Source: Luteimonas endophytica (GTDB lineage Bacteria; Pseudomonadota; Gammaproteobacteria; Xanthomonadales; Xanthomonadaceae). From it: a DNA stretch of 64,000 bases. How positions within the stretch are numbered: the stretch's first letter is position 1; each line of letters opens with the position of its first letter. Location of the stretch: the NCBI RefSeq assembly GCF_029887875.1, contig NZ_JARXRM010000024.1, positions 1-64,000 on the forward strand, given 5' to 3'. This document shows, piece after piece, positions 1 through 64,000 of this stretch. The notes below the pieces were generated by a model. The model ran no database searches. It worked only from the letters and a program-made list of their open reading frames with translations, and was not told the DNA's origin. The position numbers and the translations under genes were made by a program.

Positions 1-297
1 GTCCGGCTGCAGCGCCTCGGACGGCGACTGCGCCGTGGTGCCCTCGGTCACCGGCCGGTCGTAGCTGCGCGTGCGCAGCTTGAACACCAGGCCTTCGTCC
101 GAGACGCAGCCCTCGGCGCCGCAGTCGAGCGCTTCGCCCGCGGCCGCGGCCGGGGTGGCGGGCTGGCCGGCGCCCGGCATGCCGGTGGCGTCGGTCACGG
201 TGGCGGCGGGCACCGAGGTTTCCTCCTGCGCCAGCGCGGTGGACGCCATGCCGGCCAGGATGCCGATCAGCGCGGTATCGAGCAGCTTCATCTTCAT
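1..297 (-). CDS. Exported protein of unknown function, 3' end outside window
   Basis: The first 99 codons of a minus-strand gene that runs off the left edge of the window. It opens with MKMKLLDTALIGILAGMAST and an ALA-QE junction, which reads as a Sec signal peptide cut near residue 21. A low-complexity Ala/Pro/Gly stretch follows, then a short segment with two cysteines (CGAEGC) and a basic patch (KLRTRSYDR). It begins only 14 bases after the stop of the large DUF11/OmpA protein and has an AGAGGGGG ribosome binding site, so the two probably form one operon. In related bacteria giant DUF11 proteins are often followed by another large surface protein, but too little is present here to name a family. 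Confidence 0.6.
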   Translation of the reverse strand, partial: MKMKLLDTALIGILAGMASTALAQEETSVPAATVTDATGMPGAGQPATPAAAAGEALDCGAEGCVSDEGLVFKLRTRSYDRPVTEGTTAQSPSEALQPD

Positions 298-311
298 GAT
301 CCGGCCCCCTC

Positions 312-3300
312 TCACTTGCTTTCCGGACCGACAGGGGCTGTCGGATCGTTGCTGGATTCCACGCGCACCCGGGCGCGCAGTTCTGGACTCAATCGTTCGG
401 CCAGGGCCTGGTACACCGCCCGCGCCCGCCTCAGGCCGAGTTCGGCGTTGTAGGCGTGGCTGCCGCGCGCGTCGGTATGCCCGACCAGCGCCACCGCGCC
501 GCCGCCGAGCTGCTCCAGCCGCGCCGCAACGCGGTCGAGCAGCGGCTGGAACTCGGGTCGCAGCCCGGCGCTGTCGGTATCGAACAGCACCGTGCCGAGC
601 AGCGCCCCGCTCTGGTTCACCCCGGCCACCAGCGCGTCGTGCACCTCGGTGCGCACCTCCACCGTGAGCGTGTCGCGGTGCTCCGGCGCGACCTGCGCCA
701 GCAGCAGGTCGCGTACCGCGCCGGCGCGGTCGAAGGCCAGCGCCTGGCTGTCGCCGTCGGCGGTGATCGCGACCGCCCCGCCGCCGTGGGCATTCACCTG
801 TCCGGCCATCTCCGCGATCGCCGGCAGGTATTCGGGCCGCACCTCGGCGCTGTCCGGGGCGAAGATCACCTCGCCCAGGTTCAGCTCCACGGTGTGGCTG
901 CCGCCGGGGATCGCCACCACCGGCAACTGCACGCCGAAGTCGAAGCGCACCGGCACGCCGGAGGTGATTCGCCGCAGCAGCGGGTTGTCGGTGGTGAAGG
1001 CGGTGCCGGGCGGCAGCGTCGACGGATCCACCTTGAGGATGAAGTTGCGGTAGTCGCGCTCGCCGCCCTGCACGTCGAGCAGGTGATAGCGGCCGTACTG
1101 GTCGGTCTCGACCAGCAGACCCTCCACCGAGGCGATGCGCACCCCGGGGATGCCGCGCTCGTCGATGCCGGCGTTGCCGATCACGTAGTCGACCACCACT
1201 CCGCCCTCGCCCTGGGCGATGCGCCGCTCGACCGTCGGCTCGGCCGCGTTCAGCCCCCTGGCGGCGGCGCCGGACCGCTCGACCGTGGTGCGGCCGGCGG
1301 CGTCCATGCGCACGGTCACGCCCTGGTCGCTGGTCAGCACGAAGTCGTCGGTGAACGCGGCCTCGTTCAGGCGCTGGCGGATCACCACCTGGCGCGCGTC
1401 GGCCGGGTCGGCCGCGGACTGGCGCGCGGCGATGCGGCCCACCTCGATGCCATGCAGCAGCGGCGCGCTGGCGTCGGCCACCGGCTCCGTACCGACACCG
1501 CGTTCGAGGGTGGTGGAGCCGGCGACGTAGGCGCCCGGCGCGAACCCGCCCTGCACCCGCACCCCGCTCAGGGCGGCGCTGTCCTGCCAGCCGTCGCCAT
1601 CGCGGTCGTCGAAGACCGTGCCGAACACCAGGCTGTCGTCGAGCAGCGGGTCGCTCTCGATCGTCACCTGTGCGGTGGCCACGTTGGAGATCGGGTTGCC
1701 CGAACCGTTCCGCGCCAGCGCCTCGTTGACCTGGATGCCATGGCGCACGCCGGCACCGACCCGCAGCAGGTAGACGATCGTCGCCCGCTCGCCGACCGCG
1801 ATGTCCAGCCCGCCGATGCCCAGCGGATGCCGCCCGGCCGCCAGCTCGAAGGCGTCGTCGCCGTCTTCCACCGTCATCGAGCCTTCGACGTAGCTGAAGC
1901 CCTGCGGCGGGGTGTCCACCACGGTGCCGCCGACCAGGTTCACCACGCCGACGTTCTCGACCGTCAGGGTGTAGCGCACCAGGTCGCCGATGCGCGCGCT
2001 GCGCACCCCGGCGGTCTTGACGATGCGAAGCTCGGTGTCGTCCAGCACCCGGTGGCTGGTTCCGCAGGGCTGGCAGACCGCTTCGATGGCGCCGCCGTAC
2101 TCGCTGACCACCGCATTGGTCACCTCGCCCGCGGCGTTGGCGTCCACCGTCGTGGGGTAGCTGAAGGCATGGGTGCCCGGCACCGCGCCGGCCGCCAGCG
2201 TGCACACGATCGCGCCGTCGCCGCCGGTGCATCCCGCGGGCAGCGCGCCCACGGTCAGCCCCGCCCCGGGGGTGTCGGTCAGCAGCACCGGCGTGGTGAT
2301 GGCCGCATTCTCGACCGTCACCGACAGGGTGTAGACGATGGTGTCGCCCACCCGGACCTCGGCGCCGTCGCCCGGATCGGAGGTCTTGGCCACGGTGACC
2401 ACCGGCTCGGCCAGCGGATGCTCGGTGCTGCAGTCGGCGCACTCGGGATCCGGGTCGCCGCCGCCGGCGCCGGTCACGCTGTTGCCAACCGCGCCCACCG
2501 CGTCCGCGTCGACGCGGGCCTGGTAGGTGAACACATGGTTGCCCGGCAGCGCGCCCGCCGCGAGTGTGCAGACCAGACCGTTGCCGGTGGGCTCGCAGCT
2601 GCCGCCCTCGCCAACCTCGATGGAATCCGGCAGCAGGGTGAGACCCTCGCCGAGGGTATCGGTCAGGACGTACGGTGCGGTGGTGGCGGACATCGCCACC
2701 GTGGTGGTGAGGGTATAGGTGAGGACGTCGCCGGCGCTGACCTCGGCGCCGTCGGCCGGATCGGCGGTCTTGACCGTCGCGATCCCGGGCAGCGCGATGT
2801 CGTGCTCGGTGCTGCAGTCGGTGCACTCCGGATCCGGGTCGCCGCCGCCCACTCCGACCACGCTGTTCGCGACCGCATCGGTGGCGTCCGCGTCGACCGT
2901 GGCGGTGTAGGTAACCGCGTAGGTACCCGGTACGGTGCCGGCGGGCAGCGTACACACCAGCGCATCGCTGCAGGTATAGGCGCCGGCATCGGTCACTTCC
3001 ACCAGGGTGAGCCCGGCGCCGAGCGTGTCGGTCAGCAGATACGGCTCGGTCGTCGCCGAGGTGGCGACCGTGGTGGTCAAGGTGTAGGTGAGCAACTGGC
3101 CCGCCTGCACCCGGCTGCCATCGGCCGGATCGGCGCTCTTGACGGTGGAAATGACCGGCAGCCCGATGCCGTGGGTGGTGCTGCAGGTGGTGCACTCGGG
3201 ATCCGGGTCGCCGCCATCGCCGGTGATGGCGACGCTGTTGCCCACGGTGCCGGTGGCGTCGGCATCGACCGTCGCGGTATAGGTCACCGTGTATGTACCC

Positions 3301-4904
3301 TGCACCGTGCCGGTCGGCAGCGAACACTGCAGCGCGCCGGTGCAGGCGAAGTCGCCGGCGTCGGTCACCGCACCGAAGCTCAGCCCGGCGTCGAGGGTAT
3401 CGGTGAGCTCGAAGAGCCCGGTGGTCGCGCCGCCCAGGATCGTGGCGGTCAGGGTGTAGGTGATGGTGTCGCCAGCGGCGACCGACGCGCCGGTCGCCGG
3501 CTCGGCGCTCTTGACCACCGCCACCGCCGAACCGATCGGCGTGGTTTCCTCGCAGTCGTTTCCAGGGGCGTCGCAGTCAACGCCGACGACGGTCACCGCG
3601 TTGGCGATGCTGTCCACGCCGGGCGGCAGGGGCTCGTCGATCTCGACGACGAAGTCGAGCGTCACGTCGGCGCCGGCGGCGATGTTGAACGCGCCGGAGT
3701 TGGGGCAGCTGCTGCCCGCGCAGGTGAAGTCGTTGCCGGCGGCCACGTAGGCGGTGCCGTCGGGCAGCGTCTCCACCACGTCGCCCTCGAACAGGGTGCC
3801 GACGGTACCGCCGGTGTTGGCCACGGTGATCGCATAGGTCAGCACGTCGCCGGCCTGCACCGGAGCGCCCGGCGTGGGCGCGGCACCGTTCACTTCGGCC
3901 AGGGTCTTGGCCACCGACAGTTGCGGATCGGCCAGCACCGGGAAGGCGCAGGAGGCGAGATCGCGCGAGCCGCCGGCGCCGGTGCTCACCGCCTGGGTCA
4001 GCACGCCGGTGGCCGGGTCGTAGGCGTAGTAGGCGCTGCTGGCGGTGTTGTCGGCCACGTAGAGCGTGCCGTCGGCGGCGAACGCCACGCCGGCCCAGTT
4101 GATGCCGCTGGGCGCACCGTTGAGCAGCGGCCGCACCTGGCGCTCGGCGACCAGGCTGCCGCCGGCCAGGTCCACCTTGTAGAGATCGACGCCGGCCGAC
4201 AGCCAGGCCACGCCGTTGCCGTCGAAGGCGATGTCGCCCGAGCTGGTGTTGCTGGGCGCCTGGTCGTAGCTCAGGTTGCCGATGTTGTTCACCGCGTAAC
4301 CGAAGCTGCCGGGGGTCGGGTCGGCGGTGACCTCCCAGACCTCCGGCGTGGTGTTGTTGCCGGCGATCAGGTAGCCGACGCCGCCGGACGTCATGCCGGC
4401 GCGCGGGAAGTCGGGCGCGGAGAACGCGGGCGCCGCCTGGTACCAGCCGCCGTTGGCGGCGTCGTAGGCCCACAGCACGATATCGGTGCCGCTGCGGCTG
4501 ATGAACAGCAGGCGGTTGCGGACCGGGTCGATCATCAACCCGTTGAGGTCGCCGGAGATCGCAGCGTCCAGTTCGGGAACCGCCGCGTCCGCGCCCGCAC
4601 CGGCGTCGTAGCGCCAGATCCCCACCCCGTTGACGAGGCTGAAGATCGCGCCCGGTCCGGCCGGGCAGAAGTCGTACGCGGCGGCGAGCGGCGCGACCGA
4701 AAGCACCGCGTCGTCGCTGTCGTTGTCGGGATCGGGATCGGCGGTGCCGGCCGGTGGCGCGACCGTCGCGGTGTTGGTCACCACCGACTGCGCCAGCGCG
4801 GCCATGGTGCCGAACGCGCCGGCGAGCGCCGACAGCAGCAGCATCAGCGACAGGACGTTCTTGCGGCAGCGCATTGCTGCTTCGGACTTGGTCGTGACGG
4901 CCAC
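312..4904 (-). CDS. Giant exported DUF11-repeat protein with OmpA-like C-terminus
   Basis: About 1530 residues. I chose the GTG at 4904 because GAGGGAA lies six bases before it; an ATG ten codons later (4874) would also leave an intact signal peptide (MRCRKNVLSLMLLLSALAG, ending ALAQS). Residues about 45-310 look like a repetitive beta-propeller-type region. Six DUF11 units begin near residues 326, 461, 585, 708, 835 and 958, each with a V(V/A)K(S/T)A(D/E)P-like start and a GDxxxYTL core. An SdrD/B-type segment with DDRDGDGWQDS sits near 1095. Two OmpA-like modules end the protein: a degenerate one near 1338 (VIFAPDSAEVRPEY) and a canonical one near 1440-1510 with VGHTDARGS and NAELGLRRARAV, the usual peptidoglycan-binding signature. 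This suggests a surface or periplasm-spanning protein anchored to the cell wall. Substrate or partner is unknown. Confidence 0.85.
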   Translation of the reverse strand: MAVTTKSEAAMRCRKNVLSLMLLLSALAGAFGTMAALAQSVVTNTATVAPPAGTADPDPDNDSDDAVLSVAPLAAAYDFCPAGPGAIFSLVNGVGIWRYDAGAGADAAVPELDAAISGDLNGLMIDPVRNRLLFISRSGTDIVLWAYDAANGGWYQAAPAFSAPDFPRAGMTSGGVGYLIAGNNTTPEVWEVTADPTPGSFGYAVNNIGNLSYDQAPSNTSSGDIAFDGNGVAWLSAGVDLYKVDLAGGSLVAERQVRPLLNGAPSGINWAGVAFAADGTLYVADNTASSAYYAYDPATGVLTQAVSTGAGGSRDLASCAFPVLADPQLSVAKTLAEVNGAAPTPGAPVQAGDVLTYAITVANTGGTVGTLFEGDVVETLPDGTAYVAAGNDFTCAGSSCPNSGAFNIAAGADVTLDFVVEIDEPLPPGVDSIANAVTVVGVDCDAPGNDCEETTPIGSAVAVVKSAEPATGASVAAGDTITYTLTATILGGATTGLFELTDTLDAGLSFGAVTDAGDFACTGALQCSLPTGTVQGTYTVTYTATVDADATGTVGNSVAITGDGGDPDPECTTCSTTHGIGLPVISTVKSADPADGSRVQAGQLLTYTLTTTVATSATTEPYLLTDTLGAGLTLVEVTDAGAYTCSDALVCTLPAGTVPGTYAVTYTATVDADATDAVANSVVGVGGGDPDPECTDCSTEHDIALPGIATVKTADPADGAEVSAGDVLTYTLTTTVAMSATTAPYVLTDTLGEGLTLLPDSIEVGEGGSCEPTGNGLVCTLAAGALPGNHVFTYQARVDADAVGAVGNSVTGAGGGDPDPECADCSTEHPLAEPVVTVAKTSDPGDGAEVRVGDTIVYTLSVTVENAAITTPVLLTDTPGAGLTVGALPAGCTGGDGAIVCTLAAGAVPGTHAFSYPTTVDANAAGEVTNAVVSEYGGAIEAVCQPCGTSHRVLDDTELRIVKTAGVRSARIGDLVRYTLTVENVGVVNLVGGTVVDTPPQGFSYVEGSMTVEDGDDAFELAAGRHPLGIGGLDIAVGERATIVYLLRVGAGVRHGIQVNEALARNGSGNPISNVATAQVTIESDPLLDDSLVFGTVFDDRDGDGWQDSAALSGVRVQGGFAPGAYVAGSTTLERGVGTEPVADASAPLLHGIEVGRIAARQSAADPADARQVVIRQRLNEAAFTDDFVLTSDQGVTVRMDAAGRTTVERSGAAARGLNAAEPTVERRIAQGEGGVVVDYVIGNAGIDERGIPGVRIASVEGLLVETDQYGRYHLLDVQGGERDYRNFILKVDPSTLPPGTAFTTDNPLLRRITSGVPVRFDFGVQLPVVAIPGGSHTVELNLGEVIFAPDSAEVRPEYLPAIAEMAGQVNAHGGGAVAITADGDSQALAFDRAGAVRDLLLAQVAPEHRDTLTVEVRTEVHDALVAGVNQSGALLGTVLFDTDSAGLRPEFQPLLDRVAARLEQLGGGAVALVGHTDARGSHAYNAELGLRRARAVYQALAERLSPELRARVRVESSNDPTAPVGPESK
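2020..3930 (-). repeat. Imperfect tandem repeats of about 370-385 bp within the DUF11 gene
   Basis: The gene carries tandem coding repeats of about 123-127 codons. The block that gives GGGDPDPEC.xCSTEH in the protein recurs near 2418-2465, 2802-2850 and 3171-3218, with diverged versions at the two ends. Nucleotide similarity is highest between the three middle units. Such arrays can change copy number by recombination. Confidence 0.75.
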
Positions 4905-5050
4905 GCAGATTCCCTCGATTGACACGAAGTGGCAGCCCGGGGCACGTCCGCGCCCGGCAGGCCCGCCACCGCGCGACCGTTTCCGGTACCGTGGGTGCGT
5001 GGGCCGTGCAGGGAGTTCGGTGATCCCGCGCCGGTCGCTGCCGGGGGCGC

Positions 5051-5080
5051 AATGTACGAGCGGTGTGAGCGCGATCACAA
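5051..5080 (-). promoter_or_regulatory. Candidate promoter for the DUF11 operon
   Basis: On the minus strand TTGTGA (5080-5075) and TACATT (5056-5051) are separated by 18 bases, matching a sigma-70 arrangement that points to the DUF11 gene and would leave a leader of about 140 bases. The -35 element is part of the CRP-type palindrome. Confidence 0.4.
5064..5079. promoter_or_regulatory. Perfect CRP/Clp-type operator TGTGA-N6-TCACA
   Basis: The sequence TGTGAGCGCGATCACA is an exact match to the CRP-family consensus with a six-base spacer, the same sequence class that Xanthomonas Clp binds. It overlaps the -35 hexamer of the candidate leftward promoter, so a bound regulator could repress it, or activate in a class II-like way. 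It lies about 160 bases from the DUF11 start and about 390 from the response regulator start. Confidence 0.65.
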
Positions 5081-5384
5081 GGAAATGATGCTTGCCTTGA
5101 ATTGCATTTCATTTCCTTCGTCGGCACCGTGGGCAGCGACCCCGGCGATCCGGCTTCGGCTCGCGCCATACGGCGCCGCGCGAATGCCTGTTCAGGCCTC
5201 GGCCGACCCGGCAGCACGCGCGAAGACGGTGCCTTTCGGGTATAAAGTGCAAGGTGGCGGCGGGGCTGTTCTGCCCGCGCTCGAGCATTTCCGCGGCATG
5301 ATTGCGCGGGCGACGCGACTGCCGGGGCCACGGCAGCCGCACGGTGTTCCCCGGAGCAGGCGCTTCGGGTAGGGGGAAGGAGAC

Positions 5385-5477
5385 GTGTCGAGGCAGTCGG
5401 GAAGATGCGGCATCCGCGCGCCGAGACTCGGCCGCGCGGGGCCGGAGCAGCGGGGACGGTGGCAATGGAGGCCATGA
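5385..5477 (+). CDS. Possible 30-codon leader ORF ahead of the response regulator
   Basis: A GTG at 5385 follows one of the best ribosome binding sites in the region (GGGGAAGGAG). It opens a 30-codon frame that stops at 5475-5477 (TGA), overlapping the ATG at 5474 in the motif ATGA. The peptide is basic and Arg/Gly-rich (it starts with SRQSGRCGI after the initiator) and resembles nothing I know. The arrangement suggests translational coupling, but the frame is short and could be chance in such GC-rich DNA. Confidence 0.3.
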   Translation: MSRQSGRCGIRAPRLGRAGPEQRGRWQWRP

Positions 5478-6197
5478 GCGCCAGGGCGGGCAGCGGCGTT
5501 GGCGAGCGGCCCGTGCACGGGCAGCGTCACCGCCACCGCGTGCTCCTGGTGGAGGACGATCCGCAGCTGCGCGAGGAGATCCTGCTGCCGACGATCGCGG
5601 GGGCGGGCTACGCCTGTACCGCGGTCGGCTCGGCGCTGGAGATGTACCGCAATCTCGCGGCGCGCCCGTACGACCTCATTCTCATCGACATGGGCCTGCC
5701 CGACGAGGACGGCTTCGTATCGATCCAGCATCTGCGGCAGCTCACGCGTGCGGCGGTGGTGGTGCTCAGCGGAATGGATAGCGATGCCGACCGCATCCGC
5801 GGGCTCGGCAACGGCGCCGATGCCTATCTGTGCAAGCCGATCGAGGCGGACGTGCTGCTCGCGTGGGTCGAAAGCGTGCTGCGCAGAGCGGGCGGCGCCG
5901 GCGGGGCGAACGCCGGGCCGGCTGCGCTTTCCTGGCGGCTGGTCGACGGCGGCTGGCGCCTGCTGACGCCCGACGGGGCAAGCGTCACGCTCTCGGCGGC
6001 CGAGCGGGTGCTCATGGGGGCGTTCCTCGGCGCGCGCGGGGCGAAGGTCAGGCGCGACGACCTGGTCGCAGCGCTGGAGGGCGAGGTTCCCGGTTTCGCC
6101 GCGCCCCGGCTGGAGATGCTGGTGCACCGGCTGCGGCGCAAGGTACAGCGCGCCACCGGCACGGCGCTGCCCCTGCTCGCCATCCGCGGAATCGGAT

Positions 6198-6214
<17 letters not shown>
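5474..6214 (+). CDS. OmpR/PhoB-family response regulator
   Basis: A 246-residue two-domain DNA-binding regulator. The receiver (about 21-140) has the acidic pocket VEDD at 26-29, the phosphoacceptor Asp72 in LILIDMGLPDEDG, and the conserved lysine in AYLCKPIE. A winged-helix output domain follows (about 150-246) and ends RRKVQRATG...IRGIGYAFNP, typical of OmpR proteins. The ATG at 5474 overlaps a short upstream frame; starts at 5405 or 5465 in the same frame are possible but lack a better ribosome site. The kinase downstream overlaps its 3' end by 17 bases, so the two are a cognate pair. The divergent DUF11 operon is a plausible target, which is inference. Confidence 0.88.
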
Positions 6215-7966
<1,752 letters not shown>

Positions 7967-7970
<4 letters not shown>

Positions 7971-10297
7971 GTCGGCGCCGCAGGAGGCCTACGCCGCGTG
8001 CGCGGCAACTCCGGCTCCTCGCGTCCGGCCCGCGTACTGCCCACCAGCACCAGCAACCCCAGCGCCGTGGCGAGCGTCCAGATCCAAGGGCGCTGGTACC
8101 ACGGTTGCGGGTGGCTGATCCGCAGGCTGGCAGGAAGCGACCACGCCCCGCCCTGCAGGCTCGCCTGCACCTCGAACAGGTGCCGCCCCCAGGGCACCGA
8201 CGGGTAGAGGATGCTGCGGTTGCTTCCCGCCTCCACCCAGTCCTCGTCGAAGCCGGACAGGCGGAAGCGGAAACGGGTGTTCTGCGGCTGGCTGAGGTTG
8301 ATGGCGGTGTAGCGGATCTCCAGGTTGCGCGCGAACGGCGCGAGTTCCAAGGTCGAGCCGTCGAGTTCCCGGGCGCTTCCGGCGACCGCCACGTGCTCGA
8401 TGTGCGGCCGCAATGTCGCCTGTGCCCCGTTCACCACGGACGCCGGGTCCACGAACGCGAAGCCCTCGACCAGCGAGAACCAGAGCCGTCCGCGGGCGTC
8501 GCGATGGCAGGCCGCGGGCACGCCGCCGTTGACCTCGGCGGGGACGAGCCCGTCGCTGGCCGCGTAGCCCACCGAGGCGATCTCCTCGCCCGAAGCCTGC
8601 GGGGAAGGCAGCAGCGTCACGCCGCGGTTGCCCCCCAGCCAGAGCCGGCCGCGGGCGTCTGGAAGGATGCAGGAGACCGTGTCGTCGAACAGCCCGTTGC
8701 CCCGATCGTAGTGCCGCACCTGGCCGTAGGCGATCCGGTTCAACCCTCCGCCGTAGGTCCCGATCCAGAGCACGCCGGTCTCAGGGTCCTCGTAGAGAGC
8801 CCGCGCGAATCGCGACGAGAGCCCCTCCGCGGGCGTCCAGCGCTCGACGATCGCATCGTCCACCAGGCGCAGCGCCCCGTGATCGCCCACGAACCAGCTG
8901 CCGCCGCGGTGCGACGGGACCACCTGATTGATCGCGATGCCTTCCAGCATCAGGATCCGGCGCGGCGTTCGCGCCCGGCCCGCGGCGTCGACATCGAGCC
9001 GATAGGTGGAGCGCCCGGCGCTGACCAGGTAGCTGCCGCTGGCCTGCTGCCAGATGCCGACGGAGGACCCGGGCTTGAAGGCGGCCACCTGCTCCACCCG
9101 GCCGTCGACCACCCTCGCCAGTCGCCCATCGTTGTTCCCGACCCAGACCGTGTCGTCGCGGTCCAGCAGCAGGCTCGCGACGCAGTCGGTGCTCAGCGCG
9201 TCGGCCAACTCCACGGTGCGCAGCCGCCCATCCTCCTGCCAGTGGCGCAGGCCGCTGCAGGCCAATCCGAACCACATGCCTCCGCGGCCGTCGCCGACCA
9301 CCGCGCGCCCGGGGCGGCCGGTGCCGAGCTGGGTCTCGCCGAAGAGGCCGAACAGCGGCTCGCGCAGGCGCAGCAGACCGCGGCTGCTGCCGCCGATCCA
9401 GAGGTTCCCTTCATCGTCCGACGCCAAACTGCTGACGCCCACCCCGTCCAGTTCCGGAACCTCCTGCCAGCCGCCCGCGCCGTCCTGCCGCACCACCTGC
9501 CTGGCCGTGCGCGACACCCACCATCGGCCGTCGTCGTCCCGGGTGGCGTAGATCGCGCCCTCGATCCCGAGCGCCTCCCACCGCCGGCGTCGGACGTGGT
9601 AGCGGTACAGTTCGCGATCGGTCGCCACCAGCAGCGTATCGCCCGATTCCGCTTCGAGCATCTCGATCCGGGCCCGTGGATGCGGCGGCTGCACCGGCCG
9701 CAGCCGGTCGCCCTCGAGCAGATGCAGTCCTTCCCGGCCGCCGACCAACAGGCGGCCTTCGCCGTCGGTCTCCAGATGGTGCGCATCCCGCGTATCGGCG
9801 AGCCGTTCCGCGCGTCCTCCGCCCGGCTCCAACCGGAAAAGCCCTTCGTCGCTCGTGAACCACACCCGGCCGTCCCGGGTCTGCAGGATGTCGTAGACCT
9901 CGCAGCCCCCGCCGCAGACGGGCAGATGCCGGAACGCGCCGCGCTCGAACACGCTCAGGCCCGCGTCCTGGGTCCCGATCCACAGCCGGCCGGTGCCGTC
10001 CTCGTACAGGGCGAGGATCCGGTCGCTGCCGGGGCCGCCGGCAGCGGATCTGGCGGCGCCGGTGTGCGCCCGGAAGACCTCGAAACGCTCGCCGTCGAAG
10101 CGGGCGAGACCGCCGAAGGTGCCGATCCAAAGGTAGCCGTCGGCACTCTGCACGATGGCGTTCACCCCCGATTGCGGAAGACCGTCGTCGGCGGTGAAGT
10201 AGCGCGGCACGATCCGGTATTCGGGCGTCGCTACGCTCGGCGACGGCCGCGCATCCGCCAGCAGCGCGAGTCCGATCAGCAGCAGGTGCAGTCCCAA
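7967..10297 (-). CDS. Exported beta-propeller sensor (Reg_prop/Y_Y_Y) without output domain
   Basis: 776 residues, starting at a TTG with GGGAGG six bases upstream. A signal-type N-terminus (MGLHLLLIGLALLADA) precedes about a dozen two-component-regulator propeller repeats (DGLPQSGVNAIVQ, YLWIGTFGGLARFDG, GVLWIGTYGGGLNRI) and a Y_Y_Y domain (NTRFRFRLSGFDEDWVEAG). One membrane helix follows (about 744-758) and the protein ends in a short basic/proline tail. In relatives this architecture normally continues into a GGDEF or histidine-kinase domain, which is absent. The gene is convergent with the kinase and their stop codons share the palindrome CTAG at 7967-7970. It could be a stand-alone periplasmic sensor for the neighbouring kinase or a truncated receptor. 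Confidence 0.82.
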
Positions 10298-10366
10298 CGT
10301 GAGCCTCCCGGCCAGCCCGGTCCACGGGCATTCTGCCGGATGCGGCCGCGCCGGCGCGCGCGGGCG

Positions 10367-11494
10367 CTACGGCGTGGTCGGGTAGACGATCAGGATCTCC
10401 AGGTCGGCGTCGCCGTCCTGCTGCAGGGCGTGGGTGCTGCCGGGGCGGGTGAGCATGGCGTCGCCGGGGCCGACCTGGTGCACTTCGCCATCGAGCACGA
10501 ACCGGCCGCGCCCGGACAGGACGTAGTACACCTCGTCCTTGTGGTGCGGATGCAGGCCGATGCCGGCGCCGGGGTGCAGCACGCGCTTGCGGAACGCGAA
10601 CGGCAGCCCTTCGGCATCGGCGAAGTACGGCCACGCGGTGGTCGGACCGGGGCCGCCGTGCGGGCCGGGCTGCGACACGGCGGCCACATCGGCCGCGCGC
10701 AGCACCCCGGAAGGCCGCGGCTGGGACGCCCGGAGCGCCAACGCATCCGGCGGCGCGCCGCAGTCCGTATCGCGTATCACGTGCGGGGCGAGTTCGGGAT
10801 CCAGGCGCTTCCACTCGCGCACGACCAGGCATGCCACCTGGGTCGCGCCGGCGGTGCTGAAATGGGTGTCGTCGGCCTTGCCCTGCGCCGGCACGTGCAT
10901 GAAGTACGGCTTCGAGGCCTCATCGCCCAGGGCGCGCAGCCAGTCGCGGCTGGCGGTATCCAGGTCGATCAGCGCGAGCGATTCGCGGCGAGCCAGCGTC
11001 CGTACCGCCTCGCTGTAGCGCACGTGCGTGTCCAGCAGCGCGCCGAAGTCGAACAACCGCCGCGCCACCGGGGTGATGAGGATGGGCGTGGCTCCGCGCT
11101 CGCGCGCCAGCGCCACGTAGCGCATCAGCCACTGCGGATAGGCGCGCTCGGGTTCGTTGTAGCGGGCGGGATCCTCGAACTTGGCGTCGTTGTGACCGAA
11201 CTGGACCAGCAGCACGTCGCCTTCGCGCAACCCCTCGGCGACGGGATCCAGCAAGCCCTGCTCGATGAAGCTGCGGGCGCTGCGGCCGCCGCGCGCATGG
11301 TTGCGGACCTCGTACGCGCCCGGATCGAGATACCCCTGCAGGACCTGGCCCCAGCCGGCTTGCGGCGCCCGCTCGGGGCCGTACTCGGCGGCCGTGGAGT
11401 CGCCGGCGATGAACACCCGCCGCGGCGCGGCTTCGGCGTGCGCGCCCAGCGCCGCGCACGCCGCCAGCAGCAGCCCCGGCAGCCACCGCCGCAT
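10367..11494 (-). CDS. Exported SGNH acetylesterase fused to a C-terminal cupin
   Basis: 375 residues with a clear signal peptide (MRRWLPGLLLAACAALGAHA). Residues 24-240 match rhamnogalacturonan acetylesterase-type SGNH/GDSL hydrolases: nucleophile Ser33 in AGDSTA, Asn102 in FGHND, and the Asp208/His211 pair in DDTH. Residues about 285-375 form a single cupin with the first metal motif HPHHKDE (His315, His317, Glu321) and His355 in PGSTH. The esterase half would remove acetyl groups from pectin. The cupin could be a sugar-binding module, or a KdgF-like enzyme that opens the ring of unsaturated galacturonate, which would suit the adjacent kduD/kduI but would place that step in the periplasm. 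Frames upstream of 11494 lack coding character. Confidence 0.8.
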   Translation of the reverse strand: MRRWLPGLLLAACAALGAHAEAAPRRVFIAGDSTAAEYGPERAPQAGWGQVLQGYLDPGAYEVRNHARGGRSARSFIEQGLLDPVAEGLREGDVLLVQFGHNDAKFEDPARYNEPERAYPQWLMRYVALARERGATPILITPVARRLFDFGALLDTHVRYSEAVRTLARRESLALIDLDTASRDWLRALGDEASKPYFMHVPAQGKADDTHFSTAGATQVACLVVREWKRLDPELAPHVIRDTDCGAPPDALALRASQPRPSGVLRAADVAAVSQPGPHGGPGPTTAWPYFADAEGLPFAFRKRVLHPGAGIGLHPHHKDEVYYVLSGRGRFVLDGEVHQVGPGDAMLTRPGSTHALQQDGDADLEILIVYPTTP

Positions 11495-11531
11495 GGGCCC
11501 GCCAGCGTCGAGCGGGCGCCGTCCTCCCACC

Positions 11532-11557
11532 GTGGAGCGGAGCTTGCTCCGCTCCAC
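11532..11557. repeat. Perfect 12-bp inverted repeat, REP-like hairpin
   Basis: GTGGAGCGGAGC, a TT loop and its exact complement form a 26-base hairpin between the acetylesterase start and the kduD stop. No T-run follows. The form resembles the short palindromic GTAG-type elements scattered between genes in Stenotrophomonas and Xanthomonas; it could also attenuate transcription or stabilise mRNA. Confidence 0.6.
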
Positions 11558-11601
11558 GAGGCGGAAGGAGATCCGGGGCGCGTGCATCGCAGCGCGACCG
11601 T

Positions 11602-12360
11602 TCAGCGCGCCAGCCAGCCGCCGTCCACGGGCAGCACCGCGCCGTGGACGTAGTCGGACGCCGACGAGGACAGGAACACCGCGGCGCCGCCCAGGTCCGC
11701 GGGCTCGCCCCAGCGGCCGGCCGGGATGCGGTCCAGGATCGCCGCGTTGCGGGCCTGGTCGGTGCGCAGCGCCTCGGTGTTGTTGGTGGCGAAGTAGCCC
11801 GGCGCGATGGCGTTGACGTTGATGCCCTTGCCCGCCCATTCGTTGGCCAACAGCCGGGTCACGCCGAGCACCGCGGACTTGCTGGCGGTGTAGGAGGCCA
11901 CGCGGATGCCGCCCTGGAAGGACAGCATCGAGGCGATGTTGATGATCTTGCCGCCACGCTTGCCCGCTACCCAGCCGCGCGCCACCGCCTGCGATAGAAA
12001 GAACAGGGTTTTCAGGTTCACGCCCATCACCGCATCCCAGTCGTCCTCGGTGAAGTCGAGGGCGTCGTTGCGGCGGATGGTCCCAGCGTTGTTGACCAGG
12101 ATATCGATGCCGCCGAGGCGCTCGCGCGCCGCGTCCACCACGCCCTGCACCGGCGCGTGGGTGTCGAGCGAAGCCTCGATCCAGGCGAAGCGGCGGCCGA
12201 GCGCGGCCACCCGCGCTTCGGTTTCGGCCGGGGCGCTGCGGCCGACCGCGGCCACGTCGGCGCCCGCTTCGGCCAGCGCCACCGCGATGCCCTGGCCCAG
12301 GCCGGTATTTGCGCCGGTAACGAGCGCCACGCGGCCGCCGAGGTCGAAAGGGTGGGTCAT
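11602..12360 (-). CDS. kduD: 2-dehydro-3-deoxy-D-gluconate 5-dehydrogenase (KduD)
   Basis: A 252-residue classical short-chain dehydrogenase. It reduces 2,5-diketo-3-deoxygluconate to 2-keto-3-deoxygluconate (KDG) in the cytoplasm, the step after KduI in unsaturated-galacturonate breakdown. The Rossmann motif is TGANTGLGQG (15-24), the structural NNAG is at 90-93, and the catalytic residues are Asn115, Ser144, Tyr157 and Lys161 (YTASK). The chain matches the KduD family in length and in TIRRNDALDF and PAGRWGEPADLGGAAVFL. It follows kduI on the same strand after 163 bases and precedes the acetylesterase-cupin gene. Activity on 2-deoxygluconate is also known in this family. Confidence 0.9.
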   Translation of the reverse strand: MTHPFDLGGRVALVTGANTGLGQGIAVALAEAGADVAAVGRSAPAETEARVAALGRRFAWIEASLDTHAPVQGVVDAARERLGGIDILVNNAGTIRRNDALDFTEDDWDAVMGVNLKTLFFLSQAVARGWVAGKRGGKIINIASMLSFQGGIRVASYTASKSAVLGVTRLLANEWAGKGINVNAIAPGYFATNNTEALRTDQARNAAILDRIPAGRWGEPADLGGAAVFLSSSASDYVHGAVLPVDGGWLAR

Positions 12361-12523
12361 GGCGTCGATTCCTGCATGGCCGCCAACGCGGCCGCTGGTG
12401 GAGAAAATCCCCCGCGGAGACGTCGCGAAGCGGCCGGCCCGGTCCGTCGCGGCTTGCGCCGTTGGAGGGAGGGACTGGAGCAGCCGGCCCGCGCCGCCCG
12501 CGGGGGCGGGAGAGGCCGTCGAG

Positions 12524-13372
12524 CTATTTCAGCTGGCAGATGTCGAGTACGTGCATGTCGGCGTAGTCGAGATTCTCGCCGCCCATCGCCCAGATGAAAC
12601 AGTAGTTGCTGGTGCCCGACCCCATGTGGATCGACCAGGGCGGCGACACCACCGCCTCGCCGTCGGCGACCACGATGTGGCGCTGCGCGTCGGGCCGGCC
12701 CATGAAGTGGTAGACGCGGTCGTTCTGGCCCAGGTCGAAGTAGAAATACACCTCGGAGCGGCGGTCGTGCAGGTGCGGCGGCATGGTGTTCCAGACGCTG
12801 CCCGGCTTGAGGATGGTCAGGCCGAGCAGCAGCTGCGAGGACTTGCAGGTGGCCGGCACGATGTACTGGTAGATGGTGCGCTCGTTGCTGGTCTCCAGCG
12901 CGCCGCGCTCGAGCGGCACGGCCTGGTCGATCGAGATGTGCCTGACCTCGTAGCGCGCATGCGCCGGGGTCGAGGCCAGGTAGAAGCGCGCCGGGCTGCC
13001 GGCGTCGTCGGAGGCGAAGTCGACCTGCTCGCTGCCCATCGGCACGTACAGGCCGTCCTTGGGCGCCAGCGCGTGCGCGGTGCCGTCGACGGTGACGGTG
13101 CCGGCGCCGCTGCCGACGTTGACGATGCCCAGCTCGCGCCGTTCCAGGAATGCATGGCCCTTGGCCGACTCCGGCTCGGTCTGCCTGGGCAGCGACACGG
13201 TCTTGCCGACCGGGGCGGCACCGCCGATCACGAATCGCTCGTAGTGGGTGTAGCTCAGCCGCACCTCGTCGGCGGCGAACAGGCCGTCGAGCAGGTACAG
13301 ATCGCGCAGTTCGTCGTTGCTGATCCCGTGCATCACGCCTGGGTGGGTGGCGTGGTAGGTCTTCTGGTACAT
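12524..13372 (-). CDS. kduI: 5-dehydro-4-deoxy-D-glucuronate isomerase (KduI)
   Basis: 282 residues, the full KduI length. The enzyme isomerises the keto-uronate from unsaturated galacturonate (5-dehydro-4-deoxyglucuronate) to 2,5-diketo-3-deoxygluconate. The zinc-binding cupin site is visible: His200, His202 and Glu207 in [13 protein letters not shown], with His249 in [10 protein letters not shown]. The N-terminus [12 protein letters not shown] and the C-terminus [11 protein letters not shown] are characteristic. It is the first gene of a leftward unit that continues with kduD. A candidate LacI-type operator lies 74 bases upstream. Confidence 0.93.
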
Positions 13373-13445
13373 CGGGGAGTCTCCCGTGCCGATGGGCCCG
13401 CGAGCGGGCCGCTTCCGTGGGTGGATGAGCCGATTCTACGCGGCT

Positions 13446-13461
13446 TGGTAACCGGTGTCAT
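13446..13461. promoter_or_regulatory. Candidate LacI-family operator upstream of kduI
   Basis: TGGTAACCGGTGTCAT has the central ACCGGT typical of LacI-family operators and differs by one inserted A from the site at 20594-20610. It lies between the LacI-type regulator gene and kduI, 74 bases before the kduI start. Confidence 0.55.
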
Positions 13462-13502
13462 ATCGCGGCGCAGCATCGCCACGGAACCACGGAACCGCAG
13501 AA

Positions 13503-13517
13503 GCGTCCCGGGGACGC
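13503..13517. terminator. Short perfect hairpin downstream of the LacI gene
   Basis: GCGTCCC, a single G and GGGACGC form a 7-bp stem in the 260-base space between the regulator stop and the kduI start. No T-run accompanies it, so termination is only one possibility. Confidence 0.25.
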
Positions 13518-13570
13518 TGGGCCCGCGTGGGCCGACGCGCCGCTGAGGCCGCATGGCTTCTGCGGCATGG

Positions 13571-13602
13571 CGCCGGCCTTCGCGGGCATGGCCCGCTCCT
13601 GC
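13571..13602 (-). repeat. REP-like intergenic repeat, copy 1
   Basis: A 32-base element whose minus strand begins GCAGGAGCGGGCCATGCCCG. It differs at two positions from the copies at 16561-16592 and at 16720-16751. The internal GCGGGC-ATG-GCCCGC forms a hairpin. It resembles the roughly 35-bp REP family known from Pseudomonas putida. Confidence 0.65.
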
Positions 13603-13632
13603 CGACGTCGCTCCTGCGAAGCGGCGGCCCGC

Positions 13633-14691
13633 TCAGCCCGGCGGCTGGCAGGAGTCGCGGACGATCAGGTGCGGGCGGACGCTGGCGACCGGCCGCGCGG
13701 CCGCGCCCTCCTCGGCCTGGATCAGCATCGCCGCGGCGACCCGGCCGGTGTCGCGGGTGTCGCGGCGCACCGAGGTCAGCGGCGGCCACAGCCGCGAGGC
13801 CAGCGGGCTGTCGTCGTAGCCGACCACCGACAGCTGCCGCGGGATGCTGATGCCGGCGCGCAGCGCCACCCGGTACACGCCCGCGGCCATCTCGTCGTTG
13901 CCGCAGAAGATCGCGGTCGGGCGGCGCTTGCCGGACAGCAGCTTCTCGGCCGCCGCCACGCCGGATTCGAAGGTGTAGCCCGCCTCCACGATGCGCGCCT
14001 TCGGCAGCTCGATGCCGCGCCTGGCCAGCGCGTCGACGAAGCCGCCGGTGCGCTCGATCGCCGAGCGGTAGCTGGCCGGGCCGGTGATCAGGGCGATGTC
14101 GCGATGGCCCAGGGTCTGCAGGTAGTCGGCGGCCTCGGCGGCGCCATCGCGGTCGTGGGTGATGACCATGCGCGAGTGGTCGTCCATCGCCACCGCGGCG
14201 ATGCGGGTATAGCGGCAGCCGATCTCGTCGAGCATGTCGGCCAGCGCCTGGTCCTCGGACACGCGCGGCACCAGCATCACCCCGTGCAGCTTCTGCTGCT
14301 GCACGAAGCGGCGCACCCCGTCGATGTAGCCCGGGCTGCGGCTGTCGCAGGGGTGCACCACCAGTTCGAACCCGGAGCCGCGCAGCGCGTCCAGCGCGCC
14401 GTACTGCATGTTGACGATGAACTGGGCGGTGGGATTGTCGTAGACCATGCCGATCAGGAACGAGCGCCGGAACGCCAGCCCGCGTGCCATGGGATCGGGC
14501 GAGTAGCCGACTTCGCGCATCAGCGCCTCGACCTTCTCGCGGGTGTCCTTCCGCACCAGCGGCGAATGGTTGATGATCCGCGACACCGTTTTCTTCGACA
14601 CCCCGGCCAGGCGCGCGATGTCGTTGATCGTCGCCGCCCGCGTGGGTCCCTGCGACGTGGCGCCCTGCTTCGATGTCTTGGATACGGGCAT
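13633..14691 (-). CDS. LacI-family transcriptional regulator, likely repressor of the pectin locus
   Basis: 352 residues. The N-terminal helix-turn-helix reads ATINDIARLAGVSKKTVSRI (about 20-39) and is followed by the hinge helix segment MREVGYSPDPMARGLAFRRS. The remainder is a periplasmic-binding-protein-like sensor domain (IGMVYDNPTAQ, HRDIALITGP, AIFCGNDEMAAG, VVGYDDSPLASRLWPPLTSVR). The ATG at 14691 directly precedes the basic arm; coding character is lost further upstream. It sits between kduI and the GH43 gene, and a shared palindrome occurs near most promoters of the locus, so it is the natural candidate to bind it. The inducer may be an unsaturated uronate or KDG, by analogy with KdgR-type control; this is inference. 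Confidence 0.88.
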   Translation of the reverse strand: MPVSKTSKQGATSQGPTRAATINDIARLAGVSKKTVSRIINHSPLVRKDTREKVEALMREVGYSPDPMARGLAFRRSFLIGMVYDNPTAQFIVNMQYGALDALRGSGFELVVHPCDSRSPGYIDGVRRFVQQQKLHGVMLVPRVSEDQALADMLDEIGCRYTRIAAVAMDDHSRMVITHDRDGAAEAADYLQTLGHRDIALITGPASYRSAIERTGGFVDALARRGIELPKARIVEAGYTFESGVAAAEKLLSGKRRPTAIFCGNDEMAAGVYRVALRAGISIPRQLSVVGYDDSPLASRLWPPLTSVRRDTRDTGRVAAAMLIQAEEGAAARPVASVRPHLIVRDSCQPPG

Positions 14692-14744
14692 TCGGCGGGT
14701 TCCGTGCCGGTGGAAGTGCAAGCGTTCGATTCTAGCCCTTCGCC

Positions 14745-16397
14745 TCAGTCGAGCGCGCGATAGCGGAAATCGTGGAAACGCACCCGGCCCTCGCCCGCGG
14801 CGTACACGCCGGGCCGCAGCGACAGGAACCGGCCCACGGTATTGTGGTGGTAGCCGGAGACTTCCATCTGCACGCCGTACTTCTCCCAGGCCCGGCCGTC
14901 GCGGCTGTGGTGGATGGTCAGCACGTGGCGGTCGTGGGTCAGGCGCAGCCACAGCCGCCCGCCGGGGCCGGGCGCAAGGCGCGCCGGGCGCTCCTCGCCG
15001 TAGCGGTGCATGATGAAGTCCTCGCCGTTGGAGCCCAGCCCGGCGTACAGCCGGTCGCTGTAGAACAGCAGCGCCCCGCCGACCGCGCCCGGCTCGATCT
15101 CCATCTCCACCTCGACCTGGTAGGCCCGGTCCCCGGCGATCGCGGTCAGCGGCGAGGCGTCGCGCGGCGCGTTGCCCTTGCCCTGCAGCACCAGCGCGCC
15201 GTCCTCGAACGAGATCCGCGCCATCTCGTCGGGTCCGGGGGAGTAGAACGCCCACTGGTGGCCGAGACGGTCGCCCTCGAAGTCGTCGGACAGCGCCATG
15301 CCGTGGCGGCCGATCGGCGCTCCGGCGGGCTTGGGCAGGGGCTGGCCGAGATCGCCGCCGCGCGCTTCGAACCAGCCGTCGCCGGTCCACGCCACCGGAT
15401 CGAGCAGCGCCTGCCGGCCCAGCGTCCAGAAGCCGCGTTCGTAGCCGTGGTACATCATCCACCACTTGCCCGCGGCGTCCTCGACCAGGGTGGCGTGGCC
15501 GCGCGACCACCACTGCTCCTCCGCCGACTCGGTCCGCACCACCGGGTTGTCCGGGTCGTTCTCCCAGGGGCCGTGGATCGAGCGCGAGCGGGCCACGATC
15601 ACCATGTGCCCGGTCGGCGGCCCGGCGGTGCCGCCGACCGCGGTGATCATGTAGTACCAGCCGTTGTGCCGGGTGATCTTGGGGCCTTCCTGCGAGTAGC
15701 TCTCGACCACCCACGTCTCCGGGTAGCGCCAGCCGTCGTAGACGTGCTTCACCTCGCCGGCCGTGGCCAGGCCGTCGTCGGCCAGCTGCACGTAGTCGCC
15801 GCCGCTCAGGAACAGGTAGCGCCTGCCGTCCTCGCCCACGGCGTGGCCGGGGTCGATGTGGTCGGGCAGGTGCAGGTCGACCGGTTCGCTCCACGGGCCG
15901 CGGATGTCGTCGGCCCAGACCACGTAGTTGCTCCGGCCCGCGTCGGTGCGGCCGGGGAAGTAGATGTAGTAGCGGCCCTCGTGGCGCACCAGGTCCGGCG
16001 CCCAGATCGAGCCGACGCTGGTGGTGATGGCATGGCCGAGCGGCTGCCAGTTCACCAGGTCGCGCGAGTGCCACAGCGGCAGGCCCGGATAGGCGTCGAA
16101 CGAGGACAGGGTGAGGTAGTAGTCGTCGCCGTCGCGCAGCACCGAGGGGTCGGGGTGGTCGCCGGCGAGGATCGGGTTGAGGAAGCTGCCGTCGCCCAGG
16201 TCGGCCTGGCGCTGGCCCTCGATGCCGCGCGCCCACTCGGGCGCGCCGCCGCGCGCGGAGCCCGGCGAAGCGCCCCGGGCGACCGGACCGGCAGCCGGGG
16301 CGGGCGTCGCCGCAGCGGCATCCGTTGCGAGCGCCGCCGGGCCGGCGAAGCCGAGGCTGGCCAGCAGGACGGCGGCGGGGAGGGTCCTAGGGAGCAT
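14745..16397 (-). CDS. Exported glycoside hydrolase family 43 enzyme
   Basis: 550 residues. The ATG at 16397 has GAGGAAA five bases upstream and opens a signal peptide (MLPRTLPAAVLLASLGFAG, ending ALA). The five-bladed propeller catalytic domain covers about 70-350, with the usual acidic triad regions: NPILAGDHPDPSVLRDG (catalytic base), SIWAPDLV, and RYPETWVVES (acid). The C-terminal 190 residues form a beta-sandwich of the GH43-associated type (FEGDRLGHQWAFYSPG...YSDRLYAGLGSNGEDFI). Activities in the family are beta-xylosidase, alpha-L-arabinofuranosidase and arabinanase, so it probably trims xylan or arabinan side chains. Two candidate operators lie just upstream. Confidence 0.88.
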   Translation of the reverse strand: MLPRTLPAAVLLASLGFAGPAALATDAAAATPAPAAGPVARGASPGSARGGAPEWARGIEGQRQADLGDGSFLNPILAGDHPDPSVLRDGDDYYLTLSSFDAYPGLPLWHSRDLVNWQPLGHAITTSVGSIWAPDLVRHEGRYYIYFPGRTDAGRSNYVVWADDIRGPWSEPVDLHLPDHIDPGHAVGEDGRRYLFLSGGDYVQLADDGLATAGEVKHVYDGWRYPETWVVESYSQEGPKITRHNGWYYMITAVGGTAGPPTGHMVIVARSRSIHGPWENDPDNPVVRTESAEEQWWSRGHATLVEDAAGKWWMMYHGYERGFWTLGRQALLDPVAWTGDGWFEARGGDLGQPLPKPAGAPIGRHGMALSDDFEGDRLGHQWAFYSPGPDEMARISFEDGALVLQGKGNAPRDASPLTAIAGDRAYQVEVEMEIEPGAVGGALLFYSDRLYAGLGSNGEDFIMHRYGEERPARLAPGPGGRLWLRLTHDRHVLTIHHSRDGRAWEKYGVQMEVSGYHHNTVGRFLSLRPGVYAAGEGRVRFHDFRYRALD

Positions 16398-16415
16398 GCG
16401 TTTTCCTCGGTCGGA

Positions 16416-16429
16416 TGGTAGCGCTAACG
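16416..16429. promoter_or_regulatory. Xyl-box-like operator upstream of GH43
   Basis: TGGTAGCGCTAACG lies 18 bases before the GH43 start and matches 13 of 14 positions of the Xanthomonas xyl-box (TGGTAGCGCTAACA as I recall it), the proposed target of the LacI-family regulator XylR in xylan-utilisation loci. Confidence 0.6.
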
Positions 16430-16456
16430 GCGGCGCCACGGCGCGGCTTCGCGCCG

Positions 16457-16473
16457 ATGACACCGATAGTCAT
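16457..16473. promoter_or_regulatory. Candidate LacI-type operator, second site upstream of GH43
   Basis: ATGACACCGATAGTCAT has perfect ATGAC/GTCAT arms and shares ATGACACCG with the other sites of the pectin locus. It is 60 bases before the GH43 start, on the far side of the xyl-box-like site. Confidence 0.5.
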
Positions 16474-16885
16474 CCGACCCTAGCAAAGCCCCCGCGCGGC
16501 CGCCATCGTGCGCTGCACCATCCCGCCCGCCGGCGGCGTGCAAGGTGCTCCCGTCGTGGCGCAGGAGCGGGCCACGCCCTCGAAGGCCGGCGCGAGGCCG
16601 GCGCCGGATATCGGCCCCACGCCACCGACGCCATGCGGCATCACCACCGCCACCAAGGCACGCGGGCCTTCGCGTCCATGGGTCGCTCCTACGGGAGCGC
16701 CGCGCAGGCCCCCGCCTTCGCAGGAGCGGGCCACGCCCGCGAAAGCCGGCGCCGCGGTCGGTGCCGGGCCTCGCCGCCACGCCACCGAAGCCGTCCCGCA
16801 TCACCGCAGCCGCCAGGCCGCGGGCATTCGCGTCCGTCGGATGCTCCTGCGGGAGCGCGCGCGGGATGGCGCGGGCGCTGCTGCG
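16474..16885. repeat. Non-coding region with two REP-like copies in a duplicated unit of about 160 bp
   Basis: No gene is apparent between the GH43 promoter and dctM. The space holds an imperfect direct duplication: unit one about 16561-16700 and unit two about 16720-16857. Each starts with GCAGGAGCGGGCCACGCCC (16561 and 16720) and ends with a GCTCCT.CGGGAGCGC hairpin (16684 and 16843). Both carry a GCCACCGA-GCC.T.C-GCATCACC core. The copies are the same element as at 13571-13602. Confidence 0.65.
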
Positions 16886-18169
16886 TCAGGCCCGGAACAG
16901 CGCCGGCAGCCAGAGCGACAGCTGCGGAAACACGGTGACCACCAGCAGCACCGCCAGCGCGGCCAGCCAGAACGGCCAGATCGACCTGAGCGACTCGCCG
17001 ATGCCGATCTTGCCGATCGCCGCACCGACGAACAGCACCGAACCCACCGGCGGCGTGACCAGGCCGATGCCGCCGGCCAGCACCAGCACCACCCCGAAGT
17101 GCAGCGGGTCCACGCCGAAGGCCTTCGCCACCGGCAGGAAGATCGGCGTGCAGATCAGGATCATCGGCGCCAGGTCCATGAAGGTCCCCAGCAGCAGCAG
17201 GATCGCCGCGATCACCAGCAGCACCGTGTAGCGGTTGTCGGCGAGCGCGCCGATCAGCTCCACCGCCGCCGCGGGCACCTCCAGGTAGGCCAGCAGCCAG
17301 CCGAACAGCGCCGCGGTGGCGATCACGAACAGGATCACCCCGGTGGTGCGCGCCGCGTGCGCCACCGCCTGGCGGAACGCCGCCCAGTCGAGCATCCGGT
17401 AGATCGCCACCGTCACCAGCAGCGCGTAGACCACCGCCACCGCCGCGCTCTCCACCGCGGTGAACACGCCGGCGCGGATGCCGATGAAGATCAGCGCCAC
17501 CAGGCCCAGCCCCGGCAGCGCCGAGACCAGCCGCAGCAGCACCGCGCGCATCCCCGGGAACGCCTCCACCCCGTAGCCGCGCCGGCGCGCCACCAGATAG
17601 CCGGTGAACATCAGCGTCAGCGTCATCAGCAGCGCCGGGAGGATGCCGGCGGCGAACAGGTCGGCGATGGAGATGCCGCCGCCGACCGCGGCCGAATACA
17701 GGATCAGGTTGTGCGAGGGCGGCACCAGCAGCGCCACCAGCGCGCCGGTGATGCTCACGTTGACCGCGAAGTCGCGGTCGTAGCCGCGCTTGACCATCTG
17801 CGGGATCATGGTGCCGCCGACCGCCGACACGTCGGCGATCGCCGAGCCCGACACGCCGCCGAAGAACAGCGACGAGAGAATGCTGACTTGGCCCAGGCCG
17901 CCGCGGATGCGCCCGACCAGCGCCGCCGCCAGCGCGATCAGGCGCTCGGAGATGCCGCCGCGCATCATGATCTCGCCGGCGAAGATGAACAGCGGAATCG
18001 CGATCAGCGAGGCGGTGCCGATGCCGGCGCCGACCTGCTGCACCAGCACCACCGAGGGCAGGTCCAGGTACAGCAGCGCCAGCAGCGAGGCGGCGGCGAG
18101 CGCATAGGCCACCGGCACGCCGATCAGCAGCAGCAGGATGAAGCCGAAGAACAGCAGGGCGATCGCCAT
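16886..18169 (-). CDS. dctM: TRAP transporter large permease, DctM type
   Basis: 427 residues with about twelve hydrophobic segments, full length for the DctM ion-coupled permease of tripartite ATP-independent periplasmic transporters. Family signatures include VQQVGAGIGTASLIAIPLF, FFGGVSGSAIADVSAVGG and LVPPSHNLILYS near the middle, and GTFMDLAPMILICTPIFLP towards the end. It begins one base after the dctQ stop, which indicates coupled translation. With DctP and DctQ it would import a carboxylated compound using a sodium or proton gradient; in this context a uronate or unsaturated galacturonate is the likely substrate, as for other TRAP systems in pectin loci. Confidence 0.92.
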   Translation of the reverse strand: MAIALLFFGFILLLLIGVPVAYALAAASLLALLYLDLPSVVLVQQVGAGIGTASLIAIPLFIFAGEIMMRGGISERLIALAAALVGRIRGGLGQVSILSSLFFGGVSGSAIADVSAVGGTMIPQMVKRGYDRDFAVNVSITGALVALLVPPSHNLILYSAAVGGGISIADLFAAGILPALLMTLTLMFTGYLVARRRGYGVEAFPGMRAVLLRLVSALPGLGLVALIFIGIRAGVFTAVESAAVAVVYALLVTVAIYRMLDWAAFRQAVAHAARTTGVILFVIATAALFGWLLAYLEVPAAAVELIGALADNRYTVLLVIAAILLLLGTFMDLAPMILICTPIFLPVAKAFGVDPLHFGVVLVLAGGIGLVTPPVGSVLFVGAAIGKIGIGESLRSIWPFWLAALAVLLVVTVFPQLSLWLPALFRA

Positions 18170-18170
18170 G

Positions 18171-18689
18171 TCAGCGCCCGCCTTCGCCGGCGGCGAACGC
18201 AGCGGCCAGGCGCGGCAGCGCGAACCCGGCCATCAGCAGCCCGCCCAGCGCCAGCGGCAGGAAGCCGATGCTCTGCGGCAGCGGCGCCCCGGCCATGCGG
18301 ATGTCCAATCCGTCCAGCAGCAGCCGCGCGCCCCACCACGCCAGGGTGGCACCGATCGCCACGATCACCAGCGCCGCGATCGCCTCGCTGGCGCGCCGCA
18401 GCGGTACCGGCATCGCCTCGGCCAGCAGGTGGAAGCGGAAGTGGCGCTGCTCGTGCACGCCGGCGGCGGCGCCGAAGCTCATCGCCGTGCTCAGCAGCAG
18501 CAGGGTGACCGGCTCGGTCCAGCTGGGCGAATCGTTGAGCACGTAGCGCGCGAACACCTGCCATCCCTGCACGGCGACCAGGCCGAGCATCGCCACCCCG
18601 GCGACGGCGACGGCGGCGGACGACAGGCGCCCAAGGGCACGCTGCAGCGGGGACGGGGCGGGGGCTGGATCGGGGGCTGGGTGGCTCAT
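18171..18689 (-). CDS. dctQ: TRAP transporter small permease, DctQ type
   Basis: 172 residues with four hydrophobic segments (about 24-46, 60-78, 98-118, 138-160), the DctQ layout. Family features are VFARYVLNDSPSWTEPVTLLL (residues about 50-70) and the following acidic/aromatic HEQRHFRFHLL. It links the binding protein to the DctM channel. The start ATG at 18689 follows the dctP stop by eight bases and its stop is one base from the dctM start, so the three genes are a compact operon. Confidence 0.9.
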   Translation of the reverse strand: MSHPAPDPAPAPSPLQRALGRLSSAAVAVAGVAMLGLVAVQGWQVFARYVLNDSPSWTEPVTLLLLSTAMSFGAAAGVHEQRHFRFHLLAEAMPVPLRRASEAIAALVIVAIGATLAWWGARLLLDGLDIRMAGAPLPQSIGFLPLALGGLLMAGFALPRLAAAFAAGEGGR

Positions 18690-18697
18690 CGTGCTCC

Positions 18698-19687
18698 TCA
18701 GGCGAGTGCGCGGATCTGGCGGAACAGCGGCGCGATGTCCGGCTTGGCGAGGTATTCGTCGAGCAGCGGCGCGGCCGCGGCGCGGAAGGCGGCGTGGTCG
18801 ACGTCGTTGAAGCGCACGCCGTGGGCGGCGACCGCCTCGCGCGCGGCGCTCTCCGAGGCGTCCCAGAGTTCGCGCATCACCGCCACCGACGCACGCGCGG
18901 TCTCGACCAGCAGCTCGCGGTCGGACGGTGCCAGCGCGTCCAGGCTGCGGCGCGAGATCAGCAGGATGTCGGGCGCGTAGGAATGTTCGCTCTCCGACCA
19001 GTAGCCGGCCGTCTCGAAATGACGGCTGGAGTGGAAGCTGCGCATGTTGTTCTCGGCGCCATCGATCAGCCGCGTTTCCAGCGCCGAGAACACCGCGCCG
19101 AACGCCAGCGGCGTCGGGTTGGCGCCGAACAGCCGCAGCAGCCGGATGAAGATGTCCGAGAGTGGCACCCGGAACTTCAGGCCGCGCATGTCGGCGGGGC
19201 TGCGCAACGCGCGCCGGGTGTTGTAGAAACAGCGCGCGCCGGAGTCGTACACCGCCAGCCCCATCAGGCCCCGCGCGGCGAAGCCGTCCAGCACCGCGCG
19301 GCCGACCCCGCCATCGAGTGCGCGGCGCAGATGCGCCACCGAGTCGAACACGTACGGCAGGCACAGCGCCTCGGTCAGCGGGAAGGCGTTGTTGAGCGCG
19401 CCGCTGTAGACCCGGGTGATGTCGATGGCGCCGAAGCGCGCCATGTCGATGGCCTCCGATTCGCGCCCGAGCTGGCCGGAGTGGTACAGGCGGATGCGCA
19501 GGCGGCCGCCGGTCTCGCGCTCGAGGACCTGGCCGATCCACTTCACCGCCTCGACGGTGGGGTAGCCGTCGACGTGCACGTCGGTGGCGGTGAGCCGCCC
19601 CGGCGCACCCGCCTGCGCGGACCGCGGCAGCAGCGGCGCGCAGGCAGCGCCGAGTCCGGCGGCAAGGAAGCGGCGCCTGTCGATCAC
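18698..19687 (-). CDS. dctP: TRAP transporter periplasmic solute-binding protein, DctP type
   Basis: 329 residues, starting at a GTG whose GTGA overlaps the stop of the preceding hydratase gene. The N-terminus IDRRRFLAAGLGAACAPLLP has a twin-arginine motif, so export may go through Tat. The mature part is a standard DctP fold with LYHSGQLGRESEAIDMARFG, the ligand-binding arginine region GLKFRVPLSDIF, and NPTPLAFGAVFSALETRLIDGAENN. The conserved Arg in FRVP is expected to bind the substrate carboxylate. It captures the acidic sugar released by pectin breakdown; the exact ligand cannot be read from the sequence. Confidence 0.9.
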   Translation of the reverse strand: MIDRRRFLAAGLGAACAPLLPRSAQAGAPGRLTATDVHVDGYPTVEAVKWIGQVLERETGGRLRIRLYHSGQLGRESEAIDMARFGAIDITRVYSGALNNAFPLTEALCLPYVFDSVAHLRRALDGGVGRAVLDGFAARGLMGLAVYDSGARCFYNTRRALRSPADMRGLKFRVPLSDIFIRLLRLFGANPTPLAFGAVFSALETRLIDGAENNMRSFHSSRHFETAGYWSESEHSYAPDILLISRRSLDALAPSDRELLVETARASVAVMRELWDASESAAREAVAAHGVRFNDVDHAAFRAAAAPLLDEYLAKPDIAPLFRQIRALA

Positions 19688-20568
19688 GTCCGCTCCCGCG
19701 CCGCCACCGCGCGCCCCTCGATCGTGCCGCACTGCTCGAACTCCACCCGGGCGGCCTGTCCGACTGCGATGTCGTGGATGCCGGTGGCATTGCCGGTCGC
19801 GATCAGCTCGCCGCGGCGCAGCGGGCGGCCGCGCCGGGCCGAGCGCGACAGCGCGAACGCATACGCCGCCAGCAGCCCGCCCGGCAGGGTGGTGGCGCCG
19901 CCGCGGCCGACGCATTCTTCCTCGATCCAGGTGGAAGCCACCAGGTCCGCCTCGGCGATGCCGCGCCAGCCGTGGATCTCGCGGCCCATCACCAACCCGT
20001 TGTTGTTGCCGAAATCGGAGACCACCACGCGCGGGCCGAGCGCATTGATGGTGGCCAGCGGGCTGCTGGCGATCTCGATGCCGGTGTGCAGGCTGGCGGG
20101 CAGCGCCGCGGCCTGCTCCGGGGTCCAGTCGGTCTGGTCCGGCGGCGCGTCCTCCAGCAGCCGCAGCACGTACTCGGCCTCGACCGCGGCGAAGCCCCCG
20201 GAAAACACCGGCAGCTCCACCGGCCGCGCCGCGTCCTCGACCTGCCACAGGTTGCGCCGGAAGATCGGCCCGAGCAGGCGCTCGTCGCCGGAGCCGTCGC
20301 GGCGCGCGGGTTGGATGTAGCCGACCTTCCAGCCCACCACCTCGTCCGGCCACCGCGCGATCGCCAGGTCCTGCACCGCGTAGGCCGCCACCAGGTCCGC
20401 GGGAATCTCGCCGGGGAACGCCGGCAGCGCCGCCCCCGCCAGCCGCGCCCGCACGAACGCGCCGGCGATCGCCTCCGCGTCCTGTCCCTGGCGCGGAGCG
20501 TTCGCCGCGCTGTCGTTGCCGTTGCTCAAGTCCGTGTTCTCCCTGCCTGCCGATGTTGCGGTGCACAT
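19684..20568 (-). CDS. FAH-superfamily 2-keto-4-pentenoate hydratase-like enzyme
   Basis: 294 residues. I start at the ATG at 20568 because GGAGGG lies seven bases upstream and because a start at 20631 would place the operator-like site inside the gene. The body resembles MhpD-type hydratases: GWKVGYIQPARR, LLGPIFRRN, the metal-ligand region FAAVEAEYVLRL, and GNATGIHDIAVGQAARVEF. The FAH superfamily also contains 2,4-diketo-3-deoxy-acid hydrolases of sugar oxidation pathways in Xanthomonas. As the first gene of the operon with dctPQM, it probably processes the imported acid or a keto-deoxy sugar acid, but its substrate is unknown. It overlaps dctP by four bases. Confidence 0.75.
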   Translation of the reverse strand: MCTATSAGRENTDLSNGNDSAANAPRQGQDAEAIAGAFVRARLAGAALPAFPGEIPADLVAAYAVQDLAIARWPDEVVGWKVGYIQPARRDGSGDERLLGPIFRRNLWQVEDAARPVELPVFSGGFAAVEAEYVLRLLEDAPPDQTDWTPEQAAALPASLHTGIEIASSPLATINALGPRVVVSDFGNNNGLVMGREIHGWRGIAEADLVASTWIEEECVGRGGATTLPGGLLAAYAFALSRSARRGRPLRRGELIATGNATGIHDIAVGQAARVEFEQCGTIEGRAVAARERT

Positions 20569-20593
20569 GGCGCCGCCCTCCGATGTTCGTATA

Positions 20594-20610
20594 TGGTAAA
20601 CCGGTGTCAT
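20594..20610. promoter_or_regulatory. Candidate LacI-type operator between divergent pectin operons
   Basis: TGGTAAACCGGTGTCAT lies in the 107 bases between the hydratase-TRAP operon (minus) and the pectate-lyase operon (plus). It is the clearest copy of the recurrent motif and could govern both directions. Confidence 0.6.
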
Positions 20611-20675
20611 TTTCAATGTGCAGTGCGGCATAAGCTGGCGGCACGGACGGCGGTTCCACGATCCGGAGGGAGACC

Positions 20676-22025
20676 ATGCAGTCGATCACACCAGCGCCGG
20701 CGATGCTGCCGCGCGTCCTCGCCATGCTGTTCGCGGCCGCGCTGCTCGCGCCGGCGCACGCGGCGCCCGCCGCCGACCGGGCGCTGGCGTTCCCCGGGGC
20801 GCAGGGCTGGGCCGCGCACACGCCGGGCGGGCGTGGCGGGCGGATCATCCGCGTCACCACCCTCGACGCCAAGGGGCCCGGCTCGTTCACCGAGGCGGTG
20901 CAGGCCACCGGCCCGCGCATCGTGGTGTTCGAAGTCGGCGGCGTGATCGATCTCGGGGTCGAGACGGTCCGCATCGACGAGCCCTTCCTGACCATCGCCG
21001 GGCAGACCGCGCCCCAGCCCGGCATCACCCTGATCCGCGGCGGCCTGGTGATCGCCGCCCACGACGTGGTGGTGCGCCACATCCGCGTGCGCCCCGGCGA
21101 GGCCGGGCGGGCCAAGCGCGAAGGCCCCGACTTCGATGCCATCACCACGGTGCGCGGCGCCCGCGACGTGATCGTCGACCATTGTTCGCTGACCTGGGCC
21201 ACCGACGAGAACCTCTCCGCCTCGAGCACCCGTTTCGCCGGCGAGACCCCGGAGGAATGGCTGCGGAACGCATCGCGGCGGATCACCTTCAGCAACAACA
21301 TCCTCGCCGAGGGCCTGGCCGACTCGGTACACCCCAAGGGCGAGCACTCCAAGGGCTCGCTGATCCACGACCACGTCAACGACGTGCTGATCGTCGGCAA
21401 CCTGTACGCCCACAACATGGAGCGCAACCCGCTGTTTAAGGGCGGCGCCCGCGGCCAGGTGATCAACAACCTGATCTACAACCCCGGCCAGAAGGCGGTG
21501 CACTACAACCTGATCGCCGAGGAGTGGATCGGCCACCAGCCCTACCAACCCGGGCAGATGGTGCTGCGCGGCAACGTGATGCGCGCCGGCCCGGACACCG
21601 GCGAGCTGGCGTTCTTCATGCTCGGCGGTTCCGGCGACGTGGAACTGTACGCCGAGGACAACCTGGTGGTCGACCGCATCGGCGAACCGCTGCCGCAGAC
21701 CGGCCGCTACACCACGGCGCCGGCCGGGCTGGTCCGGCTGCGGCGGGCGCCGGACCTGCCGTTCGGCGTCGAGCCGCTGCCGGCGGCCCGGGTGCAGGAT
21801 GCGGTGATCGCCGACGCCGGCGCGCGCCCCTGGGACCGCGACCAGATCGACCGGCGCATCGTCGCCGACGTCATCGAGGCGCGCGGCGCGATCATCGACA
21901 GCGAGCGGGCGGTCGGCGGCTATCCCGACCATGCCCAGACCCGCCAGCCGTTCGTCGAGGCCGACTGGGACCTGGAGACCATGGAGCCGCTGCGCCCGCT
22001 GCCGCGCGGCGAACCGCTGCGCTAG
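20676..22025 (+). CDS. Exported pectate lyase, polysaccharide lyase family 1
   Basis: 449 residues with a signal peptide ending PAHAAP (about residue 29) and a strong GGAGGG ribosome site. It is a right-handed parallel beta-helix lyase of the PL1 type: AFPGAQGWAAHTPGGRGG at the start of the mature protein, AGQTAPQPGITLIRGG, and the calcium/catalytic face HCSLTWATDENLSA. It would cleave homogalacturonan by beta-elimination, releasing 4,5-unsaturated oligogalacturonides. These feed KduI/KduD/KdgK after uptake. It leads a rightward series with two esterases and a GH95 enzyme. The operator-like site at 20594-20610 is 66 bases upstream of its start. Confidence 0.88.
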   Translation: MQSITPAPAMLPRVLAMLFAAALLAPAHAAPAADRALAFPGAQGWAAHTPGGRGGRIIRVTTLDAKGPGSFTEAVQATGPRIVVFEVGGVIDLGVETVRIDEPFLTIAGQTAPQPGITLIRGGLVIAAHDVVVRHIRVRPGEAGRAKREGPDFDAITTVRGARDVIVDHCSLTWATDENLSASSTRFAGETPEEWLRNASRRITFSNNILAEGLADSVHPKGEHSKGSLIHDHVNDVLIVGNLYAHNMERNPLFKGGARGQVINNLIYNPGQKAVHYNLIAEEWIGHQPYQPGQMVLRGNVMRAGPDTGELAFFMLGGSGDVELYAEDNLVVDRIGEPLPQTGRYTTAPAGLVRLRRAPDLPFGVEPLPAARVQDAVIADAGARPWDRDQIDRRIVADVIEARGAIIDSERAVGGYPDHAQTRQPFVEADWDLETMEPLRPLPRGEPLR

Positions 22026-22040
22026 CGCCGGAGCGGAACG

Positions 22041-23117
22041 ATGACGGGCGGCGCTTCGCGTTCGCAACGGCGGCCTTGGCGGCATGGGCGCATCCGCGCG
22101 GTGGCGCTCGCCCTCGCGCTGTGCCTGCCGCCGGTGGCCGCGGGCGCGCAGGGGTGGGCGCCGGGCGCCGAAACCGCGCAGGAACGGGCATCGCGGATCG
22201 CGCTGTGGCCGGCGCGATCCGCCGCCGCCGGGGCGGGCGCGGGCACGGCCGGCGTCCCGGCCCAGCGCATCGTCGAACGCAGCGCCGATCCCCGGGTGCC
22301 CGACCGCTTCATCGAGCACGTGCGCGACCCCTACCTGGCGGTGTACGCGCCCGCCTGCGGGAGCGACGGCGGTCGCCAGCGCCCCCCGTGCGGTCACGGC
22401 ACCGCGCTGCTGGTGATCCCCGGCGGCGGCTACGTGCGGGTCGTGCTCGACAAGGAAGGCACCGCGCTGGTGCCCGACTTCGTCGACACCGCCGGCATCA
22501 CCCTGTTCGTGCTGCGCTACCGCCTGCCGGGCGACGGCCACCTCGAGGGCGCCGACGCCCCGCTGGCGGACGCGCAGCGGGCGCTGCGCATCATCCGCGA
22601 ACGCGCCGCCGCGCTCGGCCTGGACCCGCAGCGCGTCGGGGTGATGGGCTTCTCCGCCGGCGGCCACGTCGCCGCGCGGCTGGCGACCGCGCGAACGGCC
22701 GCATACGCCCCGGTCGACGGGATCGACCGCCGGTCGGCACGCCCGGATTTCGCGCTGCTGGTCTATCCGGTGATTTCGATGGCGCCGGACGTCGCCCACG
22801 CCGGCTCGCGGCGGGAGATCCTCGACGCCTCGGCAGGGAACGGCGACGTCCGCGCGCGCGAGCGGCGCTACTCGCCGGACCTCCACGTGGGCCCGGACAC
22901 GCCGCCGCTGTTCGTGCTGCACGCGCAGGACGACGACGCGGTGCCGGTCGCCAACAGCCTGGCGATCCACGCCGCAGCGCTGCGCGCGGAGGTGCCAGCT
23001 TCCCTGCATGTCTTTCCCCGCGGCGGCCACGGCTTCGGCACGCGCGCGGCCCACGGCGCCCTCGCGGCCTGGCCGCGGCTCGCCATCGACTGGATCCAGG
23101 AGCAGGCCCGCCCATGA
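22041..23117 (+). CDS. Exported alpha/beta-hydrolase, probable pectin/xylan acetylesterase
   Basis: 358 residues. The N-terminus is basic (MTGGASRSQRRPWRHGR) and is followed by a hydrophobic core ending AAGAQG, a signal peptide. The alpha/beta-hydrolase core shows the oxyanion-hole motif VIPGGGY, the nucleophile elbow GFSAGGH, an Asp in HAQDDDAVPV and the catalytic His in FPRGGHGFG. This arrangement matches BD-FAE/Axe-type esterases found in xylan and pectin clusters. It would deacetylate polysaccharide or oligomers in the periplasm. It starts 15 bases after the pectate lyase stop and its TGA overlaps the ATG of the next esterase. Confidence 0.82.
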   Translation: MTGGASRSQRRPWRHGRIRAVALALALCLPPVAAGAQGWAPGAETAQERASRIALWPARSAAAGAGAGTAGVPAQRIVERSADPRVPDRFIEHVRDPYLAVYAPACGSDGGRQRPPCGHGTALLVIPGGGYVRVVLDKEGTALVPDFVDTAGITLFVLRYRLPGDGHLEGADAPLADAQRALRIIRERAAALGLDPQRVGVMGFSAGGHVAARLATARTAAYAPVDGIDRRSARPDFALLVYPVISMAPDVAHAGSRREILDASAGNGDVRARERRYSPDLHVGPDTPPLFVLHAQDDDAVPVANSLAIHAAALRAEVPASLHVFPRGGHGFGTRAAHGALAAWPRLAIDWIQEQARP

Positions 23118-24751
23118 ACGGTTTCCCCCCGGGCTTTCTACAGCGGCCCCATGACCCGCATCGCCGCCGACTGCTCGGCGCGGCGGTCTCGGTGGCGGCC
23201 GCCGCCGCGCTGCCGGCGCCGGCGGCATTCGCGACCCCGGCGCGCACCACCACCGCGCGCACCCGCGGCGGCCGCATCGGCGGCGCGATCGAGCAGGACG
23301 TGCACGTGTTCCGCGGGGTGCCCTATGGCGCCGACACCGCCCCGCGCCGCTTCCAGCCGGGCCTGCCGGAGGCACCGTGGCGCGGCGTGCGCGACGCGCT
23401 GGCCTACGGCGCGCCGGCGCCGCAGCGCAGCGCCGCAGGCCCGGGCAGCGAGGACTGCCTGTTCCTCAACGTGTGGACCCCGGGCCTGCGCGACGGCGCC
23501 CGCCGCCCGGTCCTGGTCTACCTCCACGGCGGCGGCTTCGACAACGGCTCGGGCAGCGACCCGCTGTACGACGGCGGCAACCTGTGCCGGCGCGGCGACG
23601 TCGTGGTGGTGACGCTGAATCACCGGCTCAACGCCTTCGGCTATCTCTACCTGCGCGACCTCGGCGACGCGTCGCTCGCGCACTCGGGCAACGTCGGCCA
23701 GCTCGACCTGGTGCAGGCGCTGCGCTGGGTGGCCGAACACGCCGCCGAGTTCGGCGGCGACGCCGGCAACGTCACCCTGTTCGGGCAATCGGGGGGCGGC
23801 GCCAAGATCGCCACGCTGATGGCGATGCCGGCCGCGCGCGGCCTGTTCCATCGCGCCTGGACCATGAGCGGCCAGCAGGTGACCGCGGCCGGGCCGCGCG
23901 CGGCGACCCAGCGCGCGCAGCTGTTCCTCGACGCGCTCGCGATCGCGCCGGCCGATCTCGACCGGCTGCGCACCCTGCCGCTGCAGGCACTGCTCGATGC
24001 GCAGTCGGTGCGCGACCCGTCGCGGGTGGAGGACAGCAGCCTGTACTTCGGCCCGGTGGTCGATACCGTCTCGCTGCCGCGGCATCCGTTCTGGCCCGAT
24101 GCCCCGCCGCAGTCGGCGGACGTGCCGATGGTGATCGGCAACACCCGCGACGAGACCCGCGCCTTCCTAGGCGGCGACGCGGACAACTTCGCCCTGACCT
24201 GGGAGTCGCTGCCGGCGAAGCTGCGCACCCAGCAGTACGTCGACCTCGACCCGGGCGTGGTGGTCGCCGAGTACCGGCGGCTGTATCCCGACTACACCCC
24301 GTCGGAAGTGTTCTTCGCCGCCACCACCGCCGGGCGCTCCTGGCGCGGCGCGGTGGAGGAGGCGGAGGCGCGCGCGCGCCAGGCGCAGGGCGCCGCCCCG
24401 ACCTGGGCCTATCAGCTCGACTGGTACCCCGACACCGACGAGGGCCGGCGCCTGCGCGCGTTCCATACGCTCGACATCCCGCTGGTGTTCGACAACATCG
24501 CCCGACCGGGATCGCGGACCGGAACGGCAGCGGACGCGCGGCGGGTCGCCGACGCGATGAGCGGTGCGCTGCTCGCATTCGCGCGCGACGGCGACCCGCG
24601 CAGCGGCGCGACCGCCGGTTGGACGCCCTACTCGCTCGCGCGCCGCGAGACGATGGTCTTCGGCGCCGCCCCCCGGCTAGAGCACGATCCGCGCGGTGCC
24701 GAGCGTGCGCTGTACCAGCGCGCTCCGTTCATCCAGCGCGGCACGATGTAG
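23114..24751 (+). CDS. Exported type B carboxylesterase
   Basis: 545 residues, overlapping the previous stop in ATGA. HRRRLLGAAVSVAAAAALPA near residue 17 is a probable Tat signal. Type B carboxylesterase markers include VFRGVPYG, EDCLFLNVWTPG, YLHGGGFDNGSGSD (oxyanion hole), the nucleophile Ser in FGQSGGGAKIATLM, and the catalytic His in RAFHTLDIPLVFDN. The family cleaves carboxylic esters; in this operon it may act on feruloyl, acetyl or methyl esters of pectin, but the sequence does not say which. The following GH95 gene is 88 bases downstream and has its own ribosome site. Confidence 0.85.
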   Translation: MNGFPPGFLQRPHDPHRRRLLGAAVSVAAAAALPAPAAFATPARTTTARTRGGRIGGAIEQDVHVFRGVPYGADTAPRRFQPGLPEAPWRGVRDALAYGAPAPQRSAAGPGSEDCLFLNVWTPGLRDGARRPVLVYLHGGGFDNGSGSDPLYDGGNLCRRGDVVVVTLNHRLNAFGYLYLRDLGDASLAHSGNVGQLDLVQALRWVAEHAAEFGGDAGNVTLFGQSGGGAKIATLMAMPAARGLFHRAWTMSGQQVTAAGPRAATQRAQLFLDALAIAPADLDRLRTLPLQALLDAQSVRDPSRVEDSSLYFGPVVDTVSLPRHPFWPDAPPQSADVPMVIGNTRDETRAFLGGDADNFALTWESLPAKLRTQQYVDLDPGVVVAEYRRLYPDYTPSEVFFAATTAGRSWRGAVEEAEARARQAQGAAPTWAYQLDWYPDTDEGRRLRAFHTLDIPLVFDNIARPGSRTGTAADARRVADAMSGALLAFARDGDPRSGATAGWTPYSLARRETMVFGAAPRLEHDPRGAERALYQRAPFIQRGTM

Positions 24752-24839
24752 GGCGGCGATCCTGCCGGGCGGCTCGCCGATGCCCGCCCGCCTCTCGCCC
24801 GCCATCGGTCCACGACCACCGTTCCCAAGGAGGCCCGCG

Positions 24840-27215
24840 ATGCTCGATCTCTCCCGACGCCGGATGCTGCAGGCCGCGTGCGGTTCGGCGGCGCTCGGGC
24901 TGCTGCCGGCTGCGGCTGCGGCCGCGGCCGGCCGCGGCGAAGCGGGATTCGTGCCGATGACCCCGCAGGACCTGCAGCTGCGCTACCGGGTGCCCGCACG
25001 GCAATGGGTCGACGCACTGCCGCTGGGCAACGGCCGGATCGGCGCCATGGTCTGGGGCGGCACGGCCCGGGAGCGGCTGCAGCTCAACGAAGACACGCTG
25101 TTCGCCGGCGGTCCGCACGATGCGGTCAATCCCCGCGCGCGCGCGGCGCTGCCCGAGGTGCGCAGGCTGATCTTCGCCGGCCGCTACGCGGAGGCCGAGG
25201 CCCTGGCGTCGGACACCCTGATGGCGGTGCCGCTGCGGCAGATGCCGTACCAGGCGCCCGGCGACCTGTGGATCGACTTCGACGGCATCGACGATGTCGC
25301 CGGCTATTCGCGCACGCTCGACCTCGACACCGCGATCGCCAGCTCGCGCTTCACCGCCGGCCCGGCGACGCACGTGCGCGAAACGTTCGTCTCGGCGGTG
25401 GACCGGTGCGTGGTGATGCGGCTCGCATGCGATCGGCCCGGCGGACTGACCGGCCTGCTCTCGGCGACCTGCGACCTGGACCATACCGTGACCGCCTCGC
25501 CCGACGGGCTGTTGCTGGCCGGCCGCAACGGCAGCCGCCACGGCATCGCCGGCGCGCTGCGCTTCGCCGTGCGCACCCGCTTGCTGCAACGCGGCGGCCG
25601 CGCGGCGGTCCGCGACGGGCGGCTGCGTTTCGAAGGTGCGGACGAGATCGTGCTGATGATCGCGCTGGCCACCAGCCACGTGCGCTACGACGATGTGAGC
25701 GGCGACCCCGAAGCCATCACCCGCCACCAGATCGAAACCGCTGCCGCGCGCGGCTACGAGGCGCTGCGCAGCGAGCATGTCGCCGAACACCGGCGCCTGT
25801 TCCGCCGCGTCACGCTCGACCTGGGCCGCACCCCTGCCGCCGAGCGCCCCACGCACGAACGGGTGGAGCGGTTCGCGAGCGAGGACGACCCGGCGCTGGC
25901 GGCGCTGTATTTCCAGTACGGGCGCTACCTGCTGATCTCGAGCTCGCGGCCCGGGTCGCAACCGGCCAACCTGCAGGGCATCTGGAACGACCTGCAGGAC
26001 CCGCCGTGGTCGAGCAAGTGGACGCTCAACATCAACACCCAGATGAACTACTGGCCGGCCGAGGTCGGTGCGCTGCCCGAGTGCGTGGAACCGCTGGAAC
26101 GGATGGTGTTCGAGCTGGCCGAGGCCGGCGCGCGCACCGCGCGCCGGATGTACGGCGCCCCGGGGTGGGTGGTTCACCACAACACCGACCTGTGGCGGCA
26201 GACCGCGCCGATCGACGGCGCGCGCTTCGGCCTGTGGCCGATGGGTGGCGCCTGGCTGCTGCGACATCTCTGGGATCGCTGGGACTACGGCCGCGACCCC
26301 GGCTACCTGCGGCGGATCTATCCGCTGTTCCGCGGCGCGGTCGAGTTCTACCTGGCCTTCCTGGTCGAGGACCCGGCCACCGGCGAGCTGGTCACCAATC
26401 CTTCGCTGTCCCCCGAGAACCGGCACCCGCACGGCTCGTCGCTGTGCGCGGGGCCGGCGATGGACTCGCAGTTGCTGCGCGATCTGTTCGCCCAGTTCGC
26501 CGAGGCCGCGATGCGCCTGAAGGTCGATCGCGAGCTTGTCGAACGGGCGGACGCGGCCGCGGCGCGGCTGCCCGCCGACCGCATCGGCCGTGGCGGCCAG
26601 CTGCAGGAGTGGCGCCAGGACTGGGACCTCGACGCTCCGGAGCCGGATCATCGCCACGTCTCGCACCTGTATGCGTTGCACCCGGGGCACGCGATCAACG
26701 TGCGCGACACCCCAGGGTTGGCGGCCGCGGCGCGCACCTCGCTGCGGCTGCGCGGCGACGAGGCGACCGGCTGGGGCATCGGCTGGCGCATCAACCTGTG
26801 GGCGCGGCTGGGCGACGGGGCCCATGCCTACCGCGTGCTGGAGATGCTGCTCAGCCATGCGCGGACCTATCCCAATCTCTTCGATGCACACCCGCCGTTC
26901 CAGATCGACGGCAACTTCGGCGGTGCGGCGGGCATCGCCGAGATGGTGGTGCAGGACTGGGGCGGGGAGATCTTCCTGCTGCCGGCGCTGCCGCCGCGGT
27001 GGCCGAACGGGCGCTTCGAGGGCGCGCGCCTGCGCGGCGCCGCGCGACTGGACCTGGCGTGGCGCGACGGCGCGCTGGATTCGGCGCGGCTGACCAGCGA
27101 TCGCGGCGGCGAGTACCGCGTCTCGTGGCGCGGCAGCGCGCTGGCCGTCGTGCTGGAGGCCGGGGAACACGCGACGCTGCACCGGGGCGAAGACGGCGCG
27201 CTGCAGCGGGCATGA
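24840..27215 (+). CDS. Exported glycoside hydrolase family 95 (alpha-L-fucosidase/galactosidase type)
   Basis: 791 residues. The ATG at 24840 has a near-ideal AAGGAGG six bases upstream. SRRRMLQAACGSAALGLLP is a Tat-type signal. The N-terminal beta domain starts RQWVDALPLGNGRIGAMVWG and LQLNEDTLFAGGP, and the (alpha/alpha)6 barrel carries the expected GH95 active-site segments: NINTQMNYWPAEVG (the two Asn), LSPENRH (acid Glu) and PFQIDGNFGGAAGI (Asp). The family inverts alpha-1,2-L-fucosides or alpha-L-galactosides, both present in plant xyloglucan and rhamnogalacturonan I. It ends the rightward pectin operon. Confidence 0.9.
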   Translation: MLDLSRRRMLQAACGSAALGLLPAAAAAAAGRGEAGFVPMTPQDLQLRYRVPARQWVDALPLGNGRIGAMVWGGTARERLQLNEDTLFAGGPHDAVNPRARAALPEVRRLIFAGRYAEAEALASDTLMAVPLRQMPYQAPGDLWIDFDGIDDVAGYSRTLDLDTAIASSRFTAGPATHVRETFVSAVDRCVVMRLACDRPGGLTGLLSATCDLDHTVTASPDGLLLAGRNGSRHGIAGALRFAVRTRLLQRGGRAAVRDGRLRFEGADEIVLMIALATSHVRYDDVSGDPEAITRHQIETAAARGYEALRSEHVAEHRRLFRRVTLDLGRTPAAERPTHERVERFASEDDPALAALYFQYGRYLLISSSRPGSQPANLQGIWNDLQDPPWSSKWTLNINTQMNYWPAEVGALPECVEPLERMVFELAEAGARTARRMYGAPGWVVHHNTDLWRQTAPIDGARFGLWPMGGAWLLRHLWDRWDYGRDPGYLRRIYPLFRGAVEFYLAFLVEDPATGELVTNPSLSPENRHPHGSSLCAGPAMDSQLLRDLFAQFAEAAMRLKVDRELVERADAAAARLPADRIGRGGQLQEWRQDWDLDAPEPDHRHVSHLYALHPGHAINVRDTPGLAAAARTSLRLRGDEATGWGIGWRINLWARLGDGAHAYRVLEMLLSHARTYPNLFDAHPPFQIDGNFGGAAGIAEMVVQDWGGEIFLLPALPPRWPNGRFEGARLRGAARLDLAWRDGALDSARLTSDRGGEYRVSWRGSALAVVLEAGEHATLHRGEDGALQRA

Positions 27216-27242
27216 CCGCTGCGGTCCTGCCCCGCCGCGCGA

Positions 27243-27977
27243 TCAGCAGTCGTCGTCGGCGCCGGCCGCGTAGCGCAGGCCACGCGCCAGGTGCGCGCGG
27301 AACACCGGGTCGGCGTACAGGCCCGGGGCGTGCCCCAGGCCGGTGTACCAGCTGCGGCCACCGTCGAACTCCCGGCACCAGGCGATCGGGTGGTCCACGC
27401 CCATCGTGCCGCCCTCGTAGTCGCCGCTCGCCAGCGTCGCGATCAGCCGGACCCGGTCGCGCGGATCGCGCTTGAAGTTGTAGAACTCGTCGGTGACCCG
27501 CCAGGTCCCGTCCGCCGCTCCCGGCGGATCGACGAAGCGCACGCGCGCGGTCTGCAGTCCGGGCGGATGGCTCTCGAACCAGGCGCCGACCAGCTCGCCG
27601 TACCACGGCCAGCCGTGTTCGGTGTCCGCGGCCGAATGCACGCCCATGAAGCCGCCTCCCGCGCGCACGAACTGCTGCAGCGCGGCCTGTTGCGCCTCGT
27701 CGAGAACGTCGCCGGTGGTGTTGGCGAACACCACGGCGCGGTAGCGGGCCAGTTCCGCCGCGGTGAACCGCGCCGGATCCTCGGTATGCGCGAATCGCAG
27801 CCCGGCTTCGCCGGCCAGGCCGCGCAGCGTCTCCACCGCCTGCCCGATGGAGTCGTGCCGCCAGCCGCGCGTGGCGGTGAACACCAGCACCCGGGCCCCC
27901 GGGCCATCCCGCTCCGGCGCCGGGGAGGCCGCCATCGGCACCGCCGCGGACGCGGAGGCGGCGGCCAGGACGACCAT
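27243..27977 (-). CDS. ThuA-domain protein, probably exported
   Basis: About 244 residues from the ATG at 27977. That start gives a hydrophobic but uncharged beginning (MVVLAAASASAAVPMAA), while the in-frame codons before it encode RARRSTRF, so the true start may lie further upstream and overlap the receptor gene. The body is a ThuA-like, glutamine-amidotransferase-type fold: VLVFTATRGWRHDSIGQAVE, VVFANTTGDVLDEAQQAAL, GGGFMGVHSAADTEHGWPWY and DHPIAWCREFDGGRSWYTG. ThuA proteins occur in sugar-utilisation operons and in keto-sugar metabolism, but their chemistry is poorly known. It follows the TonB receptor on the same strand, so it is likely cotranscribed with it. Confidence 0.75.
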   Translation of the reverse strand: MVVLAAASASAAVPMAASPAPERDGPGARVLVFTATRGWRHDSIGQAVETLRGLAGEAGLRFAHTEDPARFTAAELARYRAVVFANTTGDVLDEAQQAALQQFVRAGGGFMGVHSAADTEHGWPWYGELVGAWFESHPPGLQTARVRFVDPPGAADGTWRVTDEFYNFKRDPRDRVRLIATLASGDYEGGTMGVDHPIAWCREFDGGRSWYTGLGHAPGLYADPVFRAHLARGLRYAAGADDDC

Positions 27978-28035
27978 GCCCGCGGCTGCGAACCGCGTGC
28001 TCCGCCGGGCCCGGGGGCCCGGCGGTGGCGGCCGC

Positions 28036-30840
28036 TCAGAACCGGTAGCGGAACCCGAGCTTGTAGACCCGGCCGGTGTGGTCGTACTCGTAGCGCCGGC
28101 GGGCGGTGATATCGGTCCAGCGGTCCTGGTAGTCATCGGTCAGGTTCAGACCCTCGAGGGTCATCTCGAAGCGCTCGTTGAACTTGTAGCCCAGCGAAGC
28201 GTCCACGTTCAACGTGCCCTCGTAGCCCTCGAAGCGGTTGCCGGTGCCGCTGGTCCCGTCGATGTAGTCGCTGCGATAGGCCGCGGAAACGCGGGCGTCG
28301 AAGCGCTGGTTCTCGTAGAACAGGGTGAAGTTGTACGAGTTCTTCGACAGGCCGAACAGGCGTTCGGTCACGATTTCGTCGCCGAAGGTGTAATCGACCT
28401 CGGAGTCGACCCAGGTGTAATTGCCGATCACGCCCATGTTGCGCAGCAGCGGCACGCCCTCGGCGAACAGCGACAACGGCATCTGGAAGCCGAGTTCGAA
28501 GCCCTTCAGCTTGCCGCCGGGACCGTTGTCGACGGTGGAAATGGTCCACGGCCGGCCTTCCGGATCCTGCTCGGCCGGGGAGGTCGGCACCAGCAGCGAC
28601 AGCGGCAGCCCGGTGGAGGCGTAGGTACCGGTGCGCTCGGTGCGGATCGGTCGCGAGTCGATGTCCTTGTAGAACACCGCCAGCGAAAGGATCGACTCCG
28701 GCGCGAAGTACCACTCCAATGCCGTGTCGAAGGCGCTGGCGCGGGTCGGATCGAGGAACGGGTTCTGGAACGAGACGCGGTAGTTGAAGCTGTCGACGCT
28801 GCCGCCAGGGGTGAGGCTGCCCAACCCCGGCCGGGTCATCACCTTCGCCGCCGACACGCGCCAGATCAGGTCCGGCGTGAGCGACCAGGCGAAGTTGGCC
28901 GAAGGAAGCGTGTCGGTGTAGGTGGGCCGGTCGACGATCACGTACACGCCCGAGTTGTAGCCGCCCGACGACTGGTCGGTCTCGACGTAGCGCACGCCCA
29001 GGTCGAAGCGAAGGTCGCGCCCGGCCAGTTCGGTGGCGCCGTTGAACTGCAGGAAATACGCCATGTCCTCTTCCACGACACCGCGGACGTTGCCCTGGTC
29101 CAGGCGCATCGGCAGGCCGCGCAGGCCGATGAAATCGCTCCAGGCATCGAGGTCTGGCACGACCCACTGGGTGGTCGAGCCCGGGCCGGTGTCGTCGTCG
29201 AAACGATAGCCTTCCGACAGATCGCCGGTGGCGGGGATGCCGTAGAAGTCGTCGACGCCGTCGCCGTCCGGATCGCAGTCGTAGAGCCCGGCCGCGCAGA
29301 CGCCCGAATCGCGGATGCCGCCCCAGGTCTCGAATTCGAACTTGCGGTACGTCGCGCCGGCCTGCAGCCAGTAGGAAGGGCTGAAGGCCCACTCCACGTC
29401 GGCCGAGACCGTGTCGAAGGTATGGTCGGTGCGGCTCGGCCGGTCGCGGAACTCCGACATCTGGAAGATCGCCGGATCGTTGACGTCGGCGCCGTTGTAC
29501 GCGATCACCGGGTATTCGTCGTCGGTGTAGTCGTACACGAACCCGTCGTAGTCGCGGTCGTCGTACATGAAGGTGATTTCGTGCGGGAACTCGAGCTTGG
29601 AGGTCGAGCGGCCGATCATCATGTGACCCGAGACCGCGTCGGTGAAGTGCTGTTCGAGATCGACGCTCCACTGGGTGAACTCGGTGGTCCAGGCCTTCTC
29701 GAAGTTCTCCGAGCGCACCCAGGCGTTGTCGACCTCCATCATGTCGAGGTTGTTGGTGACCGGGTCGATGGCGTAGTCGGTGACGTCCATGCCGTCCTCG
29801 TTGCCGCGGAACAGCACCTCCAGCCACTTCTCGCGACGGGCCGCGTCGAGCTTGGAATGCAGGACATCGACACTGAGCCGGGTGGAATCGCTCGGCCGCA
29901 GCTCGAAACTGCCGGTGAGCCCGAGGCGCTCGCGCTCGACCTCGATCATGCCGTAGCGGGGAATACGCGGATGGAACGCTTCGGCGACCTCGGCGCAGCC
30001 TGGGTCGGCCGGGTTGTCGGCGCACACCACGCCCCCCACCGAGCGGAACTCGGCCTGCTGCCAGCGCACCGTGTTCTGGCCGAGTTCCTGCGTGGTGTTG
30101 TCAGAATAGGCGGCCGAGAACGACACCCCCCAGACGTCTCCTGGATCGCGATAGGCGAACAGCGCAGCCGCGCGCGGACCGGCGTCCTCGGTGACGTCGT
30201 TGTACTGGCCTTCGCCCGAGACCACGAAGGTGCGGCCGTGCTCGTAGCCGAACGGGTTGCCGGTGTTGAGGTCGACCACCGCGCCCAGCGATCCCTCGTC
30301 GAGGCCGGCCGATGCGGTCTTGTGGACGATGATCGAGTTGAACAGCTCGGAGGCGAACACGTTGTAGTCGAAATCGCGGCCGCGGTTGGGGCCGCCCTCG
30401 CCGCCGGTGGCGGCGATCGCCTCCATGCCGTTGACCCGGACCCGGGTGAATTCGCCGGACAGGCCGCGCACGGAGATGTTGCGGCCCTCGCCGGAGTCGC
30501 GGGTGATGGTGATGCCGGGGATGCGCTGCAGCGACTCGGCCAGGTTCTGGTCGGGGAAGTCGGCGATGTCCTCGGCGACGATCGCATCGATCGAGCCGAC
30601 GCTGTCGCGCTTGAGATCCAGCGCGCGGACCAGGCTGGCGCGGTAGCCGACCACCTGGATGGCGTCCAGTTCGGTGGCGTCCGGCGCCGGGCTGGCGGCC
30701 GGCGTGGCCGGGGCCTGGTCGGGCTGCTGCTGCGGCGGCTGCTGCGCCAGGGCCGTGGCGGCAGCGACCTGCAGCGCCACGCCGATCGCCGCAGCCAGCA
30801 AGGTAACCGGTGTCTTTTTTGTCTCGAGTCGATACCGCAT
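28036..30840 (-). CDS. TonB-dependent outer-membrane receptor for oligosaccharides
   Basis: 934 residues. The ATG at 30840 has AGGAGGGG five bases upstream and opens a long signal peptide ending ALAQQ. A Gln/Pro-rich linker precedes the TonB box region ELDAIQVVGYRAS, then the plug (ESLQRIPGITITRDSGEGRN, ISVRGLSGEFTRVRVNGMEA) and a 22-strand barrel ending in GFRYRF with terminal Phe. This is the TonB-dependent receptor class of Xanthomonas/Caulobacter carbohydrate-utilisation loci. The setting implies import of oligogalacturonides or branched pectin fragments. It is divergent from the KDG kinase, with one operator-like site between them and another inside its signal-peptide codons. Confidence 0.92.
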   Translation of the reverse strand: MRYRLETKKTPVTLLAAAIGVALQVAAATALAQQPPQQQPDQAPATPAASPAPDATELDAIQVVGYRASLVRALDLKRDSVGSIDAIVAEDIADFPDQNLAESLQRIPGITITRDSGEGRNISVRGLSGEFTRVRVNGMEAIAATGGEGGPNRGRDFDYNVFASELFNSIIVHKTASAGLDEGSLGAVVDLNTGNPFGYEHGRTFVVSGEGQYNDVTEDAGPRAAALFAYRDPGDVWGVSFSAAYSDNTTQELGQNTVRWQQAEFRSVGGVVCADNPADPGCAEVAEAFHPRIPRYGMIEVERERLGLTGSFELRPSDSTRLSVDVLHSKLDAARREKWLEVLFRGNEDGMDVTDYAIDPVTNNLDMMEVDNAWVRSENFEKAWTTEFTQWSVDLEQHFTDAVSGHMMIGRSTSKLEFPHEITFMYDDRDYDGFVYDYTDDEYPVIAYNGADVNDPAIFQMSEFRDRPSRTDHTFDTVSADVEWAFSPSYWLQAGATYRKFEFETWGGIRDSGVCAAGLYDCDPDGDGVDDFYGIPATGDLSEGYRFDDDTGPGSTTQWVVPDLDAWSDFIGLRGLPMRLDQGNVRGVVEEDMAYFLQFNGATELAGRDLRFDLGVRYVETDQSSGGYNSGVYVIVDRPTYTDTLPSANFAWSLTPDLIWRVSAAKVMTRPGLGSLTPGGSVDSFNYRVSFQNPFLDPTRASAFDTALEWYFAPESILSLAVFYKDIDSRPIRTERTGTYASTGLPLSLLVPTSPAEQDPEGRPWTISTVDNGPGGKLKGFELGFQMPLSLFAEGVPLLRNMGVIGNYTWVDSEVDYTFGDEIVTERLFGLSKNSYNFTLFYENQRFDARVSAAYRSDYIDGTSGTGNRFEGYEGTLNVDASLGYKFNERFEMTLEGLNLTDDYQDRWTDITARRRYEYDHTGRVYKLGFRYRF
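30801..30816. promoter_or_regulatory. Operator-like motif inside the receptor's first codons
   Basis: AGGTAACCGGTGTCTT matches the kduI site at most positions but lies in codons 9-14 of the TonB receptor. Because it is also coding (TKKTPVT), it may be coincidence; if bound it would be an intragenic auxiliary operator paired with the site at 30928. Confidence 0.3.
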
Positions 30841-30927
30841 TGCATCCCCTCCTCTGGCGTCGTTCCGCTCTGTGTGGCGGTTCTTGACTGGGTGAACCCG
30901 CTTGCTATCGTGTGGTCTGCGGCCGGA

Positions 30928-30943
30928 ATGACACCGCTGGTCA
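30928..30943. promoter_or_regulatory. Candidate LacI-type operator between receptor and KDG kinase
   Basis: ATGACACCGCTGGTCA has TGAC/GTCA arms and carries ATGACACCG as at 16457. It is in the 196-base space between the divergent TonB receptor and kinase genes, where it could control both. Confidence 0.5.
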
Positions 30944-31036
30944 AAACCGTAGCAAAACTCCGTCGGCGAAGCATGCTGCGTTGCGGCAAGGCTTCCGGGC
31001 GGTCCCACGCGCCGGTCCCGCGGCATCGGAGACGAC

Positions 31037-32065
31037 ATGACCCAACGACGGATCCTCTGCTTCGGCGAGCTGCTGCTGCGGCTCGGCGCCCCCGGCCGCG
31101 AACGGCTGCTGCAGTCGCCGCGCTTCGACGTGCACGTGGGCGGGGCCGAGGCCAACGTGGCGGTGTCGCTGGCGCGCCTGGGGCATGCCGCCGCGCTCGC
31201 CGGTACGGTCTCCGACGATGCGCTCGGCGACGCCGCGCTTGGGGAGTTGCGCCGCCACGGCGTCGACACCGGCGCGGTGCGCCGCGCTGCGGGGCGCATG
31301 GGCCTCTACTTCCTGTCCACCGGTGCCGGGTTGCGCCCGAGCGAGGTGCTGTACGACCGCGCCGGCTCGGCGTTCGCCACGGCCCCGGCCACCGGCCACG
31401 ACTGGCCGGCGCTGCTGGAGGGCGTCGACTGCCTGCACCTGTCGGGGGTCACGCCCGCCCTCGGCCAACCTGCGGCCGAGGCGGCCATCGCCGCCGCGCG
31501 CGCCGGCCGCGCCGCCGGCGCGCTGGTGTCGTTCGACGGCAACTTCCGGCCGCGCCTGTGGGCCGCGTGGGACGGCGACCCGGCGGCGATCCTGCAGCAG
31601 CTGCTGGCGGAGGCCGACCTCGCCTTCGCCGACCACCGCGACATCGGCGTGGTGCTGGGCGAGAACCCCGCGGCCGCCGCGGACGACCACGAGACGCGCA
31701 TCGTCGCGGCCGCCGCCCGCGCCTTCGCCGCGTTTCCGCGGCTGCAGCGTATCGCCACCACGTTGCGGGTCCAGCACAGCGTCGACCGGCACTCGCTCGG
31801 CGCACTGATGGTGGCCCGCGGCGGCGGGGTGGAACGCGCGCCGGCGCGCCAGCTGGAGGGGATCGTCGACCGCATCGGCGCCGGCGACGCCTTCGCCGCC
31901 GGGGTGCTGCACGGCCTGCTCACCGGCATGGACGACCGCGGCGCGCTGCGCTTCGGGCTGGCCGCGGCCTGCCTCAAGCACGCCCAGCCGGGCGACGCGC
32001 ATCTGGCCTCGGCCGACGAGATCGCGGCCTGCGCGCGCGAGGAGCGCCTGGACGTCAGGCGCTGA
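31037..32065 (+). CDS. kdgK: PfkB-family 2-dehydro-3-deoxygluconokinase (KDG kinase)
   Basis: 342 residues with a GGAGACG ribosome site. The PfkB signatures are present: ILCFGELLLRLGAPG at the start, the glycine-rich substrate segment HVGGAEANVAVSLARLG, and the C-terminal DRIGAGDAFAAGVLHG with the catalytic Asp. LVSFDGNFRPRLW is the KDG-kinase form of the central motif. The enzyme phosphorylates 2-keto-3-deoxygluconate to KDPG, which an aldolase (not in this window) splits to pyruvate and glyceraldehyde 3-phosphate. It completes the KduI-KduD-KdgK route of the locus. A kinase for another 2-keto-3-deoxy sugar acid is the main alternative. Confidence 0.88.
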   Translation: MTQRRILCFGELLLRLGAPGRERLLQSPRFDVHVGGAEANVAVSLARLGHAAALAGTVSDDALGDAALGELRRHGVDTGAVRRAAGRMGLYFLSTGAGLRPSEVLYDRAGSAFATAPATGHDWPALLEGVDCLHLSGVTPALGQPAAEAAIAAARAGRAAGALVSFDGNFRPRLWAAWDGDPAAILQQLLAEADLAFADHRDIGVVLGENPAAAADDHETRIVAAAARAFAAFPRLQRIATTLRVQHSVDRHSLGALMVARGGGVERAPARQLEGIVDRIGAGDAFAAGVLHGLLTGMDDRGALRFGLAAACLKHAQPGDAHLASADEIAACAREERLDVRR

Positions 32066-32086
32066 CCCGCACGGGACCGCAACGGA

Positions 32087-32112
32087 CGGCGCCCGGCGTT
32101 GGCCGGGCGCCG
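32087..32112. terminator. Bidirectional hairpin between kdgK and sppA
   Basis: CGGCGCCCGGC, loop GTTG, and the exact complement form an 11-bp stem in the 70 bases between two convergent genes. There is no T-run, as is common for terminators in such GC-rich genomes. Confidence 0.6.
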
Positions 32113-32135
32113 CGGAAACCCGATCGCGAGGGTGG

Positions 32136-34025
32136 TCAGAACACCGGGCAGAAACAGTAGGCCATGCCGCGCGCCGCGACGCCGCGATCGTTGGCCAGCG
32201 CCTGTTCGAACACGCGCACGTGGCGCTCGAGCTCGGGCACCGTGCGGGCGAGCAGCAGCTGCGCCAGGCCGGCATCGCGCAGCAGTACCGCGCCGGCGCG
32301 GGTGCCCGCCAGGTCGGCCATGAACTTGGCGAACGGCGAGGCCTCCTTCTCGATGTAGCGGACCCGGTAGTCGCCCTCGCCGAGCTCGGCGCGGCGCGCG
32401 GCATCGGCGATGGCGGCGCGGAAGCCGCCGAGTTCGTCGACCAGGCCGCGGTCCCTGGCCTGCGCACCGCTCCATACCCGGCCACGCGCGACCCGGTCGA
32501 TCGCCGCCGGGCGGGCGCCGCGACCGGCGGCGACCTTGTCGACGAAATCGTTGTAGATCTTCTCGATGCTGGCCTGGATCAACCGGCCCACGTCCGGCTC
32601 CAGCGGCCGGGTGATGTCGAACGCGCCGGCCAGCCGGGTGGTGCCGACGCCGTCGGTATGCACGCCGATGCGATCCAGGGTGCGGGTGATGTTGGGGAAC
32701 AGCCCGAACACCCCGATCGATCCGGTGATGGTCGACGGATCGGCGAAGATGCGGTCGGCGTTCATGCTGATCCAGTAGCCGCCCGAGGCGGCCACGTGGC
32801 CCATCGACGCGACCACCGGCTTGCCGGCCGCCTTCAACGCCACGACTTCGCGGTTGATCTGCTCGGAGGCATAGGCCGAACCGCCCGGCGAGTTGACCCG
32901 CAGCACCACCGCCTTGACGTGCTCGTCCTCTAGCGCCTCGCGCAGCAGCGCCGCGGTCGATTCGCCGCCGACGCTGCCCGGCGGCTGGATGCCGTCGCTG
33001 ATCGCACCCTCGGCCACCACCACCGCCACCTGGCGCTCGCGTGGCGTGCGCGGCAGGCCGCCGTCGACGTGCGCGAGGTAGCCGTCCAGGTCGACGCTGC
33101 GGAAACCGGCCTCGGCGTCCTCGTCGGCCACGCCCCGCTCGACCAGCAGGTCCTCGACCTCGCGGCTGGTCTTGAGACCGTCGACCAGGCCCTGCTCCAG
33201 CGCGTAGCGCGCCAGGTCCCCGCCGAGCGCGGCGACGCCGTCGGCCATGCCGTCGATGCCGGCCTCGAGCTGCTCCACGCTCAGCCCCCGCGCCTCGGCG
33301 ATGTCGGCCAGGTGGCGCTGCCACAGGTCGTTGAGCCAGTACAGGTCGGCCTGCTTGGCCTCCGGCGAAGCGGCGTTGAGCACGTAGGGCTCGACCGCCG
33401 ACTTGAACTCGCCGACCTTGAACACGTGGACGTCGACGCCGAGCTTGTCCTGCAGGGCCTCGCCGAAGTACGGCCCGTAGCTGGCGAAGCCCTCGAGGCC
33501 GACGCCGCTGCCCATCGGGTCGATGTAGATCTCGTCGGCCTGCGCCGCCAGCAGATAGGCGCCCTGCGAGAACGACTCGCCGTAGGCGACGATCTGCTTG
33601 CCGCCGGCGCGCAGGTCGCGCAGCGCGCCGGCGACCTCGCGCAGGATGGCGATGCCGGAGGGCTGCAGCCGGTCGACGCGCAGGTAGACGCGCTCGACGT
33701 TCTCGTCGGCGGCGGCGGCCTCGATCGCGCGCAGCAGGTCGCGCAGCTGCACCTCCGGCGCACTGTCGTCGCCGAGCATGCGCGCCAGCGCGCGCGAGGC
33801 CGGGTCGGTGGTGTATTGCTCGACGATGCGCCCCTCCGGGGCGATCACCAGGGTGGTGCGGTCGAGCATCGGACGGGTGGTGTCGCCGGCCGCCAGCACC
33901 GCCAGCACGAACAGCAGCAGAGCGAAGAACAGCAGGTTGAACACCAGCCGCCGGGTGAAGTTCATCGCATCCCAGATGCCCCCCAGCAGGCGGGCCACGG
34001 GACCGCGACGGCGCGGTTCGTTCAT
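32136..34025 (-). CDS. sppA: Signal peptide peptidase SppA, long (67K) type
   Basis: 629 residues from the ATG at 34025; a GTG 36 bases further upstream is less likely. One membrane anchor (about 27-47) is followed by two homologous ClpP-like domains, the arrangement of E. coli SppA. The catalytic dyad is split between the halves: Lys208 in GEFKSAVEPY and Ser414 in HVAASGGYW, equivalent to E. coli Lys209 and Ser409. It degrades cleaved signal peptides in the inner membrane with its active site facing the periplasm. It is convergent with kdgK and lies downstream of a MATE pump gene on the same strand. Confidence 0.92.
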   Translation of the reverse strand: MNEPRRRGPVARLLGGIWDAMNFTRRLVFNLLFFALLLFVLAVLAAGDTTRPMLDRTTLVIAPEGRIVEQYTTDPASRALARMLGDDSAPEVQLRDLLRAIEAAAADENVERVYLRVDRLQPSGIAILREVAGALRDLRAGGKQIVAYGESFSQGAYLLAAQADEIYIDPMGSGVGLEGFASYGPYFGEALQDKLGVDVHVFKVGEFKSAVEPYVLNAASPEAKQADLYWLNDLWQRHLADIAEARGLSVEQLEAGIDGMADGVAALGGDLARYALEQGLVDGLKTSREVEDLLVERGVADEDAEAGFRSVDLDGYLAHVDGGLPRTPRERQVAVVVAEGAISDGIQPPGSVGGESTAALLREALEDEHVKAVVLRVNSPGGSAYASEQINREVVALKAAGKPVVASMGHVAASGGYWISMNADRIFADPSTITGSIGVFGLFPNITRTLDRIGVHTDGVGTTRLAGAFDITRPLEPDVGRLIQASIEKIYNDFVDKVAAGRGARPAAIDRVARGRVWSGAQARDRGLVDELGGFRAAIADAARRAELGEGDYRVRYIEKEASPFAKFMADLAGTRAGAVLLRDAGLAQLLLARTVPELERHVRVFEQALANDRGVAARGMAYCFCPVF

Positions 34026-34086
34026 CGGATTGTGCTCCGGAAAGAGATCGGGTCTGGCCACAGCTTAGCCGTCCGGCGCCGGGGAT

Positions 34087-35472
34087 TCATGCGCCGGAGG
34101 TCACCGTGCCTGGCGGCGCGGCCACCCGCCGGCTGCTGCGCAGGAACCGCAACCCCAGCAGCAGCGCCGCCACGGTGAGGCCGGCGATCAGCCCGATCCA
34201 CATCCCGCGCGGCCCCCAGCCCAGCCCCAGGCCCAGCCCGGCGCCGAGCGCCATGCCCACGCCCCAGTAGGCCAGCGCCGCCAGCAGCATCGGCACCCGG
34301 GTGTCCTTGAGCCCGCGCAGCGCCCCCGCGGACAGCACCTGGATGCCGTCGGGGAACTGGAAGGCGGCCGCCAGCAGCAGCAACGAGGCGGCCAGGGCCG
34401 CGACCGCGGCGTCGCCGGTGTAGAGACCGGCGATGAATTCGTTGCCGGTCAGCAGGCCGATGCCGGTCAGGGTCTGGGTGCCCAGCACCAGCGCCAGCCC
34501 GGCGAAGGCGGCGCGGCGCACGCCCGGCGCCCCCAGCCCGCCGCCGATCGCGTGCCCCACCCGCACCGTGGTGGCCTCGGCCAGGCCGAACGGCACCATG
34601 AAGCACAGCGCCGCCACGTTGATCGCGATCTGGTGCGCCGCCGCCGGCACCTCGCCGAGACGGCCGATCAGCAGCGCGGTGGCGATGAACAGCCCGCCCT
34701 CCATCGCCACGGTCACCCCGATCGGCAGGCCGACGCGCAGCATCTCGCGGATCGGCGCCCAGCGCGGCGGGTCGAAACGCGCGAACAGGCCGAGGTCGGC
34801 GAAGCGGCGTGCGCGGGCGAGATAGAGCGCGAAGCCGGCCGCCTGCGCCCACAGCATCACCGAGGAGGCATAACCGATCCCGGCCGCGCCCAGTTCCGGC
34901 AGCCCGTACAGACCGAAGGTGAGCACGATCCCCACCGGCACCAGCAGCAGCAGGCCGCCGAAGCCGAACAGCATCGTCGGCAGGGTCCAGTGCAGGCCGT
35001 CGCTGAGATAGCGCATGCAGTAGTAGAGCGTCAGCGCCGGCACGCCCCAGCGGATCGCGTGCAGGAACTCGGCGGCACCCGGGCGGATGCCCGCGGCGAT
35101 GCCCAGCGGCGCGAGCGCGTGCACGCTCAAGGTCATGAAGACGAACAGCAGCAGCCCCAGCGCCAGGCCCAGCCACAGCGATTGCCGGAACAGCGCGCCG
35201 ATCCCGCCGCGGCGGCCGGCGCCGTCGAGCTGCGACACCGAAGGCGGCAGCGCCATCAGCGTGCCCATCGGGATCATGATCGGCAGCCAGAACATCGCCG
35301 TGCCCACCGAGACCGCGGCCAGGGTGGTGGTGCCGTGGCGCCCGGCGATCATGCTGTCGACCAGGCCGATCATGCCGGTGGCGACGTGGCCGGCGACGAG
35401 CGGCCCGGCCAACACGGCGGTGGTGCGCACTTCACTGCCGAAGCGCGGCGCGGCGGGAGCGGACGGGGACAT
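34087..35472 (-). CDS. MATE-family multidrug/metabolite efflux transporter (NorM-like)
   Basis: 461 residues, twelve predicted membrane segments in two related halves. The start region (TTAVLAGPLVAGHVATGMIG, then DSMIAGRHGTTTLAAVSVG) and the second-half counterpart (MEGGLFIATALLIGRLGEVP...AHQIAINVAALCFMVPFGLA) are typical of the NorM branch. It would export cationic or other toxic compounds in exchange for sodium or protons. It is on the same strand as sppA and 61 bases ahead of it. No substrate can be inferred. Confidence 0.9.
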   Translation of the reverse strand: MSPSAPAAPRFGSEVRTTAVLAGPLVAGHVATGMIGLVDSMIAGRHGTTTLAAVSVGTAMFWLPIMIPMGTLMALPPSVSQLDGAGRRGGIGALFRQSLWLGLALGLLLFVFMTLSVHALAPLGIAAGIRPGAAEFLHAIRWGVPALTLYYCMRYLSDGLHWTLPTMLFGFGGLLLLVPVGIVLTFGLYGLPELGAAGIGYASSVMLWAQAAGFALYLARARRFADLGLFARFDPPRWAPIREMLRVGLPIGVTVAMEGGLFIATALLIGRLGEVPAAAHQIAINVAALCFMVPFGLAEATTVRVGHAIGGGLGAPGVRRAAFAGLALVLGTQTLTGIGLLTGNEFIAGLYTGDAAVAALAASLLLLAAAFQFPDGIQVLSAGALRGLKDTRVPMLLAALAYWGVGMALGAGLGLGLGWGPRGMWIGLIAGLTVAALLLGLRFLRSSRRVAAPPGTVTSGA

Positions 35473-35612
35473 GGGGAAGTCCGTTGCGGACTGCGGCCGC
35501 GCGGCCGAGCGGATGTCGGGCGCTGGCGCCGGGTCCTGGCGGGCCGCTATCTTAATGGGCCAGGCCTACGAACGCATGCCCGTCCGCGCGGCCATGCCAG
35601 GGAACCCCGCGA

Positions 35613-36737
35613 ATGTCCGTCCCCAGCCCGTCCCCGGACGCTCCCGCGCCGCTGCGCGCCTGCGAGAACTGCGGCACCGCCCTGCAGGGCGCGTTCTGCC
35701 ACCTGTGCGGGCAGTCCGAGCACAGCCCGACCCGGCATCTGGGGCATGCGATCGAGGAGGTGTTCGAGTCGTTCTGGCACCTGGACGGCCGGATCTTCCG
35801 CACCCTGCGCGAAATGTTCGTGCCGGGGCGGGTGGCCAACCGCTATCTCGCAGGGCACCGGGTGCGCTATGTCGCGCCGATGCGCCTGTTCGTGATCCTC
35901 AGCCTGCTGACCGTGTTCGTGGCCAAGCTGGCGATCGGCGATGCGTTCGCCCCGCAGGACGCTGCCAGGGCCACCGAGACCAGCGCGGTGGAGACCTACG
36001 AGATCGACCGCGCCGGCTTCGCCGCGGCACCGACCGTGGAGGCGGTGGATGCGCTGCGCGATCGCGAACTCGAACGCCTCGCGGCCGAGCGTGCGGCGCT
36101 GGGCGCGGACGCGGCGGACGCGGCGCGCGCGCGGATCGCCGCGGCCGAGCGCGTGGTGAACGCCGAAGCGGCGGCCCGCCGCCGCCGGCTCGAGCGCGCC
36201 GCGCGCGATGGGGCCGACGGCGCTGCGGGCGCGGAGCCGGAACCGCGCGACGAGGACGGCTTCGACGCGCGCCTGGAGCGCAACCTCGAGGCCTACTCCG
36301 CGCGCCGGGACGGCGCCGCCGCCATGGCCCGCACCCTGATCGGCGCCGCACCGATGACGCTGTTCATCCTGGTGCCGCTGTTCGCCGCGCTGCTGAAGCT
36401 GCTCTACGTGCGCCATCCCCGAACCTACCTGGAACACGTGGTGGTCGCGCTCTACAGCCACGCGTTCCTGATGCTCGCGCTGCTGATGGTCTTCGCGCTG
36501 GCGCTGCTGGGCGGCTGGCTGGCACCGGCGCTGCCCTGGGCGATCCACCCGGTCAGCTGGCTGCAGGCCCTGCTGCTGGCATCGATGCCGCTGTATCTGC
36601 TGCTGATGCAGCGGCGCGTGTACCGGCAGGGCTGGCTGAAGACCCTGCTCAAGTACTGCATCCTCGGCCAGATCTATCTCTTCATGTTCCTGTTCGTGGC
36701 GCTCGGCACCGGGCTGTACGCGATCGCGGGAATGTAG
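35613..36737 (+). CDS. DUF3667 membrane protein with N-terminal zinc ribbon
   Basis: 374 residues. Two CxxC pairs (CENCGTALQGAFCHLCGQ, residues 17-34) make a zinc ribbon, followed by the DUF3667 core FESFWHLDGRIFRTLREMF and a first membrane segment (MRLFVILSLLTVFVAKLAI). A long charged, Ala/Arg/Glu-rich coiled-coil insert (about 120-230) separates it from four further membrane segments at the C-terminus. The family is widespread in Xanthomonadaceae and Bacteroidetes, but its function is unknown. It is convergent with the DUF3106 gene, leaving only 18 bases between the stops. Confidence 0.8.
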   Translation: MSVPSPSPDAPAPLRACENCGTALQGAFCHLCGQSEHSPTRHLGHAIEEVFESFWHLDGRIFRTLREMFVPGRVANRYLAGHRVRYVAPMRLFVILSLLTVFVAKLAIGDAFAPQDAARATETSAVETYEIDRAGFAAAPTVEAVDALRDRELERLAAERAALGADAADAARARIAAAERVVNAEAAARRRRLERAARDGADGAAGAEPEPRDEDGFDARLERNLEAYSARRDGAAAMARTLIGAAPMTLFILVPLFAALLKLLYVRHPRTYLEHVVVALYSHAFLMLALLMVFALALLGGWLAPALPWAIHPVSWLQALLLASMPLYLLLMQRRVYRQGWLKTLLKYCILGQIYLFMFLFVALGTGLYAIAGM

Positions 36738-36755
36738 CGGCGCGGCGGCGACCGC

Positions 36756-37385
36756 TCACGGCGCCGGGCCGACCTGGCGCCGCAGCCAGGCGCCGCGGTT
36801 CTCGGGCGGTGTGGTCAGCAGCGCTCGGCGCAGATCGGCGCGCCGTTCCGGCGGGATGCGCTGCGCCAGCACCGCCAGGTCGGCGCGGCCGCGGGCGCCG
36901 AGCCCGCGCAGCGCTTCGAGCAGCGGGGCGCGCTCCGATTCGGGGACCAGCGCGAACAGGCCGTGCAGCTGCGGCCAGTCGGCCCCCAGGTCCGGCCCGA
37001 GCATCCAGCCGGCGCGTTCGTAGCCGTCGAGTTCGGCCCAGCGCTGGTTGAGCGCCTGCTGCCGCTCGGGCGGGAGCGCGGCGTAGGTGCGCGCGGCCTC
37101 GCGCAGGCGCTCGCGCTCCGATTCGGGCAGCGCCTGCCAGGCCGCCCAGGCGTCGCGCCGCTCGCGCTGCACCTGCCGCGGCAGCGCATCCCATTCGGCG
37201 ACGCGCCGGCGCAGCTCGGCGCTTTGCTGCGGCGACATCGCCCGCATCCGGGCGTGGCGCTGGGCCAGCCGCGCCCGTTCGGCGGACGGCAGCGCAGCGG
37301 CGTGGCGCTGCAGCGCAGGCGGCAGCGCCAGCGCCGCCGGAGCCAGCAGCAGCGCCAGCGCGGCCGCGACCAGGCTAGCGCGCAT
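36756..37385 (-). CDS. Exported DUF3106-domain protein
   Basis: 209 residues. I start at the ATG at 37385, which opens a clear signal peptide (MRASLVAAALALLLAPAALA) and overlaps the end of the preceding gene by 11 bases. The rest is a helical, Arg/Glu/Leu-rich protein made of short repeats around W..LP..ER..L (WDALPRQVQRERRDAWAAW, WQALPESERERLREAARTY, YAALPPERQQALNQRW), the DUF3106 pattern. In Betaproteobacteria DUF3106 genes follow a sigma factor and a DUF3619 gene; the same order appears here with those two fused. Function unknown; the repeats suggest a periplasmic sensor or scaffold. Confidence 0.78.
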   Translation of the reverse strand: MRASLVAAALALLLAPAALALPPALQRHAAALPSAERARLAQRHARMRAMSPQQSAELRRRVAEWDALPRQVQRERRDAWAAWQALPESERERLREAARTYAALPPERQQALNQRWAELDGYERAGWMLGPDLGADWPQLHGLFALVPESERAPLLEALRGLGARGRADLAVLAQRIPPERRADLRRALLTTPPENRGAWLRRQVGPAP

Positions 37386-38325
37386 CGGCCGGCTCGAGGG
37401 TGGCCTGGTCGGAATCGGCCGGGGTCTCGTCGCGCTGCGGGCGCGCGATGTCCTGGTCGCCGCCGCGCTCGAGCAGCACCGCCAGCCAGGCATGGAAGGC
37501 GGGGTCGCGGGCGGCGGCATCGCCTCCATCGGCGCTCAGCAGTTCGAAGTCGGGATGGGTCAGCAGCGCGATCTCGGCGTCGTAGACCGCGGCGGGCGGC
37601 TCCGCCGGCGGCAGCGGCTCGGAGACGATTCCCGGGGGCGGGGCGGAACCGCCCCCCGCCCCCGGCAGGACGAACGTCGCCGCCAGCGCCGCCAGCGTCA
37701 GCAGCGCCACCGCACCCAGCGCCGGCCACAGCCAGCGCGGACGCAGCGCGGCGCCAGGCACGGCATCGCGCTGCGGGGTCGGCAGGTAGGCGCGGCCCGC
37801 CAGGACCGCCTCGCGCATCCGCGCCAGTTCGGCCAGGCGCGCCGGCGGCAACTGCCGCACCGCCTGTTGCGCCGCCTCGCCCAGGGCGCGCCACGACCCG
37901 GCATCCGGCTGGCCCTGGTCGTCGCGTGGCAGCGCCCGGCGCAGCGCCAGGCGGTAGGTCGGGCGCGAGATCCCCAGGACCGCCGCCGCTTCCGCTTCGG
38001 AGACATGGGCGACCAGGCGCAGCAGCAGCGCGGCGCGCGGGCCGTGCCCGACCCTGGCCAGCGCCGCGAACTGCGGGGGCCACTGCGCCGCCGCGGGCGC
38101 CTCGCGCAGCGGCGGCGCGGCGAGCAGCTGCGCCCAGAACCGGCGCGGCCAGTCGCCGAACGGGGTCCGCGCGGCGGTGTCGCGGAACGTCTCCATGGCC
38201 GCGGCCAGGGCGGCATCGCCGGCCCCGGCATCGCCGCCCTGGAGGTGCGCGAACACCGCGGCGCGGCGCTCGACGCCGCGCAGGAACGCGCTCACCGCGG
38301 CGGAGTCCGTTGCGACGTCGGTCAC
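37375..38325 (-). CDS. Sigma factor-like region fused to a DUF3619-type membrane protein
   Basis: 316 residues from a GTG at 38325 without a good ribosome site. Residues about 10-80 look like a worn sigma-70 region 2 (VERRAAVFAHLQGGDAGAGD...ALAAAMETFRD). Residues about 105-145 match region 4, with LLLRLVAHVSEAEAAAVLGI preceding SRPTYRLALRRAL. The second half has the DUF3619 pattern: QLPPARLAELARMREAVLAG, one membrane helix (about 197-217), and an acidic tail with IALLTHPDFELLS and FHAWLAVLLE. Such a chain would tether a sigma-like DNA-binding module to the membrane. The downstream DUF3106 gene overlaps it. The family call is from pattern memory only. Confidence 0.6.
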   Translation of the reverse strand: MTDVATDSAAVSAFLRGVERRAAVFAHLQGGDAGAGDAALAAAMETFRDTAARTPFGDWPRRFWAQLLAAPPLREAPAAAQWPPQFAALARVGHGPRAALLLRLVAHVSEAEAAAVLGISRPTYRLALRRALPRDDQGQPDAGSWRALGEAAQQAVRQLPPARLAELARMREAVLAGRAYLPTPQRDAVPGAALRPRWLWPALGAVALLTLAALAATFVLPGAGGGSAPPPGIVSEPLPPAEPPAAVYDAEIALLTHPDFELLSADGGDAAARDPAFHAWLAVLLERGGDQDIARPQRDETPADSDQATLEPADAR

Positions 38326-38551
38326 AGTCGGGAATGGGGGTGGGTGGGCGTCATCGCGCCCGCATGATAGCCACGCATCGCGGCCACGGCGCCCTTGACA
38401 TCTGCCCGGAAACCGCTCTCGGGCAGGGGCGGCCGACAACGGTTGTGCACAGCGGTCACGCGACCGTCATCCACGCCGCCTGCACGCGGCCCGAACGCAT
38501 TGTTTCGGGACTGTTTCACGGCCAACGCGTTGATAAGAAAGGAATATCCAG

Positions 38552-38656
38552 ATGTGGCGCTTTTTTCGCCAAGATCGCGTTCACGCGATGCGTGATGGCT
38601 GCACGGCCCGCCGAGAGGCCGCCATGCACAGGGTTATCCACAAGTTGTGTGGATAA
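38552..38656 (+). CDS. Possible 34-residue small protein
   Basis: An ATG at 38552, eight bases after AAAGGA, opens a frame of 34 codons that ends in the TAA of the second DnaA box. The peptide begins MWRFFRQDRVHAMRDG and is strongly basic. Base composition is closer to that of intergenic DNA than to neighbouring genes, so it may be chance. Confidence 0.22.
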   Translation: MWRFFRQDRVHAMRDGCTARREAAMHRVIHKLCG

Positions 38657-38770
38657 CGGGAAATCTTCTTTGGCGGCCGGGGCTTGCACGCAACAACGCA
38701 CAGCCGGATGGAGCATTGGCCCGCAACTCGGGGCGGGCCCGGGGGGGTCGGGTCGCGCCCCGAAAACCCA

Positions 38771-38776
38771 TAGACT
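38771..38776 (+). promoter_or_regulatory. Candidate -10 element of a leaderless priA promoter
   Basis: TAGACT ends six bases before the priA ATG, so transcription would start at or next to the start codon. No ribosome binding site is visible, which supports leaderless translation. Confidence 0.45.
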
Positions 38777-38782
38777 GGCGCG

Positions 38783-41005
38783 ATGCCTGCCGTCCCCGCA
38801 GCCGTCGAAGCCGTGCTTCGCGTCGCCCTGCCGCTGCCGCTGCCGCGGCTGTTCGACTACCGTGCCCCGCCGGCCTGGCGCGCCGACCAGGCGGCGGTGG
38901 GCTGCCGGGTGCGGGTCCCCTTCGGGCCGCGCGAACTGGTCGGGGTGGTGGCCGCCACCGGCCCGGCCGACCCCGCCGCACCGGAGCTGCGCGAGGTGCT
39001 CGAGCGGCTCGACCCGGAACCGCTGCTGCACGGGGAGCTGTTCGCGTCGCTGCAGTGGCTGGCGCGCTACTGCCATGCACCGCTGGGCGAGGTGCTCGCC
39101 ACCGCGCTGCCGGCTGCGCTGCGCCGCGGCGAGCCGCAGCCCGACACCCGCACCTGGGCGTGGCGGCTGACCGAGGCGGGCAACACCGCCCAGGCGGCGA
39201 TGCGCGCGGGGCGGCCCAAGCGCCTTGCCGACCTGCTGCACGCCGCCCCGCGCGACGAGGAAGCGCTGGACGACCTGCTCGAAGGCTGGCGCGGCGCCGC
39301 GCGCACCCTCGCCGGCCGCGGGCTGGTCGAGCGGGTCGCGGTGCCGGCCTCGCAATTGGCGCCGGCGCCCGGGGCGGGACCCGAGCCGAATCCCGAACAG
39401 GCCCGGGCGATCGGCGCGGTCCTGGCGAGCACGGGCTTCGCACCGCTACTGCTCGACGGCGTCACCGGCAGCGGCAAGACCGAGGTCTACCTGCACGCCA
39501 TCGCCGACTGCCTGGCGCGCGGCCGCCAGGCGCTGGTGCTGGTGCCGGAGATCGGCCTGACCCCGCAGACCCTGGCGCGCTTCCGTGCCCGCCTCGGGGT
39601 GCCGGTGCATGCGCTCCACTCGGGGCTCAACGACGCCGAGCGCGCCCGGGTCTGGAGCGCGGCGCTGCGCGGCGAGGCGCGGGTGGTGGTGGGGACCCGC
39701 TCGGCGGTGTTCACGCCGCTGCCGGAGGCCGGACTGATCGTGGTCGACGAGGAACACGACGGCAGCTACAAGCAGCAGGACGGGATCCGCTACCACGCCC
39801 GTGACTTCGCCCTGGTCCGCGCCAGGGCGCTGGAGGTCCCGGTGGTGCTGGGCAGCGCCACGCCATCGCTGGAGTCGCTGCACAACGCCGGCAGCGGGCG
39901 CTATCTGCACCTGCGGCTTTCGCAGCGCGCCGGCAACGCCCGGCCGCCCCCGGTGCGGGTGCTCGACGTGCGCAAGCGAGCGCTCGACAACGGGCTGTCG
40001 CGCGAGCTGCTCGAAGCGATCGATGCCGCGCTGGCGGCCGACGGCCAGGTGCTGGTGTTCCGCAACCGCCGCGGCTACGCACCGGTGCTGCTGTGCCACG
40101 ATTGCGGCTGGAGCGCCCAGTGCCGCCGCTGCGACGCGGCGATGACGGTGCACGGCGGCGGCCGCAGGCTGCAATGCCACCATTGCGGCCATCGCCAGGC
40201 CGCCCCGCCGGCCTGCCCCGATTGCGCCGGCCTGGCGCTGCAGCCGCAGGGCGTCGGGACCGAGCGGCTGGAGGAGATGCTGATGCAGCGCTTCGGCGCA
40301 CGCGTGCCGGTGCTGCGCATCGACCGCGGCAGCACCCGCCGCCGCGACGCCCTGCAGAAGCATTTCGAGACCCTGGGCGAGCGCCCGGGGTTGCTGGTCG
40401 GCACCCAGATGCTGGCCAAGGGCCACGACCTGGCGGGGCTGACCCTGGTGGCGGTGGTGGGGATCGACGAGGGCCTGTTCTCGGCCGATTTCCGCGCCGC
40501 CGAAAAGCTCGCGCAGCTGCTCATCCAGGTGGCCGGCCGCGCCGGCCGCGCCGAGCGCGCCGGCGAGGTGCTGCTGCAGACCCATCATCCCGACCACCCG
40601 CTGCTCCAGACCTTGATCAACGGCGGCTACCACGCCTTCGCCGCCAGCGAGCTGGCGCAACGCGAGGAAGCGGGGTTCCCGCCGTTCGCACACATGGCGC
40701 TGCTGCGCGCCGAGTCCAGGCATGCGGACCCGCCGATGGCGTTCCTGCAGCGCGCGCGTGCACTGCTCGCCGAGGCCGCATCCCGATCCGGCGACAGCGT
40801 CGACGGGGGCCTGGTCCTGCACGGGCCGCTGCCGGCGCCGATGGCGCGCCGCGCCGGAATGTACCGCGCACAACTGCCGCTGTCGGCGCTGCAGCGCCGC
40901 GACCTGCACCTGGCGCTGGATCGCGCCCTGCCGGCCATCCACGCACTCCCCGAAGCGCGCCGCACCCGCTGGTCGCTGGACGTCGATCCGGTGGATCTCT
41001 ACTGA
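38783..41005 (+). CDS. priA: Primosomal replication protein N' (PriA helicase)
   Basis: 740 residues, normal PriA length. The N-terminal DNA-binding domain begins VLRVALPLPLPRLFDYR. The helicase core shows Walker A GVTGSGKTEVYLHAI, Walker B VDEEHDGSYKQQ, the ALRGEARVVVGTRSAVFTPL segment and the GTQMLAKGHDL motif. Two zinc-binding clusters are intact: CHDCGWSAQCRRC and CHHCGHRQ...CPDC. PriA reloads DnaB at stalled forks and recombination intermediates. The gene stands alone. Upstream are DnaA-box-like sites and a probable leaderless promoter. Confidence 0.95.
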   Translation: MPAVPAAVEAVLRVALPLPLPRLFDYRAPPAWRADQAAVGCRVRVPFGPRELVGVVAATGPADPAAPELREVLERLDPEPLLHGELFASLQWLARYCHAPLGEVLATALPAALRRGEPQPDTRTWAWRLTEAGNTAQAAMRAGRPKRLADLLHAAPRDEEALDDLLEGWRGAARTLAGRGLVERVAVPASQLAPAPGAGPEPNPEQARAIGAVLASTGFAPLLLDGVTGSGKTEVYLHAIADCLARGRQALVLVPEIGLTPQTLARFRARLGVPVHALHSGLNDAERARVWSAALRGEARVVVGTRSAVFTPLPEAGLIVVDEEHDGSYKQQDGIRYHARDFALVRARALEVPVVLGSATPSLESLHNAGSGRYLHLRLSQRAGNARPPPVRVLDVRKRALDNGLSRELLEAIDAALAADGQVLVFRNRRGYAPVLLCHDCGWSAQCRRCDAAMTVHGGGRRLQCHHCGHRQAAPPACPDCAGLALQPQGVGTERLEEMLMQRFGARVPVLRIDRGSTRRRDALQKHFETLGERPGLLVGTQMLAKGHDLAGLTLVAVVGIDEGLFSADFRAAEKLAQLLIQVAGRAGRAERAGEVLLQTHHPDHPLLQTLINGGYHAFAASELAQREEAGFPPFAHMALLRAESRHADPPMAFLQRARALLAEAASRSGDSVDGGLVLHGPLPAPMARRAGMYRAQLPLSALQRRDLHLALDRALPAIHALPEARRTRWSLDVDPVDLY

Positions 41006-41134
41006 TCCGCCCCCCGCGCTCCCCGGGTTCTGGATCACCTCATCCCTCCCGCGCGACGGATCGATCGCCGCCGCGAGAGGCTCCTGGCCGGCCTTCTCCG
41101 CAATGCCCGCAACGGCGGTGGCAGGCCGACAGGC

Positions 41135-42745
41135 CTACCAGCTGATGCCGGCGCCCGCGGCCGCGGTGCTGTCGCCACCTGCGAACCCGGCCGAAAGCGA
41201 AACGCTCATCCGCCGGCCCAGCAGGCGCTGGTAGCCCATCGCCAACGCATCCTCGCCGCCCTGGGTGCCGACGCCGACACCGAGACGGTTGCGCCCCGCC
41301 AGGCCGGCGGTGTTCATCGCCGCGGCCGACATCGCACCGCTCATGGCGGCGATCCGGTCCAGGCGCTGGTCCACCCCCCGCAGCCGCGCGTCCACATCGG
41401 CGGCGAACCCCTCGAAACGGTCGTCGATCATCGCCAGCTGGCTGTCGGTGTACTCGTTGGCCGCACGCAGCGCGGCGTCCGCGGTCCCCCGCGCGTATGC
41501 ATTCGCCGAGTCCAGGGTGCGCCCGGCGCTGGCCCGGGTGTAGCCATTGGCCGATTGCAGCGTGGCCGCATCGCCGGCGTCCATCTGCCCCCTGTTGACC
41601 GCGTCCCCCGGAGCCTCCCCGTCGGCGACATTCGCCACTCGCGTCCCCTGACTCCCGCCGAGCGTCATCACTGCGCGGCCCGGATCGTCGTATTCGGCGG
41701 CCAGCTCGCTCCCCGGCCCCACCGGACCCTGGGGCCCCTGCGGGCCTTCGGGGCCTTGCGGGCCGGGCGTCAGCTCGATCGTGTCGATCTGGTCCTGCAA
41801 CGACGACAGCCGGGCATCCACCCCGGCAAAGGCCGAGCCGATGTCGGCGTGGCTCGTTCCCTGGATGACGTAGCTGGGCGCGTTGAACACGCCGCCGCTG
41901 AAGCCGGCACCCCCGCCCAGCGCGCCGGCCATGCCTTGCAGCTGGCCCAGCGTCGCCGCGTCGCTGGCGGCGATGCCGTCGGCCACGTTGACCAGCCGCC
42001 GGGTGAGCGCGGTACCGTAGGCGACGCCCAGATGGTCAAGGTCGTCCGCGCCGTGGCCCAGCGAGACGACATCGGCTTCGTCCGCCGCCGAGTAGGCGCC
42101 CAGCGCCACGCTGCGCGCGCCGCGCGCCTGGCTTGCGGTGCCCAGCGCCGTGGCCCGCTCGGCGCCGCCGAAGGCGGCCGCACCGAGGGCGACCGCCTGG
42201 ACAGCGAGGCTCCGGGTGTAGAGTTCCACGCGGGTCTGGCTCGACGAATCGCCCAGAAAGCCCCCGAGGGCGACGCTGTTGTCGCCGTGGGCGAGCGCTC
42301 CCTGCCCGATCCCCACCGTGAACAGTCCGCTGGCCTCGCTGGCGCCACCCACGGCGACGGCACCCCAGTTCAGCGCCTGGGCCGCCCCGCCCAGGGCGAT
42401 GGTCCGGAAATGCGAGGCGCGGGATCCATTCCCGAGCGCCAGGCTCACGGTCCCCTCGGCCCGCGCCTCACGCCCCAGGGCGACGGATCCGGCGCCACTG
42501 GCGAGCGCATCCGCGCCCACCGCCGTCGCGCCGGGCGCGGACAGCGCGTTGCGGCCGCAGGCGAGCGCGTTCGCCTGGCCCCCGAGGTCGTTTCCGGCAT
42601 CGGCGCCACCGTCGCCGATGGCATTGCCGTCGGGGTCGAGCAGCTGGCAGGTGACCCCGGCCGCGGCTGGAAGCGACGCGAGGCTTGCCGCAACGGCCGC
42701 CCCGAGAACGAGCGGGCGCACGGCCCGGAGACATGAGTTCGACAC
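41135..42745 (-). CDS. Trimeric autotransporter (YadA-like) with collagen-like segment
   Basis: 536 residues from a GTG at 42745 with AGGGG seven bases upstream; the signal peptide ends LPAAAG. The head (about 55-210) has YadA repeats of the form (S/A)xALGxxAxAxG: GAGSVALGREARAEG, DNSVALGGF, GARSVALGAYS. A neck-type segment follows (GTALTRRLVNVADGIAASDA), then about 18 residues of Gly-X-Y triplets (GPQGPEGPQGPQGPVGPG, 41710-41768). A second neck (RVANVADGEAPGDAVNRGQM), a coiled-coil stalk and a YadA anchor ending in SAGISW-type strands (GAGISW) finish the chain. It is a surface adhesin that assembles as a trimer. Confidence 0.88.
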   Translation of the reverse strand: MSNSCLRAVRPLVLGAAVAASLASLPAAAGVTCQLLDPDGNAIGDGGADAGNDLGGQANALACGRNALSAPGATAVGADALASGAGSVALGREARAEGTVSLALGNGSRASHFRTIALGGAAQALNWGAVAVGGASEASGLFTVGIGQGALAHGDNSVALGGFLGDSSSQTRVELYTRSLAVQAVALGAAAFGGAERATALGTASQARGARSVALGAYSAADEADVVSLGHGADDLDHLGVAYGTALTRRLVNVADGIAASDAATLGQLQGMAGALGGGAGFSGGVFNAPSYVIQGTSHADIGSAFAGVDARLSSLQDQIDTIELTPGPQGPEGPQGPQGPVGPGSELAAEYDDPGRAVMTLGGSQGTRVANVADGEAPGDAVNRGQMDAGDAATLQSANGYTRASAGRTLDSANAYARGTADAALRAANEYTDSQLAMIDDRFEGFAADVDARLRGVDQRLDRIAAMSGAMSAAAMNTAGLAGRNRLGVGVGTQGGEDALAMGYQRLLGRRMSVSLSAGFAGGDSTAAAGAGISW

Positions 42746-42848
42746 GGAGGCACCCCTGGGCGATGAAGGGAGCACGCCGCACCGACCCGCCCCCCTAGCG
42801 GAATGCCGCCAGTGTCCCCACACCCCCGGGGGACGCCTATCCCCGAAA

Positions 42849-44717
42849 TCAGGGGGTCTGGACCCCGGGCGCCAGCGGCGCGGCCAGCGGGAAATCGAAG
42901 GTCGCGACCGTGCCCGCCGCGTTCGAATCCACGCGCAGCGCTCCGCCGAGCCGTGCGGCGCGCTGCCGCATGCTCGCCAGCCCGGCGCCGCCCGGCGCCG
43001 GGGACGCCGCCATGCCGGACCCGTCGTCGCGCACTTCCACCCGGACCCGGCTGCCTTCGCGGACCAGCCGTACGTCGACGCGCCGCGCGCGGCTGTGCCG
43101 GAACACGTTGGTCAGCGCCTCCTGCAGCAGACGCAGCAGATCCAGGGCGCGATGGCTCTCCAGCGCCGCGCCCGCCAGGCCTTCGAGATGCCAGCGTGCG
43201 TCGATGCCCGCCGCCTCCAGCAGCTGCGCACTCCGGTGGCGCAGGGGTGCGATCAGGCCCTCGAGATCCCCGCACTCGCGCGCGGTGCTGTCGATCACCA
43301 GGCGGAGGTCGTCGCGCATCTCGCGCAACATCGCCATGACGGCCGCCGGAGGCAGCTCCTGCGGCGCCTGCTCCAGTCGGGCGATCGCCCCGACGAGCGT
43401 GCCGCCGAATCCATCGTGCAGGTCGCGGACCAGCTGCAGGCGCTCGCCGGCGCGGCTGTGCGCAAGCTCCAGCGCGTGCTGCCGCGTCAGCGACTGCGCC
43501 AACTCCTCCGTCGCCTGCCGGATCCGCTGTCCCAGTTCGACATTGAACCCCTCCACGCGGCGCATCGCGCTGACGAACCGATAGGCGAGCACGAAGCCGA
43601 TGCCGAGCAGAGTGAACACCGAGGTCAGCCCGAGCAGGTAGGTATCGCCGCGTGCCCAGCCCATGAACAGCGCGAAATCGTGGAACGACACCAGCACCGG
43701 CGTGACCACGCACAGCGCCAGCACCGTGGTGTCGACCCGCCGGCGGCGCCACGCCTGGACCAGGAAAAAGCCGATCGAGCCGTAGTAGAACAGGGCCCCG
43801 ACGACGATCCACGGGGTGCGCCCCGGCCCCATCCAGCCCGGCGCGAGCAGGGCCGCCGCCAGTGCCGCGCCGCAGAGCAGGGCCATGGCCCGCTCCAGCC
43901 GCGGAAACCGGCGCTCGCAGTAGCGCAGCAGGAACATCGCGTAGCTCGCGCCGGCGCAGACGTACATCGCGGCGATGAACGCCTGCCAGCCGTCGGTGGT
44001 GGAAAACGGCCAGGGGCTGGACACCAGGAAATTGGCGGCGTACAGCGCGGCGAACAGTTCGGTCAGCGCGAACCAGCCGTACACGCTGTCCTGCCGCCGC
44101 AGCAGCCAGATCATCAGAAACACCCCGCCGAGCACGACGGTCATCCCGAGATTCACCAGCTTGATGTCGTAGCGGCGCGCGTGCTCGCGCGAGTACTGCG
44201 CGTGCACGGCGGAGGGGGCGCCCAGCGCCACCGTACCGAAGCCGGGCTGATAGGCCGCCAGGCCCGACACCCGCACCAGCAGCGTGTTCTCGCCGGTACG
44301 CAGCAGCGGCGGCGACAGCAGAAAGTACCGCGGCGCCACCCAGGTGCGCGACAGCGGTTCGGCCAGGTGCGCATCCCGCGCCACCAGGCTGCCGTTGACG
44401 TACACCGCGCCGGCCATGCTCGCGTACTCGACCAGCAGGCCGGTCGGCCCGGCGTGGTCCTGGTGCCAGCGCATGCGATACCAGACCACGCCGTCGTGGC
44501 CGGGCCAGCGGGTGGTCCAGACGTCCATCAGCTCGACCGGCACCCAGCCTTGCTCGGGCGGTGCCGTATCGCTCCAGGTACCGCGGACGGCTTCGGCGTG
44601 CCGGAGCGTTCGCGCGTCCGGAACCGGTGCCTGGGCGCACGCGAGGCCGAGCGCACCCATCAGGAAGGCCAGGCTCAGCCAGCGGAGCAGCCATCGCGAA
44701 CCTCCCGCGCCGCGCAT
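42849..44717 (-). CDS. 7TMR-DISM-type sensor histidine kinase (NarX/HisKA_3 class)
   Basis: About 622 residues. A signal peptide or first helix (WLLRWLSLAFLMGALGLACA) precedes a periplasmic jelly-roll domain (residues 30-180) with WVPVELMDVWTTRWPGHDGV and an aromatic WYRMRW. Seven membrane segments follow (about 187-385), the 7TM-DISM layout thought to sense carbohydrates. The dimerisation helix carries His434 in LVRDLHDGFGGTL, the HisKA_3 signature, and the ATPase has LQEALTNVFRHS and DDGSGM with GGAGLASMRQRA. The ATG at 44717 shares one base with the stop of the upstream response regulator (TGATG). The pair lies next to the adhesin gene, which it might control. Confidence 0.9.
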   Translation of the reverse strand: MRGAGGSRWLLRWLSLAFLMGALGLACAQAPVPDARTLRHAEAVRGTWSDTAPPEQGWVPVELMDVWTTRWPGHDGVVWYRMRWHQDHAGPTGLLVEYASMAGAVYVNGSLVARDAHLAEPLSRTWVAPRYFLLSPPLLRTGENTLLVRVSGLAAYQPGFGTVALGAPSAVHAQYSREHARRYDIKLVNLGMTVVLGGVFLMIWLLRRQDSVYGWFALTELFAALYAANFLVSSPWPFSTTDGWQAFIAAMYVCAGASYAMFLLRYCERRFPRLERAMALLCGAALAAALLAPGWMGPGRTPWIVVGALFYYGSIGFFLVQAWRRRRVDTTVLALCVVTPVLVSFHDFALFMGWARGDTYLLGLTSVFTLLGIGFVLAYRFVSAMRRVEGFNVELGQRIRQATEELAQSLTRQHALELAHSRAGERLQLVRDLHDGFGGTLVGAIARLEQAPQELPPAAVMAMLREMRDDLRLVIDSTARECGDLEGLIAPLRHRSAQLLEAAGIDARWHLEGLAGAALESHRALDLLRLLQEALTNVFRHSRARRVDVRLVREGSRVRVEVRDDGSGMAASPAPGGAGLASMRQRAARLGGALRVDSNAAGTVATFDFPLAAPLAPGVQTP

Positions 44718-45394
44718 CACTCCAGCAGGCCCAGCGACCTTGCCTCGAATACCGCAGCGGTACGCGAGCCCACCGCAAGCTTGCGATAGATCCCCTTGGT
44801 ATAGCCCTCGATGGTCAACCGGGACAGGTCCAGTACCTCGGCGATCTCGCGGTTGCTCAGTCCGCGGGCGACCAGGTGGAGAATCTCGGATTCGCGGCCC
44901 GACAACGGCGGCGGCGCGGCTTCCGGCCCGTGCGGATCGCCGCGCGCGGGGGGCACGGCGGACACCATCTCCAGGATCCGTCGCGCGATCAGCGGATCGA
45001 CCGGCGCGCCACCGCGCGCCAGGCTGCGCAATGCGATCCGCAGCTCCTCGTCGCTGCCGCTCTTGAGCAGATAGCCGATGGCGCCGGCACGGATGCCGGC
45101 CAGCACGGTGTCCTCGGCCGCCCAGGACGAGACGATCACCGCGGCGGTATGCGGCGCATGCGCGCCGATCCAGCCGATCAGATCGATGCCGGATCCGTCG
45201 GGCAGCTGCACATCGACCAGGGCGAGCGCATACCCGCCACCGGCGAGCCGGGCGCGTGCCGAGGCCAGATCGCCGGCCCAGTCGATGCGGTCGCCAGCGA
45301 CCAGGCCCTCGAGCAGCCCCTGGATCCGCCGCCGATCGCCATCGTCGTCCTCGACGATCAGGGCCGGCGTGAGTGCGACCGGGTGCAGCGTCAT
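44717..45394 (-). CDS. NarL/LuxR-family response regulator
   Basis: 225 residues from the ATG at 45394. The receiver has VEDDD (14-18), phosphoacceptor Asp61 in LALVDVQLPDGSG, and the conserved Lys in GYLLKSGSDEE. The C-terminal LuxR-type helix-turn-helix is LSGRESEILHLVARGLSNRE followed by IAEVLDLSRLTIEGYTKGIYRKL. It forms an operon with the kinase that overlaps its stop codon. Targets are not known; the adjacent trimeric autotransporter on the same strand is a candidate. Confidence 0.92.
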   Translation of the reverse strand: MTLHPVALTPALIVEDDDGDRRRIQGLLEGLVAGDRIDWAGDLASARARLAGGGYALALVDVQLPDGSGIDLIGWIGAHAPHTAAVIVSSWAAEDTVLAGIRAGAIGYLLKSGSDEELRIALRSLARGGAPVDPLIARRILEMVSAVPPARGDPHGPEAAPPPLSGRESEILHLVARGLSNREIAEVLDLSRLTIEGYTKGIYRKLAVGSRTAAVFEARSLGLLE

Positions 45395-45527
45395 GGTGGT
45401 CGTGCCCCCCCGACCCGATGGCATGGGATCGGTTCCAGTCTAGCGCGGCGGCCGCGGCCGGGAAGTCTCGCGCCGGGCGGGGCGCATCGGCCAGGCGAGC
45501 AGGCGCCCTGCAAGCACCACGGCGGCG

Positions 45528-46298
45528 CTACGCCGCGACCTTCTTGCGCCCACGCGAGCGGGACTTGGGTTTGGCCGCAGCCTTCGGCAGCTCGCGGATC
45601 TCCACCATCTGGCCTTCGCGGCGCAGTTCGAACAGGCCGGTGGCCTCGATCAGCGCGCTGAGGTTGCGGTAGCCGTAGTTGCGCTCGTCGAAGGAGGTCT
45701 GGTTGCGGATGTGGCTGCCGACCACGCCCAGGTGCGACCAGCCGGAATCGTCGGCGGTGGCGCTGACCGCGTTGCGCAACAGGTGCACCAGATTGGCGTC
45801 GCGCAGCAGGTCCTCGCTGCGCTTGGGGCGGGTCGCGCGCACGCTGTCTTCCTGGTCCGACACCCCGAGCTTCTCGACGTAGAGGAACGTCGAGCACGCC
45901 TTCACGAACGGCGCCGGGGTCTTCTCCTGGCCGAAACCGAACACGCGCATGTTCTCGTTGCGCAGGCGCATCACCAGCGGGGTGAAGTCGGCATCGCTGG
46001 AGACGATGGCGAAGCCGTCGAGGGTGCGCGCGTACAGCAGGTCCATGGCGTCGATCACCATCGCCATGTCCGAGGCGTTCTTGCCGCTGGTGTAGGCGAA
46101 CTGCTGGATCGGCCGGATCGCGTAGGCGTGCAGGGCCTCCTCCCAGCCCTTGAGATGCGGGTTCTTCCAGTTGCCGTAGGCGCGGCGCACGTTGGCCACG
46201 CCGTGCCGCGCCAGTTCGGTCAGGATCGGCTCGATCTTGCTGGAGGGGGCGTTGTCGGCATCGATCAGCAGCGCGATGCGCAGCTCGGTGTCGGCCAT
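45528..46298 (-). CDS. NYN-domain RNase-like protein with C-terminal OST-HTH/LOTUS domain
   Basis: 256 residues. The NYN/PIN-like domain (1-150) has its acidic sites in ALLIDADNAP, SDMAMVIDAMDLL and FAIVSSDADFTPL, the constellation used for metal-dependent RNA cleavage. Residues about 160-235 fit an OST-HTH/LOTUS fold: LVHLLRNAVSATADDSGWSH, VGSHIRNQTSFDERNYGY, RNLSALIEATGLFELRR. A basic tail ends the protein (KPKSRSRGRKK). This architecture (LabA/DUF88 family) is common in bacteria and is believed to act in RNA metabolism. It stands alone between convergent or unrelated genes. Confidence 0.87.
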   Translation of the reverse strand: MADTELRIALLIDADNAPSSKIEPILTELARHGVANVRRAYGNWKNPHLKGWEEALHAYAIRPIQQFAYTSGKNASDMAMVIDAMDLLYARTLDGFAIVSSDADFTPLVMRLRNENMRVFGFGQEKTPAPFVKACSTFLYVEKLGVSDQEDSVRATRPKRSEDLLRDANLVHLLRNAVSATADDSGWSHLGVVGSHIRNQTSFDERNYGYRNLSALIEATGLFELRREGQMVEIRELPKAAAKPKSRSRGRKKVAA

Positions 46299-46386
46299 GT
46301 CTTCGGAATTCCGGTTGCGTTGCGGGCAGCGTAACCGATCCCCGCCGGTGCCCGCCGTTCCGCGGCGGCCCGGGCGGATCCGGGCG

Positions 46387-46665
46387 TCAGCTCTCGGCGC
46401 CTTCGCGCCCCGGCGGCGGGCGGACCCGGCCGATCAGCGAGTAGCCCGGATCGTCCGGCACGCCGCGCAACGCCTCCAGCGCCTGCTGCAGCACCTCGGA
46501 TTCGTCGCTGTCGAAGCGCACCGCGCCCTCGTCCTCGCACACGTGCAGGCCGCGCTCGAGCAGGTGCAGCAGGGTATGCGGCAGGTCCCAGCCGCGGCGG
46601 TCGGCGACCCTGCGGATGCGGTCGGCGAGGATGTCGTCGACGTCCCTGAGCACGATGTCGGTCAT
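46387..46665 (-). CDS. Small protein, possibly ribbon-helix-helix-like
   Basis: 92 residues. The ATG at 46665 overlaps the stop of the AmpG-like gene (ATGA), so it is translationally coupled. The N-terminal half MTDIVLRDVDDILADRIRRV, continuing ADRRGWDLPHTLLHLLERGL, resembles an Arc/FitA-like ribbon-helix-helix with a short beta-strand and two helices. The C-terminal half is acidic, then proline-rich (IGRVRPPPGREG). No partner toxin gene is next to it. It may be a small DNA-binding regulator; I do not recognise a named family. Confidence 0.65.
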   Translation of the reverse strand: MTDIVLRDVDDILADRIRRVADRRGWDLPHTLLHLLERGLHVCEDEGAVRFDSDESEVLQQALEALRGVPDDPGYSLIGRVRPPPGREGAES

Positions 46666-48002
46666 GCGCCGCTCCCGCCGCCCGCGGCGGCCGCGCCGGC
46701 TTCCCGGACCGGCTCGACGATACGCTGCCATAGCCAGGCGAGCAGCAGCAAGGTCGGAACCACCGTCAGCGCGCTGAGCAGGAAGAAGGTGCTGTAGGAG
46801 CTCGCCTCGACGATGAATCCGGAGACGCCGCCGACGAACTTGCCGGGCAGGTTGGCCAGCGACACCAGCAGCGCGTACTGGGTGGCGGTGAAGTTGCGGT
46901 CGGTCAGCGACGACATGAACGCCACCAGCACCACCCCGGCGAAACCCTGGAACAGGTTGTCGGCGCTGATCGCCGCGTAGAACGCCCAGATCTGCGCCGG
47001 GTACTGTGCCATCAGCAGGAACGCGAGATTCGACAGCGCCACCCCGAGCGCGGCCAGGAACAGCATCCGGCGGAACCCGAACGCCGCCACGCACACGCCG
47101 CCGAGGAACGCCCCGCCGATTCCCAGCCACACCCCGTAGAGCTTGGACACCGTGGCGATGTCGGCCTTGGTGTAGCCCGAGTCGAGGTAGAACGGACCGG
47201 CCATCACCCCGATCACCTGATCCGGGAACTTGAACAGCCCGACGAAGGCGAGCAGCGCCAGCCCGAGCAGCAGTCCGTTGTGCGAGAAGAAGCTGGTGAA
47301 CGGCTGCCAGAACGCGCCGAAGAAATCGATCCGCCGCACCACCGTGGCCTCCGGCGCGACCGGCTCGCGGCAGACCAGGGTGGTGACGATCGGCAGCGCC
47401 ATCAGCGCCGCCATCGCCATGTAGGCCCACTGCCAGCCCTGGAACTCGGCCAGGTACAACGCCCCGGCGCCGCCGAGAATCAGGCCGAAACGGTAGCCCA
47501 GGGTGTAGGTGGCCGCCAGCGCCGCCTGGGCGGCCGCCGGCGCGACCTCGATGCGGTAGGCATCCACCACAGAGTCCTGGGTGGCACCGGCGAACGAGCC
47601 GATCAGCACCCACAGCACCAGCGTGGTGACCCCCATCTCGGGCCGCGACAGCGCCAGCGCCCCGAGGCTCACCGCCACCAGCAGCTGCGAGGCCAGAAGC
47701 CACGACCGCCGCCGGCCGAGGAACGCGGTGAGCGGGAACGCGTAGCGGTCGATCAGGGGCGCCCACAGGAACTTGAGCAGATAGAAGAAGCTGGCCAGGC
47801 TGATCAGCCCGATGCTGCCCAGGTCCAGGCCCACGTCGCGCAAGCGGGTGGACAGCGTCATCGAGGCGATCAGCAGGAACGGCAGGCCGGAACCGAAGCC
47901 GAGCAGCAGCATGGTCAGCGCCGAGGGCGTGCCGAAGGCGCGGCGGATCCCGGCCCAGCCCTTGTAGGAGGGCGCGACCGCGCCGCTGCCGCCCGCCGTC
48001 AT
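46662..48002 (-). CDS. AmpG-type major facilitator permease
   Basis: 446 residues with twelve to fourteen hydrophobic segments. AmpG features are LLLGFGSGLPFLLIASMTLS near the start, FLWAPLIDRYAFP, GATQDSVVDAYRIE and the second-half ISADNLFQGFAGVVLVAFMS. The family imports anhydro-muropeptides from the periplasm for cell-wall recycling and so influences beta-lactamase induction. The ATG at 48002 overlaps the xthA-like stop in ATGA, and the small downstream gene overlaps it likewise, giving a three-gene coupled operon. Confidence 0.88.
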   Translation of the reverse strand: MTAGGSGAVAPSYKGWAGIRRAFGTPSALTMLLLGFGSGLPFLLIASMTLSTRLRDVGLDLGSIGLISLASFFYLLKFLWAPLIDRYAFPLTAFLGRRRSWLLASQLLVAVSLGALALSRPEMGVTTLVLWVLIGSFAGATQDSVVDAYRIEVAPAAAQAALAATYTLGYRFGLILGGAGALYLAEFQGWQWAYMAMAALMALPIVTTLVCREPVAPEATVVRRIDFFGAFWQPFTSFFSHNGLLLGLALLAFVGLFKFPDQVIGVMAGPFYLDSGYTKADIATVSKLYGVWLGIGGAFLGGVCVAAFGFRRMLFLAALGVALSNLAFLLMAQYPAQIWAFYAAISADNLFQGFAGVVLVAFMSSLTDRNFTATQYALLVSLANLPGKFVGGVSGFIVEASSYSTFFLLSALTVVPTLLLLAWLWQRIVEPVREAGAAAAGGGSGA

Positions 48003-48799
48003 TCGCGGTAGTCCACGATGTAGGGCGCGTGGTCGGAGAAGCGTGGCTCGCGGGCGACCGAACAGCCGGCCAGCCGTTCGCGCAGCGACGGCGTGACCAG
48101 CTGGTAGTCGATCCGCCACCCCACGTTGTTGGCGCGCGCCGCGCCGCGCTGGCTCCACCAGGTGTATTCCACCGCGTCGGGCTTGAGCGCGCGGAAGCTG
48201 TCGACCCAACCGTGCGCCGGCTGCGGCGATCCGTCGCCGCAGGCGTCGGCGATCATGCCGTTGAGCCAGGCGCGCTCCGGCGGCAGGCAGCCGGAGTTCT
48301 TCTGGTTGCCGGTCCAGTTCTTGATGTCGTTGCGGGCGCGGACGATGTTCCAGTCGCCGCACAGCACGTAGTCGCGGCCGCTCGCCAGCCACTGGTCGAG
48401 GATCGGCCGCAGCCACTCCATCACCTCGAACTTGAAGCCCTGGCGCAGCTCGCCGGAGGATCCGGAGGGGATGTAGAACGAGACCACGCTGAGATTGCCG
48501 AAGCGCGCCTCCAGATAGCGCCCCTCGTCGTCGAACGGCGCCCAGCCGAGGGCAGGCAGGATCTCGTCGGGCTGGCGGCGGCTGTAGATCGCCACCCCGC
48601 TGTAGCCCTTCTTGGTGATGGCGTCGCGGAAGACCACGTTGTAGCCGGGCGGGCGGAACGCATCGCCGGCGAGCTGGTGCTCCTGGGCCTTGGTCTCCTG
48701 CACGCAGAGGACGTCGGCATCCTGCCCGGCGAACCAGTCGAAGAAGCCCTTGGTGGCGGCCGAGCGCAGGCCGTTGGCGTTGAAACTGATGATTCTCAT
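47999..48799 (-). CDS. xth: Exodeoxyribonuclease III-family protein (XthA/Crc branch)
   Basis: 266 residues. All catalytic positions of the ExoIII/APE family are present: FNANG (6-10), VQETKAQ (Glu), CGDWNIVRARNDIKNW (Asp/Asn), WRIDYQLVTP and the terminal FSDHAPYIVDY. It should therefore cleave abasic sites and act as a 3'-5' exonuclease. Its position next to pyrE, divergent here with a GNAT gene between, echoes the crc-pyrE linkage of pseudomonads, where the related Crc protein has lost activity. The ATG at 48799 begins the conserved MRIISFNANG. Confidence 0.9.
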   Translation of the reverse strand: MRIISFNANGLRSAATKGFFDWFAGQDADVLCVQETKAQEHQLAGDAFRPPGYNVVFRDAITKKGYSGVAIYSRRQPDEILPALGWAPFDDEGRYLEARFGNLSVVSFYIPSGSSGELRQGFKFEVMEWLRPILDQWLASGRDYVLCGDWNIVRARNDIKNWTGNQKNSGCLPPERAWLNGMIADACGDGSPQPAHGWVDSFRALKPDAVEYTWWSQRGAARANNVGWRIDYQLVTPSLRERLAGCSVAREPRFSDHAPYIVDYRE

Positions 48800-48862
48800 G
48801 GGATGACGCAAGCCGGGGTCCGGCGCCAAGCCTACCGGATTCGCGCGCGGCCCCGGCGGCCG

Positions 48863-48868
48863 TATGAT
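48863..48868 (+). promoter_or_regulatory. Candidate -10 element of a leaderless promoter (GNAT-pyrE)
   Basis: TATGAT ends five bases before the ATG at 48874, with no ribosome binding site between. Transcripts would start at or beside the start codon. Confidence 0.45.
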
Positions 48869-48873
48869 CGGCC

Positions 48874-49386
48874 ATGGACCGGTCTTCCGAACTGCGCGTG
48901 ACGCGGCTGGCGCCGGCCCAGGCCGACGCCGCGCGGCGCCTGCGGCTCGCGGCCGGCCAGCAGCGCTACGTCGGCGACATCGCCTTGAACGTCGGCCGCG
49001 CCCTGGTCGAGCCGCGCTGCGACGCGATGGCGATCCTGCTCGGCGACGAGGTCGTGGGCTTCTACCGGCTCGACTACGCCCTGACCGTGGCGGCGCGCCG
49101 GTGGCCCGGCCGCGCCGTGGTCAGCCTGCGCAGCCTGGTGCTGGACCGTTGCGTGCAGGGCCGCGGCCTGGGGACGCGTGCGGTCGCCGCCTGCTGCGCG
49201 GACCTGGAGCGGCGGCGCCCGGCACGGCGCCTGCTGCTGCTCAACGTGCACGCCGCCAACCGCGCCGCGGTGCGCGCCTATCTCGGCGCGGGCTTCACCG
49301 ATACCGGCGAACTCCACCAGGGCGGCAGCGCCGGTCCCCAGCACCTGCTGGTCCGGCGCCTGGGCATGGGAGAATGCGGCGCATGA
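48874..49386 (+). CDS. GNAT-family N-acetyltransferase
   Basis: 170 residues. The acetyl-CoA-binding core is visible as VVSLRSLVLDRCVQGRGLGT, with the Q/R-x-x-G-x-G/A loop at VQGRGLG, followed by the helix RAVAACCADLERRRPARRLL and the strand-helix LLNVHAANRAAVRAYLGAGF. The N-terminal part (ADAARRLRLAAGQQRYVGDI) resembles acetyltransferases of small molecules such as spermidine. Acceptor unknown. Its stop overlaps the pyrE start (ATGA), so both are cotranscribed. Confidence 0.87.
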   Translation: MDRSSELRVTRLAPAQADAARRLRLAAGQQRYVGDIALNVGRALVEPRCDAMAILLGDEVVGFYRLDYALTVAARRWPGRAVVSLRSLVLDRCVQGRGLGTRAVAACCADLERRRPARRLLLLNVHAANRAAVRAYLGAGFTDTGELHQGGSAGPQHLLVRRLGMGECGA

Positions 49387-50039
49387 GCGACCATCGGACC
49401 CGTTTCCTTCAGCTGGCCCTGCGTGCCGACGCCCTGCGCTTCGGCGAATTCACCCTGAAGTCCGGACGCGCGAGCCCCTACTTCTTCAACGCCGGCCGGT
49501 TCGATTCCGGGGCGGCACTGGCGGAGTTGGCGGGGTGCTACGCCGATGCCGTGGACGCCGCCGCGCCGGCGTTCGACCTGCTGTACGGCCCGGCCTACAA
49601 GGGCATCCCCCTGGCCACCGCGCTGGCCTGCGAGTACGCGCGGCGCGGCCGCGACCTGCCGGTGGCCTTCAACCGCAAGGAGGCCAAGACGCACGGCGAG
49701 GGCGGGACCCTGATCGGCGCGCCGCTCGAAGGCCGCCGGGTGCTGGTGGTGGACGACGTGATCACCGCCGGCACCGCGATCCGCGAGGCGCTGGCGCTGA
49801 TCGAGCACGGCGGCGGCCGGCCGGCCGGGATCGCGATCGCGCTCGACCGCCAGGAAGTGATGGACGAGCACGCCCGTCCGCGCCGCTCGGCCGCCCAGGC
49901 GGTCGCCCAGGCGCACGGGATCCCGGTGATCGCCGTCGCAACGCTGGCGGATCTGCTTGCGTTCGCCGCCGAAAGCGCGACACTGTCTGCCGAACACGGC
50001 CGGCTGCGCGGCTACCGCGAGCGCTATGGCTGCGACTGA
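49383..50039 (+). CDS. pyrE: Orotate phosphoribosyltransferase
   Basis: 218 residues. It joins orotate and PRPP to give orotidine 5'-phosphate in pyrimidine synthesis. The family markers are FGEFTLKSGRASPYFFNAGRF near the N-terminus, GPAYKGIPLA, NRKEAKTHGEGG (flexible loop) and the PRPP-binding motif VLVVDDVITAGTA. The start ATG overlaps the preceding acetyltransferase stop by four bases. Confidence 0.95.
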   Translation: MSDHRTRFLQLALRADALRFGEFTLKSGRASPYFFNAGRFDSGAALAELAGCYADAVDAAAPAFDLLYGPAYKGIPLATALACEYARRGRDLPVAFNRKEAKTHGEGGTLIGAPLEGRRVLVVDDVITAGTAIREALALIEHGGGRPAGIAIALDRQEVMDEHARPRRSAAQAVAQAHGIPVIAVATLADLLAFAAESATLSAEHGRLRGYRERYGCD

Positions 50040-50076
50040 CGCCACTCATTCGACCGACCGGGGGGACGGGAGCGTG

Positions 50077-50724
50077 ATGAAGAACCTGATCCAGATCGCC
50101 TGCCTCGCGATGCTGCTGGCGCCCGTGGCCGCCGGCGCGCAGCGCGGCGGCCAGCAGGCCAAGCGGCTGTACTGCTGGGAGGAGGATGGCCGCAAGGTCT
50201 GCGGCGACGCCCTGCCGGCCTCGGCCGTGGACAGCGCCCGGACCGAGATCAGCGCCGCCACCGGCCTGCGCCGGGCGGAGGTGGACCGGGCGATGAGCGA
50301 GGAGGAGCGCGCCGCCGCCCGCCGCGCCGCGCAGCAGGCCGCCGCCGAAGCCGACGCCGAGACCGCAGCCCGCCGCCGCGACCTGGCGATGGTGGATTCC
50401 TACGCCACCGAGGACGACCTGCGCCGCGCCTACGGCGAGCGCATCACCCTGGTCGAGGAATCGGTCAAGACCTCCCGCATGGGCGTGGGCAACCTGCGCC
50501 AGAGCCTGCTGACCCTGCTGCGCCAGGCCGCCGAGCTGGAACTGCAGGAACAGCCGGTGCGAAAGCCGCTGCTCGACAGCATCGTCGGCCAGCACGCCGA
50601 CCTGCTGCGCCAGCAGACGATCCTGGAGCAGCAGCTCGGCGAACAGGCCAACCTCAACGACGATCTCGAACAGGCGCTGGAGCGCTACCGCGAGATCAAG
50701 CGCCCCGGCTCGGACCAGGGCTGA
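50077..50724 (+). CDS. Exported coiled-coil protein of unknown function
   Basis: 215 residues from the ATG at 50077 (a GTG immediately before it is also possible), with a GGGAG site. The signal peptide ends VAAGAQ. A small segment LYCWEEDGRKVCGDALP recalls the DUF4124-type N-terminal motif found in many exported proteins. The rest is helical and charged, with long Ala/Glu/Arg/Gln heptads (EEERAAARRAAQQAAAEADA; QQLGEQANLNDDLEQALERY). It follows pyrE by 37 bases. A periplasmic structural or scaffolding role is possible; no enzyme motif is present. Confidence 0.72.
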   Translation: MKNLIQIACLAMLLAPVAAGAQRGGQQAKRLYCWEEDGRKVCGDALPASAVDSARTEISAATGLRRAEVDRAMSEEERAAARRAAQQAAAEADAETAARRRDLAMVDSYATEDDLRRAYGERITLVEESVKTSRMGVGNLRQSLLTLLRQAAELELQEQPVRKPLLDSIVGQHADLLRQQTILEQQLGEQANLNDDLEQALERYREIKRPGSDQG

Positions 50725-50757
50725 CGCCACCCGTTCCCGCGGCGGCTCGGTTCTCCC

Positions 50758-50781
50758 GCAGGAGCGGCCCATCGCCGCGAA
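50758..50781 (+). repeat. REP-like intergenic repeat, diverged copy
   Basis: GCAGGAGCGGCCCATCGCCG and the next four bases match the first part of the repeat seen at 13571-13602, 16561-16592 and 16720-16751, then diverge. It lies in the 146 bases between the coiled-coil protein gene and the DNA ligase gene. Confidence 0.45.
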
Positions 50782-50870
50782 GACCCGCGCCGCCCTGGTC
50801 TCGGGCGAGATGCCGCAACCTAGGAATCCCTGCGCGCGGATCTCCCCCACGGATGCCGCCACCACTCCGC

Positions 50871-51731
50871 TCACTCCGGATCCGCCGGCGGCAACTCCGG
50901 TCTCACCCGCAGGAACCTGGCGAAACGCGGCACCCCGTTCACGGTCAACCCGCTGTAGCGGTAGGTCACGTGGCTGCCGATCGGCGGCGGCGCCGCGCGC
51001 TGCGCGTCGCTCAGGCCGCTGCCGAGCCGGAAACGCATCCCGTCGGCGCGCTCGACCAGCAGCGAACCGGTCATGCCGGCGTACTTGCCCTGGCCGGGCA
51101 GGTGCGCCACCACGCGCGCTTCCGCGTCGTCGAACGGCTTGAGCTTGAGCAGGCGATCGCTACGCCCCACCCGGTAGCGGGCTTCACCGTGGTGCAGCAT
51201 CAACCCCTCGCCGCCGGCGGCCACCACCGCCCGCAGCCGCGCCTCGAGCGCCGCGGCATCGGGCAGCCGCCGCTGCGGGACCGGCTGCAGCCAGGGGACG
51301 CCCGCGGCGTGCGTCAACTCGCGCATGCGCACCACCCGCCCGCCGAATGCCCCACCGGCCTGCGGCAGGTCGAACACCATGAAACGCACCCGCCGCCAGG
51401 CGGCGGCATCCGCCGCGCCAGCGCGCACCAGTCCGCTGACCTCCTCGAAGCGGCCGCGGCCGATCCACAGTTCGCCGTCCATGGGTTCGGCCGGCCAGCC
51501 GCGGGTGAACCAGGCGGGTGCGTCGACAGGGTTTCCACCGCGCGTCCACAGCGCGCGCCCGTCCCAGCGCCCGCGCACCCCGTCGAGCTTCTCGCTGACC
51601 CAGTAGTCGGCCACCTGGAGGCCCGGCTCGTAGCGCGTCGCCAGCATCAGCCGCGGCGGCGTGGCGGCCGATACCGCCGGCACGACGGTCCAAAGCAGCA
51701 GCGACAACAACGCGGCGAACGGCTGGCGCAC
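50871..51731 (-). CDS. Periplasmic ATP-dependent DNA ligase (Lig E type)
   Basis: 286 residues with a signal peptide (MRQPFAALLSLLLWTVVPAVSA). It is a minimal ligase: adenylation motif SEKLDGVRG with Lys48, motif III MDGELWIGRGRF, motif IV GGEGLMLH, motif V LLKLKP, and a C-terminal OB-fold ending FARFLRVRPELP. Signal-peptide-bearing Lig E enzymes occur in proteobacteria and are thought to seal nicks in DNA outside the cytoplasm, perhaps during DNA uptake. No competence gene is next to it. The catalytic residues look intact. Confidence 0.88.
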   Translation of the reverse strand: MRQPFAALLSLLLWTVVPAVSAATPPRLMLATRYEPGLQVADYWVSEKLDGVRGRWDGRALWTRGGNPVDAPAWFTRGWPAEPMDGELWIGRGRFEEVSGLVRAGAADAAAWRRVRFMVFDLPQAGGAFGGRVVRMRELTHAAGVPWLQPVPQRRLPDAAALEARLRAVVAAGGEGLMLHHGEARYRVGRSDRLLKLKPFDDAEARVVAHLPGQGKYAGMTGSLLVERADGMRFRLGSGLSDAQRAAPPPIGSHVTYRYSGLTVNGVPRFARFLRVRPELPPADPE

Positions 51732-52098
51732 GATCGATACCCGTGACGGAGGCGATGCCGCATCCTCGCGTGGGGGCAGGCGCGTCGCCGTCGGCGCGTG
51801 GCGGAACCCGGTGTAGGAAAACCGCCAGCCTTCGCGGCGCGGCGCACAAACAATCGTCGTTCGGCCCAGCAGCCGGGCTTCGCGCCTGCCCGCGCTCTCC
51901 GACCGGGCGGATCTCCCGGCCCGCGCCGGCCGTCAGGCCTTGCGTACGAACTGCGAGTTCGATTGCGCGGGGGCGATTCCGCCGAGCCTGCAATCGATGT
52001 CGTGATCGCCTACCTCCACGAGGAGGTTGCGCGCCTCGATGCCGATCTTCACCACCGAGGCCGCTCGGTCGATCTTCGAGTCGGATCGCGCCGAACGC
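51732..52098. other. 367-bp region without a secure gene; possible gene remnant on the minus strand
   Basis: Between the Lig E gene start and the mutase stop. On the minus strand, from a GTG at 52055 to a stop at 51933, a 40-codon frame reads VVKIGIEARNLLVEVGDHDI and onward to NSQFVRKA, more protein-like than the surrounding frames but without a ribosome site. It may be the 3' end of a decayed gene. Upstream of the ligase I see no clear promoter. Confidence 0.3.
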
Positions 52099-54411
52099 TC
52101 AGAACGGCAGCTGCAGCTGCGGATCCACCGCCAGCAGCTGCTCGCGAAACGCTTCCTTGATGCGCGAGAGCGCCTGCTCGTCGTCGGCGTCGAAGCGCAG
52201 CACCAGTACCGGCGTGGTGTTGGAGGCGCGGACCAGGCCCCAGCCGTCGGCCCAGTCGGCGCGCACGCCGTCGATGGTCGACAGCCGCGCGCCCTCGAGG
52301 CGGGCGCTGTCGTGGAAGCGCTCGACGAACGCGTGCGGGTCGCCGCCCGGGGCCTCGACCTTGATCTCCGGGGTGGACACGCCGTTGGGCAGCGCGCGCA
52401 GCACCTCGCCCGGCGCCTCGTCGCGGGAAGCGAGGATCTCCAGCAGCCGCGCGGCGGCGTAGATGCCGTCGTCGAAGCCGTACCAGCGTTCCTGGAAGAA
52501 GAAATGGCCGCTCATCTCGCCGGCAAGCTCGGCCTCGGTCTCGCGCATCTTGGCCTTGATCAGCGAATGGCCGGTCTTCCACATCAGCGGGCTGCCGCCG
52601 TGGCGCAGGATGTGGCCGGGCAGGCGCCCGCTGCACTTGACGTCGTACACGATCACCGCGCCGGGGTTGCGCTCGAGCACGTCGGCCGCGAACAGCATCA
52701 GCAGGCGGTCGGGATAGATGTTGTCGCCTTCCCGGGTCACCACGCCGAGCCGGTCGCCGTCGCCGTCGAAGGCGATGCCCAGGTCGGCGTCGAGGCGCTG
52801 CACCATCCGCACCAGGTCCTCGAGGTTGTGCGGATCGCTGGGGTCGGGGTGGTGGTTGGGAAAGGTGCCGTCGATCTCGCAGTACAGCGGCACCACCTCG
52901 GCGCCGATCGCCTCGAGCACGCGCGGGCCGATCTCGCCGGCCACGCCGTTGCCGGCGTCGACCACCACCTTGAGGCGCTGGTCGACCTGCACGTCGTTGG
53001 CGATGCGGTCGACGTAGTCGTCGGCGATGTCGCGCTCGGACAGGCCGCCGGGCGCCTTGGCGGTGTGCAGGCGGTCCTCGGCGATGCGGGCGTAGAGGTC
53101 GGTGATGGCGTCGCCGGACAGGGTTTCGCCGCCGACCACGATCTTGAAGCCGTTGTAGTCGGGCGGGTTGTGGCTGCCGGTGACCGAGATGCAGCAGCCG
53201 GTGCGCAGCTGGAAGGCGCCGAAGTACACCACCGGGGTCGGCACCATGCCGATGTCGATGACGTTGCGCCCGGCCTTGCGCAGGCCCTCGACCAGGCCGG
53301 CCACCAGGTCCGGCCCGGACAGCCGGCCGTCGCGGCCGATCACGATGTCGCCGAGGTCCTTCTCGCGCATCAGCGAACCGATCGCCTGGCCGATCAGTTC
53401 GGCCACGCCGGCATCGAGCGACTCGCCGACCACGCCGCGGATGTCGTAGGCGCGGAAGATCCCGCGGTCGATGCGCACCGGCGCCGGCTTCGGCGCGTCG
53501 CGCACCTCCAGCTTCGCGGCCGCCGGCTCGGCGGTGGGCTCGGTGAGCGCCTGGGTGAGGGTCGGCGACTGGTCGTCCTCGGCGCTGGCCTCGCGGGCCA
53601 TCCCCGGCAGCACCCGCCAGACGAAGAACGCGAGCAGCAGCAGGACCGCCGCCACCGCGAAGGCGGGAATCCCGGCCAGCCCGAATGGCGCGGCCACCGC
53701 CCGCGGCGACGCCGCGACCACCCGCAGCCCGGTGCCGGGCACGGCGGTGGCCATCCGTTCGGCGGCCTCGATGTACTCCGGGTTGCCGCGCTCGAGCAGG
53801 GTCACCCCGCCCTGGCGCAGGCCCAGGTACATGCTGCCCTCGTCGAGATGGGCGTGCTGCAGCGGCAGCGTGGCGCGCGCCATCGGCAGGCGCACGAACG
53901 CCACCCCGACCAGCCGTTCGCCGGCGCGTGCCGGCGCGGCCAGGGCCACCCGCGGGCCGTCCGCCTCGCGGATCACCCAGGTCACCGGCCGGTCCTCGAC
54001 CAGCGCGCTTTCCAGCACCGCGGCGCGGCCGAAGCCGCCCTCGTCCAGACCGGCATAGACGCTTTCCAGGTCGGGCAGGTAGATCGCCGCTTCCTCCAGC
54101 CCCGGCCAGTCGGCGGCCAGCGCCGCCGCCGCGCTTTCCAGGTCGTCGGCGGCGAGCGCGCGCTGCACCCGCTCCGACTGCAGGCGGCCGGTGAGGTTCT
54201 CGAGGTCGCCGGCGAGCGCCCTCGCCGTCGCGTCGACGGTGGCGTCGCGGGTCTGCTCCAGGGCGGCACGGTTGGCGTCGCCCTGCATCTGGCGCCAGCC
54301 GCTCCACGCCAGCCACAGCGCGAGTGCCGCCAGCAGCACCGCGAGGAACGGCAGGTAGGGCCGGATCTGCGCCAGTGTCTGGCGCGCCTTGTGCGGTTGC
54401 GTCTCGCTCAT
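52099..54411 (-). CDS. Membrane-anchored phosphomannomutase/phosphoglucomutase (AlgC/ManB/XanA-like)
   Basis: 770 residues. Two membrane segments (about 21-36 and 247-266) flank a periplasmic sensor-like domain with a GLRVVAASPRAVAAPFG edge. After a linker the enzyme begins at IFRAYDIRGVVGESL (about 318). Its phosphoserine loop is VTGSHNPPDYNGFK, the metal site AFDGDGDRLG, the sugar-binding loop GEMSGHFFFQERW, and the phosphate loop RASNTTPVLVLRFD. The cytoplasmic enzyme makes mannose 1-phosphate or glucose 1-phosphate for surface polysaccharide. The N-terminal extension is the form known from Xanthomonadaceae and Pseudomonas relatives. The gene lies 13 bases after dut. Confidence 0.92.
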   Translation of the reverse strand: MSETQPHKARQTLAQIRPYLPFLAVLLAALALWLAWSGWRQMQGDANRAALEQTRDATVDATARALAGDLENLTGRLQSERVQRALAADDLESAAAALAADWPGLEEAAIYLPDLESVYAGLDEGGFGRAAVLESALVEDRPVTWVIREADGPRVALAAPARAGERLVGVAFVRLPMARATLPLQHAHLDEGSMYLGLRQGGVTLLERGNPEYIEAAERMATAVPGTGLRVVAASPRAVAAPFGLAGIPAFAVAAVLLLLAFFVWRVLPGMAREASAEDDQSPTLTQALTEPTAEPAAAKLEVRDAPKPAPVRIDRGIFRAYDIRGVVGESLDAGVAELIGQAIGSLMREKDLGDIVIGRDGRLSGPDLVAGLVEGLRKAGRNVIDIGMVPTPVVYFGAFQLRTGCCISVTGSHNPPDYNGFKIVVGGETLSGDAITDLYARIAEDRLHTAKAPGGLSERDIADDYVDRIANDVQVDQRLKVVVDAGNGVAGEIGPRVLEAIGAEVVPLYCEIDGTFPNHHPDPSDPHNLEDLVRMVQRLDADLGIAFDGDGDRLGVVTREGDNIYPDRLLMLFAADVLERNPGAVIVYDVKCSGRLPGHILRHGGSPLMWKTGHSLIKAKMRETEAELAGEMSGHFFFQERWYGFDDGIYAAARLLEILASRDEAPGEVLRALPNGVSTPEIKVEAPGGDPHAFVERFHDSARLEGARLSTIDGVRADWADGWGLVRASNTTPVLVLRFDADDEQALSRIKEAFREQLLAVDPQLQLPF

Positions 54412-54424
54412 CTCTCTCCCCTGG

Positions 54425-54883
54425 TCAGCGGGTGCCGGTGTGGCCGAAGCCGCCCGCGCCGCGCGCGCTGTCGACGAAAGTATCCACCAATTCGAGGGTG
54501 GCCCGCACGACCGGCAGGACCACCAGCTGGGCGATGCGGTCGCCCGGCGCGATGCTGTAGGCCTCGCGGCCGCGGTTGAACACGCTGATCAGCAGCGGTC
54601 CCTGGTAATCCGAGTCGATCAGCCCGGTGCCGTTGCCGAGCACGATGCCGTGGCGGTGGCCCAGTCCGGAGCGCGGCAGCACCACCGCGCACAGCGTCGC
54701 GTCGGCGAGGTGGATGGCGATCCCGGAAGGCACCAGCTCGGCATCGCCGGGTTGCAGCGTCAGCGGCGCGTCGAGCGCGGCGCGCAGGTCCAGGCCGGCG
54801 CTGCCTTCGGTGGCGTAGCGCGGCAGCGGCCATTCGCCGCCGTGGCGTGGATCGAGGCATCTGACCTGGAGCGTGTGCTGCAT
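54425..54883 (-). CDS. dut: Deoxyuridine 5'-triphosphate nucleotidohydrolase
   Basis: 152 residues, the standard trimeric dUTPase. All five motifs are visible: [11 protein letters not shown] (I), [10 protein letters not shown] (II), [15 protein letters not shown] (III), [12 protein letters not shown] (IV) and the C-terminal [11 protein letters not shown] (V). It hydrolyses dUTP to dUMP, keeping uracil out of DNA and supplying thymidylate synthesis. It sits between coaB and the mutase on the same strand, the usual gammaproteobacterial coaBC-dut order. Confidence 0.95.
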
Positions 54884-54931
54884 CGGCGGGTTTCCGTGTC
54901 GAAGCGGCCGCGGCGCGGCATGAATGTACGG

Positions 54932-55597
54932 CTAGGCGCAGCCTTGTACCTGCAGGCGCGTCTCGATGAGGTCGAGGAGCGCATCGGCCAGCTGCGTCTT
55001 CGGCGCCGGGCCCAGTTCGCGCGCCCCCCCCGGCCAGTAGACGCTCAGCGCGTTGTCGTCGCACTCGAAGCCGCTGCCGGGCACGCCGACGCGGTTGGCG
55101 GCGATCATGTCGAGCTTCTTGTCCACCAGCTTGCCGCGGGCGTAGCGCTCGACGTCGTCGGTCTCGGCCGCGAACCCGACCACCAGTGTCGGCCGCCGCG
55201 GGTGGACCGCGATCCCGGCGAGGATGTCCGGCGTGCGCACCAGCTCGAGGGTGAGGGTGGCGCCGGTCTTCTTCATCTTGCCCCGGGCGATGCTGCGCGG
55301 CGCATAGTCGGCGACCGCCGCGGCGCCGATGTACACCTCGGCCGGCAGCGCCGCCAGCACCTGCTCGCGCATCTGCGCGGCCGAGCGCACGTCGACGCGG
55401 CGGACCCCCTCGGGCGCGGGCAGGTGCACCGGGCCGGCCACCAGCACCACCTCGGCGCCGCGCGCGGCCGCGGCGGCGGCCACGGCGAAGCCCATCTTGC
55501 CGCTGCTGCGGTTGCCGATGAAGCGCACCGGGTCGATGTCCTCGTAGGTCGGCCCGGCGCTGACCACCACGCGCCTGCCCGCCAGCGCGCCGCTCAT
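54932..55597 (-). CDS. coaB: Phosphopantothenate-cysteine ligase (CoaB domain as separate ORF)
   Basis: 221 residues. It corresponds to the C-terminal half of ordinary CoaBC: GRRVVVSAGPTYEDIDPVRF, IGNRSSGKMGFAVAAAAAA, AVADYAPRSIARGKMKK and the dimer-loop FAAETDDVERYARGKL. It couples cysteine to 4'-phosphopantothenate in coenzyme A synthesis. Its ATG at 55597 overlaps the stop of the CoaC ORF in ATGA. In most proteobacteria both halves are one polypeptide; here they are two coupled frames, either a real gene fission or a one-base frameshift. Confidence 0.88.
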   Translation of the reverse strand: MSGALAGRRVVVSAGPTYEDIDPVRFIGNRSSGKMGFAVAAAAAARGAEVVLVAGPVHLPAPEGVRRVDVRSAAQMREQVLAALPAEVYIGAAAVADYAPRSIARGKMKKTGATLTLELVRTPDILAGIAVHPRRPTLVVGFAAETDDVERYARGKLVDKKLDMIAANRVGVPGSGFECDDNALSVYWPGGARELGPAPKTQLADALLDLIETRLQVQGCA

Positions 55598-56154
55598 CCT
55601 GCCGCCGCGGCCAGTTCGGCGACGATCGCGCCGGGCTCGCGCAGGCGCCCGGGTCCGGATTCGCCCTCGGCGAGCGGCCCGTCGTCGGGGCCGATCACCT
55701 GGACGCCCCATCCCCGCAGGGTCGCGACGTTGGCGCGGGTGGCGGGGTGACGCCACATGCGGTGGTTCATCGCCGGCGCGATCGCCAGCGGCGCCTCCGT
55801 GGCCAGGCACAGCGTGGCGACCAGATCGTCGGCCAGGCCGTGGGCCAGCCGCGCGATGATGTCGGCGGTGGCGGGCGCCACCAGCACCCGGTCGGCCCAG
55901 GCCGCAAGCTCCAGGTGCCCCATCGCCGCCTCGGCGGCGGCATCCCAGAGCGAGGTGCGGACCGGCTCGCCGGACACCGCCTGGAAGGTGGCACCGCCGA
56001 CGAAGCGCTGCGCGTGTTCGGTCATCGCCACCCGCACCACCGCCCCGGCATCGCGCAGCCGGCGCACCAGTTCGGGGGCCTTGTACGCGGCGATACCGCC
56101 GCTCACGCACAGCAGCACGCGCTGCCCGCTGAGGCTGGAAGGGTCGGCGGCCAT
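55594..56154 (-). CDS. coaC: Phosphopantothenoylcysteine decarboxylase (CoaC domain as separate ORF)
   Basis: 186 residues, the flavin-dependent decarboxylase half of CoaBC. Markers are VLLCVSGGIAAYKAPELVRR at the start, VRVAMTEHAQRFV, the catalytic-His/flavin segment HLELAAWADRVLVAPATADI, IAPAMNHRMWRHPAT and the substrate clamp PDDGPLAEGESGPGRL. It decarboxylates 4'-phosphopantothenoyl-cysteine. The ORF ends VAELAAAAG four bases into the CoaB start. Length fits the isolated domain found in organisms with separate CoaC. Confidence 0.88.
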   Translation of the reverse strand: MAADPSSLSGQRVLLCVSGGIAAYKAPELVRRLRDAGAVVRVAMTEHAQRFVGGATFQAVSGEPVRTSLWDAAAEAAMGHLELAAWADRVLVAPATADIIARLAHGLADDLVATLCLATEAPLAIAPAMNHRMWRHPATRANVATLRGWGVQVIGPDDGPLAEGESGPGRLREPGAIVAELAAAAG

Positions 56155-56387
56155 CGGCGTGGGAAAAGTCCTACGGGTGCGCGGGGGTCCAGCTTACCCG
56201 ATGGCACGGCAAGCCCCTGCTGCGCGGCCGCCCCGGCTGCCGTGAAATGAAGCGCGCTGGCGGCCGGGCGCAGCTCCCCGGCTCCGGTCTCACGGCTCAT
56301 CCCCTGTCGTGATGCCGTCCGGCCGTCAGCGCCCTTCGCATGCCTGGTGCCGCGCCCGCCAGGGCCGGCCCGTTTCCGGAGCCCGCC

Positions 56388-57062
56388 ATGCACATCCGCG
56401 ACTGGCCCAGCCAAGAACGCCCCCGCGAAAAGCTGCTGGTTCGGGGCGCCGGGGTGCTCTCGGACGCCGAACTGCTGGCGATCTTCCTGGGCTCCGGGCT
56501 GCGCGGCCGCGACGCGGTGACGACCGCGCGCGAGCTGCTCGGGGCGCACGGCCCGCTGCGCGCGCTGCTCGAGCGCGAGCCGGCCGAGCTCGCGGAGCTG
56601 CCGGGCCTGGGGCCGGCGCGCGCCTCGCGCCTGGCGGCGGCGCTGGAGCTGTGCGCCCGCTACCTGGCCGCGGACCTGGCGCGCGGCGAGGCGATGACCG
56701 ATCCGGCCGCCGCCGGGCGCTACTTCGCCCAGCGCCTGCGCGCGCGGGCGCACGAGGTCTTCGCGGTGCTGTTCCTCGACCACCGCCACCGGGCGCTCGC
56801 CTTCGAGGAGCTGTTCAACGGGACCGTGAACAGCGCCGAGGTGCATCCGCGCGAGGTGGTGCGGCGCGCGCTGGCGCACAACGCCGCGGCGCTGATCGTC
56901 GGCCACAACCACCCCAGCGGCTGCCGCGAGCCCAGCGCCGCCGACCGCGCCGTCACCGCCCGCCTCAAGCAGGCCCTGGCCCTGGTCGACGTGCGCCTGC
57001 TCGACCATTTCGTGATCGGCGACGGCGCGCCGGTCTCGCTGGCCGCACGCGGCTGGGTGTAG
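56388..57062 (+). CDS. radC: RadC-family JAB1/MPN metalloprotein
   Basis: 224 residues from the ATG at 56388 (GGAG seven bases upstream). It begins [17 protein letters not shown], has the helix-hairpin-helix-like segment [20 protein letters not shown] (about 67-86), and the MPN+ metal site [16 protein letters not shown] with the upstream Glu in [15 protein letters not shown]. The family name comes from an old link to recombination repair; its activity is still unsettled. It is divergent from coaC and upstream of argS. Confidence 0.92.
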
Positions 57063-57307
57063 CGCCACGCCGGCCACCGACTCCGCTGCCCGCAGCAGGA
57101 GCGTGTCGACTGCTCGAGGGTCGCGCGGTCGGCACCGGAACGATGCCCGTCGGCCGGCATCCGGGCTGGCGGCGCCTGGCCATTCGGGGCCCGGCGCCGC
57201 CGCCCGGTCCCGCGGCCCCCGCCGCGGTCCCGCCCCGCCGGCCCGCCATCCGGGTCGCGCCCGCCGCTCGGCTACAATGGTCGGCCCCGCGACGCCGCCG
57301 ACACTCC
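57063..57307 (+). promoter_or_regulatory. argS promoter region
   Basis: The 245 bases between radC and argS contain a TACAAT -10 hexamer at 57273-57278, which would give a leader of about 22-24 bases. A weak GCAGCAGGAGCG near 57090 recalls the REP element. No other gene is visible. Confidence 0.45.
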
Positions 57308-58996
57308 GTGAAATCCCAGCTCCGCGCCCTGATCGAACAGGGCATCGCCTCGCTGCGCGACACTGGCGCGCTGCCGTCCGACCTCGCCGTGCCCGAGTTC
57401 GTGGTCGAGCGGCCCAAGGATCGCAGCCACGGCGATTTCTCCACCAACGCGGCGATGCTGCTGGCCAGGCAGGCGCGCGGCAACCCGCGCGCGCTGGCGC
57501 AGGCGTTGGTCGGGGCGATGCAGGGCGCCGGGCTGGTGTCGGCGATCGAGATCGCCGGGCCGGGGTTCATCAATTTCCGGCTCGCCGGCGAAGCCTGGAA
57601 CCGCCAGCTGCGCGAGGTGCACGAACGCGGCGACGCCTACGGCCGAGGCGATGCCGGCGGCGGTCGCCGCGCCGGCATCGAATACGTCTCGGCCAATCCC
57701 ACCGGCCCGCTGCACGTCGGCCACGGCCGCGCGGCGGCGATCGGCGACTGCGTCGCGCGGGTGCTGGAAGCCAACGGCTGGAACGTGGCGCGCGAGTTCT
57801 ACTACAACGACGCCGGCGCCCAGATCGACAACCTCGCCAGGTCGGTGCAGGCGCGCGCGCGCGGCACCACCCCGGAGGACCCGGGCTGGCCCGAGGACGG
57901 CTATCGCGGCGACTACATCCGCGAGGTCGCCCGCGCCTACCTCGATCGCGCCTCGGTCGAACTCGACGGCCAGACCGTGACCGCCGCCGGCGACGTCGAC
58001 GACCTGGACGCGATCCGGCGCTTCGCCGTGGCCTGGCTGCGGCGCGAGCAGAACGCCGACCTGGCGGCGTTCGGGGTCGACTTCGACGTGTACTTCCTCG
58101 AGTCGTCGCTGTATTCCGACGGCAAGGTCGAGGAGACGGTACGGCGCCTGGTCGCGGGCGGCCACACCTACGAGGAGGGCGGCGCGCTGTGGCTGCGCAC
58201 CACGGACTTCGGCGACGACAAGGACCGGGTGATGCGCAAGTCCGACGGCAGCTACACCTATTTCGTGCCGGACGTCGCCTACCACCTGTCCAAGTGGCAG
58301 CGCGGCTACGAACGCGCCATCACCGAACTGGGCGCCGACCACCACGGCTCCCTGGCGCGGGTGAAGGCCGGCCTGCAGGCGCTCGATGCCGGCATCCCGC
58401 AAGGCTATCCCGAGTACGTGCTGCACCAGATGGTCACGGTGATGCGCGGCGGCGAGGAGGTGAAGATCTCCAAGCGCGCCGGCAGCTACCTGACCCTGCG
58501 CGACCTGATCGACGAGGTCGGCCGCGACGCGGTGCGCTGGTTCCTGGTGGCGCGCAGGCCGGACTCGCAGCTGGTGTTCGACATCGACCTGGCGCGCTCG
58601 CAGTCGCTGGACAATCCGGTCTACTACGTGCAGCTCTCGCACGCGCGCATCTGCGGGTTGCTGCGGCAGCTGCGCGAGCGCGGCCTCGGGTTCGATCTCG
58701 GCAACGGCCTGGCGCAGCCGCAGGACGTCGACAATCCCGCCACCCGCGAACTGCTGGCGGAGCTCTCGCGCTGGCCGGAGACGGTGCAGACCGCGGGCGC
58801 CCAGCTCGAACCGCACCTGCTCGCCGCGCACCTGCTGGAGCTGGCGCAGGCGTTCCAGCGCTACTACAACGACCACCAGTTCCTGGTCGACGAGGCCGAC
58901 CTGCGCGACGCGCGCCTGGCGCTGGCGCTGGCGGTCAGGCAGGTGCTGGCCAACGGCCTGGCGCTGCTGGGCGTGGCCGCGCCGGAGCAGATGTGA
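57308..58996 (+). CDS. argS: Arginyl-tRNA synthetase
   Basis: 562 residues from the GTG at 57308, which gives the conserved [13 protein letters not shown] start; upstream sequence has no coding character and there is no strong ribosome site. Class I signatures are the HIGH motif in [15 protein letters not shown] and the KMSK equivalent in [16 protein letters not shown]. The N-terminal tRNA-recognition domain has [14 protein letters not shown] and the C-terminal anticodon-binding domain ends [15 protein letters not shown]. It charges tRNA-Arg. Confidence 0.95.
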
Positions 58997-59150
58997 GCCG
59001 CGCCCCGCGCATGGCGGCCGGCCGGCGCCGCCGCGCCGGCGCTGGCGCACTTCGCCTCCACGGCCTTCGTCATACACTTGCGCGATCGCTCGCGCCCGGC
59101 GCGCAGGCCGCGGCGGTCGCCAGCGGCCCCACCCAACGGAATCCGGAATA

Positions 59151-59861
59151 GTGGCAGTCAAACGCGGCAAGTCTCAGGCACGACGCAACAGCGGCGGCAA
59201 CGGCGGGCTCCCCGGCTGGGCCTGGATGGTGCTGGGCGTGGTGCTGACGGTGGTGGTGGTCCTGGCGGCGCCGCGCCTGTTGAAATCCGATGGCGAGGAC
59301 GGCTTCTACCGGCCGCGCCCGAACCCCGACGCGCAGCCGCCGGCGGCGAGCAGCGACGAGGGCGACAGCGCCCCGCTGCCTGCCGATGCCCCGCCGCAGG
59401 GCGACGCGCCGCTCCCCGAGCCCGGCGCCGACTACGATTTCTACACCCTGCTGCCCGGGCAGGAAGTGCCGATGACCGACGCCGAACTGGCCGCCAGCGC
59501 CCGCGCCGAGGAATCGCGCCAGGCCGAGGCCCGCCGCAACGAGGACGCCGCCGAACCGGCCGATGCCGGCACCGCCGCGATCGCCACGCCCACGACCACC
59601 CCGGAACCGGCGGCGGCCGCCGAAAGCTCGGCGCGCTACCTGCTGCAGGCCGGGGCATTCGGCGCGTCCGGCGATGCCGAGGCGCTGAAGGCGCGCATCG
59701 CCCTGCTCGGCCTGAGCGCGCGGGTGGAGTCGGCGCAGATCGACGGCCGCACCCTGTACCGGGTGCGCATGGGGCCCTATGGCACCGCCACCGAGCTGGC
59801 CGAGGCCAAGCGCAAGCTCGGCGCCGGCGGCCTGCCGGCGATGGCGATCAAGGTGCAATGA
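59151..59861 (+). CDS. SPOR-domain membrane protein (FtsN/DedD-like)
   Basis: 236 residues from a GTG at 59151. A basic N-terminus (MAVKRGKSQARRNSGG) leads into a single membrane helix (about 22-43). A long Pro/Ala/Asp-rich linker follows, then the SPOR domain at about 161-236 (ARYLLQAGAFGASGDAEALK, YRVRMGPYGTATELAEAKRK), which binds denuded septal peptidoglycan. The position next to argS is the classic place of an FtsN-like protein in gammaproteobacteria. A TACACT hexamer at 59073-59078 is a possible -10 element. Likely role: cell division. Confidence 0.88.
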   Translation: MAVKRGKSQARRNSGGNGGLPGWAWMVLGVVLTVVVVLAAPRLLKSDGEDGFYRPRPNPDAQPPAASSDEGDSAPLPADAPPQGDAPLPEPGADYDFYTLLPGQEVPMTDAELAASARAEESRQAEARRNEDAAEPADAGTAAIATPTTTPEPAAAAESSARYLLQAGAFGASGDAEALKARIALLGLSARVESAQIDGRTLYRVRMGPYGTATELAEAKRKLGAGGLPAMAIKVQ

Positions 59862-60520
59862 GCCCGGTGCGGCGAAGGAGCGCGCAGAGGCCCCGCCTCG
59901 TGATGCGTTTCCTGTGGTGCCTGGCAGCCTGCGCGGCCGCCCCGACCGCGGCGGCGCAGGCACCCGACTGCGGCGCGCCCGCCGACCGGACAGAGCGCGC
60001 CATCTGCGGCAATGCGCAACTGCGCGACATCGATGCCGAGGTGCGGGCGTTGCAGCACGACCTGCTGCTGCGCAGCGACGACCCGGCCGCGGTCGAGGCC
60101 GAGGCGCGCGAGTGGCGCCAATCCGGTCGCGACCCCTGCACCACGGTGCGCTGCCTGGACACCGCCTACCGGACCCGCCGCGAAGCCCTGCGGGCGCGGC
60201 TGGCCGCGGGAAGGCCGCTGTTGCTGCTGCCGGGCGAGTACCGGCGGCACACCGCCGCCGGACCGGTCGAGGGCGCGGCCACGCTGTCGATGGAGCTGCT
60301 GGGGCAGCGGCGCTACCGCCTGCGCATCTTGCCCGGCGACGGGGCCGCACCGCTGGCCGAGGGCGAATTCATCGAGCAGGTGGGCGCGGGCGGGTTCCAG
60401 GCCGGCGACTGCGCGCTGCGGATGAGCTTCGCCCCGGACCTGGTCACGGTGGCGGGCACGACGCCGGGCTGCGGCGCGGCGCTGGACGGCAGCTACCTGC
60501 GGGTCCCCGCGGAACCGTGA
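59858..60520 (+). CDS. Exported LprI-like protein
   Basis: About 220 residues if it starts at the ATG at 59858 that overlaps the SPOR stop (ATGA); a start at 59903 would give a shorter signal peptide (MRFLWCLAACAAAPTAAAQ). The N-terminal part is an LprI-type domain (lysozyme inhibitor family): DCGAPADRTERAICGNAQLR, then SGRDPCTTVRCLDTAYRTRR with paired cysteines. The rest is a beta-rich domain of unknown family ending with a second Cys pair (GDCALRMSF, TPGCGAALDG). It is likely periplasmic. Cotranscription with the SPOR protein suggests a cell-envelope role. Confidence 0.75.
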   Translation: MSPVRRRSAQRPRLVMRFLWCLAACAAAPTAAAQAPDCGAPADRTERAICGNAQLRDIDAEVRALQHDLLLRSDDPAAVEAEAREWRQSGRDPCTTVRCLDTAYRTRREALRARLAAGRPLLLLPGEYRRHTAAGPVEGAATLSMELLGQRRYRLRILPGDGAAPLAEGEFIEQVGAGGFQAGDCALRMSFAPDLVTVAGTTPGCGAALDGSYLRVPAEP

Positions 60521-60592
60521 AGCCGGTCGCCCGCGGTCGCGGGCGCTGAGAGCCGCGCGGAGCAAGCTGGCGCACCACCGGAGAGCGCCCGC

Positions 60593-61009
60593 ATGCCGAT
60601 CGAAGCCGTCCTCATCAAACCCGTGGTCGACGTGCTGCTGGCGCTGTTCCGGCAGGCCGAGGACCTGACCCTCAAGCGCGACGCGGAAGCCGCGGTGCGC
60701 GAGGCGATCCGCGAACTGCTGCAGGCCAACCCCAACGAGAACCGCACCGCGGCGCGCATCGCGATCGCCCGCGCCGCCGGCATCCTCAGCGAGGACGTGG
60801 TATTGGCCGAGGCGATGCTGGAGAAGCACCGCGCCGCCAGCGCCCGCACCCGCGGCAAGGGCGCGACCGGGCGCCGCCGCGCGGCCATGGCGGCTGCCGG
60901 CGTCCGCCCCGCGGGCAAGGGCCGCACGGAGCCGCCCGGCGCCGCCAGGAAGGCTCCGGCAGGATCCGGCGTGCGTCGTGGCGGGCCAGGACCAAGCGGC
61001 GCCGGTTGA
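60593..61009 (+). CDS. Hypothetical basic protein
   Basis: 138 residues that I do not recognise. The first half is helical (MPIEAVLIKPVVDVLLALFR, then QAEDLTLKRDAEAAVREAIR) and contains no membrane segment strong enough to anchor it. The second half is basic and low in complexity (Arg/Gly/Ala/Pro), compatible with nucleic-acid binding. It begins 72 bases after the LprI-like gene without a strong ribosome site. Confidence 0.5.
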   Translation: MPIEAVLIKPVVDVLLALFRQAEDLTLKRDAEAAVREAIRELLQANPNENRTAARIAIARAAGILSEDVVLAEAMLEKHRAASARTRGKGATGRRRAAMAAAGVRPAGKGRTEPPGAARKAPAGSGVRRGGPGPSGAG

Positions 61010-61148
61010 CGAAGCGCCGCCACGCAACCCGCCTTCCCGCGCGGCACCGCGCCGAGTCGGGTGACGCCGACCCGCGAGGCGCGCGACGGGCGGCCCCCGA
61101 AGCTCCGGATCGCCTGCGGTCGCGAAAGCATCTCCGCGGGGCCGCGTC

Positions 61149-61154
61149 TACAAT
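61149..61154 (+). promoter_or_regulatory. Candidate -10 element of a leaderless promoter (SDR gene)
   Basis: TACAAT ends six bases before the ATG at 61161. No ribosome binding site is present, so the transcript probably begins at the start codon. Confidence 0.5.
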
Positions 61155-61160
61155 CGGCGC

Positions 61161-61928
61161 ATGCGCGACGCCAGCGAACAGCAAACGATCCTCGTCACCG
61201 GCGCGACCTCCGGCTTCGGCCGGGCCGCGGTCGAGCGCTTCGCCACCGCGGGCTGGCGCGTGGTGGCCTGCGGGCGCCGCGCCGAACGGCTTCAGGCGCT
61301 GGTCGACGCGCACGGCGCGGAGCGCGTGCACGGCTGCGCCTTCGACATCCGCGACGCGGCGGCGATGGCGGACGCGCTGGAAGCGATCCCGGCCGGGTTC
61401 GGCGGGATCGACGTGCTGGTCAACAACGCCGGCCTGGCGCTCGGCACCGCCCCGGCGCAGCGCGCCGACCTGGCGCAGTGGCGGCAGATGATCGACACCA
61501 ACGTCACCGCCCTGGTGACCCTCACCCATGCGCTGCTGCCCGGGCTGATCGCCCGCCGCGGCGCGATCCTCAACGTCAGCTCGATCGCCGGCAGCTATCC
61601 CTACCCGGGCGGCAACGCCTACGGCGGCACCAAGGCCTTCGTCACCCAGTTCTCGCTGGGGCTGCGCTCGGACCTGCACGGCACCGGCGTGCGCGTGACC
61701 TCGATCGAGCCGGGGCTGGCCGAGACCGAGTTCACCCTGGTACGCACCGGCGGCGACGTCTCCGCCTCCGACGCGCTCTACGCCGGGGCGCGGCCGATCA
61801 CCGCCGCGGACATCGCCGAGACCCTGTGGTGGGTCGCCAACCTGCCGCCGCACCTCAACATCAACCGCCTCGAGGTCATGCCGGTCAGCCAGTCGTTCGC
61901 GGGCTTCCAGATCCACCGCGACGCCTGA
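61161..61928 (+). CDS. Short-chain dehydrogenase, YdfG-like 3-hydroxy acid dehydrogenase
   Basis: 255 residues. The NADP-binding motif is TGATSGFGRAAVERFATAGW and the following ACGRRAERL carries two Arg after the second strand, favouring NADP. The catalytic residues are Ser in VSSIAGSYPYPGG and Tyr/Lys in NAYGGTKAF. The C-terminal SIEPGLAETEFTLVR and NINRLEVMPVSQSFAGFQ match the YdfG group (serine, malonic semialdehyde and other 3-hydroxy acids). It stands alone, convergent with the metallo-beta-lactamase-fold gene. Confidence 0.88.
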   Translation: MRDASEQQTILVTGATSGFGRAAVERFATAGWRVVACGRRAERLQALVDAHGAERVHGCAFDIRDAAAMADALEAIPAGFGGIDVLVNNAGLALGTAPAQRADLAQWRQMIDTNVTALVTLTHALLPGLIARRGAILNVSSIAGSYPYPGGNAYGGTKAFVTQFSLGLRSDLHGTGVRVTSIEPGLAETEFTLVRTGGDVSASDALYAGARPITAADIAETLWWVANLPPHLNINRLEVMPVSQSFAGFQIHRDA

Positions 61929-61949
61929 GCGGGCGCGCAGCGGCGGGGC

Positions 61950-62921
61950 TCAGGGTTCCGGCACCCAGGCGAAGGCGCCGTCGCGGCGGGCGACCCGCCC
62001 CAGCCCCGGAAACGGGAAGTGCGGCGACTGCACGGCGATGCCGCTGTCGGCGGCGCGCGCGAGCAGCGCTTCCCGGCTGTCCTCGGCCGCCTGCGCATCG
62101 CCATCGAACTGGATCGTCCACCGCGGCCGCTGCACCGACACCACGTGGTGGTGGGCGCTGTCGCCGATGTAGAGCAGGCGCGCCGCGCCGTCGGCGATCT
62201 GGTAGGCGCTGTGGCCGGGGGTGTGGCCCGCGACCGCAACCGCCGTCACGCCCGGCAGCACCTCCACCCCGGGGTCGAAGGGTTCGACCTGCGCCGCGAT
62301 CGCCGTCGCCAGCGCCGCGCGCCCCGCATCCGCCTGCAGCGCCTGCCATTCGGGTGCCGCCATCCGGATCCGCGCGTTGGCGAACGCCGGCGCGCCCTCC
62401 GCGTCGAGCAGCCCGCCGGCGTGGTCGGCATGCGCGTGACTGAGGAAGATGTCGGTGACCGCAGCCGGCTCCACGCCCGCCGCGCGCAACGACCGCGGCA
62501 GGCGGCCGGCATCGGCGAACGCCGCGTCGCCCGCGCCGGTATCGAACAGGACCACGCGATCGCCGCTGCGCACCAGCAGCGCCTGCACGCTGAGGTGCAC
62601 GACGTCCACGGGTTCGCCGGCCGCGGCGAGGACGGCGTCGATGTCCGCCTTCGGCCGCCCCTGGCCGAGGATCGCCCCGTCGTTCGGAAAGCGGATGTCG
62701 CCATCGCGCAGCACCGCGGCGTCGAGGGTGCCGATCCTGAAGCGATGCACATCCGGGTGCGCCGCGGGCGGCGCTGCCGCTGCCGCGGCGCCCGGCTCCG
62801 CCGCGGCCTGCTGCGCGACCGGCGTAGCGGGCCGGGCGCAGCCGGCGGCGAGGGCCGAGGCGGCGGCCAGTGCGGCAGCCAGGTGCAGCACGGTGCGGGA
62901 GGCGGGATGGAAGGCGCGCAT
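61950..62921 (-). CDS. Exported metallo-beta-lactamase-fold hydrolase
   Basis: 323 residues. The N-terminus (VLHLAAALAAASALAAGCAR) is a signal peptide with a plausible lipobox (AAGC), so it may be a lipoprotein. The metal-binding HxHxDH motif is HAHADHAGG, further ligands are in VAGHTPGHSAYQI and YIGDSAHHHV. The substrate-binding side is FDGDAQAAEDSREALL. It is of the quorum-quenching-lactonase/AttM-like general class, but the class is broad and the substrate cannot be predicted. Divergent from the speA fragment is not the case: both lie on the minus strand. Confidence 0.82.
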   Translation of the reverse strand: MRAFHPASRTVLHLAAALAAASALAAGCARPATPVAQQAAAEPGAAAAAAPPAAHPDVHRFRIGTLDAAVLRDGDIRFPNDGAILGQGRPKADIDAVLAAAGEPVDVVHLSVQALLVRSGDRVVLFDTGAGDAAFADAGRLPRSLRAAGVEPAAVTDIFLSHAHADHAGGLLDAEGAPAFANARIRMAAPEWQALQADAGRAALATAIAAQVEPFDPGVEVLPGVTAVAVAGHTPGHSAYQIADGAARLLYIGDSAHHHVVSVQRPRWTIQFDGDAQAAEDSREALLARAADSGIAVQSPHFPFPGLGRVARRDGAFAWVPEP

Positions 62922-63070
62922 GCGGGAACTCCGTGGCAGAAGGGAGACGGGCTGGCCCCGAGCATAGGCCGGGCATGGCCGGCCATCGACGGCGCCGGCG
63001 CACCGCTGCGTGCCACCGCGGTCGGCATCGAGGCGCCGGGCCGGCGACGGCGATGGAGCGGGCTACCCGC

Positions 63071-64000
63071 TCAGGGCGCCGGCGTGTCGTCCAGGTAGGT
63101 GTAGCCGGTCAATCCCGCTTCCAGCGCGGCCTTGAGGCGCTGCGCCTCGTCTTCCGGCAGCGATGCGCGATCGACCAGCGCGGCGTAGCTGGCGCGCAGG
63201 TCGGACAGCCGGTAACCGACGTAGTCCAGCATCACGTCGGTGGTGTCGCCGCGGCGCTGCTGCTGGATCGCGAATCCATCGTCCTCGGCGCGCACCTCGA
63301 TGGCGTCGGTGTCGCCGAACAGGTTGTGGATGTCGCCGAGGATCTCCTGGTAGGCGCCGACCAGGAAGAAGCCGAGCCGGTAGGACTCCCCGGGGCGCGG
63401 GGCGTGCAGCGGCAGCGAGCTGTCCAGGTCCTCGTTCTCCACGTAGGTGTCGATCTTGCCGTCCGAGTCGCAGGTCAGGTCGGCGATCACCCCGCGCCGG
63501 TCCGGCGCCTCGTCGAGCCGGGCGATCGGCACGATCGGGAACACCTGGTCGATCGCCCACACGTCCGGCATCGACTCGAACACGCTGAAGTTGACGAAGT
63601 ACTTGTCCACCAGGCGCTCGTTGAGCTCGTCCAGCAGCGGCCGGTGGCTCTTCTCGTCGTAGCTCAGCCGCCCGCGCACCGCATGGGCGATGGCGTAGAA
63701 CAGGTCGTCGATGCGGGCCCGGTGCACCAGGTCGATCTGGCCGAGCGCGTACAGCGCCAGGCCCTCGGCATGGTGGTGCTGGGCCTCGTGGAACAGCTCC
63801 ACCGCGGGCCGGGTGGCGAGCTCGTCGTGGATTTCGCGCAGGTGGCGGATCACCGCGGGCTCGTCGTCGTGCGCGTCCGGCACCCGGCCCTCGGGGGCCA
63901 CCTCGACCTCGGAGACGTTGGCCACCAGCACCGCGTGGTGCGCGGTCATCGCCCGGCCGCATTCGGTGACGATGCGCGGGGGGGCCAGACCGTACTGCGC
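63071..64000 (-). CDS. speA: Biosynthetic arginine decarboxylase, C-terminal part
   Basis: The last 309 codons of a gene whose start lies beyond the right edge; SpeA is about 630 residues long. The visible segment has the PLP-decarboxylase C-terminal barrel: YGLAPPRIVTECGRAMTAHH at the edge, TCDSDGKIDTYVENEDLDSS with the conserved CDSDG around the active-site Cys/Asp, and YRLGFFLVGAYQEILGDIHNLFGD, a typical arginine decarboxylase sequence. The enzyme makes agmatine for polyamine synthesis. Confidence 0.93.
   Translation of the reverse strand, partial: AQYGLAPPRIVTECGRAMTAHHAVLVANVSEVEVAPEGRVPDAHDDEPAVIRHLREIHDELATRPAVELFHEAQHHHAEGLALYALGQIDLVHRARIDDLFYAIAHAVRGRLSYDEKSHRPLLDELNERLVDKYFVNFSVFESMPDVWAIDQVFPIVPIARLDEAPDRRGVIADLTCDSDGKIDTYVENEDLDSSLPLHAPRPGESYRLGFFLVGAYQEILGDIHNLFGDTDAIEVRAEDDGFAIQQQRRGDTTDVMLDYVGYRLSDLRASYAALVDRASLPEDEAQRLKAALEAGLTGYTYLDDTPAP

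Follow-up and report, generated by a model that had tools for sequence, protein, structure and literature searches.

A probably exported cupin, often fused to a CE12-type esterase, is linked to the DHU operon in Lysobacterales

In Luteimonas endophytica, an SGNH acetylesterase carries a cupin at its C terminus, and both halves are encoded by one gene in a pectin cluster. The esterase is an ordinary enzyme of the CE12 type. The new part is the cupin, which represents an uncharacterised family of apparently exported proteins that is tied to the DHU operon (kduI or dhuI, together with kduD), and the fusion is common in Lysobacterales. Our tentative proposal is that the cupin handles uronates in the periplasm, working like KdgF without being KdgF, while tethered to a pectin deacetylase. 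Among the matches listed in searches of openly licensed PMC papers (CC0, CC BY, and CC BY-SA), we recognised no description of an SGNH-cupin fusion or of an exported pectin cupin.

The fusion gene lies in a pectin cluster

The window is the 64,000-nucleotide stretch that we analysed (contig NZ_JARXRM010000024.1, positions 1 to 64,000). The fusion is a 375-amino-acid open reading frame on its minus strand, from an ATG at 11494 to a stop codon at 10367-10369 (Table 1). The frame is open upstream as far as 11839, and the start that precedes the signal-peptide-like segment is the one at 11494. The two-domain frame is found in dozens of genomes, so chance is no concern.

The first-pass annotation had called the esterase exported. 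The signal-peptide-like start supports this, and the fusion protein is probably exported. We also considered a lipoprotein signal (Cys13 in LLAAC), but it is not general among relatives, so we favour plain export. Cys222 and Cys245 are invariant across 42 fused homologues and could form a disulfide, in keeping with export.

In order of transcription, the minus-strand genes are a hydratase-like gene, a TRAP transporter, a GH43 gene, a LacI-type regulator, kduI, kduD, and the esterase-cupin gene; kduI and kduD, noted before as its neighbours, are thus directly upstream of the fusion. Divergent from this cluster are a pectate lyase resembling PelZ and an esterase resembling PaeX (both named from NCBIfam matches below the cut-offs). 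Gene order is similar in most of the best 80 of at least 452 named loci. The hydratase-like gene, which perhaps provides a step of uronate catabolism, precedes the TRAP operon in many related clusters as well, among them cupin-less and some distant ones. After the pectin cluster come a GH95 gene, a ThuA-domain gene, and a TonB-dependent receptor (window 24696-31299).

Table 1. Features of the fusion gene and its neighbours, in window coordinates.
Feature	Position	Strand	Basis or remark
SGNH acetylesterase-cupin fusion gene, 375 aa	10367..11494	-	Pfam, alignment of homologues, model
Signal-peptide-like N-terminus, about residues 1-22	11429..11494	-	Hydrophobic stretch after MRRW; model helix 5-17
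CE12/RGAE-type SGNH domain, residues 25-236	10787..11422	-	Pfam; fold matches 1deo, 2o14
Ser33 nucleophile codon	11396..11398	-	Invariant in alignment
Asp208 to His211 (DDTH) codons	10862..10873	-	Invariant in alignment
Cupin domain, residues 262-375	10370..10711	-	Pfam, model; fold match 1o4t
Arg302-Lys303-Arg304	10583..10591	-	Both Arg invariant in cupin family; V/I in three KdgF compared
Motif 1 HPHHKDE, H315-E321	10532..10552	-	H315, D320, E321 invariant; H317 not
Motif 2 His355	10430..10432	-	His in 107/107 Lysobacterales-type rows, V in 6/6 distant
kduD, just upstream of esterase-cupin	11602..12360	-	TIGR01832, 397 bits
kduI	12524..13372	-	NF002091, 395 bits
LacI-type regulator	13633..14700	-	Pfam
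TRAP transporter large permease; small permease and binding protein next, to about 19700	16886..18169	-	NCBIfam, synteny
Hydratase-like gene	19684-20631	-	Only 20.6 bits to 2-keto-4-pentenoate hydratase; no Pfam match
PelZ-like pectate lyase	20676..22025	+	NCBIfam 395 bits, cut-off 840; no Pfam match at E 0.01

The esterase half is a CE12-type enzyme

Residues 31-216 match Lipase_GDSL_2 in Pfam (E = 1.2e-14). In a single-sequence search of the PDB, the solved relatives of this half were YxiM from Bacillus subtilis (2o14, E = 4.9e-24) and the rhamnogalacturonan acetylesterase (RGAE) of A. aculeatus (1deo, E = 8.9e-13). We modelled the protein with AlphaFold using a 42-row alignment of fused homologues (mean pLDDT 89.5); a single-sequence model was poor (pLDDT 58) and was set aside. 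The esterase half of the model matches YxiM with Z = 24.9 and RGAE with Z = 23.4 (2.6 Å over 211 residues). Across the 42 homologues, the GDS nucleophile Ser33, Asp208, and His211 are invariant, which confirms the intact catalytic set that had been read from the sequence, and the block III asparagine (Asn102) is nearly so. Given its family and these residues, the esterase half probably removes acetyl groups from pectin, either galacturonan or rhamnogalacturonan.

The two characterised enzymes share the SGNH fold, the catalytic serine, and the Asp-x-x-His motif with our protein, but no cupin has been described in either of them. Instead, YxiM bears an appended jelly-roll module, and its galactose-binding-like domain is thought to hold the esterase on pectin; appended carbohydrate-binding modules are known in CE12 enzymes (PMC9487903). 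Cupins are not mentioned in the main text of that review of SGNH enzymes. Given these precedents, we considered that the cupin might be a non-catalytic sugar-binding module that anchors the esterase on pectin, like YxiM's module. The conserved residues of the cupin and its distribution, described below, both bear on this idea.

Conserved residues of the cupin

The C-terminal half matches Cupin_2 (residues 305-371, E = 3e-17, 62.5 bits), and it has the double-stranded beta-helix and the motifs 1 and 2 that define the cupin superfamily, as judged from Pfam, the model, and the match to 1o4t. In this part of the model, ten-residue blocks have pLDDT of 93-98, except for the final block (85). The nearest solved cupin is TM1287 (1o4t, E = 5.6e-10 in the single-sequence PDB search), which the model matches with Z = 18.6 (1.6 Å over 112 residues, 30% identity); TM1459 matches with Z of about 15-16. 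Both metal-binding motifs of the first-pass annotation, HPHHKDE (315-321) and PGSTH (351-355), are present. His315, His317, Glu321, and His355 align with the His/His/Glu/His of TM1287, and H315, E321, and H355 are invariant in the 42-row alignment.

Our alignment and tree of the cupin family were built from 127 loci, of which 121 yielded a cupin row. We kept the 107 rows that were distinct and free of X and added 6 distant ones. The resulting 113 rows (91 fused, 15 stand-alone, 6 distant, and one broken record, L185) are the basis for the tallies that follow. Position 315 is His and position 321 is Glu in every row. The second metal-ligand histidine (position 317) is His in 49 rows, Asn in 32, Gln in 26, and Ile in 6; position 355 is His in 107 rows and Val in the six distant ones. 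So HPHHKDE is intact in our protein, yet it is not what the family keeps, and the first-pass annotation's metal motif does not hold as a family constant. The residues that are identical in 106 Lysobacterales-type rows (91 fused and 15 stand-alone) and the 6 distant rows are H279, R302, R304, H315, D320, E321, Y323, and Y324.

Variable metal ligands would fit a binding module that has lost its metal chemistry. But the invariant residues are His, Glu, Tyr, and Arg, not surface aromatics, and H315 and E321 are at sites of metal ligands in KdgF.

In the model, strands 299-306 and 311-316 are joined by a four-residue turn and form a hairpin. Judging from these strand limits rather than from coordinates, R302 should lie opposite H315 and R304 opposite residue 313, so both arginines should face the inner side of the barrel. 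A pair of inward arginines beside these His, Glu, and Tyr residues would be a fitting site for an acid sugar.

Alternatively, the cupin could use a metal to catalyse a different reaction on pectin products, for example as an oxidase, decarboxylase, epimerase, or mutarotase of the TM1287/TM1459 type. These are the nearest solved cupins, our protein has the full His/His/Glu/His set, and TM1287 has been referred to as a Mn protein in which oxalate is bound to the metal (PMC11433825). However, the second histidine varies within the family and the motif-2 histidine is lost in the distant members. TM1287 also has Ala and Met where our protein has R302 and R304, is not fused to an esterase, and has only a putative function (oxalate decarboxylase). 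Overall, we think that a different metal-dependent reaction is unlikely.

The cupin lacks the catalytic residues of KdgF

The first-pass annotation suggested a periplasmic KdgF, the enzyme that opens 4,5-unsaturated galacturonate. Catalysis by YeKdgF has been assigned to Asp100, Phe102, and Arg106, and the Asp100Ala mutant is inactive (PMC11381880). (Asp100 in the paper's numbering is D98 of the Yersinia sequence that we used, matched from context.) In a joint alignment, these three sites fall on L368, V370, and T374 of our protein. Across the 113 rows, the Asp site is Leu in 68, Phe in 25, Met in 9, Ile in 9, and Val in 2, with no acid in any row; the Phe site is never Phe; and the Arg site is Arg in just 11. 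The KdgF-type ligands (His, His, Gln/Glu, His) correspond to H315, H317, E321, and H355, of which the family varies at 317 and 355. Conversely, three KdgF sequences have V/V/V at position 302 and V/V/I at position 304.

Overall similarity to KdgF is limited to the shared cupin core: a profile comparison gave 92% probability across 61 columns. By profile search, 1o4t scored E = 6e-14 versus 6.3e-5 for KdgF, and the single-sequence PDB search with our protein listed no KdgF at E <= 0.1. (KdgF is also absent among the 50 structural matches listed, which carries no weight either way.) Furthermore, KdgF is a stand-alone protein without a signal peptide, while members of this family are fused or, where they stand alone, begin with a signal-peptide-like segment in 21 of 22 rows according to a hydrophobicity scan. 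(Two of the rows, L057 and L188, are the same gene, and the exception is G069.)

KdgF proteins (Yersinia 5FPX, Halomonas 5FQ0, and Bacteroides BeKdgF) are like our protein in being cupins tied to the catabolism of unsaturated uronates, and no other KdgF was found in the genome. But with Asp and Phe missing, Arg unconserved, R302, R304, and H279 instead, a signal-peptide-like start, and an esterase tether, we reject the cupin as a bona fide KdgF, and a true periplasmic orthologue is very improbable. What stands of the first-pass suggestion is the functional analogy and the linkage to the DHU pathway; membership in the KdgF family does not.

The cupin goes with the DHU operon, not with the esterase

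The first-pass annotation proposed a search for other SGNH-cupin fusions, and they turned out to be frequent. Among 199 relatives (including the genome itself), 51 have the cupin, fused in 39 and separate in 12. The weakest of these matches has E = 4e-53, with none further down to 1e-12, and one of the fusions (in G166) spans a run of N. We also scanned named genomes and inspected the best 80 of at least 452 confirmed relatives, nearly all of them titled Lysobacterales. In these 80 loci, the cupin is fused in 75 and stand-alone in 4, and L185 has pieces of the esterase in other frames. Fusions were seen in Xanthomonas, Stenotrophomonas, Pseudoxanthomonas, and Luteimonas, and those of Xanthomonas are mostly beside kduI/kduD. 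One contig titled Bacillus subtilis SK7B5 (L127, JAHREJ010000056.1) has a Stenotrophomonas-type pectin cluster and is probably contamination or mislabelled.

The separate copies keep the kdu or pectin setting. Ten of the 12 separate cupins are directly behind kduD, one (G073) follows kduD after an intervening dhuI-like gene, and one (G069) is elsewhere; the 11 behind kduD also have a signal-peptide-like start. A phylum-wide draw of 398 genomes gave 10 with the cupin (E <= 1e-15), including six distant ones at about 40% identity, and in all six the cupin is a separate protein with an export-like start. In five of the six, it has kduD and further pectin genes as neighbours, along with kduI in three cases, and three of the six adjoin a pectate lyase gene; in the sixth genome (G453) we saw no kdu or pectin neighbour. 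Because separate copies keep this setting, we conclude that the cupin goes with the DHU operon and not with the esterase. The separate cupins behind kduD or next to a pectate lyase also argue against the binding module, and this explanation seems to us rather unlikely, if less so than a different metal-dependent reaction.

Of the 199 relatives, 61 have kduI, and 46 have both kduI and the cupin. In four of the five genomes with the cupin but no kduI (G010, G035, G073, and G079), a dhuI-like gene is beside the cupin. The fifth (G149) has no dhuI-like gene in its locus, which ends at a contig edge within kduD. The enzymes KduI and DhuI catalyse the same step without being homologous (PMC12838403), and one or the other gene is present in 50 of the 51 cupin-positive relatives.

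In loci L158, L138, L112, L060, and L059, an RpiB/LacAB-like (dhuI-like) gene separates kduD from the cupin or esterase-cupin gene; kduI was not detected in G079 or G073. DhuI-like genes of this kind are found in 22 of the best 80 of at least 452 named loci, some of which have kduI too. For one cluster type, 12 of 41 strains are reported to have a cupin gene called KdgF with kduD on one side and dhuI on the other (PMC12838403), whereas in the loci examined here the cupin comes after dhuI.

In a cupin tree based on few columns, all 15 stand-alone rows group with 19 fused rows, 17 of which are same-genus fusions. Support is 90/87 for this 34-row group and 98/81 for 33 of the rows. With this grouping, refusion and loss of the esterase both fit the history of the fusion.

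KdgF and related enzymes in these genomes

In the cytoplasm, the unsaturated monomer is usually made or opened by KdgF, GH88/105, and PL22. In the source genome, which is 99.99% complete, the sole single-sequence match to KdgF has E = 0.98 and the KdgF profile finds nothing at E <= 1e-4, so no stand-alone kdgF was found in the whole genome either, as had been noted for the window. The profile search works, since it finds KdgF in 47 of the 398 phylum-wide genomes. In the source genome, searches also found no GH88/105 at E <= 0.001 and no PL22 at E <= 1e-6. Among the 199 relatives, GH88/105 is present in 16, including 7 of the 51 with the cupin; PL22 gave one weak match among the 199 and none in 14 control genomes. 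Because the usual cytoplasmic makers were not found, it is plausible that monomer release and ring opening, spontaneous or helped, take place outside the cytoplasm.

Strong KdgF matches (E <= 1e-35) were found in none of the 51 cupin-positive relatives. The order's strong KdgF genes are in G121, G155, and G161, all of which are cupin-negative. (In G121 (L213) and G161 (L215), KdgF is away from the kduI-kduD operon and has another reductase, 30-31% to KduD, as its neighbour.) The avoidance has p = 0.013 with strong matches only, or p = 0.011 if G015 and G135 are counted, by a statistic that ignores shared ancestry. In the phylum-wide draw, KdgF at E <= 1e-15 is found in 0 of 10 cupin-positive genomes versus 47 of all 398, which has a chance of 0.28. 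The contrast is statistically weak and suggestive only.

We also considered total avoidance, but this fails, as one cupin-positive Luteimonas relative, G015 (L039), encodes a divergent protein resembling KdgF (E = 3.1e-10) in which the Asp/Phe/Arg ending is intact. Therefore the cupin and KdgF can coexist. A protein similar to that of G015 is found in G187, which is cupin-negative, and in G135 (L040, also cupin-negative) a kduI has part of a KdgF-like gene at a distance of about 40 bases. Weaker matches to the KdgF profile in the cupin-positive G095 and G068 are without the Asp/Phe/Arg pattern.

The first-pass annotation stated that the pathway needs a KdgF-type cupin. This is too strong: the ring of the unsaturated uronate also opens non-enzymatically, and in every cluster type except one, fewer than half of the strains have kdgF (PMC12838403). 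Among our relatives, 15 of the 61 with kduI are without the cupin, and because 12 of these 15 (G135 among them) also have no strong KdgF, the ring-opening step looks dispensable. As cupin-less genomes with kduI exist and opening is spontaneous, the pathway can run without either cupin.

For a KdgF-like role, the first-pass annotation had set the adverse outcome as a separate intact kdgF together with a pocket that cannot hold the uronate. A separate kdgF was not found, and the pocket could perhaps accommodate a uronate, because the conserved positions include R302 and R304, which may line it.

Proposed role

We tentatively favour a periplasmic cupin that handles uronates in the manner of KdgF, from a family of its own, and that is tethered to a pectin deacetylase. 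Ser33, Asp208, and His211 of the exported protein would deacetylate pectin, as expected from the family. The cupin would bind a pectin-derived uronate in the periplasm, with Arg302 and Arg304 for the carboxylate, and His315, Glu321, and Tyr323 would act on the bound uronate. The likeliest reaction would be the opening or tautomerisation of 4,5-unsaturated galacturonate to DHU, before uptake. DHU would then be imported by the TRAP transporter and passed to KduI and KduD. Counting against this proposal are the missing catalytic residues of KdgF, the two variable metal-ligand positions, the KdgF-like protein of G015, and the 7 cupin-positive relatives with a GH88/105.

A broader version, which we consider doubtful, is that the cytoplasmic KdgF is replaced in Lysobacterales, and in some Pseudomonadota beyond them, by an exported cupin from a different family that has arginines and a His/Glu/Tyr centre. 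Ring opening would then be periplasmic, often tethered to the esterase, and linear DHU would be what the TRAP transporter imports.

Implications

The Xanthomonas genes XCC0154, XAC0171, and XOO0265 are named rhamnogalacturonan acetylesterase (PMC5132194, PMC5003339). They are probably the same gene as the fusion, since Xanthomonas loci carry it, although these tags were linked by name and not by sequence match. The word cupin is absent from the main texts of both papers, so in these texts the likely Xanthomonas counterparts are named for the esterase only.

The short stand-alone cupins make the function easy to probe. If the cupin acts on unsaturated uronates, then one step of the pectin pathway would be periplasmic in these bacteria, the species that is transported would be known, and the KdgF reaction would have been solved by a second kind of cupin.
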